DNA of 64,000 bases from Acephala macrosclerotiorum (taxonomy: Eukaryota; Ascomycota; Leotiomycetes; Helotiales; Mollisiaceae). This document shows, one piece after another, positions 1-64,000 of this stretch. Made by a program: the position numbers and the translations under genes. The first letter of the stretch is position 1; every line of letters starts with the position of its first letter. Under the pieces are notes generated by a model that saw only the letters and a list, made by a program, of their open reading frames with translations, did not search any database and was not told where the DNA came from. The stretch covers positions 1-64,000 of the forward strand of contig MU119368.1 of NCBI GenBank assembly GCA_014904845.1, given 5' to 3'.

Positions 1-531
1 CGGGCGAGATGTGCCAACCGAGCGATTACCCCTTGGGCCTTACCGGACTTCCGCGCCCCCGCTCTTCAATGCTTGTGTATATATCTCCACCAATAAACAC
101 AACAAAACTCCTTCTACCTCCATCATTATAAAATCGTAGGAATGGCTTTCCAACCCCAACCCCAACGGCCATACGTCCACCAAGCCTGCGACCGCCCCTT
201 CCTGGGCAATCTCCAAGCACCAGGAATCAAAACCTTCCCCTTCGAATGGTGACGGGACCAACAACGCCCAACCAACCTCTCTATTACCTAGCACCCCACA
301 CAATCAAGCCTCCGCGTTAGTGTCCTGCATACATCGCTACTCGTACAAAACCAAGTGATCCAACAACTCCGACTCGTTCTATTCGCAGATTGGCAGTCGC
401 TAAACTCGAAATCATCAGAATCTTAGGCTGCGCGTTCTTCCCCCCTGGGCCCCACGAGGACGTGCGGCCGGAGGAAGCTTGAGTAGTATAAGCTTCGGTA
501 AAGAGGTGCGAAAAGGCCCGCGCCCAAATAA

Positions 532-1206
532 TCGGAAACCGAGGGAAAAACGGGCAGTCTCCATCAGATAATAGAAAGCTTACCCAGTACCGTAGAAGAT
601 GCTCATCCAGGGCGAGGATTCAGTCCTGTAAAAGAATTAGCTTTCAACAGAGGGGTGAGAGAGGGAAGGGTGTTAGCGTTGAGCAGGGAGATAGATTTCG
701 CAGTCGACGCATTAGATGCTGGGATTCTGGGAGCTTCAGACTTCAGTGCACCTTCAGAAGCACTACAAAGCGATTCTGCTGAAGATCTATTCATGACCGA
801 ACTCCTCACCGCACTCCGAAACACCTCTCTAGCGGATGAGGACGAAGAGATGGCAGATCTATCGGATAGATTGAAGGGGGCAACGATGATGGATAAAGAT
901 TAGAACGACCAACAGAAAAGAGAGTTGGAGCTGCTGAATAGGAGGTTTGGAGAGGGGAGGGCTGTGGGTTTGTTTAGGCAGTGTGAGTTTGAATCATTTC
1001 CTTTCCTACACAATTCCCTCCGAAAATGTAGCTGCATTCATTCCCGAGATATGGATGGTAACTGACTCGGAGCAGGGAGATTGGAGCAAGGTGCGCTGTA
1101 TGGGGGTAGTATGAAGAAGAGGGCGCTGGATGATGCGATGACTAGGAGGGTGGAGAGGGTTACCGGTGGACAGGAGTCAGATCCAATTGATATCTATCTC
1201 ATGTAG
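532..1206 (+). pseudogene. Broken coding relic, unrecognised family
   Basis: One frame stays open for 123 codons (532-900), is closed by TAG at 901-903, then resumes in the same frame. It crosses a plausible intron (983-1075, GTGAGT donor, AACTGACT branch region, CAG acceptor) and runs to TAG at 1204-1206. The encoded text has real protein character: acidic and helical before the stop, with GRAVGLFRQ and MKKRALDDAM after it. I see no convincing start codon. The same frame further upstream (1-531) has seven stops, at 94, 250, 289, 424, 484, 499 and 529. A downstream frame that survives past a single stop suggests a recently inactivated 3' end or, less likely, a functional gene with a mis-read base. 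I do not recognise the family. Confidence 0.4.
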
Positions 1207-4200
1207 AGATTGATGTAAACGTTGGTGCAGACTTTCATATGATATGTTGATAATTAGTCTTGTAGAAATCCAAAGCATCAGACGATCTCACTGTTAGAGG
1301 GCTCGACTCGAATACCTTCTTGCTCATCTGATATCCATCATTCTCGCTAGGCTGAGAGAAGTAAAATCAAGCAAACAAATATCCTCACCTTGACGTCCCT
1401 TCCAATTCCTTCAATGTTTCAGACAGCGAACTTATCATCTAAACTCTATCACTTCTCACTTGAGATTCTCACACCACGTAAACGGACAAAAGTAGAATGA
1501 CAGCTTCCAACGAACGTCACAAAATTCTAGCAACAAATTCTAACTTTGGGCTAGACCTTAAAATGTCACTTCTATCCTTCCTGACTCGCCGGCGAGCAGT
1601 AGATGTACGGGCCCATGCAGATGGGATCACGGCAACCTGCACCGTTTGTTCAGCTCGGACAAATTCCAATTCCCGAGTTTGAAAAAAGTGGCAGTTGGAA
1701 ATGATCAAACCTGAGGGGAGATCTGCTCATGGTTTGCATTAAGGCGGGTGATTAGTCCAGATACGGCACTGCTGAGAGTCAAGCTTTGACGAAAGTATCA
1801 CAGCGTATGTACATCTGGCGTGGGACAAGATTCCCAAAGAGCTGGTGGAGGTGCAGAGAAGGTGCGTAGAGATGCGGGGCAGCGACTCTGTGCGGTGGGA
1901 ATGGCTTTTAGAGAATGGGGGCCGCCATACAGACGTGTTTGATTGACTGTGATATCCCGCTGTAGAATTGCTGTGGTGATTTATGTCTCGCTCATGTCTT
2001 GACTCATGTAGGGTCCAAGCACGTGCATGTCTCGTCTTATCGTTCCATCCTCGCTTTTTCCTTTCAGAGCATCGAAAAGGGGCCAGAAGCACCTGAAACA
2101 CTCATCCCTCTCTGGATCCATCCCCTGTTCTCTCCCCCACTAATACATAATTCGGCGGGGTGGGCACGGGCGAAAGTACGGTATTATCTGCATGCTGTCA
2201 AGTCAATGTCTGTGAGCCCAGCGAATGCATCCAGTCTAGCCACATCGAACGAAGGGTGCAGGATGGAGGGCGTACTGTGAGAAAGCCCATTGGGGAATCA
2301 GCTTCTCCGCTTTGTGCCTTCGGGCTGTTCTGGTACAGTGGGATTCAAGTAGTGTGCGACCGTCCGGAAAAGCGGGAGAGTGATGAGGTACGTATCTACC
2401 AGAAAATCGGCAGCGCATCATTCAATTAGCAGCAAACAATTGTTGGGGAGGGAATGTGAGAAAACAATTGGTAGATACTGCATCTCGCTGGAAGATACCG
2501 ATGAGGAGTCAGTTGATCAAGACGAGATCTTCAAAGTCGAAATCACCGAAGCGTCACAATCGTCCTCTGCCTGCGCTCACTCCACACCTCTTTTCTTCAA
2601 ATACTCTGAAAATCGCTGCATGGCTTTCTGAAACACATCCTGTCCCATCTCAGCATCTGCAGCTTGCTCAATAAAGAAGTGTGGCAGTGTGCCTGATCCA
2701 ACCTGCCACTGTGACGCTTTAATGCAGCCATAACGACAAAGACAATGCCGAGAGTCCGAGTGTGCAGGGTCTGATTACTGCAGTTGATTACTTTCGTACA
2801 ACATGAGAAGTCAGGTACAGCGAGTGCATCACGAATTTAATATTGCAGTTCTGATGCTTGGATCTGGGGTTGAAGTGTAAGCAAGAAAAGTCCTTCGGAG
2901 GAACATCCTACACACTTGAGATCGAGACAACCGACCTCGTCCCTGCCTCTTCCCTGCTAGAGCTGACGATGATGCAGTGTCTGAATGCTACACACTTTAT
3001 ATCGTAAGTGAGATTGAGTTGTATTGGAGTGAAGCCCGAAAGAACTTAGTGAGTTGCCGATGGAACCCAACAAAATAGCTGCCAAGCGAGATTTTCCAGA
3101 TCGTCCAAGATGAGACCAAACAGAGTCAAACAGGAAATTTGAGAGATTTTCCTGCTGAGATGTGCGTGTCATCGAGAACTTATTTTAGTTCTTAACCTGG
3201 TTGGCGGGTGCCAAGGCTTTCTCTGGGAGAATGGAGAAAGAGATTGCTCTCTGCAGGTACGCCATACGGACGTACATAGCCGGTCCAGCCAGCCAGCCAG
3301 CAGTAACGGGAGGAGAAGCGGAAGGAGAAATTGCCAAGTTCACGGCTTGCCGAGAAGTTGTTGACGATTCGTTCCAGCTCATATGAGACATCGACGGCAT
3401 CATTCGTTGTCGTCGGTAAGCCTCTCTCCCAAAGAAGTATAAGTGATCTGGAGATCTCCCCTTCCTGCGGAGCAGTTCTTCATGACCAGCCACTCTAACA
3501 GACAAATGGGAAGCTGAGGAGAGAAACATGGCGTGGATACCATGCCATGAAGGTTTTAGTGGCGTTTCTTTTCCCTTTATGGCTTTTAGCAAGCAAGCGG
3601 ATTGACCGCCTATCTCGATCCCCCCAAAGCTGGGAGGTGTCAAGCAGGGGCCTAATCGATTTCTAGTCGAGCGAAGTAGAGTAAAAGAGTACTAGCTGGG
3701 CTTTGGTGTATTGCGAATCCCCGGCCCTTGTCCACATATCATCCGCAGTCTCCCAGCTACCTGTAGAATCTGTGACTTCAACTTCCTCGTGAATGCCTTC
3801 CTTCTCCTTCCTTTGCGACAACTTCGTCCCAGCTCGCGTCTACTGTTGATAAAAGAATTGCGGGCACGGCGTATGACCTGTATTTATCCATCTGCACCGG
3901 CGCAGGTACCTTTCTGGGTCGACCTGACTCTTTTCTCCGATTCTGACGCCACAAGTTCAATTATTGGGACCACTCAGGGGCAGTTCGCTAGCCCCAACTT
4001 ACTCGTTACTCGAGCCAGTCGACCGACCCATTTGGTACTCCCTCATCGACGACCTCTGCTGAGATGCGAATTCTTGAACAAATCGTCGTCGCCGTCTGAC
4101 CATCTCGTGGACTTTCTCTTGTCATCTTCAGCCTTGATTCGTATTGCCTTGCTGCGCAATCGCAATATACGACGGAACAACTGCTGTGTATCGTGCTACA

Positions 4201-4739
4201 GCGGGCGCACTCCTTTGATCACAGCAAATTGATATTTTTCAGGTGCGTGTTTCATTTCTTACAGCAGCACAATACCGTTGGAGGTAGAAGGAAAAGGCGC
4301 AAACAGACCTTGCCGACCAGATCACGCCCACGAGTTCTCCATGCGATTGAACGTGGTACATCAAAGATGAGAGCACAACGTCGATGCTTGAGAAGAAAAC
4401 CGAGTCTCGCTCAGCTTCTACGTTGCATGATTGAAGACCGGCGACGATCCTGCATCAGCCCACACAATTCAAAACCCCCTCCGTCGGTTCTTGTTTCGTA
4501 CATCACACACTCGACCTCGTCCTTTAATAATGAGGCTAACATACCTCCAAGAAAAGAAATCGCCTTTCCATACGTCGTCTGCCCTACCCAGTGAAACCCG
4601 ACCTCGACGCTTAATTAAACTTCAATCGAGACTTCGAAGAACTTTTTCATGAACAGATGAACCGGTCTTGACGCATTGATACGAGAAGACGGGTAATCGA
4701 GGGCACGCGCTTGCGCTGCTGAACAGAGGGATATTCGAT
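1207..4739. other. Gene-poor upstream region
   Basis: About 3.5 kb with only short, overlapping open frames of unlikely composition (none above 175 codons, none with family signatures). The last several hundred bases, roughly 3700-4739, are pyrimidine-rich on the + strand and probably hold the promoter and long 5' leader of the gene that starts at 4740. I see no tRNA, transposon or clear repeat. Confidence 0.5.
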
Positions 4740-7700
4740 ATGGCACCTGTTGATCTGGCAATCCACACTGGCCAATCCTCACCAAGGCCGAGGCGGTCAC
4801 ACAGCATCTCCAGCGACCGGCCATCGCTCGCGAGTACAGGATATGGAGGGCTACTTTCACCTCCATTGACAATCTCTCCCGATCCAGCCTTCATTGCGGC
4901 ATCTGCAGCTTCGCAGATTGTGACGAACGATCATGATAGCCAGGCGGATGCTTGGTTCGACCAGCATGGGATCGAGCCGTCGGGCGAGACGGCATTGGTA
5001 GCTCCACCAGCGCTGAAATTGGTGAATCGATTCCTTGATCAATTACTATTTAATTTTCTCTCGGTATCTCGGTCTACTTCACTCGCATCACTCAGACCTG
5101 CGGTCGCGGAGGTTTTAAAACCAAAACTCGCTAAGGATGCCATCAACGGTGCGGACCAGGAATTACATGAATATTTAGGTGGTGGAGAGGAGGAGGAGTT
5201 GCTGGCTTTTCACAATGGGCTCGAACCGAGTGGAGACTGGGATCTGGAGCTGGTGTGGAAGCGGACCCGATTACGGTGCATGGTGTACTCGTCACTTGGG
5301 GACATGGAGGAAGAGGATGAAGATTACTACACCGAGCAGGAGCAACTGGACGGCCCGCCAGGCACATCGAACAGATTCTCTAACAACCCAGGAGTTGTTT
5401 CGCCGGCAGTCGCAATTTTCCTGACATCCATCTTGGAATTTATGGGAGAGCAGGTCTTGGTCGTCGCTGGCCAAGCAGCATACTACAAGTTGAGGGCAAA
5501 ACACGAAAAAGAGGAGCGAGATGGCACTAGCACACCAGCCGACATTGCAGAGCGTGTTGTGGTGGAAGATACAGACATGGAGAAGGTAGCATTGGACCGG
5601 ACATTGGGGCGATTATGGAGAGGCTGGAAGAAGCGCATACGATCCCCCACAAACTCCATTTCCCTAGGACGAGCATTTTCTCGAGAGTCTCTACGGTCAC
5701 AGCCCTACACTAGTAGAGCTGCGAGCTTGACTCCTGAGGAAGCAATTGACGAGCATGCCCGAAGACCCTCCTTAGCTGCGGTGCTGGCTGAGCATGAACA
5801 TGCAGCTGCAATCCCTCTCCCCATCAACGACAACGATGTTAGAGAAATTGAGATTCCTGGTCTGGCACCGCAGAGTGACGATGAAGAGGATCTCCCAACT
5901 AAGAACGAAGGAATTGCTATGTCACCTCGGCCCAAGAGTATGATCATCTTGAACTATGTTCCAAATGGACCGCCGACTCCCACTGCTTCCCAACCTCATA
6001 GCCCAACTTTCTTGGCTCTAAAGGGGAGGATACGCTCGAATTCCCTGCCATCTCCAGCTGCATCTGTTTATACGTCTCCAAAATGTACTAAGCCCACGAC
6101 CGAGACACCATCCGAGGAAACTGCCACTGAAAATGTGCCGGCTGAGGCCGAGGCAAAGGATGAAGAGATGGCTATTGCAAATGATGTTCCTGTAGACGCG
6201 GTCGAGAAGAAGGCTGTATCCGACGAAAGCAAGGAGGAAGAAGATGCTCCGAAGAGTGTGATTGCTGAAGTTGTCGCTGGTGCGAGCGCAATTGGTGCCG
6301 CTGTTGTGGCAGAAATTGTTGCAGTTGCGAAGGGCGAAGCTCCTCAGACTGATCTTGCATCAGACGAGGTTGATCCAGAGGATGGTTTCACTGAAGAACC
6401 TCAGATCATGACCTCTTCTCGCGTGTCTCTTCCACCAGCAGGACGGAATTCCCCCGACAGTGACAAGGACCCCAAAGCACCTTCAAGACGATCGAGTATT
6501 CGTTCCACCAGTGTTCATTCCCTTCGCCTCATCGATGTTGGCTCGTCGCGAAGTCCTGGGATGTCGAGGTCTGGGTCAGTTGATGCAGCTGACTATCTTG
6601 GAGGTCGACCAGCAATCGGTTCGAGGCCGAACAGTATTCACTCGCCGGTGCTTGTTGAACAGATGACCCCCCGTGTGGGTAGCCCAGTCTTGAGAGGCCC
6701 AACGGCCAGCCCAATTGTTCGCAATGGCTCTTCGTTGAGTGCAAGACATGGTAGAAACAGTGCTGAGAACTCGATTTCCGAGGTCGAGGAAAGAGAGGTT
6801 GGAAAGGTCGAGGCTTCGCCTACCATTGCTGCTCCTATAGATCTCGCTTTGGCGATGGCAGGCGTAGATGTGGAGACAACGCCTTCCTCACAATCGCAAC
6901 AATTTGCAACAGACTCGCTTAGCAGAGACAATGCGAAGGGGTCTGCCTTTGTCCTGTCCGCACCACCTGCTTCTCGTTATTTAAGAGAGACTGCAGGTAT
7001 ATCTCCCACCGATCCAAATTTGCAAACCACTACGACCCCTTTGCAACCCGCCACCAGCACTTCTTTACCACCTTCCACTTCTTCTACCACTTCACACCCA
7101 AGAATGCTCGGTGCTGACAACGGAGCTCCTCCTCTCACACCCCTACGAGAAATGATGGAAGGTGCGCAAGACACCTCAGACGAGTCGATCTACTCTAACA
7201 GCTACGATGGTACAGGTCTATCGTTCGATCCCGACATGGACTTCTACCAGGTGCAGAGACAGGATGCTTTCTCCAAGCCGAGAAAGCCCTATATCAATCC
7301 ACGACACCAACCGGTACCCCGCCAGTCTCCTCCAAGATCGAAGGCCGAGACGCCAAAGGCAGACCGTCAATTGCACACCTCAGGGTCTGGATCGTCTTCC
7401 TCGAGCAAAGGAGGCAAGAAGGCATTGAGAACTTCAGATGGCAGTGGTCAAGATGGCGACAAGGGACAGAGCTTTGAGCAACTGATTCGATCTGACCAGA
7501 CCATCCAGTACACCCTTACCCCACAGAACATGCGAGATATCGAGGTAATTGCCCCTTCCTTTCCTTCACTGCCTCGATCTTTTGTTAACCCAACCAGTCT
7601 CCTGACTCTCCTCGTAATGCTGTTCCGGCCGTCCTTCCCTCTGCATACGAGATTCGTCCACAAAGTGGTCGATCACATTCCTCTAGCTCTGTCAATGATG

Positions 7701-9139
7701 GTCCAAAGTCTATCAAATCTCCCTTCAAGCCAATCCCAAGACCTGCCCCCAACAACGGCTCACGCTTGAGATCCAATGTCCCTCAGCCGCGCGAGGCTCG
7801 CATCGAGAGAGATTCCATGGGTGATTTCGCTGAGTTCATCCGCTCCACTGGTAAGCGTACTCTTTTTCACCCGAGCAAACTACACAAGACATCATTACAC
7901 CTCGCGCCCCTTTTTGCAAGCGATTCACCTTCCAACAACCCTTTTATATGAAGAGACCCTTCTACAGCCCCCTCTGCACAGATAATTAAAGCTTTGAAAG
8001 TACCTAACGGTCCTGCAGGTCCCACCAATGTCAATGCACCAACACCTGTTCGACCTATCTCTGCTGCTCATCGTGGCATGAATGGCACCGCGAGAAACAT
8101 GAGCGGCTCAGCAATGGCTACCGGTTCAGCGATCTCTCTGCCAAGACGTGCCGAGTCATCAGCTGGTCGAAAGCGTCTTCAAGCTCGTGACGCTGCAGTC
8201 CCTCGAGGCGACAGCATCAGCGACTTGATCGACTTTGTCAGATCCGGCCCTCAGCTTGACAAGGAGAGCCACCGCATTCCTCGCACCGTGGCTCCTTTCC
8301 GTACCACCATGGATTCAGATCAGATGTCAGGAGCTGTTGGCGGCAAGGCAATCGATGCTTCATTGTCTGATGCACGATACAGCCAGGCAACCGCTTCTGT
8401 TGAGGGCTCAATTACTTCTCAGAGTGCCTTGATCAAGTCCAACGCCGATAAGCCACCACCCCCTCGAAGCAACTACAACACCTTCAGTGAGGAAGATATG
8501 ATGCCAAAGCGAAAGACTCGTCGTGTCCACGACCCGTACGCTATTGACGTATCTGATGAAGATGAGGAGCTGTTCGTATCAGCTGGCATCGGCAAGGCTA
8601 AGCCTGCTGAGGAAGAGAGCTTGGCCGACTTTCTCAAAAACGTTTCCCCACCACCTGCGTCAAACACTTCATCCGTCTTCGACGATGTCTCTCGACCAAA
8701 CTCAAGCAAGTCTAAGAATGTTAAGAAGAAGAGCAGCTTCCGTTTCGGTCGCAGCAACTCCTCTAACAATGTCACCCAACAGAAGACTGCTACGGCCCCA
8801 CCACCTCTCCCAAAGACCCCAGCCTATACTCCCATCGCCGCTAAGTATAGCACTACTTACGGTAAGGATCCTACCACCAACGGTGTTGTTTCAAACAGCA
8901 GCAACGACTATGTTTCTCAGGTCGATTCAGCCCGCAACAAAGTCGTTCAAAAGCGATACGAGCCTCGCGAAGCCACGTATGCCCACGCCCCTCGCACTAA
9001 GGAGCTGGCCACCTTCCTAATGGACAGCAACCCTCCCTCCCTCGGCCAAGTCCAACCCCAAACATTCGCCCCTACCGTCCAAAAGGAGGAGAAGGGATCC
9101 TTTCAACGCATGTTTGGGCGCAAGAAGGTTCACAACTAA
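4740..9139 (+). CDS. Long low-complexity conserved fungal protein (often labelled 'Flo11-like')
   Basis: Three exons: 4740-7544, 7598-7850 and 8019-9139, giving 1392 residues. Both introns have GT-AG ends and TTAAC/CTAAC-like branch points, and the frame is restored exactly. The N-terminus (about residues 1-60) is Ser/Pro-rich. Residues about 60-155 form the only compact-looking region, helical and containing DAWFDQHGIEPSGETAL and LDQLLFNFLSVSRS. The rest is Ser/Pro/Ala-rich with acidic stretches, including a run around residues 470-540. The extreme C-terminus is basic (FGRKKVHN). Similar proteins are widespread in Pezizomycotina and are often named Flo11-like only because of composition. There is no signal peptide or GPI signal, so a flocculin role is unlikely. 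The helical N-terminal block resembles a histone-fold type arrangement, but I would not assign a function. Confidence 0.85.
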
Positions 9140-10523
9140 TTCCACCTACCCGCCACTCTCCTCTCGTTTCACATTACGGTTTTTTCCTTGATCATACTTC
9201 ACGGCGTTCACTTCAAAATGGGCGGCTCTTTGTCAATTACTTTTCATCGCGCTTTACATACCACCACGCCAATCTCGAACTCGACTCTCCTCGGAACGAC
9301 TTCAGACCGGCTTACTTCTTCGCTGTACACAAACACCTCCTAGGCGCGTTTTCTCAGCTGTTGATTGTTCGACTATTTTCGCACACAGCTCTTCTTTCTG
9401 CTTGCAGCGATTGTGTAGATAGGATACCACGCTTTTCATGTCTTTATGACCCTTTTGCTTTCGCATTTCTTCTTCCGATCTTATTTCTTCGAGAACTTAG
9501 GTTTGAGATGAATAGTTATGGTCGTCTGTTGGTGGCATGGAGGAAAAAGAAATACTTATGATGTTAACGGATGAGCTCCTTTATTTTCGCGAGATGACTT
9601 TCATTAGTCTGTCTCGCTTGCTTTCTTTCTCCCGGTTCATCTCGTCTTGGGCTTAATTGCTTGAGACCTTATGATGGATGGGATAGATAGCTTGTCTTTA
9701 AAGGCTGCTTCTACTTTGCTCGCTTCCTTTTCCTTTTTCAGTCAGGACCGCTGAATCGTCTGCTTGGGCTTAAGTGCTTGAGGTCTTGGGCTTGAGTGCT
9801 TGAGATTGGATGGTTGATGAGGGACTGGATGACATGGATGGATAGAGAAAGTTCATTGATTTTACGATGATTACTTGCTTGCGTTGCATTGATGGGTGGG
9901 AAGCGATGTGATGCGATACCGGGTTCTCTGCGTTGATGGGTAGTCTGTTGGGTGGTGGGAGTGATGATACTTAATGGGAGCGGGAGTAACTAGACAAAAA
10001 TCGAGCCTTTGTTTCTTAAACCCTTTCCCAATGCCTTCATCGTGATTGTGGACTGTGATTTCATCAAAGCAAAGGCAAGCTGACGAGTGATGCAAACGTT
10101 GGAGGAGATGATGGAGGCCAAGCCTCGTGTTTCAATATAGCTCGAGGCCTTGATGCGGTTCAGTGACCCAAATAGGCAGAATGTGAAGTTGATCTCACCC
10201 CACGTGACGATGCTGTCTTGAACCTGACCTCGCGTTTTCGCCTCTTCCCCACATTCACGTACACGTCCCTGCCTGTTTCGTTTCCTCTCTCGACCAACTT
10301 CTCTTCTCTTATCTTCACGAACAATTTCGTTCCGTAATTGCCTATCTGGGCTTCCCTTACCCTGCTGTTTGATTTGATCACTACCGTCATCTTTTCAGCT
10401 TGGACTTCGAAAGCTCAACCCTCCCAAAATTCGACGTCACATCATCTTCTTCAGCCCCTTGCAGCCCATCAGTCGATTGATCTCATCAGAGCTTTGAGAG
10501 AAAGAGAGGGGGGAAGACAAAAG
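9140..10523. other. Intergenic region with short imperfect repeats
   Basis: This holds the 3' flank of the upstream gene and the promoter and 5' leader of the F-box gene. Three imperfect copies of a CTTGGGCTTRAKTGCTTGAG unit occur at about 9646-9669, 9763-9784 and 9785-9803. No convincing gene is present on either strand. Confidence 0.5.
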
Positions 10524-13458
10524 ATGGGGGGCTGGGATGTGTACTGTGCTTTCTGCGGCGCGGCTTTTAGTGCTTTTGATGCGTTTGGGGAGGAAGAGTT
10601 TCAGGGGGATGGAGGTGAGGGGAGTGGGTATGATAGAAAGATCTTATCTACCGAGAGTTTGCCATCCTGCTTGGCTTGATGAACGTAAGACTGATTAGTG
10701 AGATAGATCTCGAGTGGTTGGAAAAAGGGAGAGTTATTGGGTTTAATCCTGAAGCTTTTGGGGTTAGGAAGTGAGTTCTACTTTGAGGGAATTGATTGAA
10801 CTGGCTGGGCTGATGGGAATGGTGCAGGTGTTTCATTTCTGGAAGGGGTGATAAGGAAGAATATGTGAGCATTTCATGGAAAGAACGAGTTTCGCGGAGT
10901 GAGAACTGACGATGAACGCAGGGTTCAATCGGGTGTGACTATGGAGATGATCCCAATTTTCCTAGACCGAGCGGGTCCTATGCACAGAATAATCCTGGGA
11001 AGGTGTCCATAGTCACCTACTCAAACTATGACCCCAACGAACCCCTTGCTATCCCATTCCATGAGGATTGCTTCATCCTCCTCTCGAAAGCCATCTATTA
11101 TCATCTCTATGGTAACGTGCCTCCTAACCTTGGGGAAGGAGAGAAACTCACAGGTGGTGAGAATGATCTAGCGCTGGGATTCGTGAGCAAAGATGCGTTG
11201 TACGCGGCATTGAAGAAGTTGTATGTTATGGATAGTTATGGTCATTATCTGACGGAGGTGGATTATGGGGAGTTGAGTGAAATGGTTATGGAGCAGTATT
11301 GGTGTTGTTTTCGGGGTCAAGAGGTTTGCTCTCTTCTCGACATTACTTTTTATGTCCATGATGAGAGGGGTGTCCACTGATGTGAGAGATAGGCATGGGT
11401 ATCAAACCCACTCACCAGCCCACAGCTCAAGACTTTCTTCTTCAACGCACAAGACCTTGGTCGTTCAGCATCTAGTCCACCTCCTGTTACGGCAAGCTTG
11501 AACCTTGGAAGCAAGAATCCATTCACGAAGTTTTCCACAGAGCTCATTGCAGAGATTCTGCTTAGTCTACCCCTGGCTTCTCTGAAATCCTTCGCCCTCT
11601 CGGGGCTCGCCCCATCGCCTCTCGCGCAAGACAACGCCTTCTGGCACAGGAAAACAAACCTCGATTTTCCATTTCTTTATGATTTCCCAGCCTTGGAGGG
11701 CGAGAGGAATTGGTTGGTTGTTTATCGGGAGCTTCAAAGACAATGTTATCCTAATACCCCGGTACCAGCACTTCAAAATGACGAGGACGAGAAAGATGAC
11801 GGGGGCTTTGAAGGTGGAGAAGATGCTGGTACCGATGAAGGAGATCAGGATGAGGCAAGCGAAAATGCGCTACGGCAGTCGCAGCGAGACACAACCCTGG
11901 TCCTGAGCATAGCAAATCGTCGGAGAGTTTGGGGAATCTGTCAAAAGATAATCCCAGGTTATATCGCCGCACTGAAAGAGCTCGAAGGCGACGATAGTAG
12001 TGAGGCGATAACTGATAAAGCTGTCGTGGAATCGAGTTTGAGTCTCCAAATGCCGATTGTAGCGAACCCGTTAGCGAACGATGAGAAGGCTATCTCGACG
12101 TACTTCATCTCCGAGTGGGAAGATTTGAAGAAGGGTCTCACATTGAGTTTTTGGTTTGAAGATGACGATGGCGATGAGAAGGGGAGACTATGCGGTGTTG
12201 AAGTGCAAGGTAAAAGGGTGTTTGGAACGAGAGGTGTGAGGTTTGATGAACCTGATAAGTTTACTGTTGAGGAGGGCGTTTGGGTAGAGGCGCTGGTGTT
12301 TGTTGTTAATGGCGGGAGTGAGAATGCGTTGAAGGATTCGAGAATGGGTATCACGGCTGTTGAGGTGAGTCGTCGTTACGAGTAAAGAGAAAGCGCTGAT
12401 GAGATGATAGTTATTGCTGGATAATGGAAAGAGTATTGAGGTTGGTGACCAAACGGGAGACAAGAGATTGCTGAAAATCAACGATGGAATGGTCGTCACT
12501 GGCCTCATTGGTGAGCTTGGTGTAAGCCCCCTTTTCTTCCCCTCCTTTAAACCTCGCTTACTGAAACCCTCCAGAATGGCATCATCACACGTCTCGGCCT
12601 CCTCCAAGCACCCAACCCTAATCCACTCAGTGAGCCCCCACGTCCTCATTCCACTTTCCCCACGAAATCTAACACTCCCCGAGCTCTCCTCCCACCCTCC
12701 AAAATCGTCCCCCAGATCCAGAAACCACTCTGGCACACCTCCCTACCACCATCACACCTCCACGCCGCTCCTTATGAAACCGGATATTGGACGCCATCTC
12801 GAAGTTATGATACGATTCCGATGCCTTTCATCTTATTTTCTCCTGATGGCAGTTTTGAATCGCTTGGAAAATTGAAGGGTATTGAAGCAGATCCAAATTT
12901 GAGGTGTTGGGGTGTCAAGTATGCCGAAAGACAGGGAAAGAGGACGGGGCCAATGGATAAAATGGATGAGGTGAAGATGTTCAAAATTGATGGGGAGGGA
13001 GGAGAGAGAGTTGTTAAGGTGGAGATTGGGATGAATAATTTGGTTATGGGTCTCAAGATCACAACGAACAGGGATCGATTGACTTTCTTCGGGAAAACGC
13101 AGAAGAACTACCACGTCACATATGAGGAAACAGAGAAAGCGTTCATCGCGGGGCTATATATCAGCTGGGGATATGGGGATGACAGACGATATGTAAGTAC
13201 CCTCCTCTCTTCTAATCCCTCAGTTTGTAATTTCTGCACACTCATCTGATACAACCCCAATAGTGCTCAACAGCATCAGTTCTCGCAGCAGCCAAGCCAG
13301 GACGTGAAACTTTAAAAGGCAAAATCGAAGGAGCAAAAGATCAAACAGCTTGGAGTCCTTCACGACTAGAGGATGATGAGCTAGGACATAGTTCTTTCAT
13401 GCATATTGCTCTTGTTGACGAGAGTGAGTATGAAGAGTATAAAGAAATGCACTGGTAG
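10524..13458 (+). CDS. F-box domain protein
   Basis: Exons: 10524-10627, 10699-10770, 10828-10864 (37 nt), 10922-11323, 11393-12364, 12411-12521, 12575-13192 and 13264-13458; 836 residues with all phases consistent. The start GGWDVYCAFCGAAF is the usual opening of a Pezizomycotina F-box family. The F-box lies at about residues 246-290 (NPFTKFSTELIAEILLSLP). A conserved C-terminal region follows, with KLKGIEADPNLRCWGVKY and a tail that resembles lectin-like or FBA-type folds only loosely. It is probably a substrate receptor of an SCF ubiquitin ligase; the substrate is unknown. The first intron (10628-10698) is uncertain: family members usually keep a YDxxxLS segment there, and that segment is visible inside the intron. 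It ends just before the small acidic gene on the opposite strand. Confidence 0.8.
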
Positions 13459-13660
13459 ATGTTGGTGGAAGTCAAGGATATATCGTGAGTTCACCATGCA
13501 TTTTTGTACGGTGTGGGTATCCCTTCCTATGACTTACGCCAGCGCTAATTCATCAGTCCATCCAGACTCAAGTCCCAATAGTAAACCCAATGCAAGTCCA
13601 CATACTATCAGACATTACTCCAGCCCATTCCATGCAACAAATCAAAAGATCAGAAACAAA

Positions 13661-14440
13661 TCACAAAAGCGCTTCTTCCATCAAAATCTCTCTGAGGTCA
13701 ACGTCTTCCTCATCCATCGCCTCCTTCTCAAGTTTTCCCTGTACCGCCATCCCGTCCGCAATAACTTGCCCGTCGAACCACTCCTGAAAGGCATCCTCCA
13801 TTGCACTCCCAACACTGTGGTCCTCAAAGATCTTACACAACTCATCTTCGCCCGTCTCCTTGTCTTGGACTCGTCTCTGGACCTCTTTGATCTCGGACAA
13901 GAGATTCTCGATATCGAAGTTCTTCTCATCATCATCGTCATGTTCATTAGCGGACATGGTCTCATCGGATATGTCTTCATCAATGTCCATTGTGTTCTCT
14001 TCTTCCTCATATCCCTCAATTACCTCGTCTTCCTCCCCTTCAGCGTCAATGCAAAACTCCAATGGCAAACTCAACGCCTGGATACGCCCAGCAATGACCA
14101 AGGTTGTATACTCCTTGAGATTTTTCAAGGTCTTCTGATCCATACCCTTCTCAAAAGCATACTCATCGATGCTCTCGAGTCTTTCACTCAAGGTAGATTC
14201 TAAGGCCTTGGCTCGGGAAGCAGCGCACTTTACGCACCATCTTGGATGCGTTATCAGGAATCCGGCCTCGTCGTTTTCGGTGATGAACATCGCTATTTGG
14301 GCTGGGTGGTCTTTGTCTGTGGTCAGCGCGGGCGAGGTAATTGGGTCATATCGGTGGTGACAGGCGGCGTGGTAGTGGGGAGCCCAGAAATTGGGGTTGT
14401 GCTTGCCTGTTGGCGAGAATATGGAGGCTGTGGGTCGCAT
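13661..14440 (-). CDS. Small acidic hypothetical protein
   Basis: A single exon of 259 codons, starting at 14440 and ending at 13661, convergent with the F-box gene and about 200 bp from it. The first 75 residues hold a compact His/Cys-rich part (YHAACHHRYDPI, then PRWCVKCAAS) that could bind metal or form disulfides. The rest is helical and very acidic, with DEDISDETMSANEHDDDDEK in the middle. There is no signal peptide or membrane segment. I do not recognise a family. The uneven composition and clean open frame favour a real gene, perhaps restricted to related fungi. Confidence 0.6.
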   Translation of the reverse strand: MRPTASIFSPTGKHNPNFWAPHYHAACHHRYDPITSPALTTDKDHPAQIAMFITENDEAGFLITHPRWCVKCAASRAKALESTLSERLESIDEYAFEKGMDQKTLKNLKEYTTLVIAGRIQALSLPLEFCIDAEGEEDEVIEGYEEEENTMDIDEDISDETMSANEHDDDDEKNFDIENLLSEIKEVQRRVQDKETGEDELCKIFEDHSVGSAMEDAFQEWFDGQVIADGMAVQGKLEKEAMDEEDVDLREILMEEALL

Positions 14441-15937
14441 TGTTGCTGTTGTTGACTCGCGCGTGACGTGTCTTACGGGAAAGCTTGGATGGAAGCGAGC
14501 GCGTGTGTCGATATTGGTGATCGCACGCTAGAACAAGCGCGCTGTAGGAGGTGGTTCGACGTATGACATGAAGAGGGATAGTGTAATGTTGCTTTTGCGA
14601 GGCTGTGACGGAGGGCGAGCGCGTCGAAACTTTGCGAGTATGTATTGGCAGAGTTGATGCTTATTCGAAGTTGATGAGGTTCAAGAGTGTTGTAGTTTGA
14701 TGTCGAAGTTGTGTAGAGACAACGCGATGTTGTTTTGGCGAGTACGCGTTCTTTTGTAAGCGCCACAGAAACCTTGAGATGAGGCTGCGGACCTTAGCGT
14801 ATTTCTGCATCTGGCGAAGTTGAAGTTGTTGATATCAGGCTCGCTTAGAGGCACCAAGGAGGTCGATAGCCAAAGTTGGATGTTGACAACCGGATCCTAT
14901 TTTTGCGAAGACGCAGTGTATTGGAAGCGCTTTGGCCCTTAGTGGTGAATTTCCATGATGGAAAGCGTTGCGATGAATTGACTTTTGTTGGATTGCAATG
15001 GGTTTCGCTTATCGATGGAGATCTTATAGGGAGGCTCAATCACCGAGCTCGAACCCGCTCTTAAATCAACACAGTGTGGCTGAAGTATTCCCTCATTGTT
15101 GTACACTGTCGCTATATAGGTTCCTACGCTGCATTAATGGAGAATAATTGCATCTTTCTTCGAGTAAATAGACACGTGCGGATGAGTCACCTCGGTTTAA
15201 TCTATCCTTGTGCTACTAACCACCTTCTCGCCTTTCATCAACAAACTTCTTTTGAGAATAAACTCGTCACTGTCTCTGAAGCATTCTGGAATAAGTAAAT
15301 CCTACAATATTTGTTTGACGCTTTCAAGTGCGGCACGTGACCTTCATGTGTGATGCCTCAGGTACGTACGTAGAGCTATTCCGGACGCAGTTAGCTCTCG
15401 AGCTAGTCATTCTTGAGTCCTTTGACAAAAAGCTTTGCTTCGCTCTTCTCTTCTGTAAAAACAGTTCGAAATTCAGGATCTTGGCCGATTATCAAACTTA
15501 TGTCCGACTTCTCATGTAACATCCTCCTGGTTTCAGGAATCGTTTGAAATCCTGGCAATTTCAATCCCAGAATGTGGCGCTTTTTCGTGTTCTGGGTCCA
15601 ATAAGGGCCACTGCAGAACGCCGCTACCGTGTCTGCCCTGAGCCTCTCAGCCCCCGAATCCAACCCGCATTTTGGTTGATCTTTGCAAATCAACAGGGAC
15701 CACCACAAGCAGACCAATTAGGTTCTAGAAACTTTCTCAGATGGAGTTAGGTGGCTTATACGGTATTTATAACCCCTCTTCTGCGGCGCAGCGCGGCGGG
15801 CAGCGCTTTCTCAGACGCTGTACTGACGCCTGCTTACCATCCCCTCGTGTGCGACTTTGCAATCCTCTTCTTCCTTTCTTCTGCTTGTAAGTCGTGTGTA
15901 CTGTTTTTATTGTTTCACTTGATCGAATCCATTCATT
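14441..15937. other. Intergenic region, one doubtful open frame
   Basis: 1.5 kb without a supported gene. A minus-strand frame of about 104 codons (15403-15717) has fairly natural composition (LGLKLPGFQTIPETRR, SLIIGQDPEFRTVF), but it lacks a clear start, introns or a known family, so I do not call it. The last 200 bp should hold the kelch-gene promoter. Confidence 0.4.
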
Positions 15938-17947
15938 ATGAGGGTTTCCTTGTGGAGTTTCCTTGGAGCTTTGGCTTCGTGTGTGGTCGGTGAAGAGAAC
16001 CCCATTCACGCATCGGGGGACATTGAAGTACGGCAGCAGGAAGGCACAACGGCCACAGCCTCGAATTTCTTGCGAAGGGCATATCATGGATGTGGGTAAT
16101 TCTTTTATTCCTGTCTGCTGGTGCTTCAAGCGCATGTAAAGCTGACAATTTTTCAACAATAGCGGTCGTGGTAGGCAACTATGTGTATATTGATGGAGGA
16201 GCGTTTTCCTATTCGAGTAGTGGCTCACCAGTATATGAATATTGTACGCCTGCATAACGAATCCTCCTTCCGATCATCGATTCTAATTTATCTCAGCCAC
16301 AACGACCCTTTCGATAGATCTTTCTAAGTCATGGACCAATGCGTCCGTAACGATAAACTCGAACTCGAAGCCATCTGGTGTCCCGAATCTTGATGATGGA
16401 TCCTTGTGGTACGATGCGAAGAATAATGTACTCCTTGCTGGATTCTCTGGAGCGTCTCCACGGTTCAATACTCCATCGTCGAATTACGCGTTAGGATTGT
16501 GGCAGTTCGCTCTCGATGGCCAAGGAGGAGGAACATGGAGTGCTGTCTCAGCTGCTACAACAGAACTTCAGGATAATTTCACAAGGCCATACCAAGGATT
16601 GTCAACATGGGGAGGCGAGGCTGCTTTCACAATCGGTGGGTACGTCAGCAGCTTGACAAGTCCAGCAACTGCCAATGTATCGTCGTTTAAGCCGGTTTCC
16701 GGAATTGTGTCGTATAATATGACAACTGGTACTTTCACGAACTCGAGCGCGGCCGGGTACAATTTCAACGGCACTGCGGAGCGAGGTGTTCTCCATTATG
16801 TCCCATCCTTCGGCCCCGAAGGCATCTACGTCCTGCTTGGGGGTGATGCATCGAACTTAAATGGTTATACGCCCGGACAAAGTCTCCGCTCCTTTTCGCA
16901 ACTCACCATTTACGACCCAGCCAGCGGCAAGTTCTACAACCAAACGGCTACGGGAAATATTCCAGAGAGCCGGATCGAGTTCTGTGCTACTGGAATAAAC
17001 TCCACGAATCAAACATATGAGATGTAAGCTTTCGATTCTCCAAATACCTTGCATTGTCCTAACTGAGACGCAGATTTATGTACGCAGGCTGGGGAAGCAA
17101 TCTTGGATCCGCGGCTCTACCATTTGACGAAATATACATTCTCACATTGCCGGCATTTGAGTGGATTAAGGTCCAGTATTCGCCCGCACACCCTCGGCAT
17201 GGCCATAGCTGCCATACTGTTGGCAACAGACAAATGTTAGTCATTGGTGGAGTCGATTCATTAGCGGACACCTTGAGTTCTACCGCAATAACTTTGGACG
17301 AAGCAACATTTGCAACTGCGGACCAGTTTACGCAAGGTCTCGCTATTTTCGATATGAGCGCATTGACGTGGTCCAGCGGGTACGATGCAAATGCTGCTGC
17401 GTATGAGCAATCGACTCCAGTGCAGACTTACTACTCATCAAAGTATGTTTTCCTCCTCGTACCATTAATCGTAAGCTCACCATGTTGTAGCTCTCGTGAT
17501 CCAGCGACCTGGAGCTCACCAGGACTCCAAGCGTTGTTCCAGACGACCCATTTCACAACGGCAAGCACGACATCTTCCACACCAAGCAATCCGACAACCA
17601 CCCCAACTTCAACGCCCCTGAAATCCTCTAACACGGGCGCGGTTGCTGGCGGAATTGTGGGTGGTGTAGCAGGACTCACGATTCTCGCTGGACTGGGATG
17701 GTTCTTGTATCGACGCCGAAGCCGAAAGCAAAATCCTGCCGAGTTGAATGGAAAGTCAACCTCGCCTGGCACCGCAGCTTCCACCATTGGCGGCTACCCG
17801 GTCACTGATTACAAGTATCAGCCTATGTCGGAAGCTCCTGCTGAGCCGATAGCGCATCAGATGCCTACGCCTGAAAACTATACTGGTGGTGCTCAGAATC
17901 GGTTTGCGACAGAGTTGGATGCAAGACAGCGTCATGAGCTGCCTTGA
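15938..17947 (+). CDS. Kelch-repeat single-pass membrane protein
   Basis: Exons: 15938-16091, 16163-16243, 16297-17023, 17074-17442 and 17491-17947; 595 residues. The N-terminus (MRVSLWSFLGALASCVVGEE) is a signal peptide. The ectodomain shows the spacing of kelch beta-propeller blades (VVVGNYVYIDGGAFSY, SWGGEAAFTIGGYVS with small changes, HGHSCHTVGNRQMLVIGG). A Ser/Thr-rich stalk (about 465-490) precedes a Gly-rich transmembrane helix (about 493-517), followed by RRRSRK and a cytosolic tail of about 75 residues. This layout is common in filamentous fungi, where such proteins are presumed cell-surface or wall-associated; no substrate is known. The fourth intron (17443-17490, 48 nt) has no in-frame stop, so retaining it would add 16 residues without a shift. 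Confidence 0.87.
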
Positions 17948-18916
17948 GGAGTTTTAAAAACGGTTCTTGCAATAGATTTTGTGAAGGAGTGATTGAAATA
18001 TGTGATGATATATGGTAAGACCTGAGTCTTATTCCTCTACTTTGCAAGGAACTGCAGGCTAACGCGTTAAAAGGGCCATTTGCAGCGTCTGAAAAGCTTT
18101 ATGGGATTGCTTTGTGCTTCTGTTAATACTTTTGGGTGTATATTTTACCACTGTCGAGATGACGAGATGACGGTGCTAATGAAAGGACGTAGGGTTCGAG
18201 CCGCCAAGTGGCCGGTCAGCGCAAGAGGCACTACCGGGGATATTTGAGGGGAGGTGTGAAGTGGGCTATCCGGAACCGGTGTTTGCAAGTAAGTTAGCGT
18301 TCGAGCTGGATGATACCCTGTCAATGTATATGCAATATTCTTCGATCAGTTTCTTCATCGCTTCTTTGACTTGCCCGCCGTCGTAATCGTGGTTTCCGTT
18401 GTTGATCGGGCGGCAGCGACATCTGTGCGCCTCGTATTTCGAATCCTCAAGTCCTCAATTCTCAAAGCCCATCTTCACTTTTAAAACTCGCGTCCTCCGA
18501 GATCGGGAAATGCTGCTCTTGGAAGTAAGTACAATGACTAGCCAACTCGGGACTATGAGCAATTGTTGTTCCGAAGTGCAGATCGAGTTGCTACGCCTCA
18601 AAACTCCTGCCTGAAGAGGCTAGCTTCGGTACCCACCTTTATCTGTTCAAAACATTGGATACGAAGCATTTCTCATTCAGATGCTCTTCAACCCTCTTAC
18701 AATCCTAAGACATGATGTGTTGAAACACTTGAATAATTTTTAGAAGAAAGACCAATTTTAGCTTGTAGGCAACGGCAAGCTAGCGTGCGTGCCCCACTCT
18801 TGTGTCTCATTATTCCCTCGACCGACGTCCCTGGTTCAGTGATAGAAGAGCACAAGTCATTGGAGGTTGCCTTCATGAGTAAGTACCTCGCTAAGCGGAG
18901 ATGTCTCTCAACAGGA
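17948..18916. other. Intergenic region
   Basis: About 1 kb between the kelch and ABC transporter genes, with no supported gene. It contains one CGG-N2-CCG site inside a CCGGAACCGG palindrome (18270-18279), a possible zinc-cluster factor site upstream of the transporter. Confidence 0.4.
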
Positions 18917-21900
18917 ATGGCGCTACAACTGCTTCTCACCTCGACCAGCTGCTGTTCAGGAGCCTTTTCGCTCCAAATTAGGGACTGGGGCTCTTCAGAC
19001 GTTGTGTTCACTGTATCTACTGCTTGTACAACTGTATTTCTGTTATGCTTGCCCTTTAGACTTCATCGGCTTCGCAAATCCAACATCGAAACACCTTCGA
19101 GTTGGTATGGACCTGTCAAAGCGGTTCGTATTCTTTTCAATCTCTCCTTAATTATCGTTGCTGATATATGCACAGGTTCTGGGATTATCACTCTCGATAA
19201 TTCTCCTCGCATTCCTAGTCGAAGATTTGACCTCACCTCGGCCACATTATTTGAGCTTCGTTGTCTCAACACTCGTCTCAATCGTTGCCTCCCTCGGCTT
19301 AAGTCTCCTCCTGTTCCTCTCACAACGCCGCTTAATCCAGCCTTCCGATCTCGCAACTTTGTATCTGGTCGCATCCATCCTATGCGATATTCTTCTTCTT
19401 ACTATACCTTCAGGCCCCCCTTCTTATTTTCGATACCCAGTCCTCCTCCAATGCCTGATACAATTAGCACTCCTAATTCTCGAGTGTCAACGCAAACATC
19501 CAGCAGACAGTGCGACCTTCAAACGCCTGTCTCCAGAAGAATCGAATGGTGTTTTGAGTCGTGTCTTTTTCAGCTGGATCAATCCTATTCTTGTCCAAGG
19601 CTATAGGAATATACTTATTAATCAAGATTTACCGCCGCTCGGTCGAGATTTGACACCGAAAGCCACGAGGAGGGGGATACTTCAAGCATGGGACTCGCGA
19701 GGTGAGTTGGCGGCCTCCCAGACTTGTTCGATCATGCTGACAAAGTGCAGCCAAGCCCGAAACGAGAAGGACCTTACCTCTGGCGCTCTTCAAATGCATC
19801 AAAAGACCATTCATCGCTGCTGTTGTACCTCGACTTTTCTTGATCATTTTCCGATACTCTCAGCCTGTTCTCATCAAAGAGTCTATCAGATTCGTTCTCA
19901 CTTCCTCCGCCCGCGCAGATGGCAATCGTGGTTACTGGCTCATCATATCAGCTATCGCCGTTTATGTCGGCCTTGCTGTCAGTCTTTGCCCTCGTGTTCC
20001 TACATAGCCCACTAACAAGTTCCAGATATCAACAGGAATCTACCAGCAACGACTAAACAAACTGAAGCTCATGACTCGAAGCGCCCTCGTAGGCCTCATC
20101 CACGACAAAACCATGAACTCACCCAGCATAGCATACGACAATGGCGAATCCACAACACTCATGAGCACAGACGCAGACAGTCTTGATGGGATCGCAGAGA
20201 TGTTTCATGAGACGTGGGCACAGGCTCTTGAAGTGGTGATTGGTGTCGGTCTACTAGCTAGTGAAGTGGGCTGGATTTGGCCTCTGCTGCTCTTCCTGAT
20301 ATTCCGTAAGTCCCGGTCCTCAAATTGCTTTTTTGGTTTTGATATTAACAATGGAAAGTTTGTTCCAGAGTTAGCAGATATGTGGCAAAGAATCTCCAAC
20401 CCCGCCAAAAAGCCTGGAACAGCGCAACACAATCCCGAGTAGCGGCTACAAGCTCGATGCTCAGCTCTATGAAAACCATTAAAATGCTTGGCTTCCAGAC
20501 ATATCTCTCGACTCGAATTCGGGAGCTTCGCGAGCAAGAACTGTATGCTGCATCGAAATTGAGATGGATGAATGTTTACTATAATGCATCTGGTCAGTTC
20601 CCCCTTTCAATTAACCGAGTCGTGAACATGGATTTAATAATCATGCAGCGAATGCTCTCGGTATATTTTCCCCAGCAATCACGCTCGTGATTTACGCTAT
20701 CATAGCAGGACTCCATGGCAAGAGTCTAGATACAGAAACAGCGTTCACGACGATGGCGATTCTGAGTATGGTTACGCATCCCGCGAATATGGTTATGACG
20801 ATTGTTCCAAGGGCGATTGGAGCGATGGCTGGGTTTGAGAGGATCCAGACTTTTTTGTTGAGACCTTCTTTGCAGGATTGTCGGGAGGTAACGCCAAAGC
20901 CCAACTCGAATGTTGGCCCGAGTTCGACGATCTTGATTCAGGATGTGAGCATCGGGGAGAAGCAGCCTATCTTGGAGGATATCAATATTGACATCACGCC
21001 AGGGTCACTAACAGTAGTTTCAGGCCCAGTAGGAAGCGGTAAATCAACACTTCTCCGCGCCATTCTCGGCGAAGTCGCTCCCTCCCAAGGATCGATCAAG
21101 GTATTAACGAAGCGAATAGCATACTGCTCTCAAAAGCCCTGGCTGCCTTCCGGAAGCATCAAAGATGTCATTTTGGGCATGGCTGAGCGAGAAGAGGATG
21201 AGAGATGGTATGATGAAGTGGTGGACATGTGCTGTCTCACTCAAGATCTCAAGGCAATACCAGAAGGGGATAAAACCAGAGTTGGGAGTCGAGGGATGAA
21301 TTTAAGTGGTGGTCAGAGACAGCGGGTTGCTCTTGCGAGAGCGTTGTTTGCGAGATGTGAGATTGTGTTGTTGGATGATTGTTTTAGTGGTTTGGACGGC
21401 GAGACCGAGCACTATATCTTTGAGAACTTATTCGGTTCTTCAGGATTGTTCAAGCGACTTGGAACTACAGTTGTTCTTGTTGCAAACTCGGGTAAGTCTT
21501 CCACTCTAAATATATTGTCGGTGCTGACTCGGAAGTAGCTCATTATTTCCAAGCAGCGGACCAGATTTTGATCGTTGGGGATGGTGGAATCCAAGAACAA
21601 GGGAGCTGGCAGGATATCAAAGCCAAGTCGAATTCGATTATGAAGTTCGTCCCGAAGAGTCGGGATGCTAGTGATGGTACGTTGGTTGCGGGCTTTGATA
21701 AGTTGAACGCTCAGATGAGAGCAAGGGATGAAGCAGAGGTAGATCTTTCGAGGCAGACGGGAGATTTTGCTCTCTATGGTACGGACCCTGGTATCATGTG
21801 AACGAACATGACTGACTCGAAGCCAGGGTACTACTTCCGGTTCGCTGGATTGACGAACATCTTGCTCCTCACTGGCTTCACTGCTTCACACGCATTTTTT

Positions 21901-23789
21901 ATCACTATTCCGCAGTACTGGCTTCAACTGTGGACCCAGTCCAACAACAGCAGTCCCCTCTTCTGGATCTTGGGCTTTCTATTTTTGTCAATCATGTCCT
22001 GGGCGTCGACCAGCCTTGGGATTATGTGGTATGTAATTTATCGACACCTCCCTACACATGGGACATCTTTGCTAATGCGTACCAAGGTCAACTCTCATCC
22101 GACTCGCTCCTCAATCAGGAATGAGACTGCATCAACGTCTGCTAGATATCGTGACAAATGCACCCCTATCCTACTTCTCGAAGACAGATAATGGCTCGAT
22201 CCTAAACAGGCAAGATTCTTTCTCTCAATGTCGTACTCAAAGCTAATAAAGCTTAGGTTCAGCCAAGATATTCAACTCATAGATAAGCAATTGCCATCGG
22301 CATGCTCAAACATGAGCGCTCGTAAGTTCCAAATTCAGTTTCTTTAAAATACAACAAGATGGGCTGATGATTTTAGAAATCTTTAAGCTCGTCATGCAAG
22401 CTGTGCTCCTGTTCGTTGCTCAGAAATACCTTGCAATGTCCTTGCCTGCCTGCATGGTCGTCGTTTGGATCGTGCAAAAAGTGTACCTAAGGACTTCGAG
22501 ACAGTTGAGGTTTTTGGAGCTAGAGTCTCGTGCTGCTGTCTTTTCAAGTTTCTTAGAATCTGTCAGTATCCACCACCCCTATCAACGACTCCTGGCTGAG
22601 ATCTCTCTAGGTTGAAGGCCTCGAAACAATCCGCTCCTTCTCCTGGCGTCGCCAAACAATCGACGAAAACATCCACCGAGTCTCCAACTCTCAACGTCCC
22701 GAATTCCTCCTCCTCTCTCTCCAACGCTGGCTAAACATAGTCCTCGACCTCCTAGCAGCGGCTCTCGCATCGAGCGTCGTGGCCATAGCCGTCATCTTCC
22801 GAGGACGGATAAGCGGTGGCCAGGTCGGAGTTGCGCTCAATATTATGTTGGTAGCTAATACAACTTTGTTGAAATTGGTGGAGAACTGGACTACACTTGA
22901 GATTTCGCTGGGTGCTGTTGCGAGGTTGAAAAGTTTGGAGAAAGAGACACCTTCTGAGGGGATGAATAGGGATGGTTTTGAGCCCAACGAGAATTGGCCT
23001 TCTGAAGGGAGGATTGAGATTGTGGAGGTCACTGCGTCGTATCATGCCGATGCTGTTGCTTTGCGGAATCTCAGTTTGAGTATCAGTCCAGGTCAGAGGG
23101 TAATTATCTGTGGGCGTACTGGTAGCGGGAAGAGCTCGCTCCTTCTCATGCTTCTCCGGATCCTGGAGTTGCAGTCTGGCAAGATTGAGGTTGATGGTGT
23201 TGATATCAGTTGTTTACAACTGGATCTGCTACGACAGCGGTGCTTCATCACCGTTTCTCAAGACGCATTGCTGTTATCGAATGAGACTTTAAGATTCAAC
23301 CTGGACCCCGAACGCTCGTTATTAGACGAGATTTTGATCGATGCATTGTCGAAATGTGGACTCTGGAAACATTTCCTTGCAAGCGGAACAGACCTCGATA
23401 TCTCTTCGTTCGACGAACATCCAATCCTCGATAAAAAGATCTCGTCTTTCCCAGAGCTCTCGGTCGGTCAATGCCAAATTTTTGCTCTCTGTCGGGGAAT
23501 AATCAAAGCCAACGCGATGCGGAACGTAGGAATCAAACCCATAGTTCTCTTGGACGAAGTCACTTCATCCCTCGATCATGCCACAGAAGCGACGATACAT
23601 GGCATTATTGATGAAGAGTTCACGGGGAAGGGACATACTGTTATTATTGTGGCTCATAGGTTGAGCGTTTTGGGTGAGTATATGAGGCCTGGACGGGATG
23701 TTGTGGCGTTATTGGGGGATGGCAGGTTGGTTGAGGTTATTACGGACTTAAGGGCGGATACTTTAGAGGAATTGAGAGAGAAGAAGTGA
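18917..23789 (+). CDS. ABCC/MRP-type ABC transporter (full transporter)
   Basis: Twelve exons: 18917-19123, 19176-19701, 19751-19977, 20026-20305, 20359-20592, 20649-21491, 21539-21778, 21827-22028, 22087-22209, 22257-22321, 22377-22561 and 22611-23789; 1436 residues, the usual length. Order: a shortened TMD0, TMD1, NBD1 (Walker A GPVGSGKST about 616, signature LSGGQRQ about 709, Walker B IVLLDD about 729), TMD2, NBD2 (Walker A GRTGSGKSS about 1212, signature LSVGQCQ about 1327, Walker B IVLLDE about 1355). The motif FLCSRVSRYVAKNLQPRQK at the exon 4/5 join supports the model. The NBD2 signature is divergent, common in ABCC proteins. It probably exports organic anions, conjugates or a metabolite. 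The intron at 22210-22256 starts with GC. The start is tentative; upstream in-frame sequence exists. It converges on a flavin monooxygenase 72 bp away. Confidence 0.9.
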
Positions 23790-23861
23790 GAATAGACACC
23801 ATCGCCCCAGAGTAGCAGCCTTGAGCTGGGTATTGTTCGATGTCCTACAAAATTACGATTT

Positions 23862-25171
23862 TCAAATCTTATTCACTCTCATCCGAAACCCCGCCGGCGC
23901 CCCCTCCTCCCTCACATCACTCGCTTTCTTCGTCTTCCAGGTACTCTCCCTCGTAATACCCAACGCCCTCGCATCCCTCGCATACCCCAAAATATCCTTC
24001 TCCCACTCCTCAAACCCCATCTTCCCACCAAGAACATCCAACAATATCATCGCACTCCTCGCCGCAGAATTAACACCCAGTCCAGCCATCGGTCTCAAAC
24101 TCGCTACTGCATCACCCGCTAACAGCACTTTTCCGTTTAAGAACACGGCTTTGGGGGAGATGCAGTCGGTTATGGCTTGGATGTATGGATCTTTGGTTCT
24201 TTGGACAATTTCTGTGGCGGATGGGGAGAGGAGTTCTGCTGCGAGGGACTTTCGTTTTGAGACTACGGAGGGGGACATCTTACCGAGGGGGACGGAGACA
24301 TGGTGCAGGTTTCCGTCTTTGTTGGTCATGATGGAGGTGTATTCGGCAGAGTCTTGGGGGATGACTTGGTACCAGACCCAGTTGAAGAGTTGGTCTTTTG
24401 GATCTAGGGAGCCGTTGGGGCCTGGAATTGGGTAGCTGAATTTTTTGTTAGCCAGGATTTGGAAGAGAGATTGGAATGTGGAGAAGGGAACGAACGAAAT
24501 TAATGCGCTGTTATCGATTACGCATGCGTAGGGATGTTTCTTTGTTTCTTCTGAGATTCTGCTGAGATGTTTTTCAAGGGAACGGTTCCTCTCCATCTAA
24601 TATGGATAAACTTTCTCTCCACATCTGGAAGGAAAATATCTCTGACGCGGGAACTGGGTCCATCAGCAGCAATGAGCAGATTGACATCCATACTGTTCTC
24701 ACTGCCATTCTCATCCCGGTACTCAATCCTCACCCCTGCGTCTTGCTCTTTTACACTCAAAACCGTACACCCATCCCTATACACACCTTTCCTCACCGCC
24801 ACCTCAGGAACGGAACAATACCCACTCCTCAACCCATCAAAATTAGCCCTCAACCTATAATACAGCACATCCCAAGTCGTGCTCCTCTGCTCCATATTCG
24901 CATGCCTAATCACCTCATCCTTCGAGTTCAGGAATTGATACTCATTAGTATCCAAGCCGTACTTTTCATTTGTGAGATCGTACTTGGCCATGAATTCTTG
25001 CATTTCTGGTGCACATGATAACCCGGCACCGAGGCCGTGCATGGCGGAGTTGGGACGGCGTTCGAGAATGGTGATGTTGTGGCCAGCGTGCAAGAGGACG
25101 ATGCCGTGGATGAGTCCTCCGAGAGACCCACCTGCTATGGCAATGTTTAGGTTGGGTTTGGGTTGGGACAT
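23862..25171 (-). pseudogene. FAD-dependent monooxygenase, apparently frameshifted
   Basis: Starts at 25171 with a Rossmann fold (NIAIAGGSLGGL), then a DG motif (LLIAADGPSSRVRDIF). The distal half carries the FAD-binding GD motif (LLAGDAVASLRPMAGLG). It belongs to the aromatic-ring hydroxylase-like monooxygenases. One intron is supported: 24436-24495 (donor GTTCGT), joining ALIS to YPIPGPNGS in the order expected for the family. Between WRGTVPLKNIS (first frame) and the ISEETKKHPYACVID part (second frame), around 24545-24565, the frame changes. I find no GT-AG intron of usable size there that keeps both conserved parts. Either the gene carries a frameshift or the assembly has an indel. It lies tail-to-tail with the ABC transporter; joint modification and export of one compound is possible but unproven. 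Confidence 0.7.
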
Positions 25172-26746
25172 TTTTGTGATAGAGTTGACATGAAGACAAG
25201 AGAATGATGTAATGGCGGAATGCAGTTGTTCTTCACGAGATATTTTGTACTTGAATCGGAACGAAGGAAGAAATTGTCCGCGGCAAGGGATGGAGATAGC
25301 GAAAGTTATGGACCGATTTCATGCATATTTTTTCCATTAAGAGCTCCATTCGTTGCAGAACGCGAGGTTTCATGATCACGATGAAGCTCTTGTCCCCAAG
25401 AACCGGACGTGAGATTTTAGCCCCCGAAATCGTTCGCTTCTAGCGTTCGGCAGCATCGTGACTGGTCTTCGAATGCGAACGAATACGCGTAATGTGAAGA
25501 CCAGGGGAGCCTAAACGCTTCCATTAACTACGATGTGTTATTAAGGGAAAGGACAAGGACAGAGGGTAGGAACTGTGATTGAGGGGTCGCTAGTGTTGAA
25601 GGATCTAATTGGCCATGTCGTGTTTTGTTGACCTGAATAGGGTTTTGGTACATGATGGCTCTCAGAGCCATTGAGTTCTACAAAGTTCGGTTTGCTGGGA
25701 GATTAAAGGCGTTGATTTGCAGCAGAGAAAGACTGAAAGTCTGAATCAATAACGAGGGGTTGTCGATGATGACCTCTCCCTCGCTAAAGTGTGCACGAGC
25801 CACACTCCCCCTTTCTCCCCCCTTTTCCGATGGGCGTGGTCAATGTTAACTTCACAATCCTGTCCTTCCTTGGCTAGGGGTCGCGAAGGGAGTAAAAAAA
25901 TCGTAGCTCATCTGAACGTCTACTCAATGAGGGGTGCATTCTTCGTTGACTTTCGAGGCAGCTGATCAACCGTCAAGTCACATATGCAATTCCCCGTTGC
26001 GTTACGGGAATGCACATTTCCCGATGGTCAACAGAGAAACATGTTGAGCTAGGTTCAATCCAATACGAAATCAAGTGGTGCAGCTTACGTTGCAAAAAAA
26101 GGATTCCCAATCAAGTACATTTGCTGTTGTTGCACGAAAATTACTCCATCGGTCATGTCATCCTTTGCATCTTGTGGGGTATCATGCTCCAAGGTGTACA
26201 ATCAACGCTAAAGTAAGCTACTTTCGTTACATGTACATCTATCGAAACTTCGTGTTCAAGCACATTATCTTGAAGAGATTGAGACACACCATCGCTGCTG
26301 AAGTCTGACAGATTTTCTGCCATTCTACGACAATGAGTTGCAGAATCATTGTTAGGTTTTGGCCTTGAGATACGGGCATGCGGGATCTCAAAGCAGATGA
26401 GTTCAAAGGACTCTCAAAGGAGAGTATTATCCGAAATGCCAATTCAAACCTTTCTGATAAAAATGCAAGGCTTCGGACATTTGGTCACGCATTCCTCAGC
26501 TTAACCCGCTCGCGGTTATCGACGTACATGCAGGATTCATTCCTGACCACGGGAGAGCACATAATTTCCATACGTGTGTTCATGACCATGGCGAATTGTT
26601 TCCCGTTAAGCGGTGTCCCGGCCTCAGAAGGTTGAGCAGAGTCAACTGACCAGCCTCGAAGGGACATAAAGTCCCGCTCTCTCCCGGACATCTGGAGGAA
26701 GGGACAATTCCATCTTTTATCGCAAGAAACTAGAACAGTATAAATC
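25172..26746. other. Intergenic region
   Basis: 1.6 kb with no supported gene, repeat or RNA. It holds the promoters of the monooxygenase (minus strand) and the lectin (plus strand). Short open frames near 26000-26640 look random. Confidence 0.45.
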
Positions 26747-28203
26747 ATGGTTGCAGCGACAGGATCCATTTTGACGGCCGTCATCGCGGCTGTTGCATGG
26801 GGCCCGAATCGTCTTGATGTCTTCAGAACTGGCACTGCGAACAGAGATCTGCAACATCTCTGGTGGGATGGAACTCAGGTAAGTTTACCCAAAACCCCTC
26901 CTCTGATCACGTATTGTGAGTTAAGGCAAACTGACACTCATAGTGGGGAGGTGTGGAATCTCTGGGAGGAATCTTGACCTCTCCTCCTACTGTCGCAAGC
27001 TGGGCCAAGAATAGACTTGATGTCTTTGCTCTCGGTACTGATAGAGCGGCCTATCACAAATGTGAGATCTCGAGCATTGTTCTCCCTCCTTGAATATCAG
27101 CTAATGAAGCCTCTAGGGTGGGATGGCAGTGCTTGGTAGGCCTTCTATCTCTGTGAAGATGCTTCGTCGGATTATTGCATCTGTGTTTCATATCTTTCTG
27201 TTCCCGCTTTCGCGTGCTGAGCTAACTCGTCGAAGGGGAGGCTGGGAAGGACAAGGAGGAGTCTTCACTTCCAAACTCGATGTGACCGCCTGGTCCGCAA
27301 ACAGACTCGACTTCTTCGGCTTGGGAACTGACTCAGCATGCTACCACAAATGGTGGAACGGAGCCAGTGTTTGTTTCATCTCTTTGTTCTCTTCCACTTA
27401 CTGGCATCACAAGACCAACACCCAACTAACACATCTCAGTGGAACGGCTACGAATCTCTCGGCGGAGCCTTCACTTCCCCAATTACCTCCATCTCCTACG
27501 CACCGAACACACTCGACCTCTTCGGACTGGGCACGAATTCTGAAGCATACCATAAGTCGTATAACCCGACCTCAGGCTGGTCTGGATGGATTTCTATTGG
27601 AGGGGTGTTCACTTCCAACTTGGTTGCTACATCTTGGGGTGATGACGAGATAGATGTGTTTGGTCGAGGTACCGACAATGCATTGTGGTGGAACCATTGG
27701 AATGGTTTAACTTGGAGTGGTTGGTCGAGTTTAGGTGGAGTCTTCACTTCGGAGCCTAGTGTAGTATCTTGGGGATCTGGTAGGCTCGATGTCTTTGTGA
27801 GTCTTCTTTCCGTTGTCGTGGTTCTGGTTTACTGTGAACAAGACGATTGCAGTACTGACGTTTGAGCAGGGAATTGGGACTAATGGGGCTATGTACCATA
27901 AGTGGTATGCCTCTGGTGTTTGGGCCACAAGCTGGGAAAGTCTTGGAGGCGTGCTGCTGTCCGCCCCAACTCCTGTCTCCTGGGGTCCCAACCGACTCGA
28001 CATTTTCGGTATCGGAACTGATGACGCCGTCTACCACAAGGTAACCAACCTTTTTCTTCGTCTCGGCTTTTCAACTTTGCTGTGGAAGGGCTCCAGAGTA
28101 TGTTTAGACGTGCTCAACTTTCCTTTCTGAATGTAATACTCGTACTGATTCGTTGTAGTGGTGGGATGGAGCTGCTTGGGGTGGTTGGGAAAGACTCGGA
28201 TAA
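26747..28203 (+). CDS. PLL-like seven-bladed beta-propeller lectin (DUF346 repeats)
   Basis: Exons: 26747-26878, 26944-27061, 27117-27135 (19 nt), 27236-27368, 27440-27796, 27870-28040 and 28159-28203; 324 residues. The whole protein is seven repeats of about 45 residues with the pattern F-T-S-x5-SW-x3-RLDVFGxGTD-x4-YHKWWDG-x2-W-x-GWESLGG. This matches the DUF346 repeat of the Photorhabdus PLL/PHL lectins, which fold as seven-bladed propellers and bind fucose or O-methylated glycans. The conserved Trp and His side chains that line the blade sites in that family are largely kept. There is no signal peptide, so it is cytosolic or leaves by an unconventional route, as for many fungal defence lectins. 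The ligand cannot be read from the sequence. The family is best known from bacteria, so transfer is plausible. Confidence 0.88.
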
Positions 28204-28662
28204 GTGAATGATGAAAGGCCAAAATTGTCGTGGGTGGTGATGGAGATTAGCTTGAGAGTGCACTCGTTTTATTTTTCTTGGCGTGAATTTCTTGACGCTG
28301 ATGTTTGTGAGGAGCTGAAATGACGGTGGAAGTTTGGAAGTGCTGCAAGTTCTTTGGCTTCTTTCCCCTTCGCTTAGTGAACAAACTTCAGTTCGTAACA
28401 CAGTCCCAATATGAGTCTCTACTGAGAAATAGGTTAGTAGAGTCTTAGAATAGCAACATTCGACATGCTCCAGTAGCCCGTCACCTTAATTTGAAGCCCA
28501 ATAGACCTTTCTCCGAGTGCGAGACTTGATCACGTGGCTCGCGGAGAAGATGTCAAAAGATTCTTGTCCTAATCAAATCTGATAGGTAGCTTGTGAGATT
28601 TGATAACGAAAGATTGGCAAGCAAAAGGTATCTCAAATATCTGATCAACAATCTACCCTTCA
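28204..28662. other. Short intergenic region
   Basis: Convergent 3' flanks of the lectin gene and the minus-strand small protein gene. I see nothing else in it. Confidence 0.5.
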
Positions 28663-29400
28663 TTATGCGCTAGGAGGTACCTTGCCTGGGTGCTCGGAGA
28701 TCCACTTCAACCCCTTCATAATCGTGCTGAAATGAGTGACAATATTATACGTCAAATGCACGTTCTTGTCTCCCAACAACCATGGACTACCATTGCTACA
28801 AATCATCAGCATGGATAATTCTAAAGAGATATAGAGCCAATCGAACATTGAAAATTGTGGGGACTCATTATAGCAAGCTTCAAAGGGTCAAGAAAAGAAA
28901 AAAGTAACTCACTCCCTAATATTCAACCTCCTAATCTCACTACTCGTACTATCATTATAAAAGAACCAACACTCTACCCCCCTTGCCCCAACCCCATAAA
29001 CCTTCAAATTCATCTTCGCATACGCACTATTCTTGAACCAAGTATCCATCTGCGTCCCAATCTGTGTATACTTATCCGAGCTCTTCCCACTCTTTCCTTC
29101 GAAACTCAACACTGGTATAATATCACCAAAAGATCCATCGTCTTGCCATCGGATGAGAGATATGAGAATGTCGGCTCGATAAGCAGCTTTCCCGTCTGGT
29201 GCTTGACCCTCGGGAGCTAGGAGGTAAGAATTTCCAGTGGTGAGGGGGTACGTGTAGTGAAAGTGCTCGGCGAAGAACCCGTTCCAGATAGAGTTTACGT
29301 TTGCTTCTTCGTTGAAGAAGGCTGGGTACGAGGTGAGGAGGGCTTCAAGGGTTGTTTTACTGGGAGCGTTGACGAGGGGTGGTGGTGCTGCCATAGCCAT
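28663..29400 (-). CDS. Small protein with PD-(D/E)XK-like signature
   Basis: Two exons on the minus strand, 29400-28913 and 28795-28663, with an intron at 28796-28912; 206 residues. Residues 76-103 read RADILI, a spacer of about 18, then LSFEGKSGK. Asp77 followed by Glu101-x-Lys103 on a predicted strand is the spacing of the PD-(D/E)XK nuclease-like fold. Fungal genomes carry many stand-alone proteins of this kind, often with no known role. Later conserved-looking parts include YTQIGTQMDTWFKNS and GVECWFFYND. There is no signal peptide or membrane segment. A nuclease-like fold is inferred only from the motif; activity is unknown. It lies tail-to-tail with the lectin gene. Confidence 0.7.
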
Positions 29401-30168
29401 GTTGGATGAGCGGATGAATGAAGGAGCTGGATAGAGTAGGAAATGGAGATGGGAAGAGTGAGGTTGTTGATAGGTCTACGATTAGAGTCATGAGAGATAT
29501 TCTTTTCGTAGCTACGAGATGGTCTCTACTTCGTATGCACGAGCAAACATGGACTCATCATCGCTGCTCGAAAACACAGCATACCATGAAGACAAATGCA
29601 GCCCGAAGCTTGGGGTGATAGGGTTGCATCGCTTCATTGAAAAGCAGCGCGTTGTCTGCATGCATACAGCAAGCCACAGGCGAGTGCCAGCCCCACCGTA
29701 GGATCCTGGGGACGGCCCTGGTCTGGATTTTCAGCCCATGTTCAAGCTCCGCAGTGGCGCTCTGAAGGTAGCTGAGGATGCATCGAATGCCATGCACGTT
29801 ATGATCACGAACCTTTTTATTTTTATTTTGTTGAAACGTGATCCTGTATTCAGTGTATTGCGCGTTGAGAATTGATTGGGGTTTATGAGTAACTGAAAAT
29901 TTTGCACCGCGACATTTGCCAATTGCACGTCGAAGTTTGAGAAATGAGCGAAGAACGCTTCCACGGCAAGATTACTTGTGGAGGGAGGTAGGAAGGGGAA
30001 AATATTGTTCGTAGGCTAACTGAGGATATTCTCGCTTGGTCTGTGAGTTGCTTGAGAGTCGAGATGCGGGAAGTAGAGCGGCAATATGTCATTGCATTGA
30101 AAACAAGAGACGCATTCAACATCTTCGAAAATATTGAAACATGAAAAACCTTGTCTTCAACAGCGCGC
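29401..30168. other. Intergenic region
   Basis: Promoter of the small minus-strand gene and 3' flank of the DUF6603 gene. No supported gene or repeat. Confidence 0.45.
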
Positions 30169-33100
30169 TCAAGCAGCAGCAGCAACAAGATTCCCCGTGA
30201 CCATCGGCAAATACGGATAATAATAACCCAGCTCCTCGGCCAACACGCTGGGTGGTTCGCTGTTTAACTCCCACTCCTTCCTCAAGACTTTCCCATCCTT
30301 ACCCACTACATCCGGAACGACGCCTTGCACCTTCTCGACCGGACGCCTTTGATCCCACCCCAAAGCTGAGACTACCAATCCAAGAAGTCCGGACCCATCA
30401 ACATCGCCTCTGAGATCTTTCTTATCAATCTTATTTCCCGTTGCATCGAGCACAGAAGCATTGGCACCTTGCCCTGTCCAGAGATTTGCGAAGTCGTTCC
30501 ATTGAGGAACCGGAGCAGTCTCGGGCTCAAACGGCTCAGCAAGGAAGATGTCTTGCTCGGGATCTGCATCTGGCAAAGGAAGATCTTCAAGCGTCTCATT
30601 CATAGCCGCACTGGCATCAAAATCCACAATCTTACTATTCCCCAACACCGCCACAGGTGGAAATAATCTCACACCCTGACACAACTCCACAGTCGGATTA
30701 CTCCCATCTTGCAATGCAGTAGGTTTATTATGTTGGCCAGGACTGATGAGTTGCAAAGGGTCGTTATCTGGTGTGTATTGAGACCAAGTAGCGAGCGGTG
30801 ATTGTTTGAGTACTAACTCGGCGCGGAAATCGTGTTGCAGGATCTTGTGAGTTTCGCCGCCTTCGAGGAAGTAGATCCTAATGTCGAGGCGGGAGGAGAT
30901 GGGGATACTGTTGTACATTGGGAACGCAAAGATGGGTTTCAGATCCTGGGGAGGTGTGGTGGTTATGGCCGTTACTGTGGGTTTGGTAGGATCATCCTTA
31001 TCTTTTTCCGCAGTGATGATTTGAGCGGCGGAGAGGGAGAAATCGCAGTCGATGCGGATCTGGAGAGGACCGGCGAGGACTTTCCATTCGATTGTTGCGC
31101 CGGTGTTGGGAAAGGTTGTGCCATCGGACTTGGGCTTGGTAGGGAAGAGTCCTTCTTCGATGCTGTATTTGTGTTGGGCTTGGAATGGGTTCTTGGCTGT
31201 AGTCTTGTCATCTGGTGGTGGATCGCTGTCTGGTCCAGCTGTTCGGACGATCTCGTAGAATTCGACGAGAGGGATTCCGGGTGGGCTGCGAAGCCCGCTG
31301 CCGAAGTCGATGCTGAAGCCGAAGAACCAGAAGTGTACATATGCCGTCCCTCCGAATTGGTCGGGACCCCAAAGCGTCAAGTCTGCATCAAGAGAGATTG
31401 AGATGTGGATCGTTGCGAATAGGATGTCGATGTCGCATTCAACTCCGACGGATAGTCTGATCTCGGCGATGAAGTAAAATGGCTTGAAGTTGATGAAGAC
31501 ATCCAAGGCGATATCTGCATAGGCACTGACGGGCCCAACGTCTAGAGAGATGTGCAATGAGCCTCCTGCCATGGCACATTTGGGAGTAACTGCAACATAA
31601 GCTCCACCAACTACATGAATAGCGTTGCCGACTATAAAGTTGAGACCAAGTCGTTGTTCATTCTGCGGATAGTGATCTGGTGGGGTGTATGCCCGATGGT
31701 AGCCACCAATTGTCACGACCCAGTCTCCTGCGTGTGAATTGGGAGGAAACCATGTATAGAAGGACCCACTACCCGTTAAGTGTGCTTGAGGCACATAGAC
31801 GTGAGATGCTGGTGATAGCGCTGCATCGGCGGCAATGTACCCCTCGATGAAGTTCAACTCTACCTTGATCAAAAGTTCCACGTAGAAGAGACTGAAGTCT
31901 GGGGGCGCAAGCGGCTCCATTTGGAAGACGCCATCAGCCAAAAGGGCAATGATGACTCCATTTTGGTCAGAGTTCGTCTCGATCTCGAACATCAGGACTG
32001 CGGTGAGGGTGATGCAGTCGAAGCAAGTTATGGTCATGCCCTAGATATGTTAGCTTGGGAAGCTATTTATTGTCGGATACCCACAGCAGCAAACCAGACA
32101 CCTCCCTCCTTCGTGTAGACATACGGCGGGTTCGGCGGATCCCCTCCCTTGAAAGCGTCAAGAATCTTCCTCGGGTCGTCTCCTCCTGCAGCAGCATCAT
32201 TACTGATGAGAGGGAAGGTATAAAGTTGGTCCGCTCCTGGGAGATGCACAAGAGAATTGTACCCGAAGCCGAGACGAACACCTGAAATGGTCGCGAACTC
32301 AAGCTCCACGAGGGGACCGTCGAGCTTTCCGTATCTGCTTGGTCAGTATTTGTTGCGAAATCGAACATTGGCAACTCACATGAAGATTGATTTGTACTGA
32401 TGAGCGTCAGGTGTGAGATTCGTGACAATTGCATACTCTCCCACAGCAAGCACTTTCCATGCTTTGAAACCAACAGAAATACCGCCCCTATAACTCTCAA
32501 CAGATGTTGGCGGGCTGGCGCCTTCATTGATTGTAGTATCATGGATGAAGACACCCTTCAAGGTGAGAGGCGGCTTGTCAAGACCAGCCTCCAAGCCATG
32601 AATGTTGACGTGGATGAGGCCTTCTGTCAAGATATCGGCAAGATGGTTCAAAGTTATGGGATGATCGGGGTTATTGAGCTCAACTTCGATTGTGAAACCA
32701 ATGACACTGAATGTGATTGGACCGATGACCAGAGTTGCATCGACGCCGACGAAGAGAGATCCATTCTTGTATTGTAGGGAAAGAGCCGAAATACTCAATG
32801 GGCCAGCTTGAGTGTTTGAATCTCCCTTTGTGGCTGGTGCTTCCGGTGTGGCCTTGGGTGGCGAAGGTGGCGGGTTTTCGTCAGGAGGTATCTCGTTGTT
32901 TGTACCGTTGTTAGAACTTGTCTGACCACCGGCAGCAGTCTTCTTGTCCGGCTCAAATATGTGATCTAGAACAACCTTATTGTCTGAGACAACAACAAAG
33001 TGATGTCCAGCCAGTACAACCAGATCTTCGGGCTGGCCGCCTTTCTTTTTGATCTCCTTGAATTGGATCTGGGGGACGCTGATATCATCTGTAGCTTTGT

Positions 33101-36098
33101 TAATAGCCTCGATCATAGCTCTCGTGAATCCTTGAGTGTCTTTGTTCGTCGTTGCAACGGAAGCATCGTCCTCGACCCAGAGATAGACAAGATGATCGAA
33201 GGGTTGTGGAAGTTGATTGACAAGTGGAACCTTATCCATCTCGGGGATTTGGTCGCAGGAAATGCGCAAGATCTTCTTTACGAGAGCTGGTTTAGCTGTC
33301 GGAGTAGTTGTAGCAATTGATCGATACTGGATAAAAGTCATGTTGAAAGGTCCAAGGCTGACCCATACAACGAGAACAGAGCCCTTTGATTGTTCATCAG
33401 TGGGGGTAAAGAAATTATCGACCCGAGGATGGGACTCACAGTATCATTGCCGCCAGTGTATATCAATTTGATGGGTGCTTTGGTCGGGTCACCTGCTGCA
33501 TTGATAGGGATTTTACCAATGAAGTCCGGCAGTTCATCTCCTTTTCCATGGACGATGCTATTCGTGATGGACTTGATGTTAGACGATTGCGTCGTGGCAC
33601 CTAGGAAAGCCTCGAACTTCCATTGCGTTGTTCCGTTTGGTGTGATGGTACTGATCTCATCATGAGGTTTACCATCCTTCCACTTGATATCGGCAGCTGT
33701 TTTCTTCCCCGGGGTCACGTGTTTGCTGCTGACATACTGATAGCTGAGATCAAGCTCGAGTTCGCCTAATGTAAGTACTCCTGTAATGAGGAACGAAGAA
33801 GCTAAACCTGCATCGTAGGTATATATCATATTGAGGGAAGATAGGTTCAGTTGGCCAAGCACAGCCAGGGCACCGTCGTTAGCGGTGCTGTCGAAGAAGT
33901 AATTTGCGAGAAGGGCGACGGACAGATCCTGAACGGAAGCGCGAACGATCCAGGACGTTTCGCCACCAGCACTAGTGAAGGAGGCTCCAACATTGAGAGT
34001 GGCTGGAAGTATACTAGTATCATCACTAGTCTTTGGGGAGAGGGTTACTGTTGTGAAGATTTGCAATGATGTTGTCGCTTTTGAAGGAGTTCCAGAAGTA
34101 GCCTTGGTAGACATTTTTGATGCGCTGACCGAGATCTGACACGACAATTAGCACTCTCTCTATACACGATATTGACTCGAGTTGGTGAAGGAGAGAGGCT
34201 CTTCATACATTTTTCCAAACAAATCCGGAGGGAGCCTCGCTTGTATCACTTTCAATTGACCCCTTTGTTGTCAGATCCATTTGGAAAGTCAGAACAGAAC
34301 CGGGACCGAGGCCTGACACAGTGTCAGCGGCGATGGTTTGGTACGATACATCAGCAGCTGCAATTTCAAATGGAAGTCTGTCACTCTTCAACGACTTTGG
34401 AGGTGACCCATTATCAGTAAACAAAGTCCAAAGGTCGATTGTCGGAGGAATGTCATGTATGTCGATGTTCTGAGCCTCTAAAATATCAGAAGGTAGAGAG
34501 AGTCTGTGATCATATTCGGCCATTCTTGGACTGACGAGAATTGGATCGTTGGCGAGGATGAGATTGCCATGGAATGTCTTCGTCCTGGATTCGTAGCTCA
34601 GGCCGATTAGAACCGGGGTATTGGTACCTGCAGTCCAACTGACCAAAAGAGCGATACCCCAGCTTAGTGAAGAGGAAGTTGAATCTTCAGTTGTCGGCGC
34701 AGGTGCGGGGGTATTTCCATCCCCGGCAGGTCCACCGGCTGGAGCCGGATTTTCTCCCACGGGTGGTGGGAGGGGAGCTGCGGATGCCGTCTCGATGGTG
34801 AAGTCCTTGTTGAGGTGGACATACCAAAGGTTCAGATGATTGCCGATGATTTTGGTAAATGGGTCATTCTGGTCCGTCGATGATGGCCTATATTGAGAAT
34901 GTCAATGTTGGAGTACAGAAAAATGAGACTGCCCTTCAGGCTCTCCGACGTTGTCCAAGTCATATGCAAGAAAATGAAACCTTACATTGAGGCCACATCT
35001 AGTCCTGGAGTATCAAACCCTACAGCAGACCTCAAGTCATTGACGATTTGAGACAACGTTCCTGTGGGCAAAAGGTAGAAGCTCGTCTCAGTTTCGGTGA
35101 AGTCGAAGGCCAAGCTGAATGCCGCAATCCTGATTTGAACCGACAGTTGCCACTTCTCCACGGGAGGAGTGATCAGCTGCCCGCTGCCATCAAAGGACCA
35201 GGTAGTAGTTTTGGTCGGGCTGATCAGAATATCAGGTATCTTGTTGCCCAGTCCCATGAACTCCCTTTTCACACTTTCAGGGTCAATGCCCAGTCCGAGG
35301 TTAGTATTGATCCCTATAGGTAAATTAGTATGAGATTAGAAGATGATTCGGAATTGGAGGAGCTGAGGGGCCGAGTTCGTAGTTCTCGCGAAGAGCTCGG
35401 CTCTGGATATCTCTTCAAATAAAAGGGAAAATTTTACATACATGCGATGGCTCTCCCGACTGGGCTGCTAGCTAAGGCTTCAACACCCTCAGCGACAGTG
35501 AACGCAAATTCAAGCTTCGCCGTCGTGGTATGGGCTTCTGTCGTCGTCGTACACCAAAATGCATTTGGATTGGGGTTGGGAGTCGAAGACTCTTGCAGTT
35601 TGACCTGTACTCCCTTGGAAGGATCTATGATTTCTGCAAGGTCATTCAACTGCTTGTTCGCCTCAGAAATGCTGAACACCTTCCAGATATTGTTTTCTGA
35701 TTCTTTCCGTAGATAAAACTCCGTCTCACGTGCCACAATGGCACCTGTTGATGGATCTTTCTTGGGTGAAAGCACCATCACACCAGCTGTCGAACGTCAG
35801 TTTTGTCCGAGGAATCGCTGCGATTATACGAACAATCGAGGTCATCGCCAGTCCAGGCAAGATTTGAGATGGTTGTGCCTTCTGGCACACTCTTGAAATA
35901 GTCCGCATTTGATACGGATGAAAATTGAAGTCCCCAAAGATCCGCATTGGTAATGTTGACATCGGTGACACTGGACGTCGCATCCACGGAGACCTTTGCA
36001 GCATCTAAGATCTGCTTCCATGGTCCGACAGAAGCAGCTGCTGCATCAGTACTTCCACTTGCTAGCTGGACGAGGAAGCCGCTTGAGTCTGAAGCCAT
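30169..36098 (-). CDS. Giant DUF6603-domain protein
   Basis: Eight exons, high to low: 36098-35834, 35786-35442, 35313-34986, 34887-34209, 34135-33440, 33383-32380, 32334-32085 and 32040-30169; 1812 residues with every phase consistent. The N-terminal half has repeated beta-rich segments and a Pro-rich linker at about 346-375. A second linker (PPDENPPPSPPKATPEAP) lies at about 936-956. The DUF6603 region spans about 966-1450: GLDKPPLTLKGVF, YRGGISVGF, GKLDGPLVELEF, GVRLGFGYNSLVHLP and GGYHRAYTPPDHYP are the phrases I associate with the family. About 360 residues follow. There is no signal peptide or transmembrane helix. DUF6603 proteins are mostly bacterial and of unknown function. The gene is divergent from protein X, and Y lies further on the same side. 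An extra 5' exon cannot be excluded. Confidence 0.85.
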
Positions 36099-36894
36099 GG
36101 GAATTGCAAGAGCTGTGACGCTCTTGTCGGACCTGGCCGATGATCAAAGCATTTGTATCTTCAAGTTGTCGTCGTCGTCCACTGCTATCTCTACCGAAGG
36201 AGTATCCTCAGCGATTAAGCTCGCAGGACGTCACCTCGAGCTCACGACGACACAAAGCCTCTGCCGTGAAGGCATTGGCTGAAGCTCCTCCCCGCCATGG
36301 TCTCGGAATGAAGCTGAGAACTGTCGCCGCTTCATCGAGTCGTGCTGCCTTAGATGGGACATCCCGTGGGATTGCACTAGCGTCTGCGCCAAGTTGATGC
36401 AAGACAAAAGAAAGGTTGTGATGGTCTGATTGTGATGTCTCACGAGATGGTCAATTATGAGAGTTTTAGAAGACTTGCATGAGCTGAAATGGACACCTGT
36501 TTTAGCGTGCATGGACTTCATGCAGGTTTTTGGCGCGTGCAACCTCACTGCAACATCAGCAAACATCTCAGCAAGCCACGATGATGGCAACCTCCATCGG
36601 CAGAGCTATGGCGTTATGGGAAACTCAATTCGATGACTTACTTCGATATGCGCGTAGGGCAGCAAGTCGATCTCCTGCTCTCGAGACGACGCTGCGATGG
36701 CGGTCATGATGGGCTCAAGCTGCCAGGCGCGAGAACACGATGAACCGTGTACCCATACTTTGTGAGATGGAAGTATGATCGCGATTGACGCTTAAGCAAT
36801 TCGAGAATTGCTGTATAACTCTTTCTTAAAAAGCAGATGAAGATTCAATCGCGTTGATTCTTGTCTCTTTTGACACTTTAATCTCTCTGCTATC
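36099..36894. promoter_or_regulatory. Divergent promoter region between DUF6603 gene and protein X
   Basis: The two start codons, 36098 (minus) and 36895 (plus), are 796 bp apart, so one region probably drives both. On the minus strand about 36135-36200 still reads like protein (EDTPSVEIAVDDDDNLK) before a TGA, and could be part of a missed upstream exon or a relic. No TATA-like or zinc-cluster site stands out beyond an AT-rich stretch near 36820-36840. Confidence 0.45.
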
Positions 36895-39800
36895 ATGGCT
36901 CGAGTTCTGGCAAAGAAGAATATCTCCAAGGCGATCGTGCTCGCTGGAGACGAACCTGCAGAAAATGCTCAGGACAAACTTCTAGATGGGCATATGCGAT
37001 TGTACAGTTATTTCAAGCCAGGATTGAGTAAGTCTTATGATTTTGAGTTTGGTGTGTATTCTGACAGAAAGGAACAGAGGCGGGGTTGTACGGAATTGAA
37101 GCGAAGTAAGTGGTCCTCCTTCCGGATATTGCGGTATCTAGAAAAGGACCAAGATGTTGAACAGAGTACAGGCAATACATAGAAGCCAAGCATGATGGAC
37201 TCGATGAGAATCTCTCAGTCTGGAATTATGCTGGCAGTCTTCCCGATGGAAAACCAATCGACCTGAACTTGAACCCAACCACTCCAGCCCTTCGACAGGA
37301 ATTCTCAGTGCAAGCACCTCAATTCAATCTGGATCCGAAACTCATCAACACATTCTATCCACCCCCGGGCCACCAGGATGAGGGTCGAATTCTGCCTCAC
37401 ATCGTGTTCAATGACCCTCACGTGCCCTGGGTCCGAGAAGCAGGCGTATCATACAGTTTTCTCTCCGATCCGATCGACCCTTCGACCACACCTGGACCTT
37501 CTAGTCGAAATCTGGTGCCTTGGATGGCCTTGATTACCTTCGACCCATCAGAGCTGCAAGTCTCAGAAGCCGACGCGACAGCAATTGGTTTGAACGATCC
37601 TGGCAAGCCCGATGATGGCATCGAGTCGTACATGCCCTCCAAACTGCCAGCAGACGGAGCTTTCCAGATGAAAATTGGAGAGTATCTGTCTAAGATTACA
37701 ACACACCGAATCTACTATGAAGCTGGGTACGAAGGCGACGGAGAGCAAGACTTTGAAGATTTGAAGGGGGAAACAGATATGACGAACGTGATCTTCCCCC
37801 AGAAGTCGTTGATCAAACAAATCTTGGGGTCCAAAACAACATCGGACATCCCAAATCCTGTCCCGGTTGGCGAAGATAGGATTTTTGAGGGTCAAAAGGT
37901 ACTTCTAAGTCCCTTTGACAATGCCTAACGAAAGAAAGCTAATCTTACTAGATGATGGCACATGTGAGGCACGTGAATACTCTAGGATTTCCTGATGCCG
38001 GAGTCGAAGAGGAAGGGTATTACTCAGTGGTCGTATCTTCAAGGACTGGAGAGGTACACAGCAGCGCCCCCACTCCTCAAGTCGTTCACCTAGTCTCGCT
38101 CGAACATTACGACTCGACCTTGATGCATCCAAGTTCTTCATTCCCGAGTCTAGAAGATACGGATCGTGTTGGGCTTGTCTCACTCTTTTCATGGACGTAC
38201 ACATGCATTCCAGAATCCGTGAACTTCACAGACACCATGAGAGCTATTGCTTCAGATGCCCAGTTCCTCAAACCACCACAGACATCTCTCGCGAATCTTT
38301 TGACAGCACATCAGATAACACCAACTCAGAAAGAAGCCGCAAAGCTCCTTCATGATCGACTCAATAAGTCGTACACCATCTCCAGATGGAGAACAGCGAC
38401 TGGTGAAGAAACTGTCGCCTTCAATCGAGGACCATTGGTGGCTGGTCCAACTCCCATTGTCCCTGCTAAGGCCAAGAACTGGCCCAAGTTATCCATGACG
38501 GGGAAGGACTACCAAATCTTCGATCGTGATTTGGGCATCATAGATCTGACATACTCATCTGCTTGGTCTTTGGGGAAGCTAGCTGCCATCTCAGATTCGC
38601 CTTTTAATGCAGCTCTGCTACGATTCAGATCCTTAGTCTGGACCAAAGCATCATCAAATACGAGGATGCTCACCAACAATATCGCGCAACCAGCAGCAAT
38701 CTTAATGAACGCACATTCGGCCATCGATACGGTTCGCGTGTTACCTAGCACCTTTTCCGGTGGTGTTACTCGTATCAATCCTCACTCTACAGATGCAGTT
38801 GCTCCCCCCCTCTCCTCACCTGAAGTGGCCCCGATATTCGCCAAGGCCATCCAACTGGCGGTTGACAGATACTCCAGCAGTGTCGATGGAGAATCAATTT
38901 ACAATGACTTCCATCTAGCACAGGCAGCCAACGCTGACTGGGAGCTGATCCTAAACTGGATCAGCGATTGTTTGTATTTGGCTCATATTCCAGGTAAGAC
39001 ATAATCTCACTCTCAAGACCTGATCTCCATCGTGTGGACATGCAGCACTTCCTCGGTCTTTATAGGACGGACATGGAAGTTATTTACTCATTGAAATTTC
39101 CAGCACATTATCTCTTCCCGGAACCGAGCCACATTCGGGCTACACCCAAAGTCACCCAGGAAATTGTTCCAAATTTACCACCGGAAGCTTTACGCTTCTT
39201 TTACATCGACCACGCTTGGATTGACTGCTTCATCGACGGTGCCTTGAGCTGTGCCAATCACCTCGAGCCCGACTACGACTCAACACGCCTCCGTATCAAA
39301 GAAGTATATAACTACTACCTTAGCAGCAACATCCATCCCCTTGAGGGAGTTTCGCCTCCTGTCCCTCGATTCGGCTTCGTCTTCAGATCATCTGTGGTGA
39401 AAGCAATGCCGGATCTGAAAATCACTGTATCGTGCTGGCTGTTTGACGCAAAGAACAGCGTCTTCGTCGAGGACACAAATAAGCCTCCGAGGAATCCAGT
39501 TTTGAGACTGACTAAGATGGATGACTTCACGATTCTGTGTTTGCTGGATTGTCTCCCTGAGGAGATTAATGAGATTAAAATCGCTCAGCCACCTCACCAG
39601 CAACGCTATGCTATGGGAGAATCGTTGAAACCTGCTGCTGATGGCTCAATTACAGCAGAGCTTCTAGTTAGAATGTTATACACTTCTGAAAAGGATGCCC
39701 CAGAAGGAACAGGATCACATGGGGAATGGAGGCTCCTGCCTGATGGTGTAGATCCTCCGGGAACCACCGATCCGGACGAGCAACCATCCCACGCTGACCA

Positions 39801-41084
39801 GGTGTCATACTACAATGATAAGACTCGATGTATCAATCCAATTGCGATCACTCAGAGCGTGAACGACATTCTACAGAAGTCCAAGAAGTATCCGAAGATG
39901 TATATCGACGACGTGCCCAACTCTTGCGTCCTTGGAATGGAGTTGAGCGATCCAGCGTGTGAGTCATCCCCGTACTGGAGAGAACGTAGCTGACAACAAC
40001 AGACTCTTTGACAATCCACCAACCCAAAGACACTCCTCCTGGATCCGACAACTATCTCCCCCCAACTCGAACCAAAGACTTCGACAAATGGACCCGCCAG
40101 CTTTGGCTCGGAACGTCCCCCGACCCTCAACCCCACGACCCTCAAGGCACACTCTCAACCGCCAACCTTCCTTCCCAACCTCTAATACCATCCACCTCTC
40201 CCGACCCAAACAAAATCACTCTCCCAGACACTGGCATCCTCCCCGCCATCCCTCGCCTCCCCGATCCACCCCGCCTAAACTCCAGCTCAATAACCACCCT
40301 CCCACCCTTCAAAACAACCTCCACCCCCGGACCAGGCCAAATTTCCTCTGCACAGTTCACTCTCTTGGTACACGTTGATTACCGACCCCCTCCCCCCACA
40401 CCCTTACTAGCCAATAACGGACAACCCGTCTACGCGCCCCTTGACTATTTACCTACTGATACGCAATACCTCTACGACATCATCATCGCTATCCGTCGCA
40501 AGAATCCAAATCTTTCACCCGGATACAAGCTCTCCGAACTCAGGATCGAAATGCCTATCTCACCCGATGATAAAGACCTCCCTAATTCTCATGGAATTGT
40601 GCGAGAGCCGCTTTTCAAAATGGGTGGGTATAAAGGCCCGGGGGCTAGGATGGTGAGGAATCAGAGATTTGTGCCGACGTTGTATAATTCTACGGATGCG
40701 GGTGGTGGGCCGGTGTTGGGCATCAAATTGATCCCTCGTTCCGGACGTCAAGACGCAACGATCCAGCTGATGAACGACAGTCGAGCTTCTGAAGCTAGTG
40801 TGAGGCTAGCAGAAGTTGAGATTGCCCCAATAAGGCAAAGTCTTAATGTTGCGATTGCGCAGATTGATGGGGCGGGGAAGGGGTTGAATCAGGTGAAGAA
40901 TGAAGGGAGAGGGATCGTGAAATTGGTGTTGAGGGAGACGTATGCTATGAATGATGGGACGATGAGTACTGTTGTTACGGATGGGGAGGTCAAGCCGGTG
41001 CAGAGAGGTAGGCAGCCGGAGTTGGCATTGGTTTGTGTTAAGAAGGGGGGTGGGGATAAGGATTTGTTTGGTAATAATGTTTGA
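36895..41084 (+). CDS. Giant conserved protein X of the DUF6603 cassette, unknown function
   Basis: Six exons: 36895-37027, 37078-37105 (28 nt), 37172-37898, 37952-38993, 39104-39958 and 40003-41084; 1288 residues. Visible marks: an N-terminal RLYSYFKPGLKAGLYGIEAK, then a sentence-like block with DPHVPW and VPWMALITFDPSEL (about 110-165), a YLAHIPAHYLFPEPSH segment at the exon 4/5 join followed by LPPEALRFFYIDHAWIDC, a Pro-rich stretch in exon 6 and a beta-rich C-terminus ending in DKDLFGNNV. These phrases resemble large bacterial hypothetical proteins I associate with DUF6603 neighbours, but I cannot confirm this without a search. There is no signal peptide, membrane segment or enzyme motif. 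A structural or scaffold role beside DUF6603 and Y is a guess from context. Confidence 0.8.
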
Positions 41085-41908
41085 AAGACGGATCGAGGGA
41101 TTTTGTTTGTTAGGTTTGAGGTCAATGTAGGTTCTCGAGTCGGAGTTTCGTTGTACATCGACTCCTAGCGGACCTTCTGCAGGCAGCACTGGTGGTTCGA
41201 GCTTATCTGTATCCAGATTAGTTTTAACGTAAATGTTCGAAAGTCAAGATCTTATTCCAAGTATCAAAGAAGGCTCAAAACCCCTCTCTTGACCTGGGAC
41301 ATTAGATCAAATTCCGTTGCACATCTACATCTAGCCGACGCGCTCCAGACAACTCTAGTGCCCGCCTTTATCTGAATTCACCTTATTCCAGCTCCTAGGT
41401 GTGAGTGTTCAAAAGTGAAAATTCCCTCTTAGCATATCAAAGAAACCTACAATAGCTTCTCCAGGAATGGGACATTAAAAAAGGTTCGTTGCACATCTTT
41501 CCGATTTCGGCAAGACTTTCCTGTCCGACACCCTACTCTATTTGGTCTAGTTCATACTCACTCTTGCATGATCATCCTCTTCCTCACCTTCAACTTTTCA
41601 GTGAATATTTAAGTGGTCTGGGACAAGTATTGGATTTTGTTGCACATTTCCGTCTTGGCGAATCTTTCCTGGGAGGTGAGCCTAAGTGCAACCGCCTCCT
41701 TTGGGGGCGTAGGCACTGAGTGAATATCTTGACTTTGATAGTCTTCGAGCAATTTGAAGGGAGAAGAATCTGTAGGATTAAACTTTGCTCATTAAATGCT
41801 GTTAATTATGCATACAATTTATTTTCCCAATCACTACCAACCAATCCCAAACGCCCTTTTGAGCTCTGAACATACAACCCACCCCATCTTCTCAACCCCG
41901 ACCTCCAA
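41085..41908. repeat. Intergenic region with three degenerate repeat copies
   Basis: Between protein X and the claudin-like gene. A core GTTGCACATCT, preceded 10-25 bases earlier by TGGGACA, recurs at 41316, 41488 and (as GTTGCACATTT) 41639. More loosely matching flanks begin with GTTCGAAAGT or GTTCAAAAGT at about 41235 and 41407. The unit is about 150-170 bp and strongly diverged. No gene is present. Confidence 0.5.
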
Positions 41909-42766
41909 TTACAAGAATTTCTCCCACCGAGGAACCCGATACACCATCCCCACTCCCACCGCTCCCACACCAGCAAACGTCCAAGCAACAGTTGCGTAAG
42001 CTGTTAAAGCTTTATCCATGATCCATGGCGTGGCGCCTAGGATATCTGGATTATGTTGAACAGCTTGGTCTGGGAAGGGAGTTCCGTTTATTGTCATTCC
42101 GAGGACCCCGAAGAATTGAGCGACGAATTGGAGGATTGCTCCTATGCTTAGGAAGAGGATGGTGGCCAAGATGAGGGGTGGTGTGAAGGGTGAGAATTTG
42201 TGCCTAGGCTGACGGTGGTGGGCGTGATTGTCCGGTTTTGGTGGACTGGAGGAAGTTGCTTCGACTCCAGGTTCGGAAGCTGACGATCGCGAAGATCCAA
42301 AACCCAACAAGATATTGGCTGCCGTTATAGGAATCAGGAGTATGAGTCCCAAGGTGATGAATACAGAAGCAGCAATCTGCAAATTCCCCGTCCAATGTAC
42401 CTCCTGACACTCCTGCTCCCCAGCATTCGTCACACTATTCGGATCCGTATCATTCGTCTCAGCCGCGAGTCTACAACTTGTTCTATTCCTTCCATATGGT
42501 GCGTAGAATTGACAGTTTGGTACGGTGCAGATGGGAGGGGAGGCGGTGGTGTTTATTATGGGGGGTTCGCAGCGGTAGAATGGGGATTTGTGGGCGACGC
42601 AGATGGGGGAGATCCAGTCTGCGCCGAGGGCTGCAGAACCGTCGGTGTTGAGGTAGTATTTCTGAACGGCCCAGCGGGGAGAGGTGAGGGCGAGGAGGAC
42701 GAAGGTTGTTGAGACGATTGAGAGGGCGAATATGAAGAGGGAGGAGAGGACGGCTCTTCGACGCAT
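41909..42766 (-). CDS. Four-transmembrane SUR7/claudin-like membrane protein
   Basis: A single exon of 285 residues. I start at 42766 (MRRRAVLSSLF) because this puts the first membrane helix at the N-terminus. Helices: about 6-28, 130-155, 196-223 and 252-275. The first extracellular loop is long (about 29-129) with six cysteines and NTT, NRT and NDT glycosylation sites. The loop between helices 2 and 3 is Ser/Pro/His-rich and cytosolic. This topology is that of fungal SUR7/PalI/claudin-like plasma-membrane proteins, which act in eisosomes, fusion or pH sensing; which of these applies is unknown. It separates proteins X and Y on the opposite strand, so it may be a chance neighbour or an accessory of the cassette. 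Confidence 0.75.
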   Translation of the reverse strand: MRRRAVLSSLFIFALSIVSTTFVLLALTSPRWAVQKYYLNTDGSAALGADWISPICVAHKSPFYRCEPPIINTTASPPICTVPNCQFYAPYGRNRTSCRLAAETNDTDPNSVTNAGEQECQEVHWTGNLQIAASVFITLGLILLIPITAANILLGFGSSRSSASEPGVEATSSSPPKPDNHAHHRQPRHKFSPFTPPLILATILFLSIGAILQFVAQFFGVLGMTINGTPFPDQAVQHNPDILGATPWIMDKALTAYATVAWTFAGVGAVGVGMVYRVPRWEKFL

Positions 42767-43893
42767 GGCGAGGCTCTGATATTCGATGTGGAAAAGGGGA
42801 AAGTTATCGTCCTCGGAACCCTTCCCAGAAATCGTGGAATGCTGCAAGAAAGACCTTGTATGCTTGGAAGAAGACTGGTAGTGTGTGAGGTATGTATTCT
42901 GTTACAAACACTTGAGGTCTGTCTGGCTGTGCGAAGTTCGGAGGTACATTTGCCCAAGCTCTCTTTGTTGCCATGGGGTTTGGGTCTCTGAATCGTCACT
43001 TTGCTAGGTTGGAGCAGTGGCTGGCTGGAAGCAGTAAGCATAAGCAACAGTGAGTGCCAAGATAAGATGATGCGATATGAGCAGTCGAAGTGCAGTGGTA
43101 TCGTCCGCTCCATGTCTCAAGCTTCTGAGCCTGTTGGAAGAAGCGTTATGCAAGCCACTCGGCTCGCAGAGGGCTGAGAATGTGACCCGATGATAGGGCG
43201 CCATTCTCCTGCTGCCCTATGGATGTTTCAATGAGCGTTGGAAGAAGCAACTTCGAGAGAGACGGAAAGGTTGCAATGCATATGCACGAGTTTACCCCAC
43301 GGCGCAGGAATTTCCCCGATATCAAATTAAGCTTAGTTTCAAGCCCTCGCCGCTTTTACAGCCCCTCAACCTCATTTTTCTCTCTTTTCCTCACTTCAGC
43401 TCCTGCATCTAACAGTCTCGTCTTTAACTATTGGAGCAAGTCTCAAAACAACTCAAAGCCCGATCTTGGCAATGTTTCTTGGCAATGTTTCTCAACGTGA
43501 GATACCGCTCGAGCATGCACCAGAGCTGCATGCATCCAAAAAAGCATCAAGGCATGCATCTGATGCATTTCATCTCGACGGAGGCCGCCTGTGCACCAAT
43601 CTGGCCACCTGAGAGCTCAGAAACACCTCCCAGCTGCTCTTAGGATGACTCGGCTCATCGAACAAGTCCTAACGAGCTTCAAGACAGTCTTCGAACACTG
43701 AGGAAAGGTTGCTGTCATCTCAGTCACGTGAAAATCCCGTGTCCAGAATCAACATCGACAGAGTAACTGCCAATGCTTTGGGAGCGTCTATTTGACACAA
43801 GTTTCAAATTATTGCTCCACTATCGGTTCTTTGCGGGCTGGTTCTTGTCTATGAGTTTTCGAGCAGGCGGGAGATGATCCAGGGATAGCCAAA
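42767..43893. other. Intergenic region, promoter of protein Y
   Basis: 1.1 kb shared by the divergent claudin-like gene and protein Y. A CATGCAT-rich stretch occurs at about 43510-43565. No supported gene. Confidence 0.45.
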
Positions 43894-46800
43894 ATGTTGG
43901 ACCCAATTTGCATCCCAATAAACCTCGATGCCTTCGTACTCAATAAGCCAGTCGTCGACACGACAGGAAATAAAGTGCTCATCGCTCCCATTACCCAGCC
44001 GGACTATGTTGGGTTACGATTAGACAATTCTGTCATCCAGGTAAGTCTTCCGTGGCATTTTGGACACCCATCTAATATTTCCAGCACGATGTCCTGCCTC
44101 CCGTGGATTTACATTCCAGCCGTCCAGCTTCTGTGAATCCTCGCATCTCCCAAGCATATTCTGCTCAATTAATCCCCGTTGTCATCAAAGACCCAAAACC
44201 AGACTTTGCCAGCAGCGACAATGCAATCATCCAATCTAGGCTTGGAGTTTACCTGCATTGGTCACTTCCACGAGGCTACAGAACTGGGTCCAGTGGTGCT
44301 GATGGTGCTCAAAGATTCGATCCAGATGACACAACCAAGCCGCCAGTGAACGCAACTGCACCAAATCCTACTTTTCGTCTTGTGCCAAACAGATGGCTCG
44401 TTGTGAGAGTGTTGAAGAAACATTTGCCACCTGAGGCGAATCCTCCTCCAGTTGACGCTTGGATTATCGAGTCTGATCGCCTGCAGAAGGTTGAAGAACT
44501 CCCTGGTGACATTGACCTTGAGACAGAAGTCACGCCGTTCTTGGCCTATGACTCCAATCCGGACTCGACAGTTTCTGGAAACCTCCTCCATGCTCAAGCC
44601 GAGAAGTACATCGGGTACCGGTCACCAAGTTTAGCCCAAACAGCTTACTCGGAGACGAATGCCCCACGTGTTCCTTTGAGCGTGATGAACTCCTCAAATC
44701 CAGTGTTCGCTGACTACACCATTCACAACCCGAATGTTTTCTCGATGAAAGATAATTTCGAGTATGAGAACGGCAAATACCTCTCGTACGCTCTTTGTGA
44801 CTACATTGTAGTCGGATGGCATAGCTCTTCGGGGGATTCGCCTTTTGGCGACAATGGTCTCAAAGGTGTTCTCAATGGAAGAGTGGAGAACTTCTTCTGC
44901 AAGTTGGCTGCGGATGCGCCGACGGCTGTGCAAGGCAGCAGAGACAAATTACCTGCTCTTTCGCATGGAACAATATACAGTGTTGAGTACAACGCAAATG
45001 TCCGTCCCAATACGGACGCAGACAAGTATGTTGAGAACTTCGGACAGGGTGTAGCAATGGAGCCTGTCGCCGTGGGAGCAACACCTCTGGATTCGGTGTT
45101 AACATTCCTTCACGCTCATCGAGACGATAAGACAGACGGAGAGAACATCCTGGGTGGTATCCCCAGTGAGACAGCGAAGACTCTTCTAGACATGGCAGAG
45201 CTGCTCCATGCAACAGGTGAGCGCTTTGGTTCTTCACATGTGCCACGTGATGCCATCTTGATCTTGTGGGCTAACATCTCATAGCTGATGACTACGATTC
45301 CAGAGTCAAGGCAGCGGACTTGATATCTGGCCAGAGCTTTAGAACTTCTCTTGGCGGATTCACGTGGCATTACGACAGAAAGAAAAAATCTAATGACCCA
45401 CCGCAATCCCCTGACAGAATCAAGAAAGATAGCGCTGGAAAGACTGAGCTCGACTATCTGAATGATCTCAACCGCCTTCAGCAACAGCTTGATATCGCAG
45501 ACAGAATGCTAGCTACTAAACGATGGGAGCTGTTCGCCGAGTTCTTCAAGTATTGCTCAGATGTGAACAACCTCAAGAGCCAGAACCGGTATTTTGATGA
45601 GATGAAGGTGCTTTTTGGTGTCGAAACGCTGCCTGGCGGGGCAAATACTGTTCAGAATGGACCGAAAAGCACGATCCAGTCACTTCTCGATATCAAGAAT
45701 ACTCTCACAGATAGCATTAGGGCGATTGCCAATGAGGACACCCCGTCACTGTCCAAGATACCCGTCAAGAAGGTAGCTGCAGATGTGTTCAGGCAGAGAA
45801 CCGACCCTACTTTGCTGCTAGCAGGTATCGACGCAGGATGGCCAGCTGCGTTCTTGGACTACCTTCAGATCCGTTTTGGTGGTGAGGTCAAGGCTTCATC
45901 GACCCCAGAAGTCTCGCAGCTCATGAACAATCTAAATATCCCGTCTGCCTCTGGGACAATCAAGTCCACAATTGAGCTCTTGTTAAATGAAGCCAGAAGT
46001 GGAACTGCAACATCTGAACTCGGTTTCAAGACCTGGTCTGGACAACCATTCTGTCCCATCTTCGTGGAATGGGAAGCCATATTCTACAACATTGATGCTT
46101 CTCAATGGGCCGTAGCACTCGGAAGCTCACCAATGAGCAACAACAATCAAAGTCAAGTTCGATACATCAACCCAAATCCGCTTCAAGAGCCTACCAAATT
46201 GAGTGATCAAGACACTCGAGCAGTGTCGGGTCGTATTCTGGTGCTGCCTCAGCCATCGTTCACTCTTGCTGCTATTGTGAAGCAAGTTCTCGATGTCGCG
46301 GGCGTCAATGTCCCTGAAGCTTTGCAGCAAGAGGTCACAGCGACAGATGGAACTAAGTCTTTGAATGGAAAGTTAGATCAGGACAAGTTGGCAGACTTTG
46401 TGAAGAAAGTTGAAGGATTGAAGTTCATCAGTGGCGATTTGATGGGTTTCACAGATAGTCTCTTAACACTTGGGACTGGGTCACATGTAAAGCCAAATGT
46501 GCGGGAACAGGGTCAAGGTATCAAAGTTCTTGGTGAAGCTAAGGACATCATCAAGAAAATTGGATTCAATGATGACCTAGCAGAGCAGATGATCATCCAA
46601 ATGGGGAGCGAGACTGCGAGGACTCCTTTCGGAACACTTGAAGACTTCGAAGGTTCGAGTTTCCAACCTTTCAAGGGTGTTCAACATGGCCAACTTGGTG
46701 AGTAGATGTTTAGAGGTCTTCCCAAGTTTCAACTGCTGACTGAATGCCCAGCTATTACCAAGATCACGATAGTGGACAAGTTCGGACAGGCTATCTCCTG

Positions 46801-48684
46801 GCCGCTACCACAGAGAAAATCAAGACTGCCTCCGCCGGTACCTGACTTCGAAATTCACCCGTGTATTGCAGATCAGCTATGCCCAACCGTGCTTCCAGAC
46901 AATACTCTGAATACTGTCTTCCCAACCACGGACAAATTGACTTCATCCGGAATGATTTTGAGTCCGTTCATTCAGATCACACCAGCCATCAATCAAACAT
47001 CAAGAATCAACGCACACTTCTTAAGGAAGGACCTTGATGCGAATGGGAACCTGCAATCCCCGCCTTGGACCATTTGTAATGATTGGGACAATCCGATCAT
47101 TGGCTGTAAGTCACGAAATCCTCATTCTTGTTCCCTTCTGACGCCACACAGGGATCGTAGTAAACTACCCCGACTCATCTCTCCAATTCTTCACCGGAGA
47201 TGGCATATTCTACACCTCCCTCCGCTTCGGCGGTCCCCTCGGCACCGTCACCGGAATACAATGGGCGCCTTTCTCCTCTCCCCCACCCTCCGTCGCCTCT
47301 CAGCTTGTATCCCAACAACTCGTAGACCTAATCCACCAAATGCAAGGTGATCCCACAGACACCACAAAAACAGAAACAGCACAAGAATACCTAAGAGCAA
47401 TGTGGGGAATGATCAATGGCGCCATAGGCAATATGCCGTTCCCTCCTTCACAGTATTCGGCGTACGCTAATGCGATTGTTGGGAAGCCGCTGGCAATTGT
47501 CAATGTGGGGTGGAGTTTGGAGTTGGCAGAACCGCCGTTTAAGCATCAGCATACGCTTGGGAGTCAGCCCCCCGCTGGGTATGAGGAGAGCGTTATGGGG
47601 CAGTATAAGTTTCCTGTTAAGATTGGTGACGTGAGTACCGTATCTGTACTTTGTAAGAGATGATGGAAGCTGATATGAAGTAGAAAGAGCGTCCTTTCGA
47701 TGGCGTAGTTTGCTATTGGGATACGGACAACAACATTTCCACCAGCACAGCAACCACCACCTTCAGTAAAATCTACACTTATCCATACCCGGAAACCTCC
47801 ACCAGTTCTCCTGATCCCAATATCCCCGATCCAAGGACCATGATCGAACCAGATACATTCCCAGCCCTAACACCCTATTTCATTGACCCCACACAGGTTG
47901 ATGAAACAAAAGGATTGCTGAAAGCAAAAGCTGAGAAATTGTTGGTGAAGACGTTGTTGATCGATCCTTACACGCCGTTGCATTTGTATAGTGGAATCTT
48001 GCCGATTAAGAGCTTGCAGCTGCCAGGGTGGAGTTTGGAAGCTGCGATGAAGAATATGAGTTCGTGTTCCTCCCTCCCTTAATCCTCGCTAGCTGTCTTT
48101 CTTTGGGGCGTTCTTCTTTTTAAAGTACCGGTTCTTGAAGATGAAAATCTAACACCCAAAAGCCGCATTCTTTACCCTCGGCCCACTCCTTCTCACCAAA
48201 GACGTACCCAAGGAATACAACTCTGCCGCACCGCTCCAAGCAGACACTTGGATCAAAGACCAAGATTCAAATGCTGTCACTGACCCGACGAAGAAGGAGG
48301 ATGCGTTCCCGATCAAGTTGCCTATTGCTGGTGGTAAAGGGTACGTTTACGTTTTCCACCCAATTTCTCCTCTCCTTGCCCGCTCCGCTCCGCCCCTCTG
48401 GCTTTCTCTCTTTCCTCCTTCCATCCCCTACCCACATTCCCAGCTAGTAAGAGCGAGGGCTGACCTCAAAATTCAGAATGTGGAATTTCCTCCAACCATA
48501 CCCCGACCCAACTACCCCACCCGCAGGTCAAACCAAGAAACCACTCTACAATGCATTAGAAGTAGGGCAAGAACCAGGGACTTTGAGAGATGATCCGGCG
48601 CCGTACACATTTGTTGAGGGGTTTTTGCAGTTGGCGAGGCCGCTTGTTGATGCTGGTGCGGCGGCAGGGGTTGTTGGTCGTTAG
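43894..48684 (+). CDS. Giant conserved protein Y of the DUF6603 cassette, unknown function
   Basis: Eight exons: 43894-44040, 44085-45216, 45285-46697, 46752-47105, 47152-47630, 47684-48059, 48163-48340 and 48477-48684; 1428 residues. Recognisable blocks: LGVYLHWSLPRGYR (about 90) and VPNRWLVVRVLKK (about 135), a coiled-coil-prone helix (about 481-530), a long middle with FCPIFVEWEAIFYN (about 675), and near the C-terminus LLIDPYTPLHLYSGILPIKS with MTAFFTLGPLL at the exon 6/7 join. I know similar phrases only from large bacterial proteins of unknown function. There is no signal peptide, membrane helix or known catalytic motif. It lies on the same strand as protein X. I infer that it forms a functional set with X and DUF6603; a search for conserved neighbourhoods would decide. 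Confidence 0.8.
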
Positions 48685-49420
48685 GGGCTGTGAGGAGGGT
48701 GGATGAGAGGAGCGGAGAAGCGGAGGGGATGGATGGAGGCCGGATGAGAGGGGGAGTATGAGATTATTTGGTGTGGATGTATTTCGTTATCAAAGTTGAC
48801 ACTTCACTTTCTGATCCGGGGACCTGGACTCTTCAGATCAGCGTGCACTTTTGTTCATTGGATGGAATCGGCGACCTGAAGCAAACAGCTGATTCTGCTT
48901 CCTACTAGACCTCAATGACAACTTGCCTGCTGGAAGTTTGGCAGCTACTCTCTCCGAAGGCCTCTGCGCCTCAAACCCGCACAAGCTAATGATGTGGCCC
49001 CACTTCAGCTTGAGGTAGACAAAAGAGTGGATGCGGAACCGTTGCGGAGCCGCATGTCGATCCGGGGTATATGCAGCAGCAGTAAGTGCGGGGTCAGACA
49101 GGGTGAGTCAGCTTCCAATCCATGTATCATGGATATTCAGTGGCTGAAATAACCATGGTTTTGATATTGTCTGAGGGGAAATTTGACCCTACAGCTTTCC
49201 TGCGGACCCGATTCAGTTCGCCATCAGTCATCTTGTGACTGGAGAGCGTTTTGGAGCAGAAACCTGAAGGTGTTATGTTTAAACTCTCTGAAATAGGGCA
49301 AGTCTGACCAGTCTACTTAATCCCATCCGTCCCCATTCCTTTCTTGCTTATCACTACATCGCTGCTGCTCACCTTTCATCTTCAGATATCTTTCAAGTTA
49401 ATCAACAAACACCATCCAAA
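48685..49420. promoter_or_regulatory. Promoter of the Baeyer-Villiger monooxygenase gene
   Basis: 736 bp between protein Y and the monooxygenase. Two inverted CGG pairs lie at 49034-49041 (CGGAACCG) and 49045-49052 (CGGAGCCG, inside TGCGGAGCCGCA), 11 bp apart and about 370-390 bp before the start codon. CGG triplet pairs are the usual targets of Zn2Cys6 regulators, and a gene for one lies just downstream. A CT-rich leader (about 49320-49400) precedes the ATG. Confidence 0.5.
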
Positions 49421-51179
49421 ATGGGAACCCCCAGCCGCTTCCCCATCAAGTCCGAACTCAAAGAGTTCGCCAACCGCCGCTCCACCACCGGCCGCTACGC
49501 AGACACCATAACTCCCGATGTCCTCATCGTCGGCGCTGGCTTCGCAGGCGTCTTCCTCCTCTACCAGCTCCGCAAACGCGGCTTCGACACCGTAATCTAC
49601 GAAGCCGGTGACGGCCTCGGCGGTACCTGGAGATGGAACCGCTACCCTGGAGCACGCGTCGATTCTGAAGTCCCAGAGTACGAATTGAGCATCCCAGAAG
49701 TCTACAAGGACTGGACTTGGACGACCAATTATCCGAATTATCAGGAACTGAGAGCGTATTTTGACCATGTGGATAAGGTGCTGGATATCAAGAAAGATTG
49801 TGCATTTGAGAGTGTGGTTGTGGATGCGCAGTTTAATGAGGGAGAGGGAAAGTGGCATGTTAAGACTGAGGATGGAAGGGAGGCCATTGCTAAGTATCTT
49901 ATTGTTGCGGCGGGGTTCGCTGCTAAGCGGTATATCCCTGAGTGGAAAGGATTGGAAAAATTCAAGGGGATCATGCATCATTCTTCGTTCTGGCCTGATG
50001 AGGGAGTTGATGTGAAGGGGAAGAAGTGTGCAGTCATTGGTACTGGCGCCTCTGGTGTGCAGATCTCACAGGAATGGGGACCAGAAGCGGGCGAGCTCAC
50101 GGTATTCCAGCGCACCCCCAATCTTGCCATTCCCATGGGCAAACGCCCATTGACAGCAGAAGAGCAGAATTCTGGAAAGCAATGGTATCAGCGACTCTTT
50201 GAGTTGCGTGAAAAGTGTTTTGGTGGTTTTTTCTTCACGTTCTCTGAGAAGAACACATTTGACGACACTCCAGAAGAACGCGAGGCTTTCTTCCGCGAGT
50301 TGTGGAATCATGGTGGATTCAGGTACTGGCTGGGAAATTACAAGGACTACCTCTACGACGCCAAAGCCAACAGAGAAGTAAGTGATGATTCTGATCTGAT
50401 CTCACCCCGATCCCGAGAATTTCGCTTTGCAATGCTAACTCCTCCACCAGGTTTACGACTTCTGGTGCAAGAACGTTCGAGCTCGAATTGGAGAACCCAG
50501 ACTTCGCGACCTGCTTGCGCCATTGGAGCCTCCTCATCCATTTGGCGTCAAACGACCATGCTTGGAGCAGCACTACTTCGAACAGTTCAATCGACCAAAC
50601 GTTGACATCATTGACATCAAAGCCAACCCAATTGAGGAGTTCACTGCAGAGGGAATCAAGACTGCTGATGGAAAAGTTCACGAGTTTGATGTCATTGCCA
50701 TTGCTACCGGATTCGATATCACCACTGGTGGTATGACGAACATGGGATTGAAGAGCATTCACGGCACCACATTGAATGACGAGTGGAAATCAGCAGCAAA
50801 CACCTATCTTGGAACTACCATCAGCGGTTATCCAAACATGTTCCATCTCTATGGACCACATGGTCCAACACTCCTGAGCAATGGCCCTTCCACTATTGAA
50901 GTTCAGGGGAGATGGATCGTGGATACCATTACGAAGGCGGAAAGAGAGGGTCTCAAGTATATCAATCCAACAGCGGAGGCAACGAAGGAGTGGAAGAAGA
51001 AGATCAATCACTTGTCTGATATCAGTTTGTTCCCGACCACCAAGTCAACGTACATGGGAGGGAGCTTGCCAGGGAAAGCTTTTGAGCAGGTGAACTACGC
51101 AGGTGGGATCCCAGCTTATGCAGTGGAGATCAGAAATGCCTTGCCTGGATGGAAAGGCTTTACAACTGTGAAGGCATGA
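49421..51179 (+). CDS. Baeyer-Villiger-type flavin monooxygenase
   Basis: Two exons, 49421-50377 and 50451-51179; 561 residues. FAD-binding GAGFAG at 38-43 is followed by GGTWRWNRYPGARVD at 67-81, the classic Baeyer-Villiger/N-hydroxylating signature. The Baeyer-Villiger fingerprint FKGIMHHSSFWP spans 181-192 (FxGxxxHxxxWP), and the NADPH Rossmann motif GTGASG is at 207-212. An ATGFD motif lies in the second exon. It should insert oxygen beside a ketone carbonyl using NADPH and O2, giving an ester or lactone; the substrate may be an alicyclic, aromatic or polyketide ketone. There is no signal peptide. It is tail-to-tail with a Zn2Cys6 regulator, with a beta-lactamase-fold esterase beyond, suggesting a ketone-degrading module. 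Confidence 0.93.
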
Positions 51180-51558
51180 TGTATTAATCAATGCAAATTT
51201 CCCTCCTCGGACTTTCAAGTACGAAGTGTCCAATCGAAGATGTGATTCCATTGTGCTCTAACCCTCCCTGGGTGGTAAGTTGATTTGTTGGCTATGTTCT
51301 CCCTCGATAAAGAGCGAAGATATGGGGAGCTGTGCCATACACATAAACGCAAACAATTCTTGCCGCAAGTACCGCATCTGAAGAATTTCAAACGACAAGT
51401 GTCCAAAAAAAAAAAAGTATCCAGCAAGCTTTTCACCCTTGAATGTTTTATGCTGTCCTGTTTTAGTGTTTGTGACTCTATTTTGACGAGCAGGGGACGA
51501 ACTTTCAACTTTGTATGTTTTGCTGACTGATTTGTGTTAACTAGTGAGTCGACTTTTC
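51180..51558. other. Convergent 3' region
   Basis: 379 bp between the ends of the monooxygenase and regulator genes. It holds a run of 12 A at about 51405-51416 and nothing else I can support. Confidence 0.5.
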
Positions 51559-54500
51559 CTAAGCTGTGCTCAAGGCAGGAGTCATGAAATTTTGATAAGG
51601 AACTTCTGCGAAGTTGAATGAAAACGGATCATTGAAGCCAGGATCCAACCAGGACTGTTGCTCCTCGATATCAAATTCCCAACCTTGTATTCCAGTATCC
51701 AAATGAGCATTAGATGTAAGACTGGCGAAGCAGCGTCTTTCATCCTTAAGAGCAGCAGAGAGAGCAGTTGCTGCAAGGTATGCCATGTCTGACTTCTTCC
51801 CCAAATGCCATAAAGCCTCAACACAATTCTCGCACCGCGCGCTGATTTGCTCCCACTCGTCCAACCCAACACTTTTCTGGCGACCTTGCGCCATCATATC
51901 GAGGAGCAATGTCCCTGCTTTGGCAAATGATCTGATCAATACAACCGTCCAAGGCTCAGTTAGCAGAGCACCCTTATTAACCGCGAAATGAAACTCGCGA
52001 AAATTAGGAAAAGTTGCATCGCTCCGAGGACAAGAGCATTTTCCTAAGTCTGATACTGCATATGCGTTCTGTTCACGCAGTCTTGCAACGAGTTGGGATG
52101 ATCGCCGATGCAGACGCCTAGAGACAAAGCTCATCTTTGCCTTATCTACAAGCTCAATCATGTCTGCCAGAAGCATAGCTCCAAGATGCCAATGCCCTGC
52201 TAGGACTATGTACCAGGATTGGATACGGGGTGGGAGAGTGTCATGGTTGGCAATGCAATCGAGTATAAATGGACCATACTCGTTGTTCCAGTGCTGGTAG
52301 ACTCTCAGTGCGGCACTAATGGCTTCTTCGAACTTCTCTTGTCCAGCTCTCCGTGAGAGGAGGGTTTGGAGATGTGATACTTTGCGGAAAAGAAGGACTT
52401 TGATCGGCGCCGCATAACTGAGTGTTGCCGCGGCTTTTTCGTACGAGCACGGCCATCGAATAACATCCTCGCGTTGTTGCGTGCGTTTCTGCTGAAAGAA
52501 GAATTGTCCCCACAATTTTGAACTATGGGCTCCAGATTTCGCAGGAGGTTCGGAGGTTATATCATTGCTGAATGCTTCCTCTAGCTCGTTAATATGGTTC
52601 GTTGCAGAAGGATCTGAGATCGATTCTGGTAGGATATCACTATCTTCATCGGAAACGACAAGAGGGCGTTTGTACATTGCAGAGGAGAGTGTATCGAACA
52701 TGACACCCAGCCAAAACAACATATCAAAGGTATTCCGGTCCTCGGCAGCGAGATGGTTTTCTTTCTTCAGAGCACCTCTAGATTCTCTCAGTAGAATCTC
52801 GTTTTCTCTCTCCAAAGAGTCCAATTTGCAACGGTATGAGTGCATTTGTCGAAGTGCTATTTCGAGAAATAGTGGTGGTCCTTCCGATTGTATAATCTCA
52901 TCTAATTCATCTGAGATTGAGTTCTTTTCAGCTTCTGCGAAGGGGTCGGAAGTTGCTGGATTAGAGTGATCCGGTGAAGAAGACCAGTGATTATGAGAAT
53001 CATCCAGTACAGAAGATCGGTGCGGTCTCCTCTTCATCTGGCGTTCCTGTTGTTCAACACTAATGAAGTTAGCAATTTTTTCCTCGTCTGAAGTGGGAGT
53101 CAATGTTGAAGCATCTTGAGCCCACAGACTGGTTTTCTCGAACTTATGTGGAGGAGACCCTTCATGGGAATGCAATTACGGCTAAAAGAAAGACTTGAAG
53201 GCTACTCACTTCAAGGGCCGCTGCGTCAGTGAGAAGACAATATGCGCAAAAATCACTCTGAAAGATTGGATCTCAGCTGTATCCTGCAGTGCTTGACGAG
53301 CCCGATGCCAGAACATTTCTTGCATCATTCGATCGAATTCGATTGGTACAGGTGAGTCGCCGGATGGGAATTCATTCGATTGCGAGCCATCTGCATCTCT
53401 TTCAAAATTAGAGAAAGATGAAAACTCTCTTGCGCTTCTCTGGCTTGATTGAGCCCATTGGGTCGCGAATGACATGATGACTGTCTGGAGAGCTCGAGAT
53501 GCTGCCTGATCTTCCAACTTTGTCAGAGGACGGTCTCGAGTTGATGAAGCGGCCCTGTCGAGACGACAGACACGTGAGCAAATTCGATTTGACCAATTTG
53601 GACCCCATTCGTCAGTCATAGATTCCAATACGCTCCGTTGAGATGAAGAGCGAATGTTATATGGACAGGTCGTCTCATTCAACCAGCATGATAATGCATT
53701 TTCCATGCTGTCATGATAAACTCGCATGAGACCACTGGAAATGTGGGATGTGCAAGCTGAAGATGCCAGACGTTGTGGTAGGCTATTGGATGAGGGGTCG
53801 CTGATTATGCTCCAGCGTCGACTAGAGCAGTTGTCGGGTCGTTGTTGGTTTGATCCAAAAGACGATCGGCTGCTTGACCCGGTTGTCATTCTTGACCTGC
53901 GCCTTCGTTTTCCGGGCCTGATGTCCTCTCTCTCCCCTCTTGATGACCTATCATCGAAAGTCTGCGACAGTTGAGATCCTCCACTGTTATCTTCGATATC
54001 GCAGTCAAGCGAAAATTGTTCTTGACCAAAGCTATCCTCGGTCCTGAGACTTGGAACAGTCGAGACACTTGGAGCGCTATCTTGCCAAAGAGGAGCTGAG
54101 TTGCTTTGAAAGTACCGATTAGATACCTCGGCTATAGGAGAGGAGAAAGACATCGGGTCCTTATTATCGAACTGGAGAGTACGAGGGCTATGCAAGAATT
54201 CGAAGCCGTCTTGTAGCAAATAATCGAGGTCAGAACACGACAGGTCTGGTCTTGGAACTTTGGAGCCTTCTGGTACTTGTACCCCTCCTGTTGCGGAGGG
54301 TCTATCAATGGATCTCTGGGTTGTAGGCTTCTTCTGTCTTTCGGTCGAGAGTCCACCGGATGTTTGCTTCGAAGGACGAAGCCAGTCGAAGGTGCATTCC
54401 TTTCCCGTCTTCTCGCAGTTTGAGCATGGTCTAGCGCTTGAAATATCCAAAGGCGCTGCGTTACACGCTCGTTTGCCTTTCCGACAGTGATCACAGCTTC

Positions 54501-54567
54501 TATTTTGGCGGCGGCCTGTAACAGAGAAGCTCGTATGGCGATCTTTCGGGGACGTTTGTGTCTTCAT
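51559..54567 (-). CDS. Zn2Cys6 transcription factor
   Basis: Two exons, 54567-53210 and 53128-51559, with an 81-nt intron (53129-53209, GTGAGT donor); 975 residues. The zinc cluster is at residues 25-58: C25-x2-C28-x6-C35-x12-C48-x2-C51-x6-C58, preceded by GRRQNRS. A Ser-rich linker and basic stretches follow (for example KRRRRSRM). The middle is helical, and the C-terminal half resembles the fungal-specific transcription factor region, with LERENEILLRESRG as a short coiled coil. It probably binds CGG triplets in the nucleus. Paired CGG-N2-CCG sites sit in the promoters of the two enzyme genes on either side, making it the likely pathway-specific regulator. The 3' splice choice is the only one I found that keeps the frame. 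Confidence 0.85.
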
Positions 54568-55050
54568 ATTTCTTGCAAGTTTAGTTGTGCAGTAGTCTTT
54601 TTAGCTTTCGATCATAAACAAGCCTGGCTGAGCATACAGTCGAAAAGATATTAGGGAGAGGATCTTTCAACGTCGAGAGGTCGATATTCACGTCAGCATC
54701 GGATTGCGGGGGTTGAATTGTCAGAATGCGGGGAAATGTGGGGTTCTCAGCTGCAGAGCCAATCCCCGGGATGTGTATGGCCGGAAGCACGGAGAACAAT
54801 CCTGTTTATTTTGGGAGGGTCGTCATGCATGCATACGCGTGCTCTGAGAATTCCAACACTCGCACACCAAGGGAAATCTTTCAACATGCTCTCTGCTCAC
54901 GTTGCATTTCTACAGAGTTGATAGTGGGTGTTCCGGCTTCGCTTCATTCAGGGGTACGTAAGCGAGTCCAGCGGCTATGCTGAGGAGGATTTACGGAGCT
55001 ACTGAGCTACTGGGCTACTGCAGCTAGGTGATCTACGAAACTCCACGCTA
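54568..55050. other. Intergenic region with a small tandem repeat
   Basis: Promoter of the regulator and 3' flank of the esterase gene. A short tandem GAGCTACTG-like unit, about three copies, lies at 54996-55022. No CGG-N2-CCG pair is seen here, so autoregulation through that motif is not supported. Confidence 0.45.
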
Positions 55051-56453
55051 TCATCGGACCAACCCCTGGTAAATATCTGTCTCCAACTTTCCCCAAAGCC
55101 CAAGCACCTTCACATCTGCAAACGGCAATATCTGAGTACAAACCAAGCCTGCAACTCCATGCTCCTTATCACACCACCACCACAGATTTGGTAAGCCTGC
55201 CCACCAAGCAGTCCCCTTACTCCTCCCCGTATATCCCCCACTCAACATGAAGGTCAATCCCCATCCTTGGGTATCTTCCTTGGGTGTAGGATATAAGTTT
55301 GGAAGTGGATTCGTGAGCCAAGGCTTAGCGTCTGGGATGCCTTGACTGCCGAATTGAGGGAATTGTGGGATTTGATTTGTGAACATGAGATCGACTGTGC
55401 TCTTTTGTAAGAGCTGAGCACCTGTCTTTGGGGATGTTCCATCATTCAATAAAGTGGCGAGTATCTCTGCTCTATCATTTAGCAAAAGTGAAATGAGGAA
55501 GGATTGGGAAAGAGAACGTACGACAATACTCCTGGGGCTTGGCAAAGCAACCTGCCCCACCGCTATTAAAGCACTCCTTAACTTGTTCCTCGGTGTCTAC
55601 GATCAACGGTCGCCTCTGGATATGGTCGAAACGCGAGATCGTGCCATCGGGGTTGCGAGTATGCATGTGCGCAAGTTTGTCTTTCATGTTTTGGGTTGGG
55701 AAAATAGAGATGTTCTCTAAGCCAAGCGGCGCGAAGATGAAGCGCTGCATGTAAGAATTGAGTGACATGCCGGTGGCGCGCTCGAGGAGGATGCCTGCCC
55801 AGTCGATGCCGACCTGTTAGACGAAGATGTTAGCTAAAATAGATGGAATGTGAAGCATGGATGTGACGAACTCCATATTCCCATCTTGTCCCAGGCTGAT
55901 TGACGAGTGGTTGTTTGATATCGTACATATGTCCAGAGAACTCATCGTACCCTATGGGTTTGTTACAGTCTCGTAACTTCTCGTTAAAGAAAGCATATCC
56001 AAATCCGGCTACAAATTTCATCAGCACCAGCGTCTATTTTCTTCCAGAGATAAATAACATACCAGTGTGCGTCAACAGCATCCTCAATGTAATTCCTATC
56101 TCCTTCTCAACCAACTTCCCATCATCCCCCAAAACCTTAACGTCCCTCAACTCAGGACATAACTTCTCAACCTGCACAACATCATCTAGCGCCAGGACCT
56201 TCTGCTCAACAAGCTGCATACATGCAATACCGGTAATCATCTTCGTGCAGGATGCAATCCAGAAGATATTATCGAGAGTCATAGGCTCAGAGCTTTCAAA
56301 TCCTCGTTTTCCTGCCGAGTGTGCGAATAGCTCCTGTCCATTCTTGCCGACGACAACTACGGTAATGCCTGGAATACCATCCTTGGGGTTAGTACACGCA
56401 TCTTCGAGTTGTTGTTGAAGATTGTGAATGGTTTCTGTGTTTAACTTGGCCAT
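55051..56453 (-). CDS. Serine beta-lactamase-fold hydrolase (EstB/LovD-like)
   Basis: Four exons, high to low: 56453-56063, 56008-55872, 55813-55522 and 55466-55051; 411 residues. The class C beta-lactamase catalytic pair is S68-C-T-K71 (IFWIASCTKM), and the second motif is the Tyr of WEYGVGIDWAG (about Y175). The C-terminal WAGLPNLWWW and HGVAGLVCTQILPF match the fungal members of this family. These are mostly esterases and transesterases rather than antibiotic hydrolases; LovD is the best known. There is no signal peptide, so it is probably cytosolic. Beside a Baeyer-Villiger enzyme the natural guess is hydrolysis of the ester or lactone product. Its promoter carries the same type of CGG-N2-CCG pair as the monooxygenase promoter. 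Confidence 0.9.
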
Positions 56454-57210
56454 TGTTGCTTTGAGGTTGCTATACTTGGTGTTGGAAAAAGCTCGAAAAT
56501 AGTGTTAAGTCAAATTCGAAACTGGGAACATGTTCAAAGATCACACATAACCGTCATTCTGCAACGCTTCTATCATAGTAACTGCATAGCCAACATGAAC
56601 TACCTGGTTCCTGGTGGAGGAAGGGGGACGTTGGTGTGGGGCCTTGCATGGCTGCGGCTCCGCAATCGCGGGTCCGCACCTTCGAATCAGCTTAGAGTGA
56701 TCATATCGCCAATCTTTCCCGTGTCCATTTGGAAGCTTCACGTGCTCATAATCCTACTGTAGCAGTCAAATTTTAAAAGTAGACAGCACCCTTGTAACAC
56801 GAGGGGCCTTGACGAGACTTCAGATGTGATCCTGTGTATTGGTTCTAGATGAAACGCAGAACCCGGACTTTATTTAAGTGATAGAGAATAGGCCACACGG
56901 CCGCTTCTCTTCGTGAGCTGCAAGGACATGTAGGGGTGCTGAGACTGAATTCAGAAATACATCGTCGAACCATCCCCTTTCCAAATGGGTCACGTGCATG
57001 TGAACGTCATTGAACCGGCCATTCTCCATTCGCCTCAAGCGAGCAAAAGTATATACACCAAGAAAATCCCATATAAAGAATGAACGATGACCATCGGCAT
57101 CAACATACAACCAGACGCTTGATCCGTAGCTACTCCCCGCTCGTCAGCACAATTTCACGCCTCCCAAGCCCATCCACTCGAACTTTTCAAAAAGACAAAT
57201 GTGAAACACT
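56454..57210. promoter_or_regulatory. Promoter of the beta-lactamase-fold hydrolase gene
   Basis: 757 bp. Inverted CGG pairs lie at 56655-56662 (CGGCTCCG, inside TGCGGCTCCGCA) and 56669-56676 (CGGGTCCG), about 200-220 bp upstream of the minus-strand start at 56453. TGCGGCTCCGCA is the exact reverse complement of the element at 49043-49054 in the monooxygenase promoter. The rest is the 3' flank of the dioxygenase gene, with no supported gene. Confidence 0.5.
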
Positions 57211-58296
57211 TCACGAACCACTCTCCGCCACACCTCCGGAAGCCGTGTACACGAAGCTGTAGTTGGGATCATAAGTCGCAGAAACATTGACAGCGATAGT
57301 CACCCATCCAAAGATACCATCAGACAACGAATCGCCTAGCATGACATACTCCAGCACAGGGTCCGAAGTCGTAAGTGTCTCCTCAGCAAAGACTCGATCC
57401 TCGGCGTTGGTAGTGAGGGTGATGTTATTTGTATTATACGGATATGTGGCTTCAACTTGATAAACGAGATCTTGGTCCCAGAATAGTTGACCGATGTGAC
57501 CGACTGTGCCACCAGTCAAAGTATTGTTCGGCAAAACAGTAGCGTTCAAATGAGCAACCAAATGATGATGATTTGTTCTGCCGGAATAGTGGCCTGGAAA
57601 CACGGACAGGAATTGAACAACTCCATCCGAGTCGGTTTTCTGCACACCGCGAAGGAAAGTAGCGTTGAGGTTCGAAGTATCGTCTATGTTGCCGTTTCCG
57701 GTGGCGACGAGACCGGAATAGACGCCTGTGCTGTTGCAGTGCCAGAAGTCCCAGTAGAGGTCGGTGATAGGCTCGCAGGTTTCGACGTCGACGAATTGGC
57801 CGTCGATGACGATGGGGACCCCGGGTTGCTCTTCGCGGAGGTCGGAGCGGATGTGTTCTCCTTTGACCCAATACTGTTGCACAATTAGCTTGATTGAAGG
57901 CAGTTCACGAACAAGGACTGAACATACCGGTCCAGTCTCTCCCTCAGGGTTGAGAACGCAAGTACTGTTGGTCGAGAAGATGATGTCCTCCGACGTGCTT
58001 GTTGTATAGTTCTCGGTTGAGGCATGAGAGGTGTTCAAGATCGTATCCATATCTCTGACCATCCTTCTCTTGCGATACTGATCGACGGTAGCTTGACGAC
58101 GCGCCTGAGCTCTAGCGTTTAGTCCTCGTTTCTCCATCTTCTCCGCGCAGGTTGAGAGACCACGGGCAGCGTTCGTTTTGAACTCTCGCTTTTTGAGATC
58201 GCGGGCGGCATCGTGGACTTCGTGCTCTCCGGGGTGGGCGGTGGCTAGGAGGGAGAAACCGAGGATGGCGGATGCGAGGATGGAGGTGAGCTGCAT
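57211..58296 (-). CDS. Secreted intradiol ring-cleavage dioxygenase
   Basis: Two exons, 58296-57928 and 57873-57211; 343 residues. I start at 58296 because MQLTSILASAILGFSLLATA is a clean signal peptide. A Lys/Arg-rich pro-region follows (about 30-90). The Fe(III) ligands of the intradiol family are all visible: Tyr175 (GVYSG), Tyr219 (FPGHYSGR), His225 and His227 (NHHHL). Several N-glycosylation sites support secretion. This fungal extracellular branch cleaves catechol-type rings between the hydroxyls, often in plant-derived or lignin-related phenolics. The 54-nt intron (57874-57927) has no in-frame stop, so retention would insert 18 residues. It is head-to-tail with the beta-lactamase-fold gene and may extend the catabolic module. 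Confidence 0.93.
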   Translation of the reverse strand: MQLTSILASAILGFSLLATAHPGEHEVHDAARDLKKREFKTNAARGLSTCAEKMEKRGLNARAQARRQATVDQYRKRRMVRDMDTILNTSHASTENYTTSTSEDIIFSTNSTCVLNPEGETGPVCSVLVRELPSIKLIVQQYWVKGEHIRSDLREEQPGVPIVIDGQFVDVETCEPITDLYWDFWHCNSTGVYSGLVATGNGNIDDTSNLNATFLRGVQKTDSDGVVQFLSVFPGHYSGRTNHHHLVAHLNATVLPNNTLTGGTVGHIGQLFWDQDLVYQVEATYPYNTNNITLTTNAEDRVFAEETLTTSDPVLEYVMLGDSLSDGIFGWVTIAVNVSATYDPNYSFVYTASGGVAESGS

Positions 58297-59903
58297 GGTT
58301 ACTGGTGAGTTTGCGGTCTGAAAATGAGGGTCGTAGAAATGAAGATACAAGTTCAAAGAAGGTGAAAAGCAAGAAAAGAGAAAGCAGATGGCGGTGGCGA
58401 GAAAACCATTACAGTAACGAATTGACGATATATATTCAACTTGGTGGCCGCCTCGACGGCATTCTCAATTTCCAGCACTTACGTGGGCAACGCGAATGTA
58501 GCATTTGAGGATACCTGAGGGCTTTCTCTCGATCCATCACTTCTGCATGTAAAATGTCGAATTGTGAACACCGCCTCGAGAAAGTAAAAATAGGATGCGT
58601 AAGCATCTCTTGGCAGTTCGTTGATGGTGATGAAGTCGGGCGAACATGCCTGGTATCTGGAAATACTGATGACCAGTGTTGCCAGGATAGAGCTCATGCT
58701 CTCACCGAGAGAGGGGAACGAACGAGCTCCAACCTTGAGGAACGGAGTTTGCTACGCAGAAACAACGGAGATGCAAGCAGTGAGCCACAGGGCATGTTGA
58801 AGCTCGAAACATCCTTCCAATCAACACCCCTATTTCTCAAAGAACGCTGACGAATATTTTGCGACACCATGTTTTTGCGGAGTGTTGGGCGTTCAAGCAA
58901 ACATAGAATGATCGGGGCTGTGATTTCCGAACACCCCTCTGGTTTAATGGAGACGATTAGATTATCAAGCTCTGAGGGTCGTCGACATCTGGGCAGGCTG
59001 GAAAGTTGGCTATCCAGCCTTGTCCCCTCGTTGCGGGGGAGGCACGTGCATTAAGCTCATCGGGACGCGTGTTCCTGCCGATCTCATCTTTGTTCATGTT
59101 TCAAACCCAGCTGAACTTTTGCTTCTGTGTAGGATAAGCCAATAAGACATGAGGCATTTGTATGTGTGGATGAAGTCGAGTATGTGGGGCAAATGCGAAC
59201 GAATCGAAGACAATGATGACCCAGCGAGTTCATACTCCCAGCCTTGGCGGACAATCAAGATAACAAAGCTGTGCTGTGGTATTAATCTTTGTCCCAACGA
59301 AAGAAAGCAATTCAGTCAGGAACGTACTGTATACTCAGAAAGTCTAGGCAAGGCTGAGAGATTATCAACGCTACTATGGGAATGGGAAAGATTCAAAGAG
59401 CACTTGCTCTGACAAATCAACATTGGTGGAATCTTAAAATTGTTGTCAGCTCAACCAACACTATCGACCGCATCGTCGTATTCGTCTGAACTCATTGATG
59501 CTCACTCGAACTGCTCTCAATTTGGGCACTGTTGCAAATCTTCAACCACCTCCTGGACATTACGAATATGCGGACGATCGAATCCAGGACCTACAATGAT
59601 AGCCTAGCACTTGCAAGTTCATCCCATATGTGTATGCTATGCATTGCGAAGCTGCCTGAGGTAGAAGCAGGGGCAATGAAGGGTTTCGCAAAGGGCAACA
59701 TTGCATTGCTCCATCCACCACAAGTGTTGTACCACAGACACAAATTCCGGCGATGCCAAGAACCATCCATTTAACGCATTCTAATACTGTACACCCGATC
59801 CTCCCCTTCCTCGCATGTTGCCAACAGCCAAAGTCTCATTCAGGCGAGTCGGCTAAAACGCAACACCAGCACTGCTTAGTATGGGGTCATACTCGACCTC
59901 TCT
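58297..59903. other. Intergenic region
   Basis: 1.6 kb with no supported gene; only short open frames of random composition. It contains the dioxygenase promoter at its left end and the QCR8 3' flank at its right end. Confidence 0.45.
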
Positions 59904-60757
59904 CTATTCCTCTCCCTCACCGAATTCAAGGCGTCCTGCCTTGGAGTTCAAGTACTCGTTTCTTTATCTTCAGTCAGCCAACATATTCCAAGCAGAGTCT
60001 AGGAAGACTAACCTCTCGATAGCCCATTCCATGGTCACATAGGCGATGATAAGCGGAGGAGCGAAGTAGAGGACTTGGTGGCTGAATCGTCTCCAGACGT
60101 TGAAGATAGCAGCGTGGCCTGCACCGGCGAGAGGGCGTTGTGCATTGGCGCTTAGTCCGTAGTGAACGACGCCTCGTTGCGTTTGGGAACCTGAGAATTG
60201 GACATTAGCAGTCATTCTCCACCTGCAGATGCCCTGCTTGAAAAGAATTTTCTGCGCAGACGTGTGTCGCCGTGTGCTCCATCTTCAGACTGCTCAATCC
60301 ACCCCGGATTCCGTTCTGCTCCGGCAATCGTCCAGCCCGCCATCTCCAAACAATCCCAACATCAATGATCGACCACTTGATACCGCGGCCCAGTTATCCC
60401 GTGGCCATTGGTCAACATGTATGAATCTTGTAGTCGCCAATTGATGTCCTCAACGTTCGAATGATGGTATTGTGTCGTCTTGCCGCAGAGCCGGAATCCA
60501 AGAAAATCGCTTCAAAAGAGCTCTAGTAACTCACCCAAGTTACCCCAACCACCGAGATACCTGTGAAGAATCGCAATTAGCTCCATCCTCTTCATACAAT
60601 CGTTCTGCAGAGCTTCAACTACCCATCTCAAGCTCCGACCCTTCCCGTCGCCGCGCTCGAAAAAGCTTTCCTACCACCAACACACAGGGTGTACTCACTT
60701 TCCATACTTTCCAACCTCTCCATCACCACCCGAACGGAAAATCTGAGAAGGACGCAT
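59904..60757 (-). CDS. QCR8: Ubiquinol-cytochrome c reductase subunit 8
   Basis: Four exons, high to low: 60757-60699, 60560-60535 (26 nt), 60190-60013 and 59961-59904; 106 residues. The start MRPSQIFRSGGDGEVGKYGK, then YLGGWGNLG, GVVHYGLSANAQRPLAGAGH, AAIFNVWRRFSHQVLYFAPP and the end NEYLNSKAGRLEF follow fungal QCR8 throughout. It is a small single-helix subunit of respiratory complex III in the inner mitochondrial membrane, next to cytochrome b. The intron at 60191-60534 (344 nt) is the longest in the window. The gene is divergent from prohibitin 1. Confidence 0.95.
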
Positions 60758-61048
60758 CGTGAATACTCAATCGCAGATGTGCTGGTCGTGCAATGGTTCT
60801 TGAGGGTTGAAAAGCTGGTGTCGATGTTGAAGGTCGACCCATCCAATTATCGCCAAGCCTCTAGCTAAGAGTAGACTAGCTCCCCCCGGCTTTATGCGCT
60901 AGTGAGCTTCAATCCGAAAATGTAAAGAGCATCACCTCCAGTTAAAGGTCAAGCTCAGCTTCAGGTCAACAATTTCTTCCACTCTTCGCCTCTATACTAG
61001 GAAGAACCTCCGAAGCAGGAAAAGAGATTGAAAGAAAGAACAGACAAG
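60758..61048. promoter_or_regulatory. Bidirectional promoter of QCR8 and PHB1
   Basis: Only 291 bp separate the start codons of two mitochondrial inner-membrane protein genes. The region is not rich in obvious elements; an AATTATCGCCAA stretch on the + strand near 60844 is a possible CCAAT-related site but not a clear match. Confidence 0.5.
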
Positions 61049-61949
61049 ATGGCAAACCTCCTGAAAGGTGTCTATTCGGCCGCCGTCCCTCTCGCCATTG
61101 GCGCCGCAGTCTTCCAATCCAGTATCTACGATGTCAAGGGCGGTACACGAGCAGTTATCTTCGACCGTCTGTCAGGAGTGAAGGATACGGTTGTAAATGA
61201 AGGCACACATTTCTTGATTCCGTGGTTACAGAAGAGCATCATCTACGACGTACGAACGAAGCCACGAAACATCTCTACCACCACCGGATCTAAGGATTTG
61301 CAGATGGTTAGCTTGACGCTGAGAGTTCTGCATCGACCGGATATTCAACATCTGCCTAAGATCTACCAGGTATGTTCTATTTTCCATCTTTTCTACCGCA
61401 TTTCAGGGAGGGAGTGATGGCTAACGAAATCAACAGAACCTCGGCCAAGACTACGACGAAAGAGTCCTCCCCTCCATTGGCAACGAAGTCCTCAAATCCA
61501 TCGTCGCTCAGTTCGACGCCGCAGAACTAATCACCCAGCGTGAAGCCGTCTCCAATCGAATCCGCTCAGACCTCCTCAAGCGCGCCCAAGAATTCAACAT
61601 CGCCCTCGAAGACGTCTCCATCACCCATATGACCTTCGGGAAAGAATTCACAAAGGCAGTCGAGCAGAAACAAATCGCACAACAAGATGCTGAGCGAGCA
61701 CGATTCATTGTCGAGAAGGCAGAGCAGGAGAGACAGGCGAATGTTATTCGAGCCGAGGGAGAAGCCGAGTCTGCAGAGACGATCAGCAAGGCGGTTGCGA
61801 AGGCAGGAGATGGCTTGATTATGATTAGACGGATTGAGGCGAGTAGGGAGATTGCGCAGACATTAGCGAGTAATCCGAATGTTACGTACTTGCCGGGTGG
61901 AGGTGAGGGTGGGAAGGATGGTGGCAAGTTCTTGCTTGGGTTGAGATGA
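61049..61949 (+). CDS. PHB1: Prohibitin 1
   Basis: Two exons, 61049-61369 and 61437-61949; 277 residues, normal for the family. An N-terminal membrane anchor (about 8-25) is followed by the SPFH/PHB domain ([34 protein letters not shown]) and a coiled coil (about 175-225) containing [20 protein letters not shown]. It pairs with prohibitin 2 in ring complexes of the inner mitochondrial membrane that support cristae, protein quality control and respiratory complexes. Confidence 0.96.
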
Positions 61950-62443
61950 GCATAAGGGGCGTGTTGTATGAATAGAAGCATAAAAATGTAATACCTCTCC
62001 TCTATCGAGATAATGGCGCTGGACTAGTTGGCAGTTAGGGTGGTAGTGTACCGGCAGCCAGAAGCATAAGCTCCTATGAATAAAACTCTCTTCCAATTCG
62101 AGCTGGCGGATTGTGTGTGCACGCAACAAACTCTATCACTTCATGAAAGTCTGAGCAGCCGGGGTTCATCGAAGGATAGAAGGTTGCCGAGCTGAGGCTG
62201 CAGACTACGATTGGCTATACCTACAGGGACTCGCTTCTATAAGTGTATTTCTCACTCTCATCGCCGGCGCTTGTATCGCACGCGTGAGTGGCTGGCGGTT
62301 AACTATCGTTTAACGCAACAAGTCGCACTCGAAACATAAAGAAGACCTCGAACATATCTTTCCTTCATTTCCTCCTAGCTGAATCATACAACGTAAAACC
62401 AGTCTTAGACAATTTTCTTACTGGTACGAGCTCAAAGCACGCG
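61950..62443. other. Intergenic region
   Basis: 494 bp with the PHB1 3' flank and the promoter of the 2EXR gene. Nothing further is visible. Confidence 0.5.
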
Positions 62444-63145
62444 ATGTCATCAGCTACCACTACAATCTCGCTGGTCAACCTCCAACGCTTCACTTTGTTC
62501 ACGAATCTCCCTTATGAACTCCGCTTCATTATATGGCGACTAAGTCTTTCACCTCGTGTCGTCGAAATTATCGAGTCTGAACTCCGTACCGGCTTTTATT
62601 CGCAAGCCGCACCTCCAACTGCGCTGCACGTCTGTCGTGAATCGAGACAGGCGGTCGAGGCACTCTATCCCAGCTGCTTCGGATCTTTTCTGCAGCCTGA
62701 AAGAGTGCGTTTCAATTTCGATCTCGATGTCCTCTACTTGGATATCAGTCAAGAAGAGGAGGCTCTCCCTCACCTCCTTGGAATATTGAAGGAAAACGAG
62801 TTGACTCGTCTAAAAAATTTCGCGATTGACGAGACGTATCTCAATCTCGGCATAATCGGTCCTCATTTGGCCAAACTGGCTTTACAACAAGCACTGAAGG
62901 CTATGACCAACCTGAAAGAGATGATAGTTGTTCGTGATATCACGAGTAGGAGAAGCGACTATTCTTATTCTTATTCTTTACCAATGAGGCAGATCAAGTT
63001 TTATGCTGAGCATAGAATAGCCGAAGCTGAAGAGGGTTGGCCTGATTATGTCGAGGAACTTCCTGATGCCAAAGAGAAGTATAAGGGTTGGATATTTTCA
63101 GATGTCATAAATATGACGCTTGTATATGGATGGCGGCCGTTGTAA
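62444..63145 (+). CDS. 2EXR-domain protein
   Basis: A single exon of 233 residues. The 2EXR pattern covers about residues 14-100: FTLFTNLPYELRFIIWRLSL, PRVVEI, ALHVCRESRQAVEALYP, then FDLDVLYLD. This is a large fungal family of unknown role, distantly F-box-like at its start (LPxELRxxIW), so a link to ubiquitin ligases has been suggested from similarity only. It ends in a short basic segment. A run of TATTCT codons (about 62960-62976) encodes SYSYS. Confidence 0.88.
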   Translation: MSSATTTISLVNLQRFTLFTNLPYELRFIIWRLSLSPRVVEIIESELRTGFYSQAAPPTALHVCRESRQAVEALYPSCFGSFLQPERVRFNFDLDVLYLDISQEEEALPHLLGILKENELTRLKNFAIDETYLNLGIIGPHLAKLALQQALKAMTNLKEMIVVRDITSRRSDYSYSYSLPMRQIKFYAEHRIAEAEEGWPDYVEELPDAKEKYKGWIFSDVINMTLVYGWRPL

Positions 63146-64000
63146 TTTATCCGAAAATGTCAATCTTCTAAGGTGATTTGAGCGGATTACGCTCGAGCCG
63201 ACTGGTCTTTCCAGGTGAATGGCCAATTGTAGGGAACTTCCTAAGAGTGACTCGCCACGGCTTGGAGAAAAGGATGTAATGAAAGCGCAGACCGCCAGCT
63301 CCAAGGAATATATTACCGTTAAAAGTGATGCGAAATGGGGAAAAGCGATTGAAAACCAGCGCGAAATTTGAGTCTCGGTCTCCATCGAGCCATCCCTAAA
63401 GAATCTCGAACCCTAACGTAATATTGCTTATTATTGAACTGCTCTAGAGAATTGAATTGGTAGCACCGTGTCCCAATCACTTTACTTCCCTCCAAATCTG
63501 CTCTAACCCCCAATCCCTCTAGAAAAAGCCAGGAAGCAGCTGTCTCTGAATCCATGCTTGCCATCTAGACATTGTGATAAAGTCCATAGCAGTCTTCGCG
63601 GGTGGTTCAGCAGCCTTGCGTTGCTCCTCCTCATTCCTGGCAGCCGTGCCGTCCCGAAAAGTGATAGTACGAGTTCGACTGTCTTCACATCGTATCAACT
63701 CTAATCTCTTGAGGTTTTCGAAAGCAACCATCGCAGTCCTTTCCTTCTCTTTTTTCTTCGTTCTCGCCTAATTCATAACGATCTTCTGTTACATACTCTC
63801 TCAACCATCTCTCGGTCAAAGAGCCTTAGAATTGTGCCGGCTGTGGAAGATGCCTGATGCAAAAGATGCTTGATGAAGAGAATACTTAATGTGGAGATGT
63901 TGGTTTGAGGACTTGATAGCTTATGTCGTCACTTTCTCAATCCATCGCCAAAGCCTCTCATCCGCCACAAAACTCTTGCTCAACTCCGTAACTATTGTAA
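63146..64000 (-). other. End region, possible partial minus-strand gene
   Basis: On the minus strand 63731-63522 reads FENLKRLELIRCEDSRTRTI and continues to a stop near 63520 with natural composition (AKTAMDFITMSRWQAWIQRQ). It may be the last exon of a gene whose other exons lie beyond or near the window end. An in-frame stop lies upstream at about 63763, and a TTAG there could be a splice acceptor. Support is weak; the rest of the region shows nothing. Confidence 0.3.

Follow-up and report, generated by a model that had tools for sequence, protein, structure and literature searches.

Three giant genes in the Acephala window

The window, the whole stretch of 64,000 nucleotides analysed, contains three giant genes between positions 30169 and 48684, referred to here as D, X and Y (Table 1). 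All three are intact, with GT-AG borders at 19 of 19 introns and a single stop per frame. The sizes, introns and layout given in the original prediction are borne out by the gene models and splice sites. D is a clear member of the Pfam family DUF6603 (PF20248), which it matches at residues 962-1455, scoring 409 bits where the cut-off is 27. It alone of the three has a Pfam domain, X and Y giving zero Pfam matches at E<=1. The NCBI protein BDZ45DRAFT_678781 (P0121) of the root-associated fungus Acephala macrosclerotiorum is the same as the X model at 1288/1288 residues.

Table 1. Positions of the three genes and of neighbouring features in the window
Feature	Position	Strand	Basis or remark
Short open frames with repeats	27117..27865	+	about 2 kb from D; sub-threshold PF03984 match
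Gene D (DUF6603 protein, 1812 aa)	30169..36098	-	gene model, splice sites, PF20248 409 bits, Tricladium protein 74% identical
D exons, transcript order (8 exons, 7 introns)	36098-35834, 35786-35442, 35313-34986, 34887-34209, 34135-33440, 33383-32380, 32334-32085, 32040-30169	-	
DUF6603 domain (PF20248) of D	31243..32813	-	crosses the final two introns
Intergenic stretch separating the divergent genes D and X	36099..36894	.	divergence also seen in the second copy, contig C298
Gene X (1288 aa)	36895..41084	+	exact match to known Acephala macrosclerotiorum protein
X exons (6 exons, 5 introns)	36895-37027, 37078-37105, 37172-37898, 37952-38993, 39104-39958, 40003-41084	+	
330-aa open frame separating X and Y	41909..42901	-	without Pfam match; hydrophobic stretches by eye
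Gene Y (1428 aa)	43894..48684	+	gene model; Phialocephala protein 93% identical over 100% of query
Y exons (8 exons, 7 introns)	43894-44040, 44085-45216, 45285-46697, 46752-47105, 47152-47630, 47684-48059, 48163-48340, 48477-48684	+	
Flavin monooxygenase and Zn2Cys6 regulator genes	49292..54600		downstream of Y

The claim that none of the proteins has a signal peptide or membrane helix was examined only by a crude hydropathy scan. The maximum over 19 residues is 1.10 in X (P0121) and 1.45 in Y, and reaches 1.96 in D, at residue 981. This peak lies inside the DUF6603 domain, in a part that forms strands in one modelled homologue.

Judged by the genes and by exon-level HMM matches, homologues of D, X and Y occur together at this locus. 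The layout differs from that of most bacteria, in which D-X-Y lie on the same strand, whereas here D diverges from X and one frame separates X from Y. The intervening frame is probably a membrane protein. It is not a known member of the system. The genome containing the window measures 69.7 Mb and has a second DUF6603 gene on contig C298, within a second divergent X/D pair (C298:2322-12541). No Y match was found near this pair in the first 30 kb of the 63-kb contig. The repeats in the short frames beside D presumably resemble those of PLL-type beta-propeller lectins.

Relatives in fungi and prokaryotes

At E<=0.001, at least 260 homologues were found for Y, at least 263 for X and at least 34 for D. 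The named eukaryotes among the matches listed, 120 for each of Y and X, are all fungi, mainly Pezizomycotina; those for Y also include the chytrid Spizellomyces and an Amanita. Adjoining locus tags are seen in Exophiala (LTS15_005213 for X, 5214 for D and 5215 for Y). They are likewise seen in Cladophialophora (H2200_008180 for D, 8181 for X and 8183 for Y) and, for D and X, in Phialocephala (PAC_14911 and PAC_14910). Among the best 24 of the 34 D matches, the 10 weaker ones being left out, 16 have a listed X or Y on their contig and seven have both, as judged by equal contig size, a proxy. At least 21 contigs carry both X and Y among the matches listed.

The phrases that had been taken as known only from large bacterial proteins are all present, SYFKPGLKAG and VPWMALITF in X, and GVYLHWSLPRG, PNRWLVVR and SGILPIKS in Y. 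Their bacterial-only character did not survive comparison, as the nearest relatives of X and Y are fungal. Prokaryotic Y relatives are 20-27% identical in the best segment, with one short segment at 39%. Bacterial-looking metagenome matches to Y of approximately 900 residues were rejected as bacterial evidence. Both of the proteins inspected (P0058 and P0085) stop soon after VQHGQ, the end of Y exon 3, and the matches therefore look like fungal exons entering an intron.

A scan of the Y alignment against 84,980 prokaryotic species gave 51 loci in 49 distinct places, since L013 repeats L009 and L052 repeats L019 at the opposite chromosome end. Six-frame open reading frames of these loci were searched with HMMs of fungal X, fungal Y and mixed D homologues. 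All three genes lie on one strand in 43 of the 51 loci. One outcome named as speaking against the prediction, homologues of X and Y that never occur with DUF6603, is thus not seen. The order by frame ends is D-X-Y in 42, and at L039 the open frame of Y includes part of X. Seven of the remaining eight lie at contig ends, five of them starting inside Y (L015, L023, L027, L029 and L036) and two being short contigs that begin within or just before X (L043 and L049). The eighth, L048, has a truncated Y with neither X nor D in the 9 kb upstream.

By NCBI assignment, the cluster occurs in Actinomycetota, Bacillota, Bacteroidota, Pseudomonadota, Myxococcota, Nitrospirota, Planctomycetota and Acidobacteriota, and on one archaeal MAG contig. 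Y is contained in eight plasmid records, and annotated plasmids repeat the order as a ‘DUF6603 domain-containing protein’ followed by two hypothetical proteins. X is split into two adjacent frames (profile positions 21-515 and 606-790) in several lineages, among them Mucilaginibacter, Nitrospira and Janibacter. No X or Y relative was found among viral contigs, and a search with one Y and one D query against 50,697 phage records returned zero matches.

In Streptomyces olivoreticuli, two D-X-Y operons lie close to one end of the chromosome and are repeated at the other (L009/L019 and L013/L052). A conserved protein family is encoded upstream of D at three distinct Streptomyces loci (L009, the same as L019, L012 and L028). 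The member at L009 matches the M91 peptidases below threshold and, judged by eye, contains an HExxH motif. At L009 and L012 this gene is preceded by one resembling the N-terminal part of the D protein of L021.

The association was also approached from DUF6603, with genomes sampled by PF20248 alone, independently of Y, although each sample includes its centring genome from the Y set. PF20248 scored above cut-off in 12/396 Actinomycetota, 13/193 Myxococcota and 9/299 Pseudomonadota, and in none of 14 control genomes. Besides the centring genomes, 31 loci were examined, leaving out the fragments of genome G571 and the sub-threshold G430. X, or a protein termed X′, adjoins D in 31/31 of these. Y, or a protein termed Y′, is present in 26/31, at L098 by a weak partial match, and the sequence of the other five ends first, at a contig end (L092, L094 and L097) or at the edge of the examined stretch (L133 and L135). 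The models of X′ and Y′ were built from frames beside five and six D′ genes, respectively, so that L095, L096, L099 and L100 match by construction, as each model applies, whereas the other matches among the 31 are independent of the model building. The further loci L102-L106, from Y-set genomes, all have X or X′ and Y or Y′, with two D′ genes sharing one X′-Y′ pair at L105. A Paenibacillus plasmid (L110) contains X and Y without D.

Two types of system emerge: beside the proposed type I, with D, X and Y, there is a type II in which a divergent group of DUF6603 proteins (D′) precedes two different giant proteins, X′ and Y′. X′ and X have their first approximately 250 residues in common (hhalign E 6.5e-10, probability 97%), whereas comparison of Y′ with Y detected no kinship (E 0.29). 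The constant part is thus DUF6603 together with an X-type N-terminal domain, while the third protein varies. In Myxococcota the order is Y-D-X rather than D-X-Y at L104, L129-L132 and L134. A subtilase sits between the two type II DUF6603 genes of L105, a Nitrospira MAG. The D open frames of the five Pseudomonadota loci L143-L147 all measure 3251-3518 aa; no additional Pfam domain was found in those of L143 and L147.

A tail-fibre-like gene, Z, directly follows Y in 33 of the 51 loci. The Z models derive from 14 proteins encoded at these loci themselves, and 21 of the 33 gave no model row, two of them being repeat copies. No Z is seen in place at the other 18, of which 16 have more than 1.2 kb after Y. 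One Z carries an S74 endosialidase-chaperone domain, tail-collar genes lie near some loci, and a cellulose-binding domain (CBM) is inserted in one of the 41 X proteins scanned. Some loci also have LamG and kelch matches within them or nearby. No family of candidate cargo was found in more than a few loci. In fungi, Z gave no match at E<=0.1 to window frames of at least 40 aa or within the first 30 kb of C298, and fungal X does not resemble Z (hhalign E 0.23). The fibre argument may therefore not apply to fungi.

Predicted fold and function

The modelled D homologue is a long, continuous, amphipathic beta-meander (pLDDT 82, pTM 0.63), and the alternation in 31 strands of this model exceeds that in all 2000 shuffles. 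The best Foldseek matches of the D model are ApoB-100 (E 1.3e-4) and the usher PapC (E 1.8e-4), with TM scores of at most 0.26 in the rows shown; for ApoB-100 these are 0.15 by query and 0.26 by target. VIA-align superpositions on porins and ApoB have an rmsd of 8.8-17 Å (13-14 Å in the top rows), and owing to these large values a common fold remains unproven. Y has no Foldseek match at E<=0.001 among PDB or viral models. Its VIA-align rows chiefly cover a helical hairpin at residues 352-460 and barely touch the remainder.

Sequence profiles of PDB entries gave a best E of 0.23. For the six proteins of two bacterial loci, PADLOC returned 0 families and NCBIfam nothing beyond an exoglucanase match, below threshold, at the inserted CBM. 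Matches to PHROGs are weak (E >=0.075), except at one Planctomycetota locus, where X and Y match phage structural-protein families. Besides DUF6603, the D, X and Y proteins scanned have only CBM_2 and a sub-threshold fn1 in Pfam, with no Tc, Rhs or pore-former domain.

The reading tentatively preferred, at a probability of about 0.42, is that D, X and Y form the core of one multi-protein assembly, whose bacterial version would probably be released and aimed by a fibre. D would fold as a long amphipathic beta-sheet, providing a hydrophobic tube, a pore or a lipid-holding surface, with X and Y surrounding it as scaffold or cap subunits. Z, in many bacteria, would form a trimeric fibre that directs the assembly at other cells or surfaces. 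Exit from the cell would take place without a signal peptide, perhaps upon lysis. Of all the steps in this proposal, the extracellular role is the least certain. Fungi would retain the core but no recognised fibre, and would probably use it as a weapon of defence or competition or as an internal container.

Three other functions were weighed. It is unlikely that the assembly is intracellular or lipid-moving, with D as a giant beta groove for lipids or metabolites, similar to ApoB or the bridge-type lipid-transfer proteins, and X and Y as its partners. The ApoB match is weak, and an outward role is indicated by Z, the tail-collar genes, the CBM and the phage-type matches seen within some bacterial genes or next to them. 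Somewhat less probable is a Tc-like toxin-delivery complex, in which D would act as channel or cocoon and X and Y as body parts, with Z as the fibre that binds the receptor and neighbouring enzymes carried as cargo. The three giants per operon, often with a fibre gene, would suit such a complex, as would the sub-threshold M91 match upstream of D in Streptomyces and the subtilase in Nitrospira. However, D, X and Y contain none of the Tc, Rhs or pore-former Pfam domains, and candidate cargo families are confined to a few loci. Still more doubtful is a surface coat, matrix or adhesin on the producing cell, a layer or fibre that is not a weapon. X and Y lack a catalytic Pfam domain, and the CBM, LamG, kelch and tail-collar matches would fit this role, but the sparse distribution in the DUF6603 samples and the eight plasmid records suggest an accessory function. 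That X and Y are merely chance, unrelated neighbours of DUF6603 is hardly credible. The plasmid with X and Y but no D and the truncated Y standing alone would agree with it, but it is refuted by the co-occurrence counts of 43/51 and 31/31; chance is excluded because homologues of all three co-locate across many genomes.

The preferred assembly shares features with several known systems. Tc toxin complexes are formed by several giant proteins from one operon, and the D-X-Y system likewise has giant proteins of one operon and a proposed receptor-binding part. It differs in that the D, X and Y proteins scanned have no Tc Pfam domains and Y has no PDB match at the threshold given above. Extracellular contractile injection systems and tailocins have a contractile sheath, a tube and an AAA ATPase. 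Some loci have tail-fibre-like, S74 and tail-collar proteins close by, as in these systems, but the 25 of 41 families displayed for 79 neighbours include no sheath, tube or AAA ATPase, and the Y and D queries matched no phage record. ApoB-100, ushers and porins resemble D in the long antiparallel amphipathic beta-meander of its model. They are set apart by the weakness of the matches, by the partners X and Y, and by a D protein with no signal peptide in the crude scan.

D belongs to PF20248, a Pfam family of unknown function; the present analysis describes X and Y as its fixed partners, and the cluster in fungi. No mention of DUF6603 or PF20248 was found in the open-access papers searched, a scope that excludes most subscription journals and all bioRxiv preprints, and on this basis the system is rated new in kind. 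The gene set is apparently undescribed, and bacteria carry it as one compact operon. DUF6603, accompanied by a giant partner at all 31 loci sampled for it, has partners that are fixed and of at least two types in nine prokaryotic phyla and in fungi, so that its function becomes testable as a unit, and two large families absent from Pfam are gained.

History of the cluster

The trees are quick and unrooted with long branches, and those of X and D lack a mixture model. In the Y tree, 25 fungal rows of 61 fall on one side of a branch with an SH-aLRT of 100. The X tree, with 24 fungal rows of 53, and the D tree, with 19 of 52 (some P rows being unnamed metagenome proteins), show the same split, again at SH-aLRT 100. 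At 1.68 changes per column, the fungal Y branch is long. Prokaryotic groups are alike in the D and Y trees and do not follow phylum. The archaeal MAG contig groups with a myxobacterium and actinobacteria and may be misbinned. Over 24 prokaryotic loci, mirror-tree correlations are 0.955 for D-X, 0.955 for X-Y and 0.901 for D-Y, against a permuted maximum of 0.44; these values are inflated by background descent, as there was no control gene.

The original prediction had inferred that the three genes act together and came from bacteria, and its interpretation is supported overall. Joint action gains from the conserved neighbourhood and the correlated histories, from which it is inferred. A bacterial origin fits the broad prokaryotic distribution, and transfer from bacteria appears likely, although the trees are unrooted. 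Separate vertical fungal descent of each gene, named as the outcome that would speak against the prediction, is not seen, since a single branch sets the fungal rows apart in each of the three trees. The simplest reading of these unrooted trees would be a single entry into fungi as a module that has been retained since. It is improbable that the cluster is old in eukaryotes, or passed from fungi to bacteria. The lack of a root in every tree and the length of the fungal Y branch leave room for this, but prokaryotic homologues occur in nine phyla and the named eukaryotes among the matches listed (120 of 260 for Y and 120 of 263 for X) are all fungi. The cluster is a rare case in which a whole multi-protein module seems to have moved between bacteria and fungi and stayed together. 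Fungal Y itself falls into two groups, the second of which contains the proteins of the chytrid and the Amanita, a pattern hinting that Y was duplicated or transferred within fungi.
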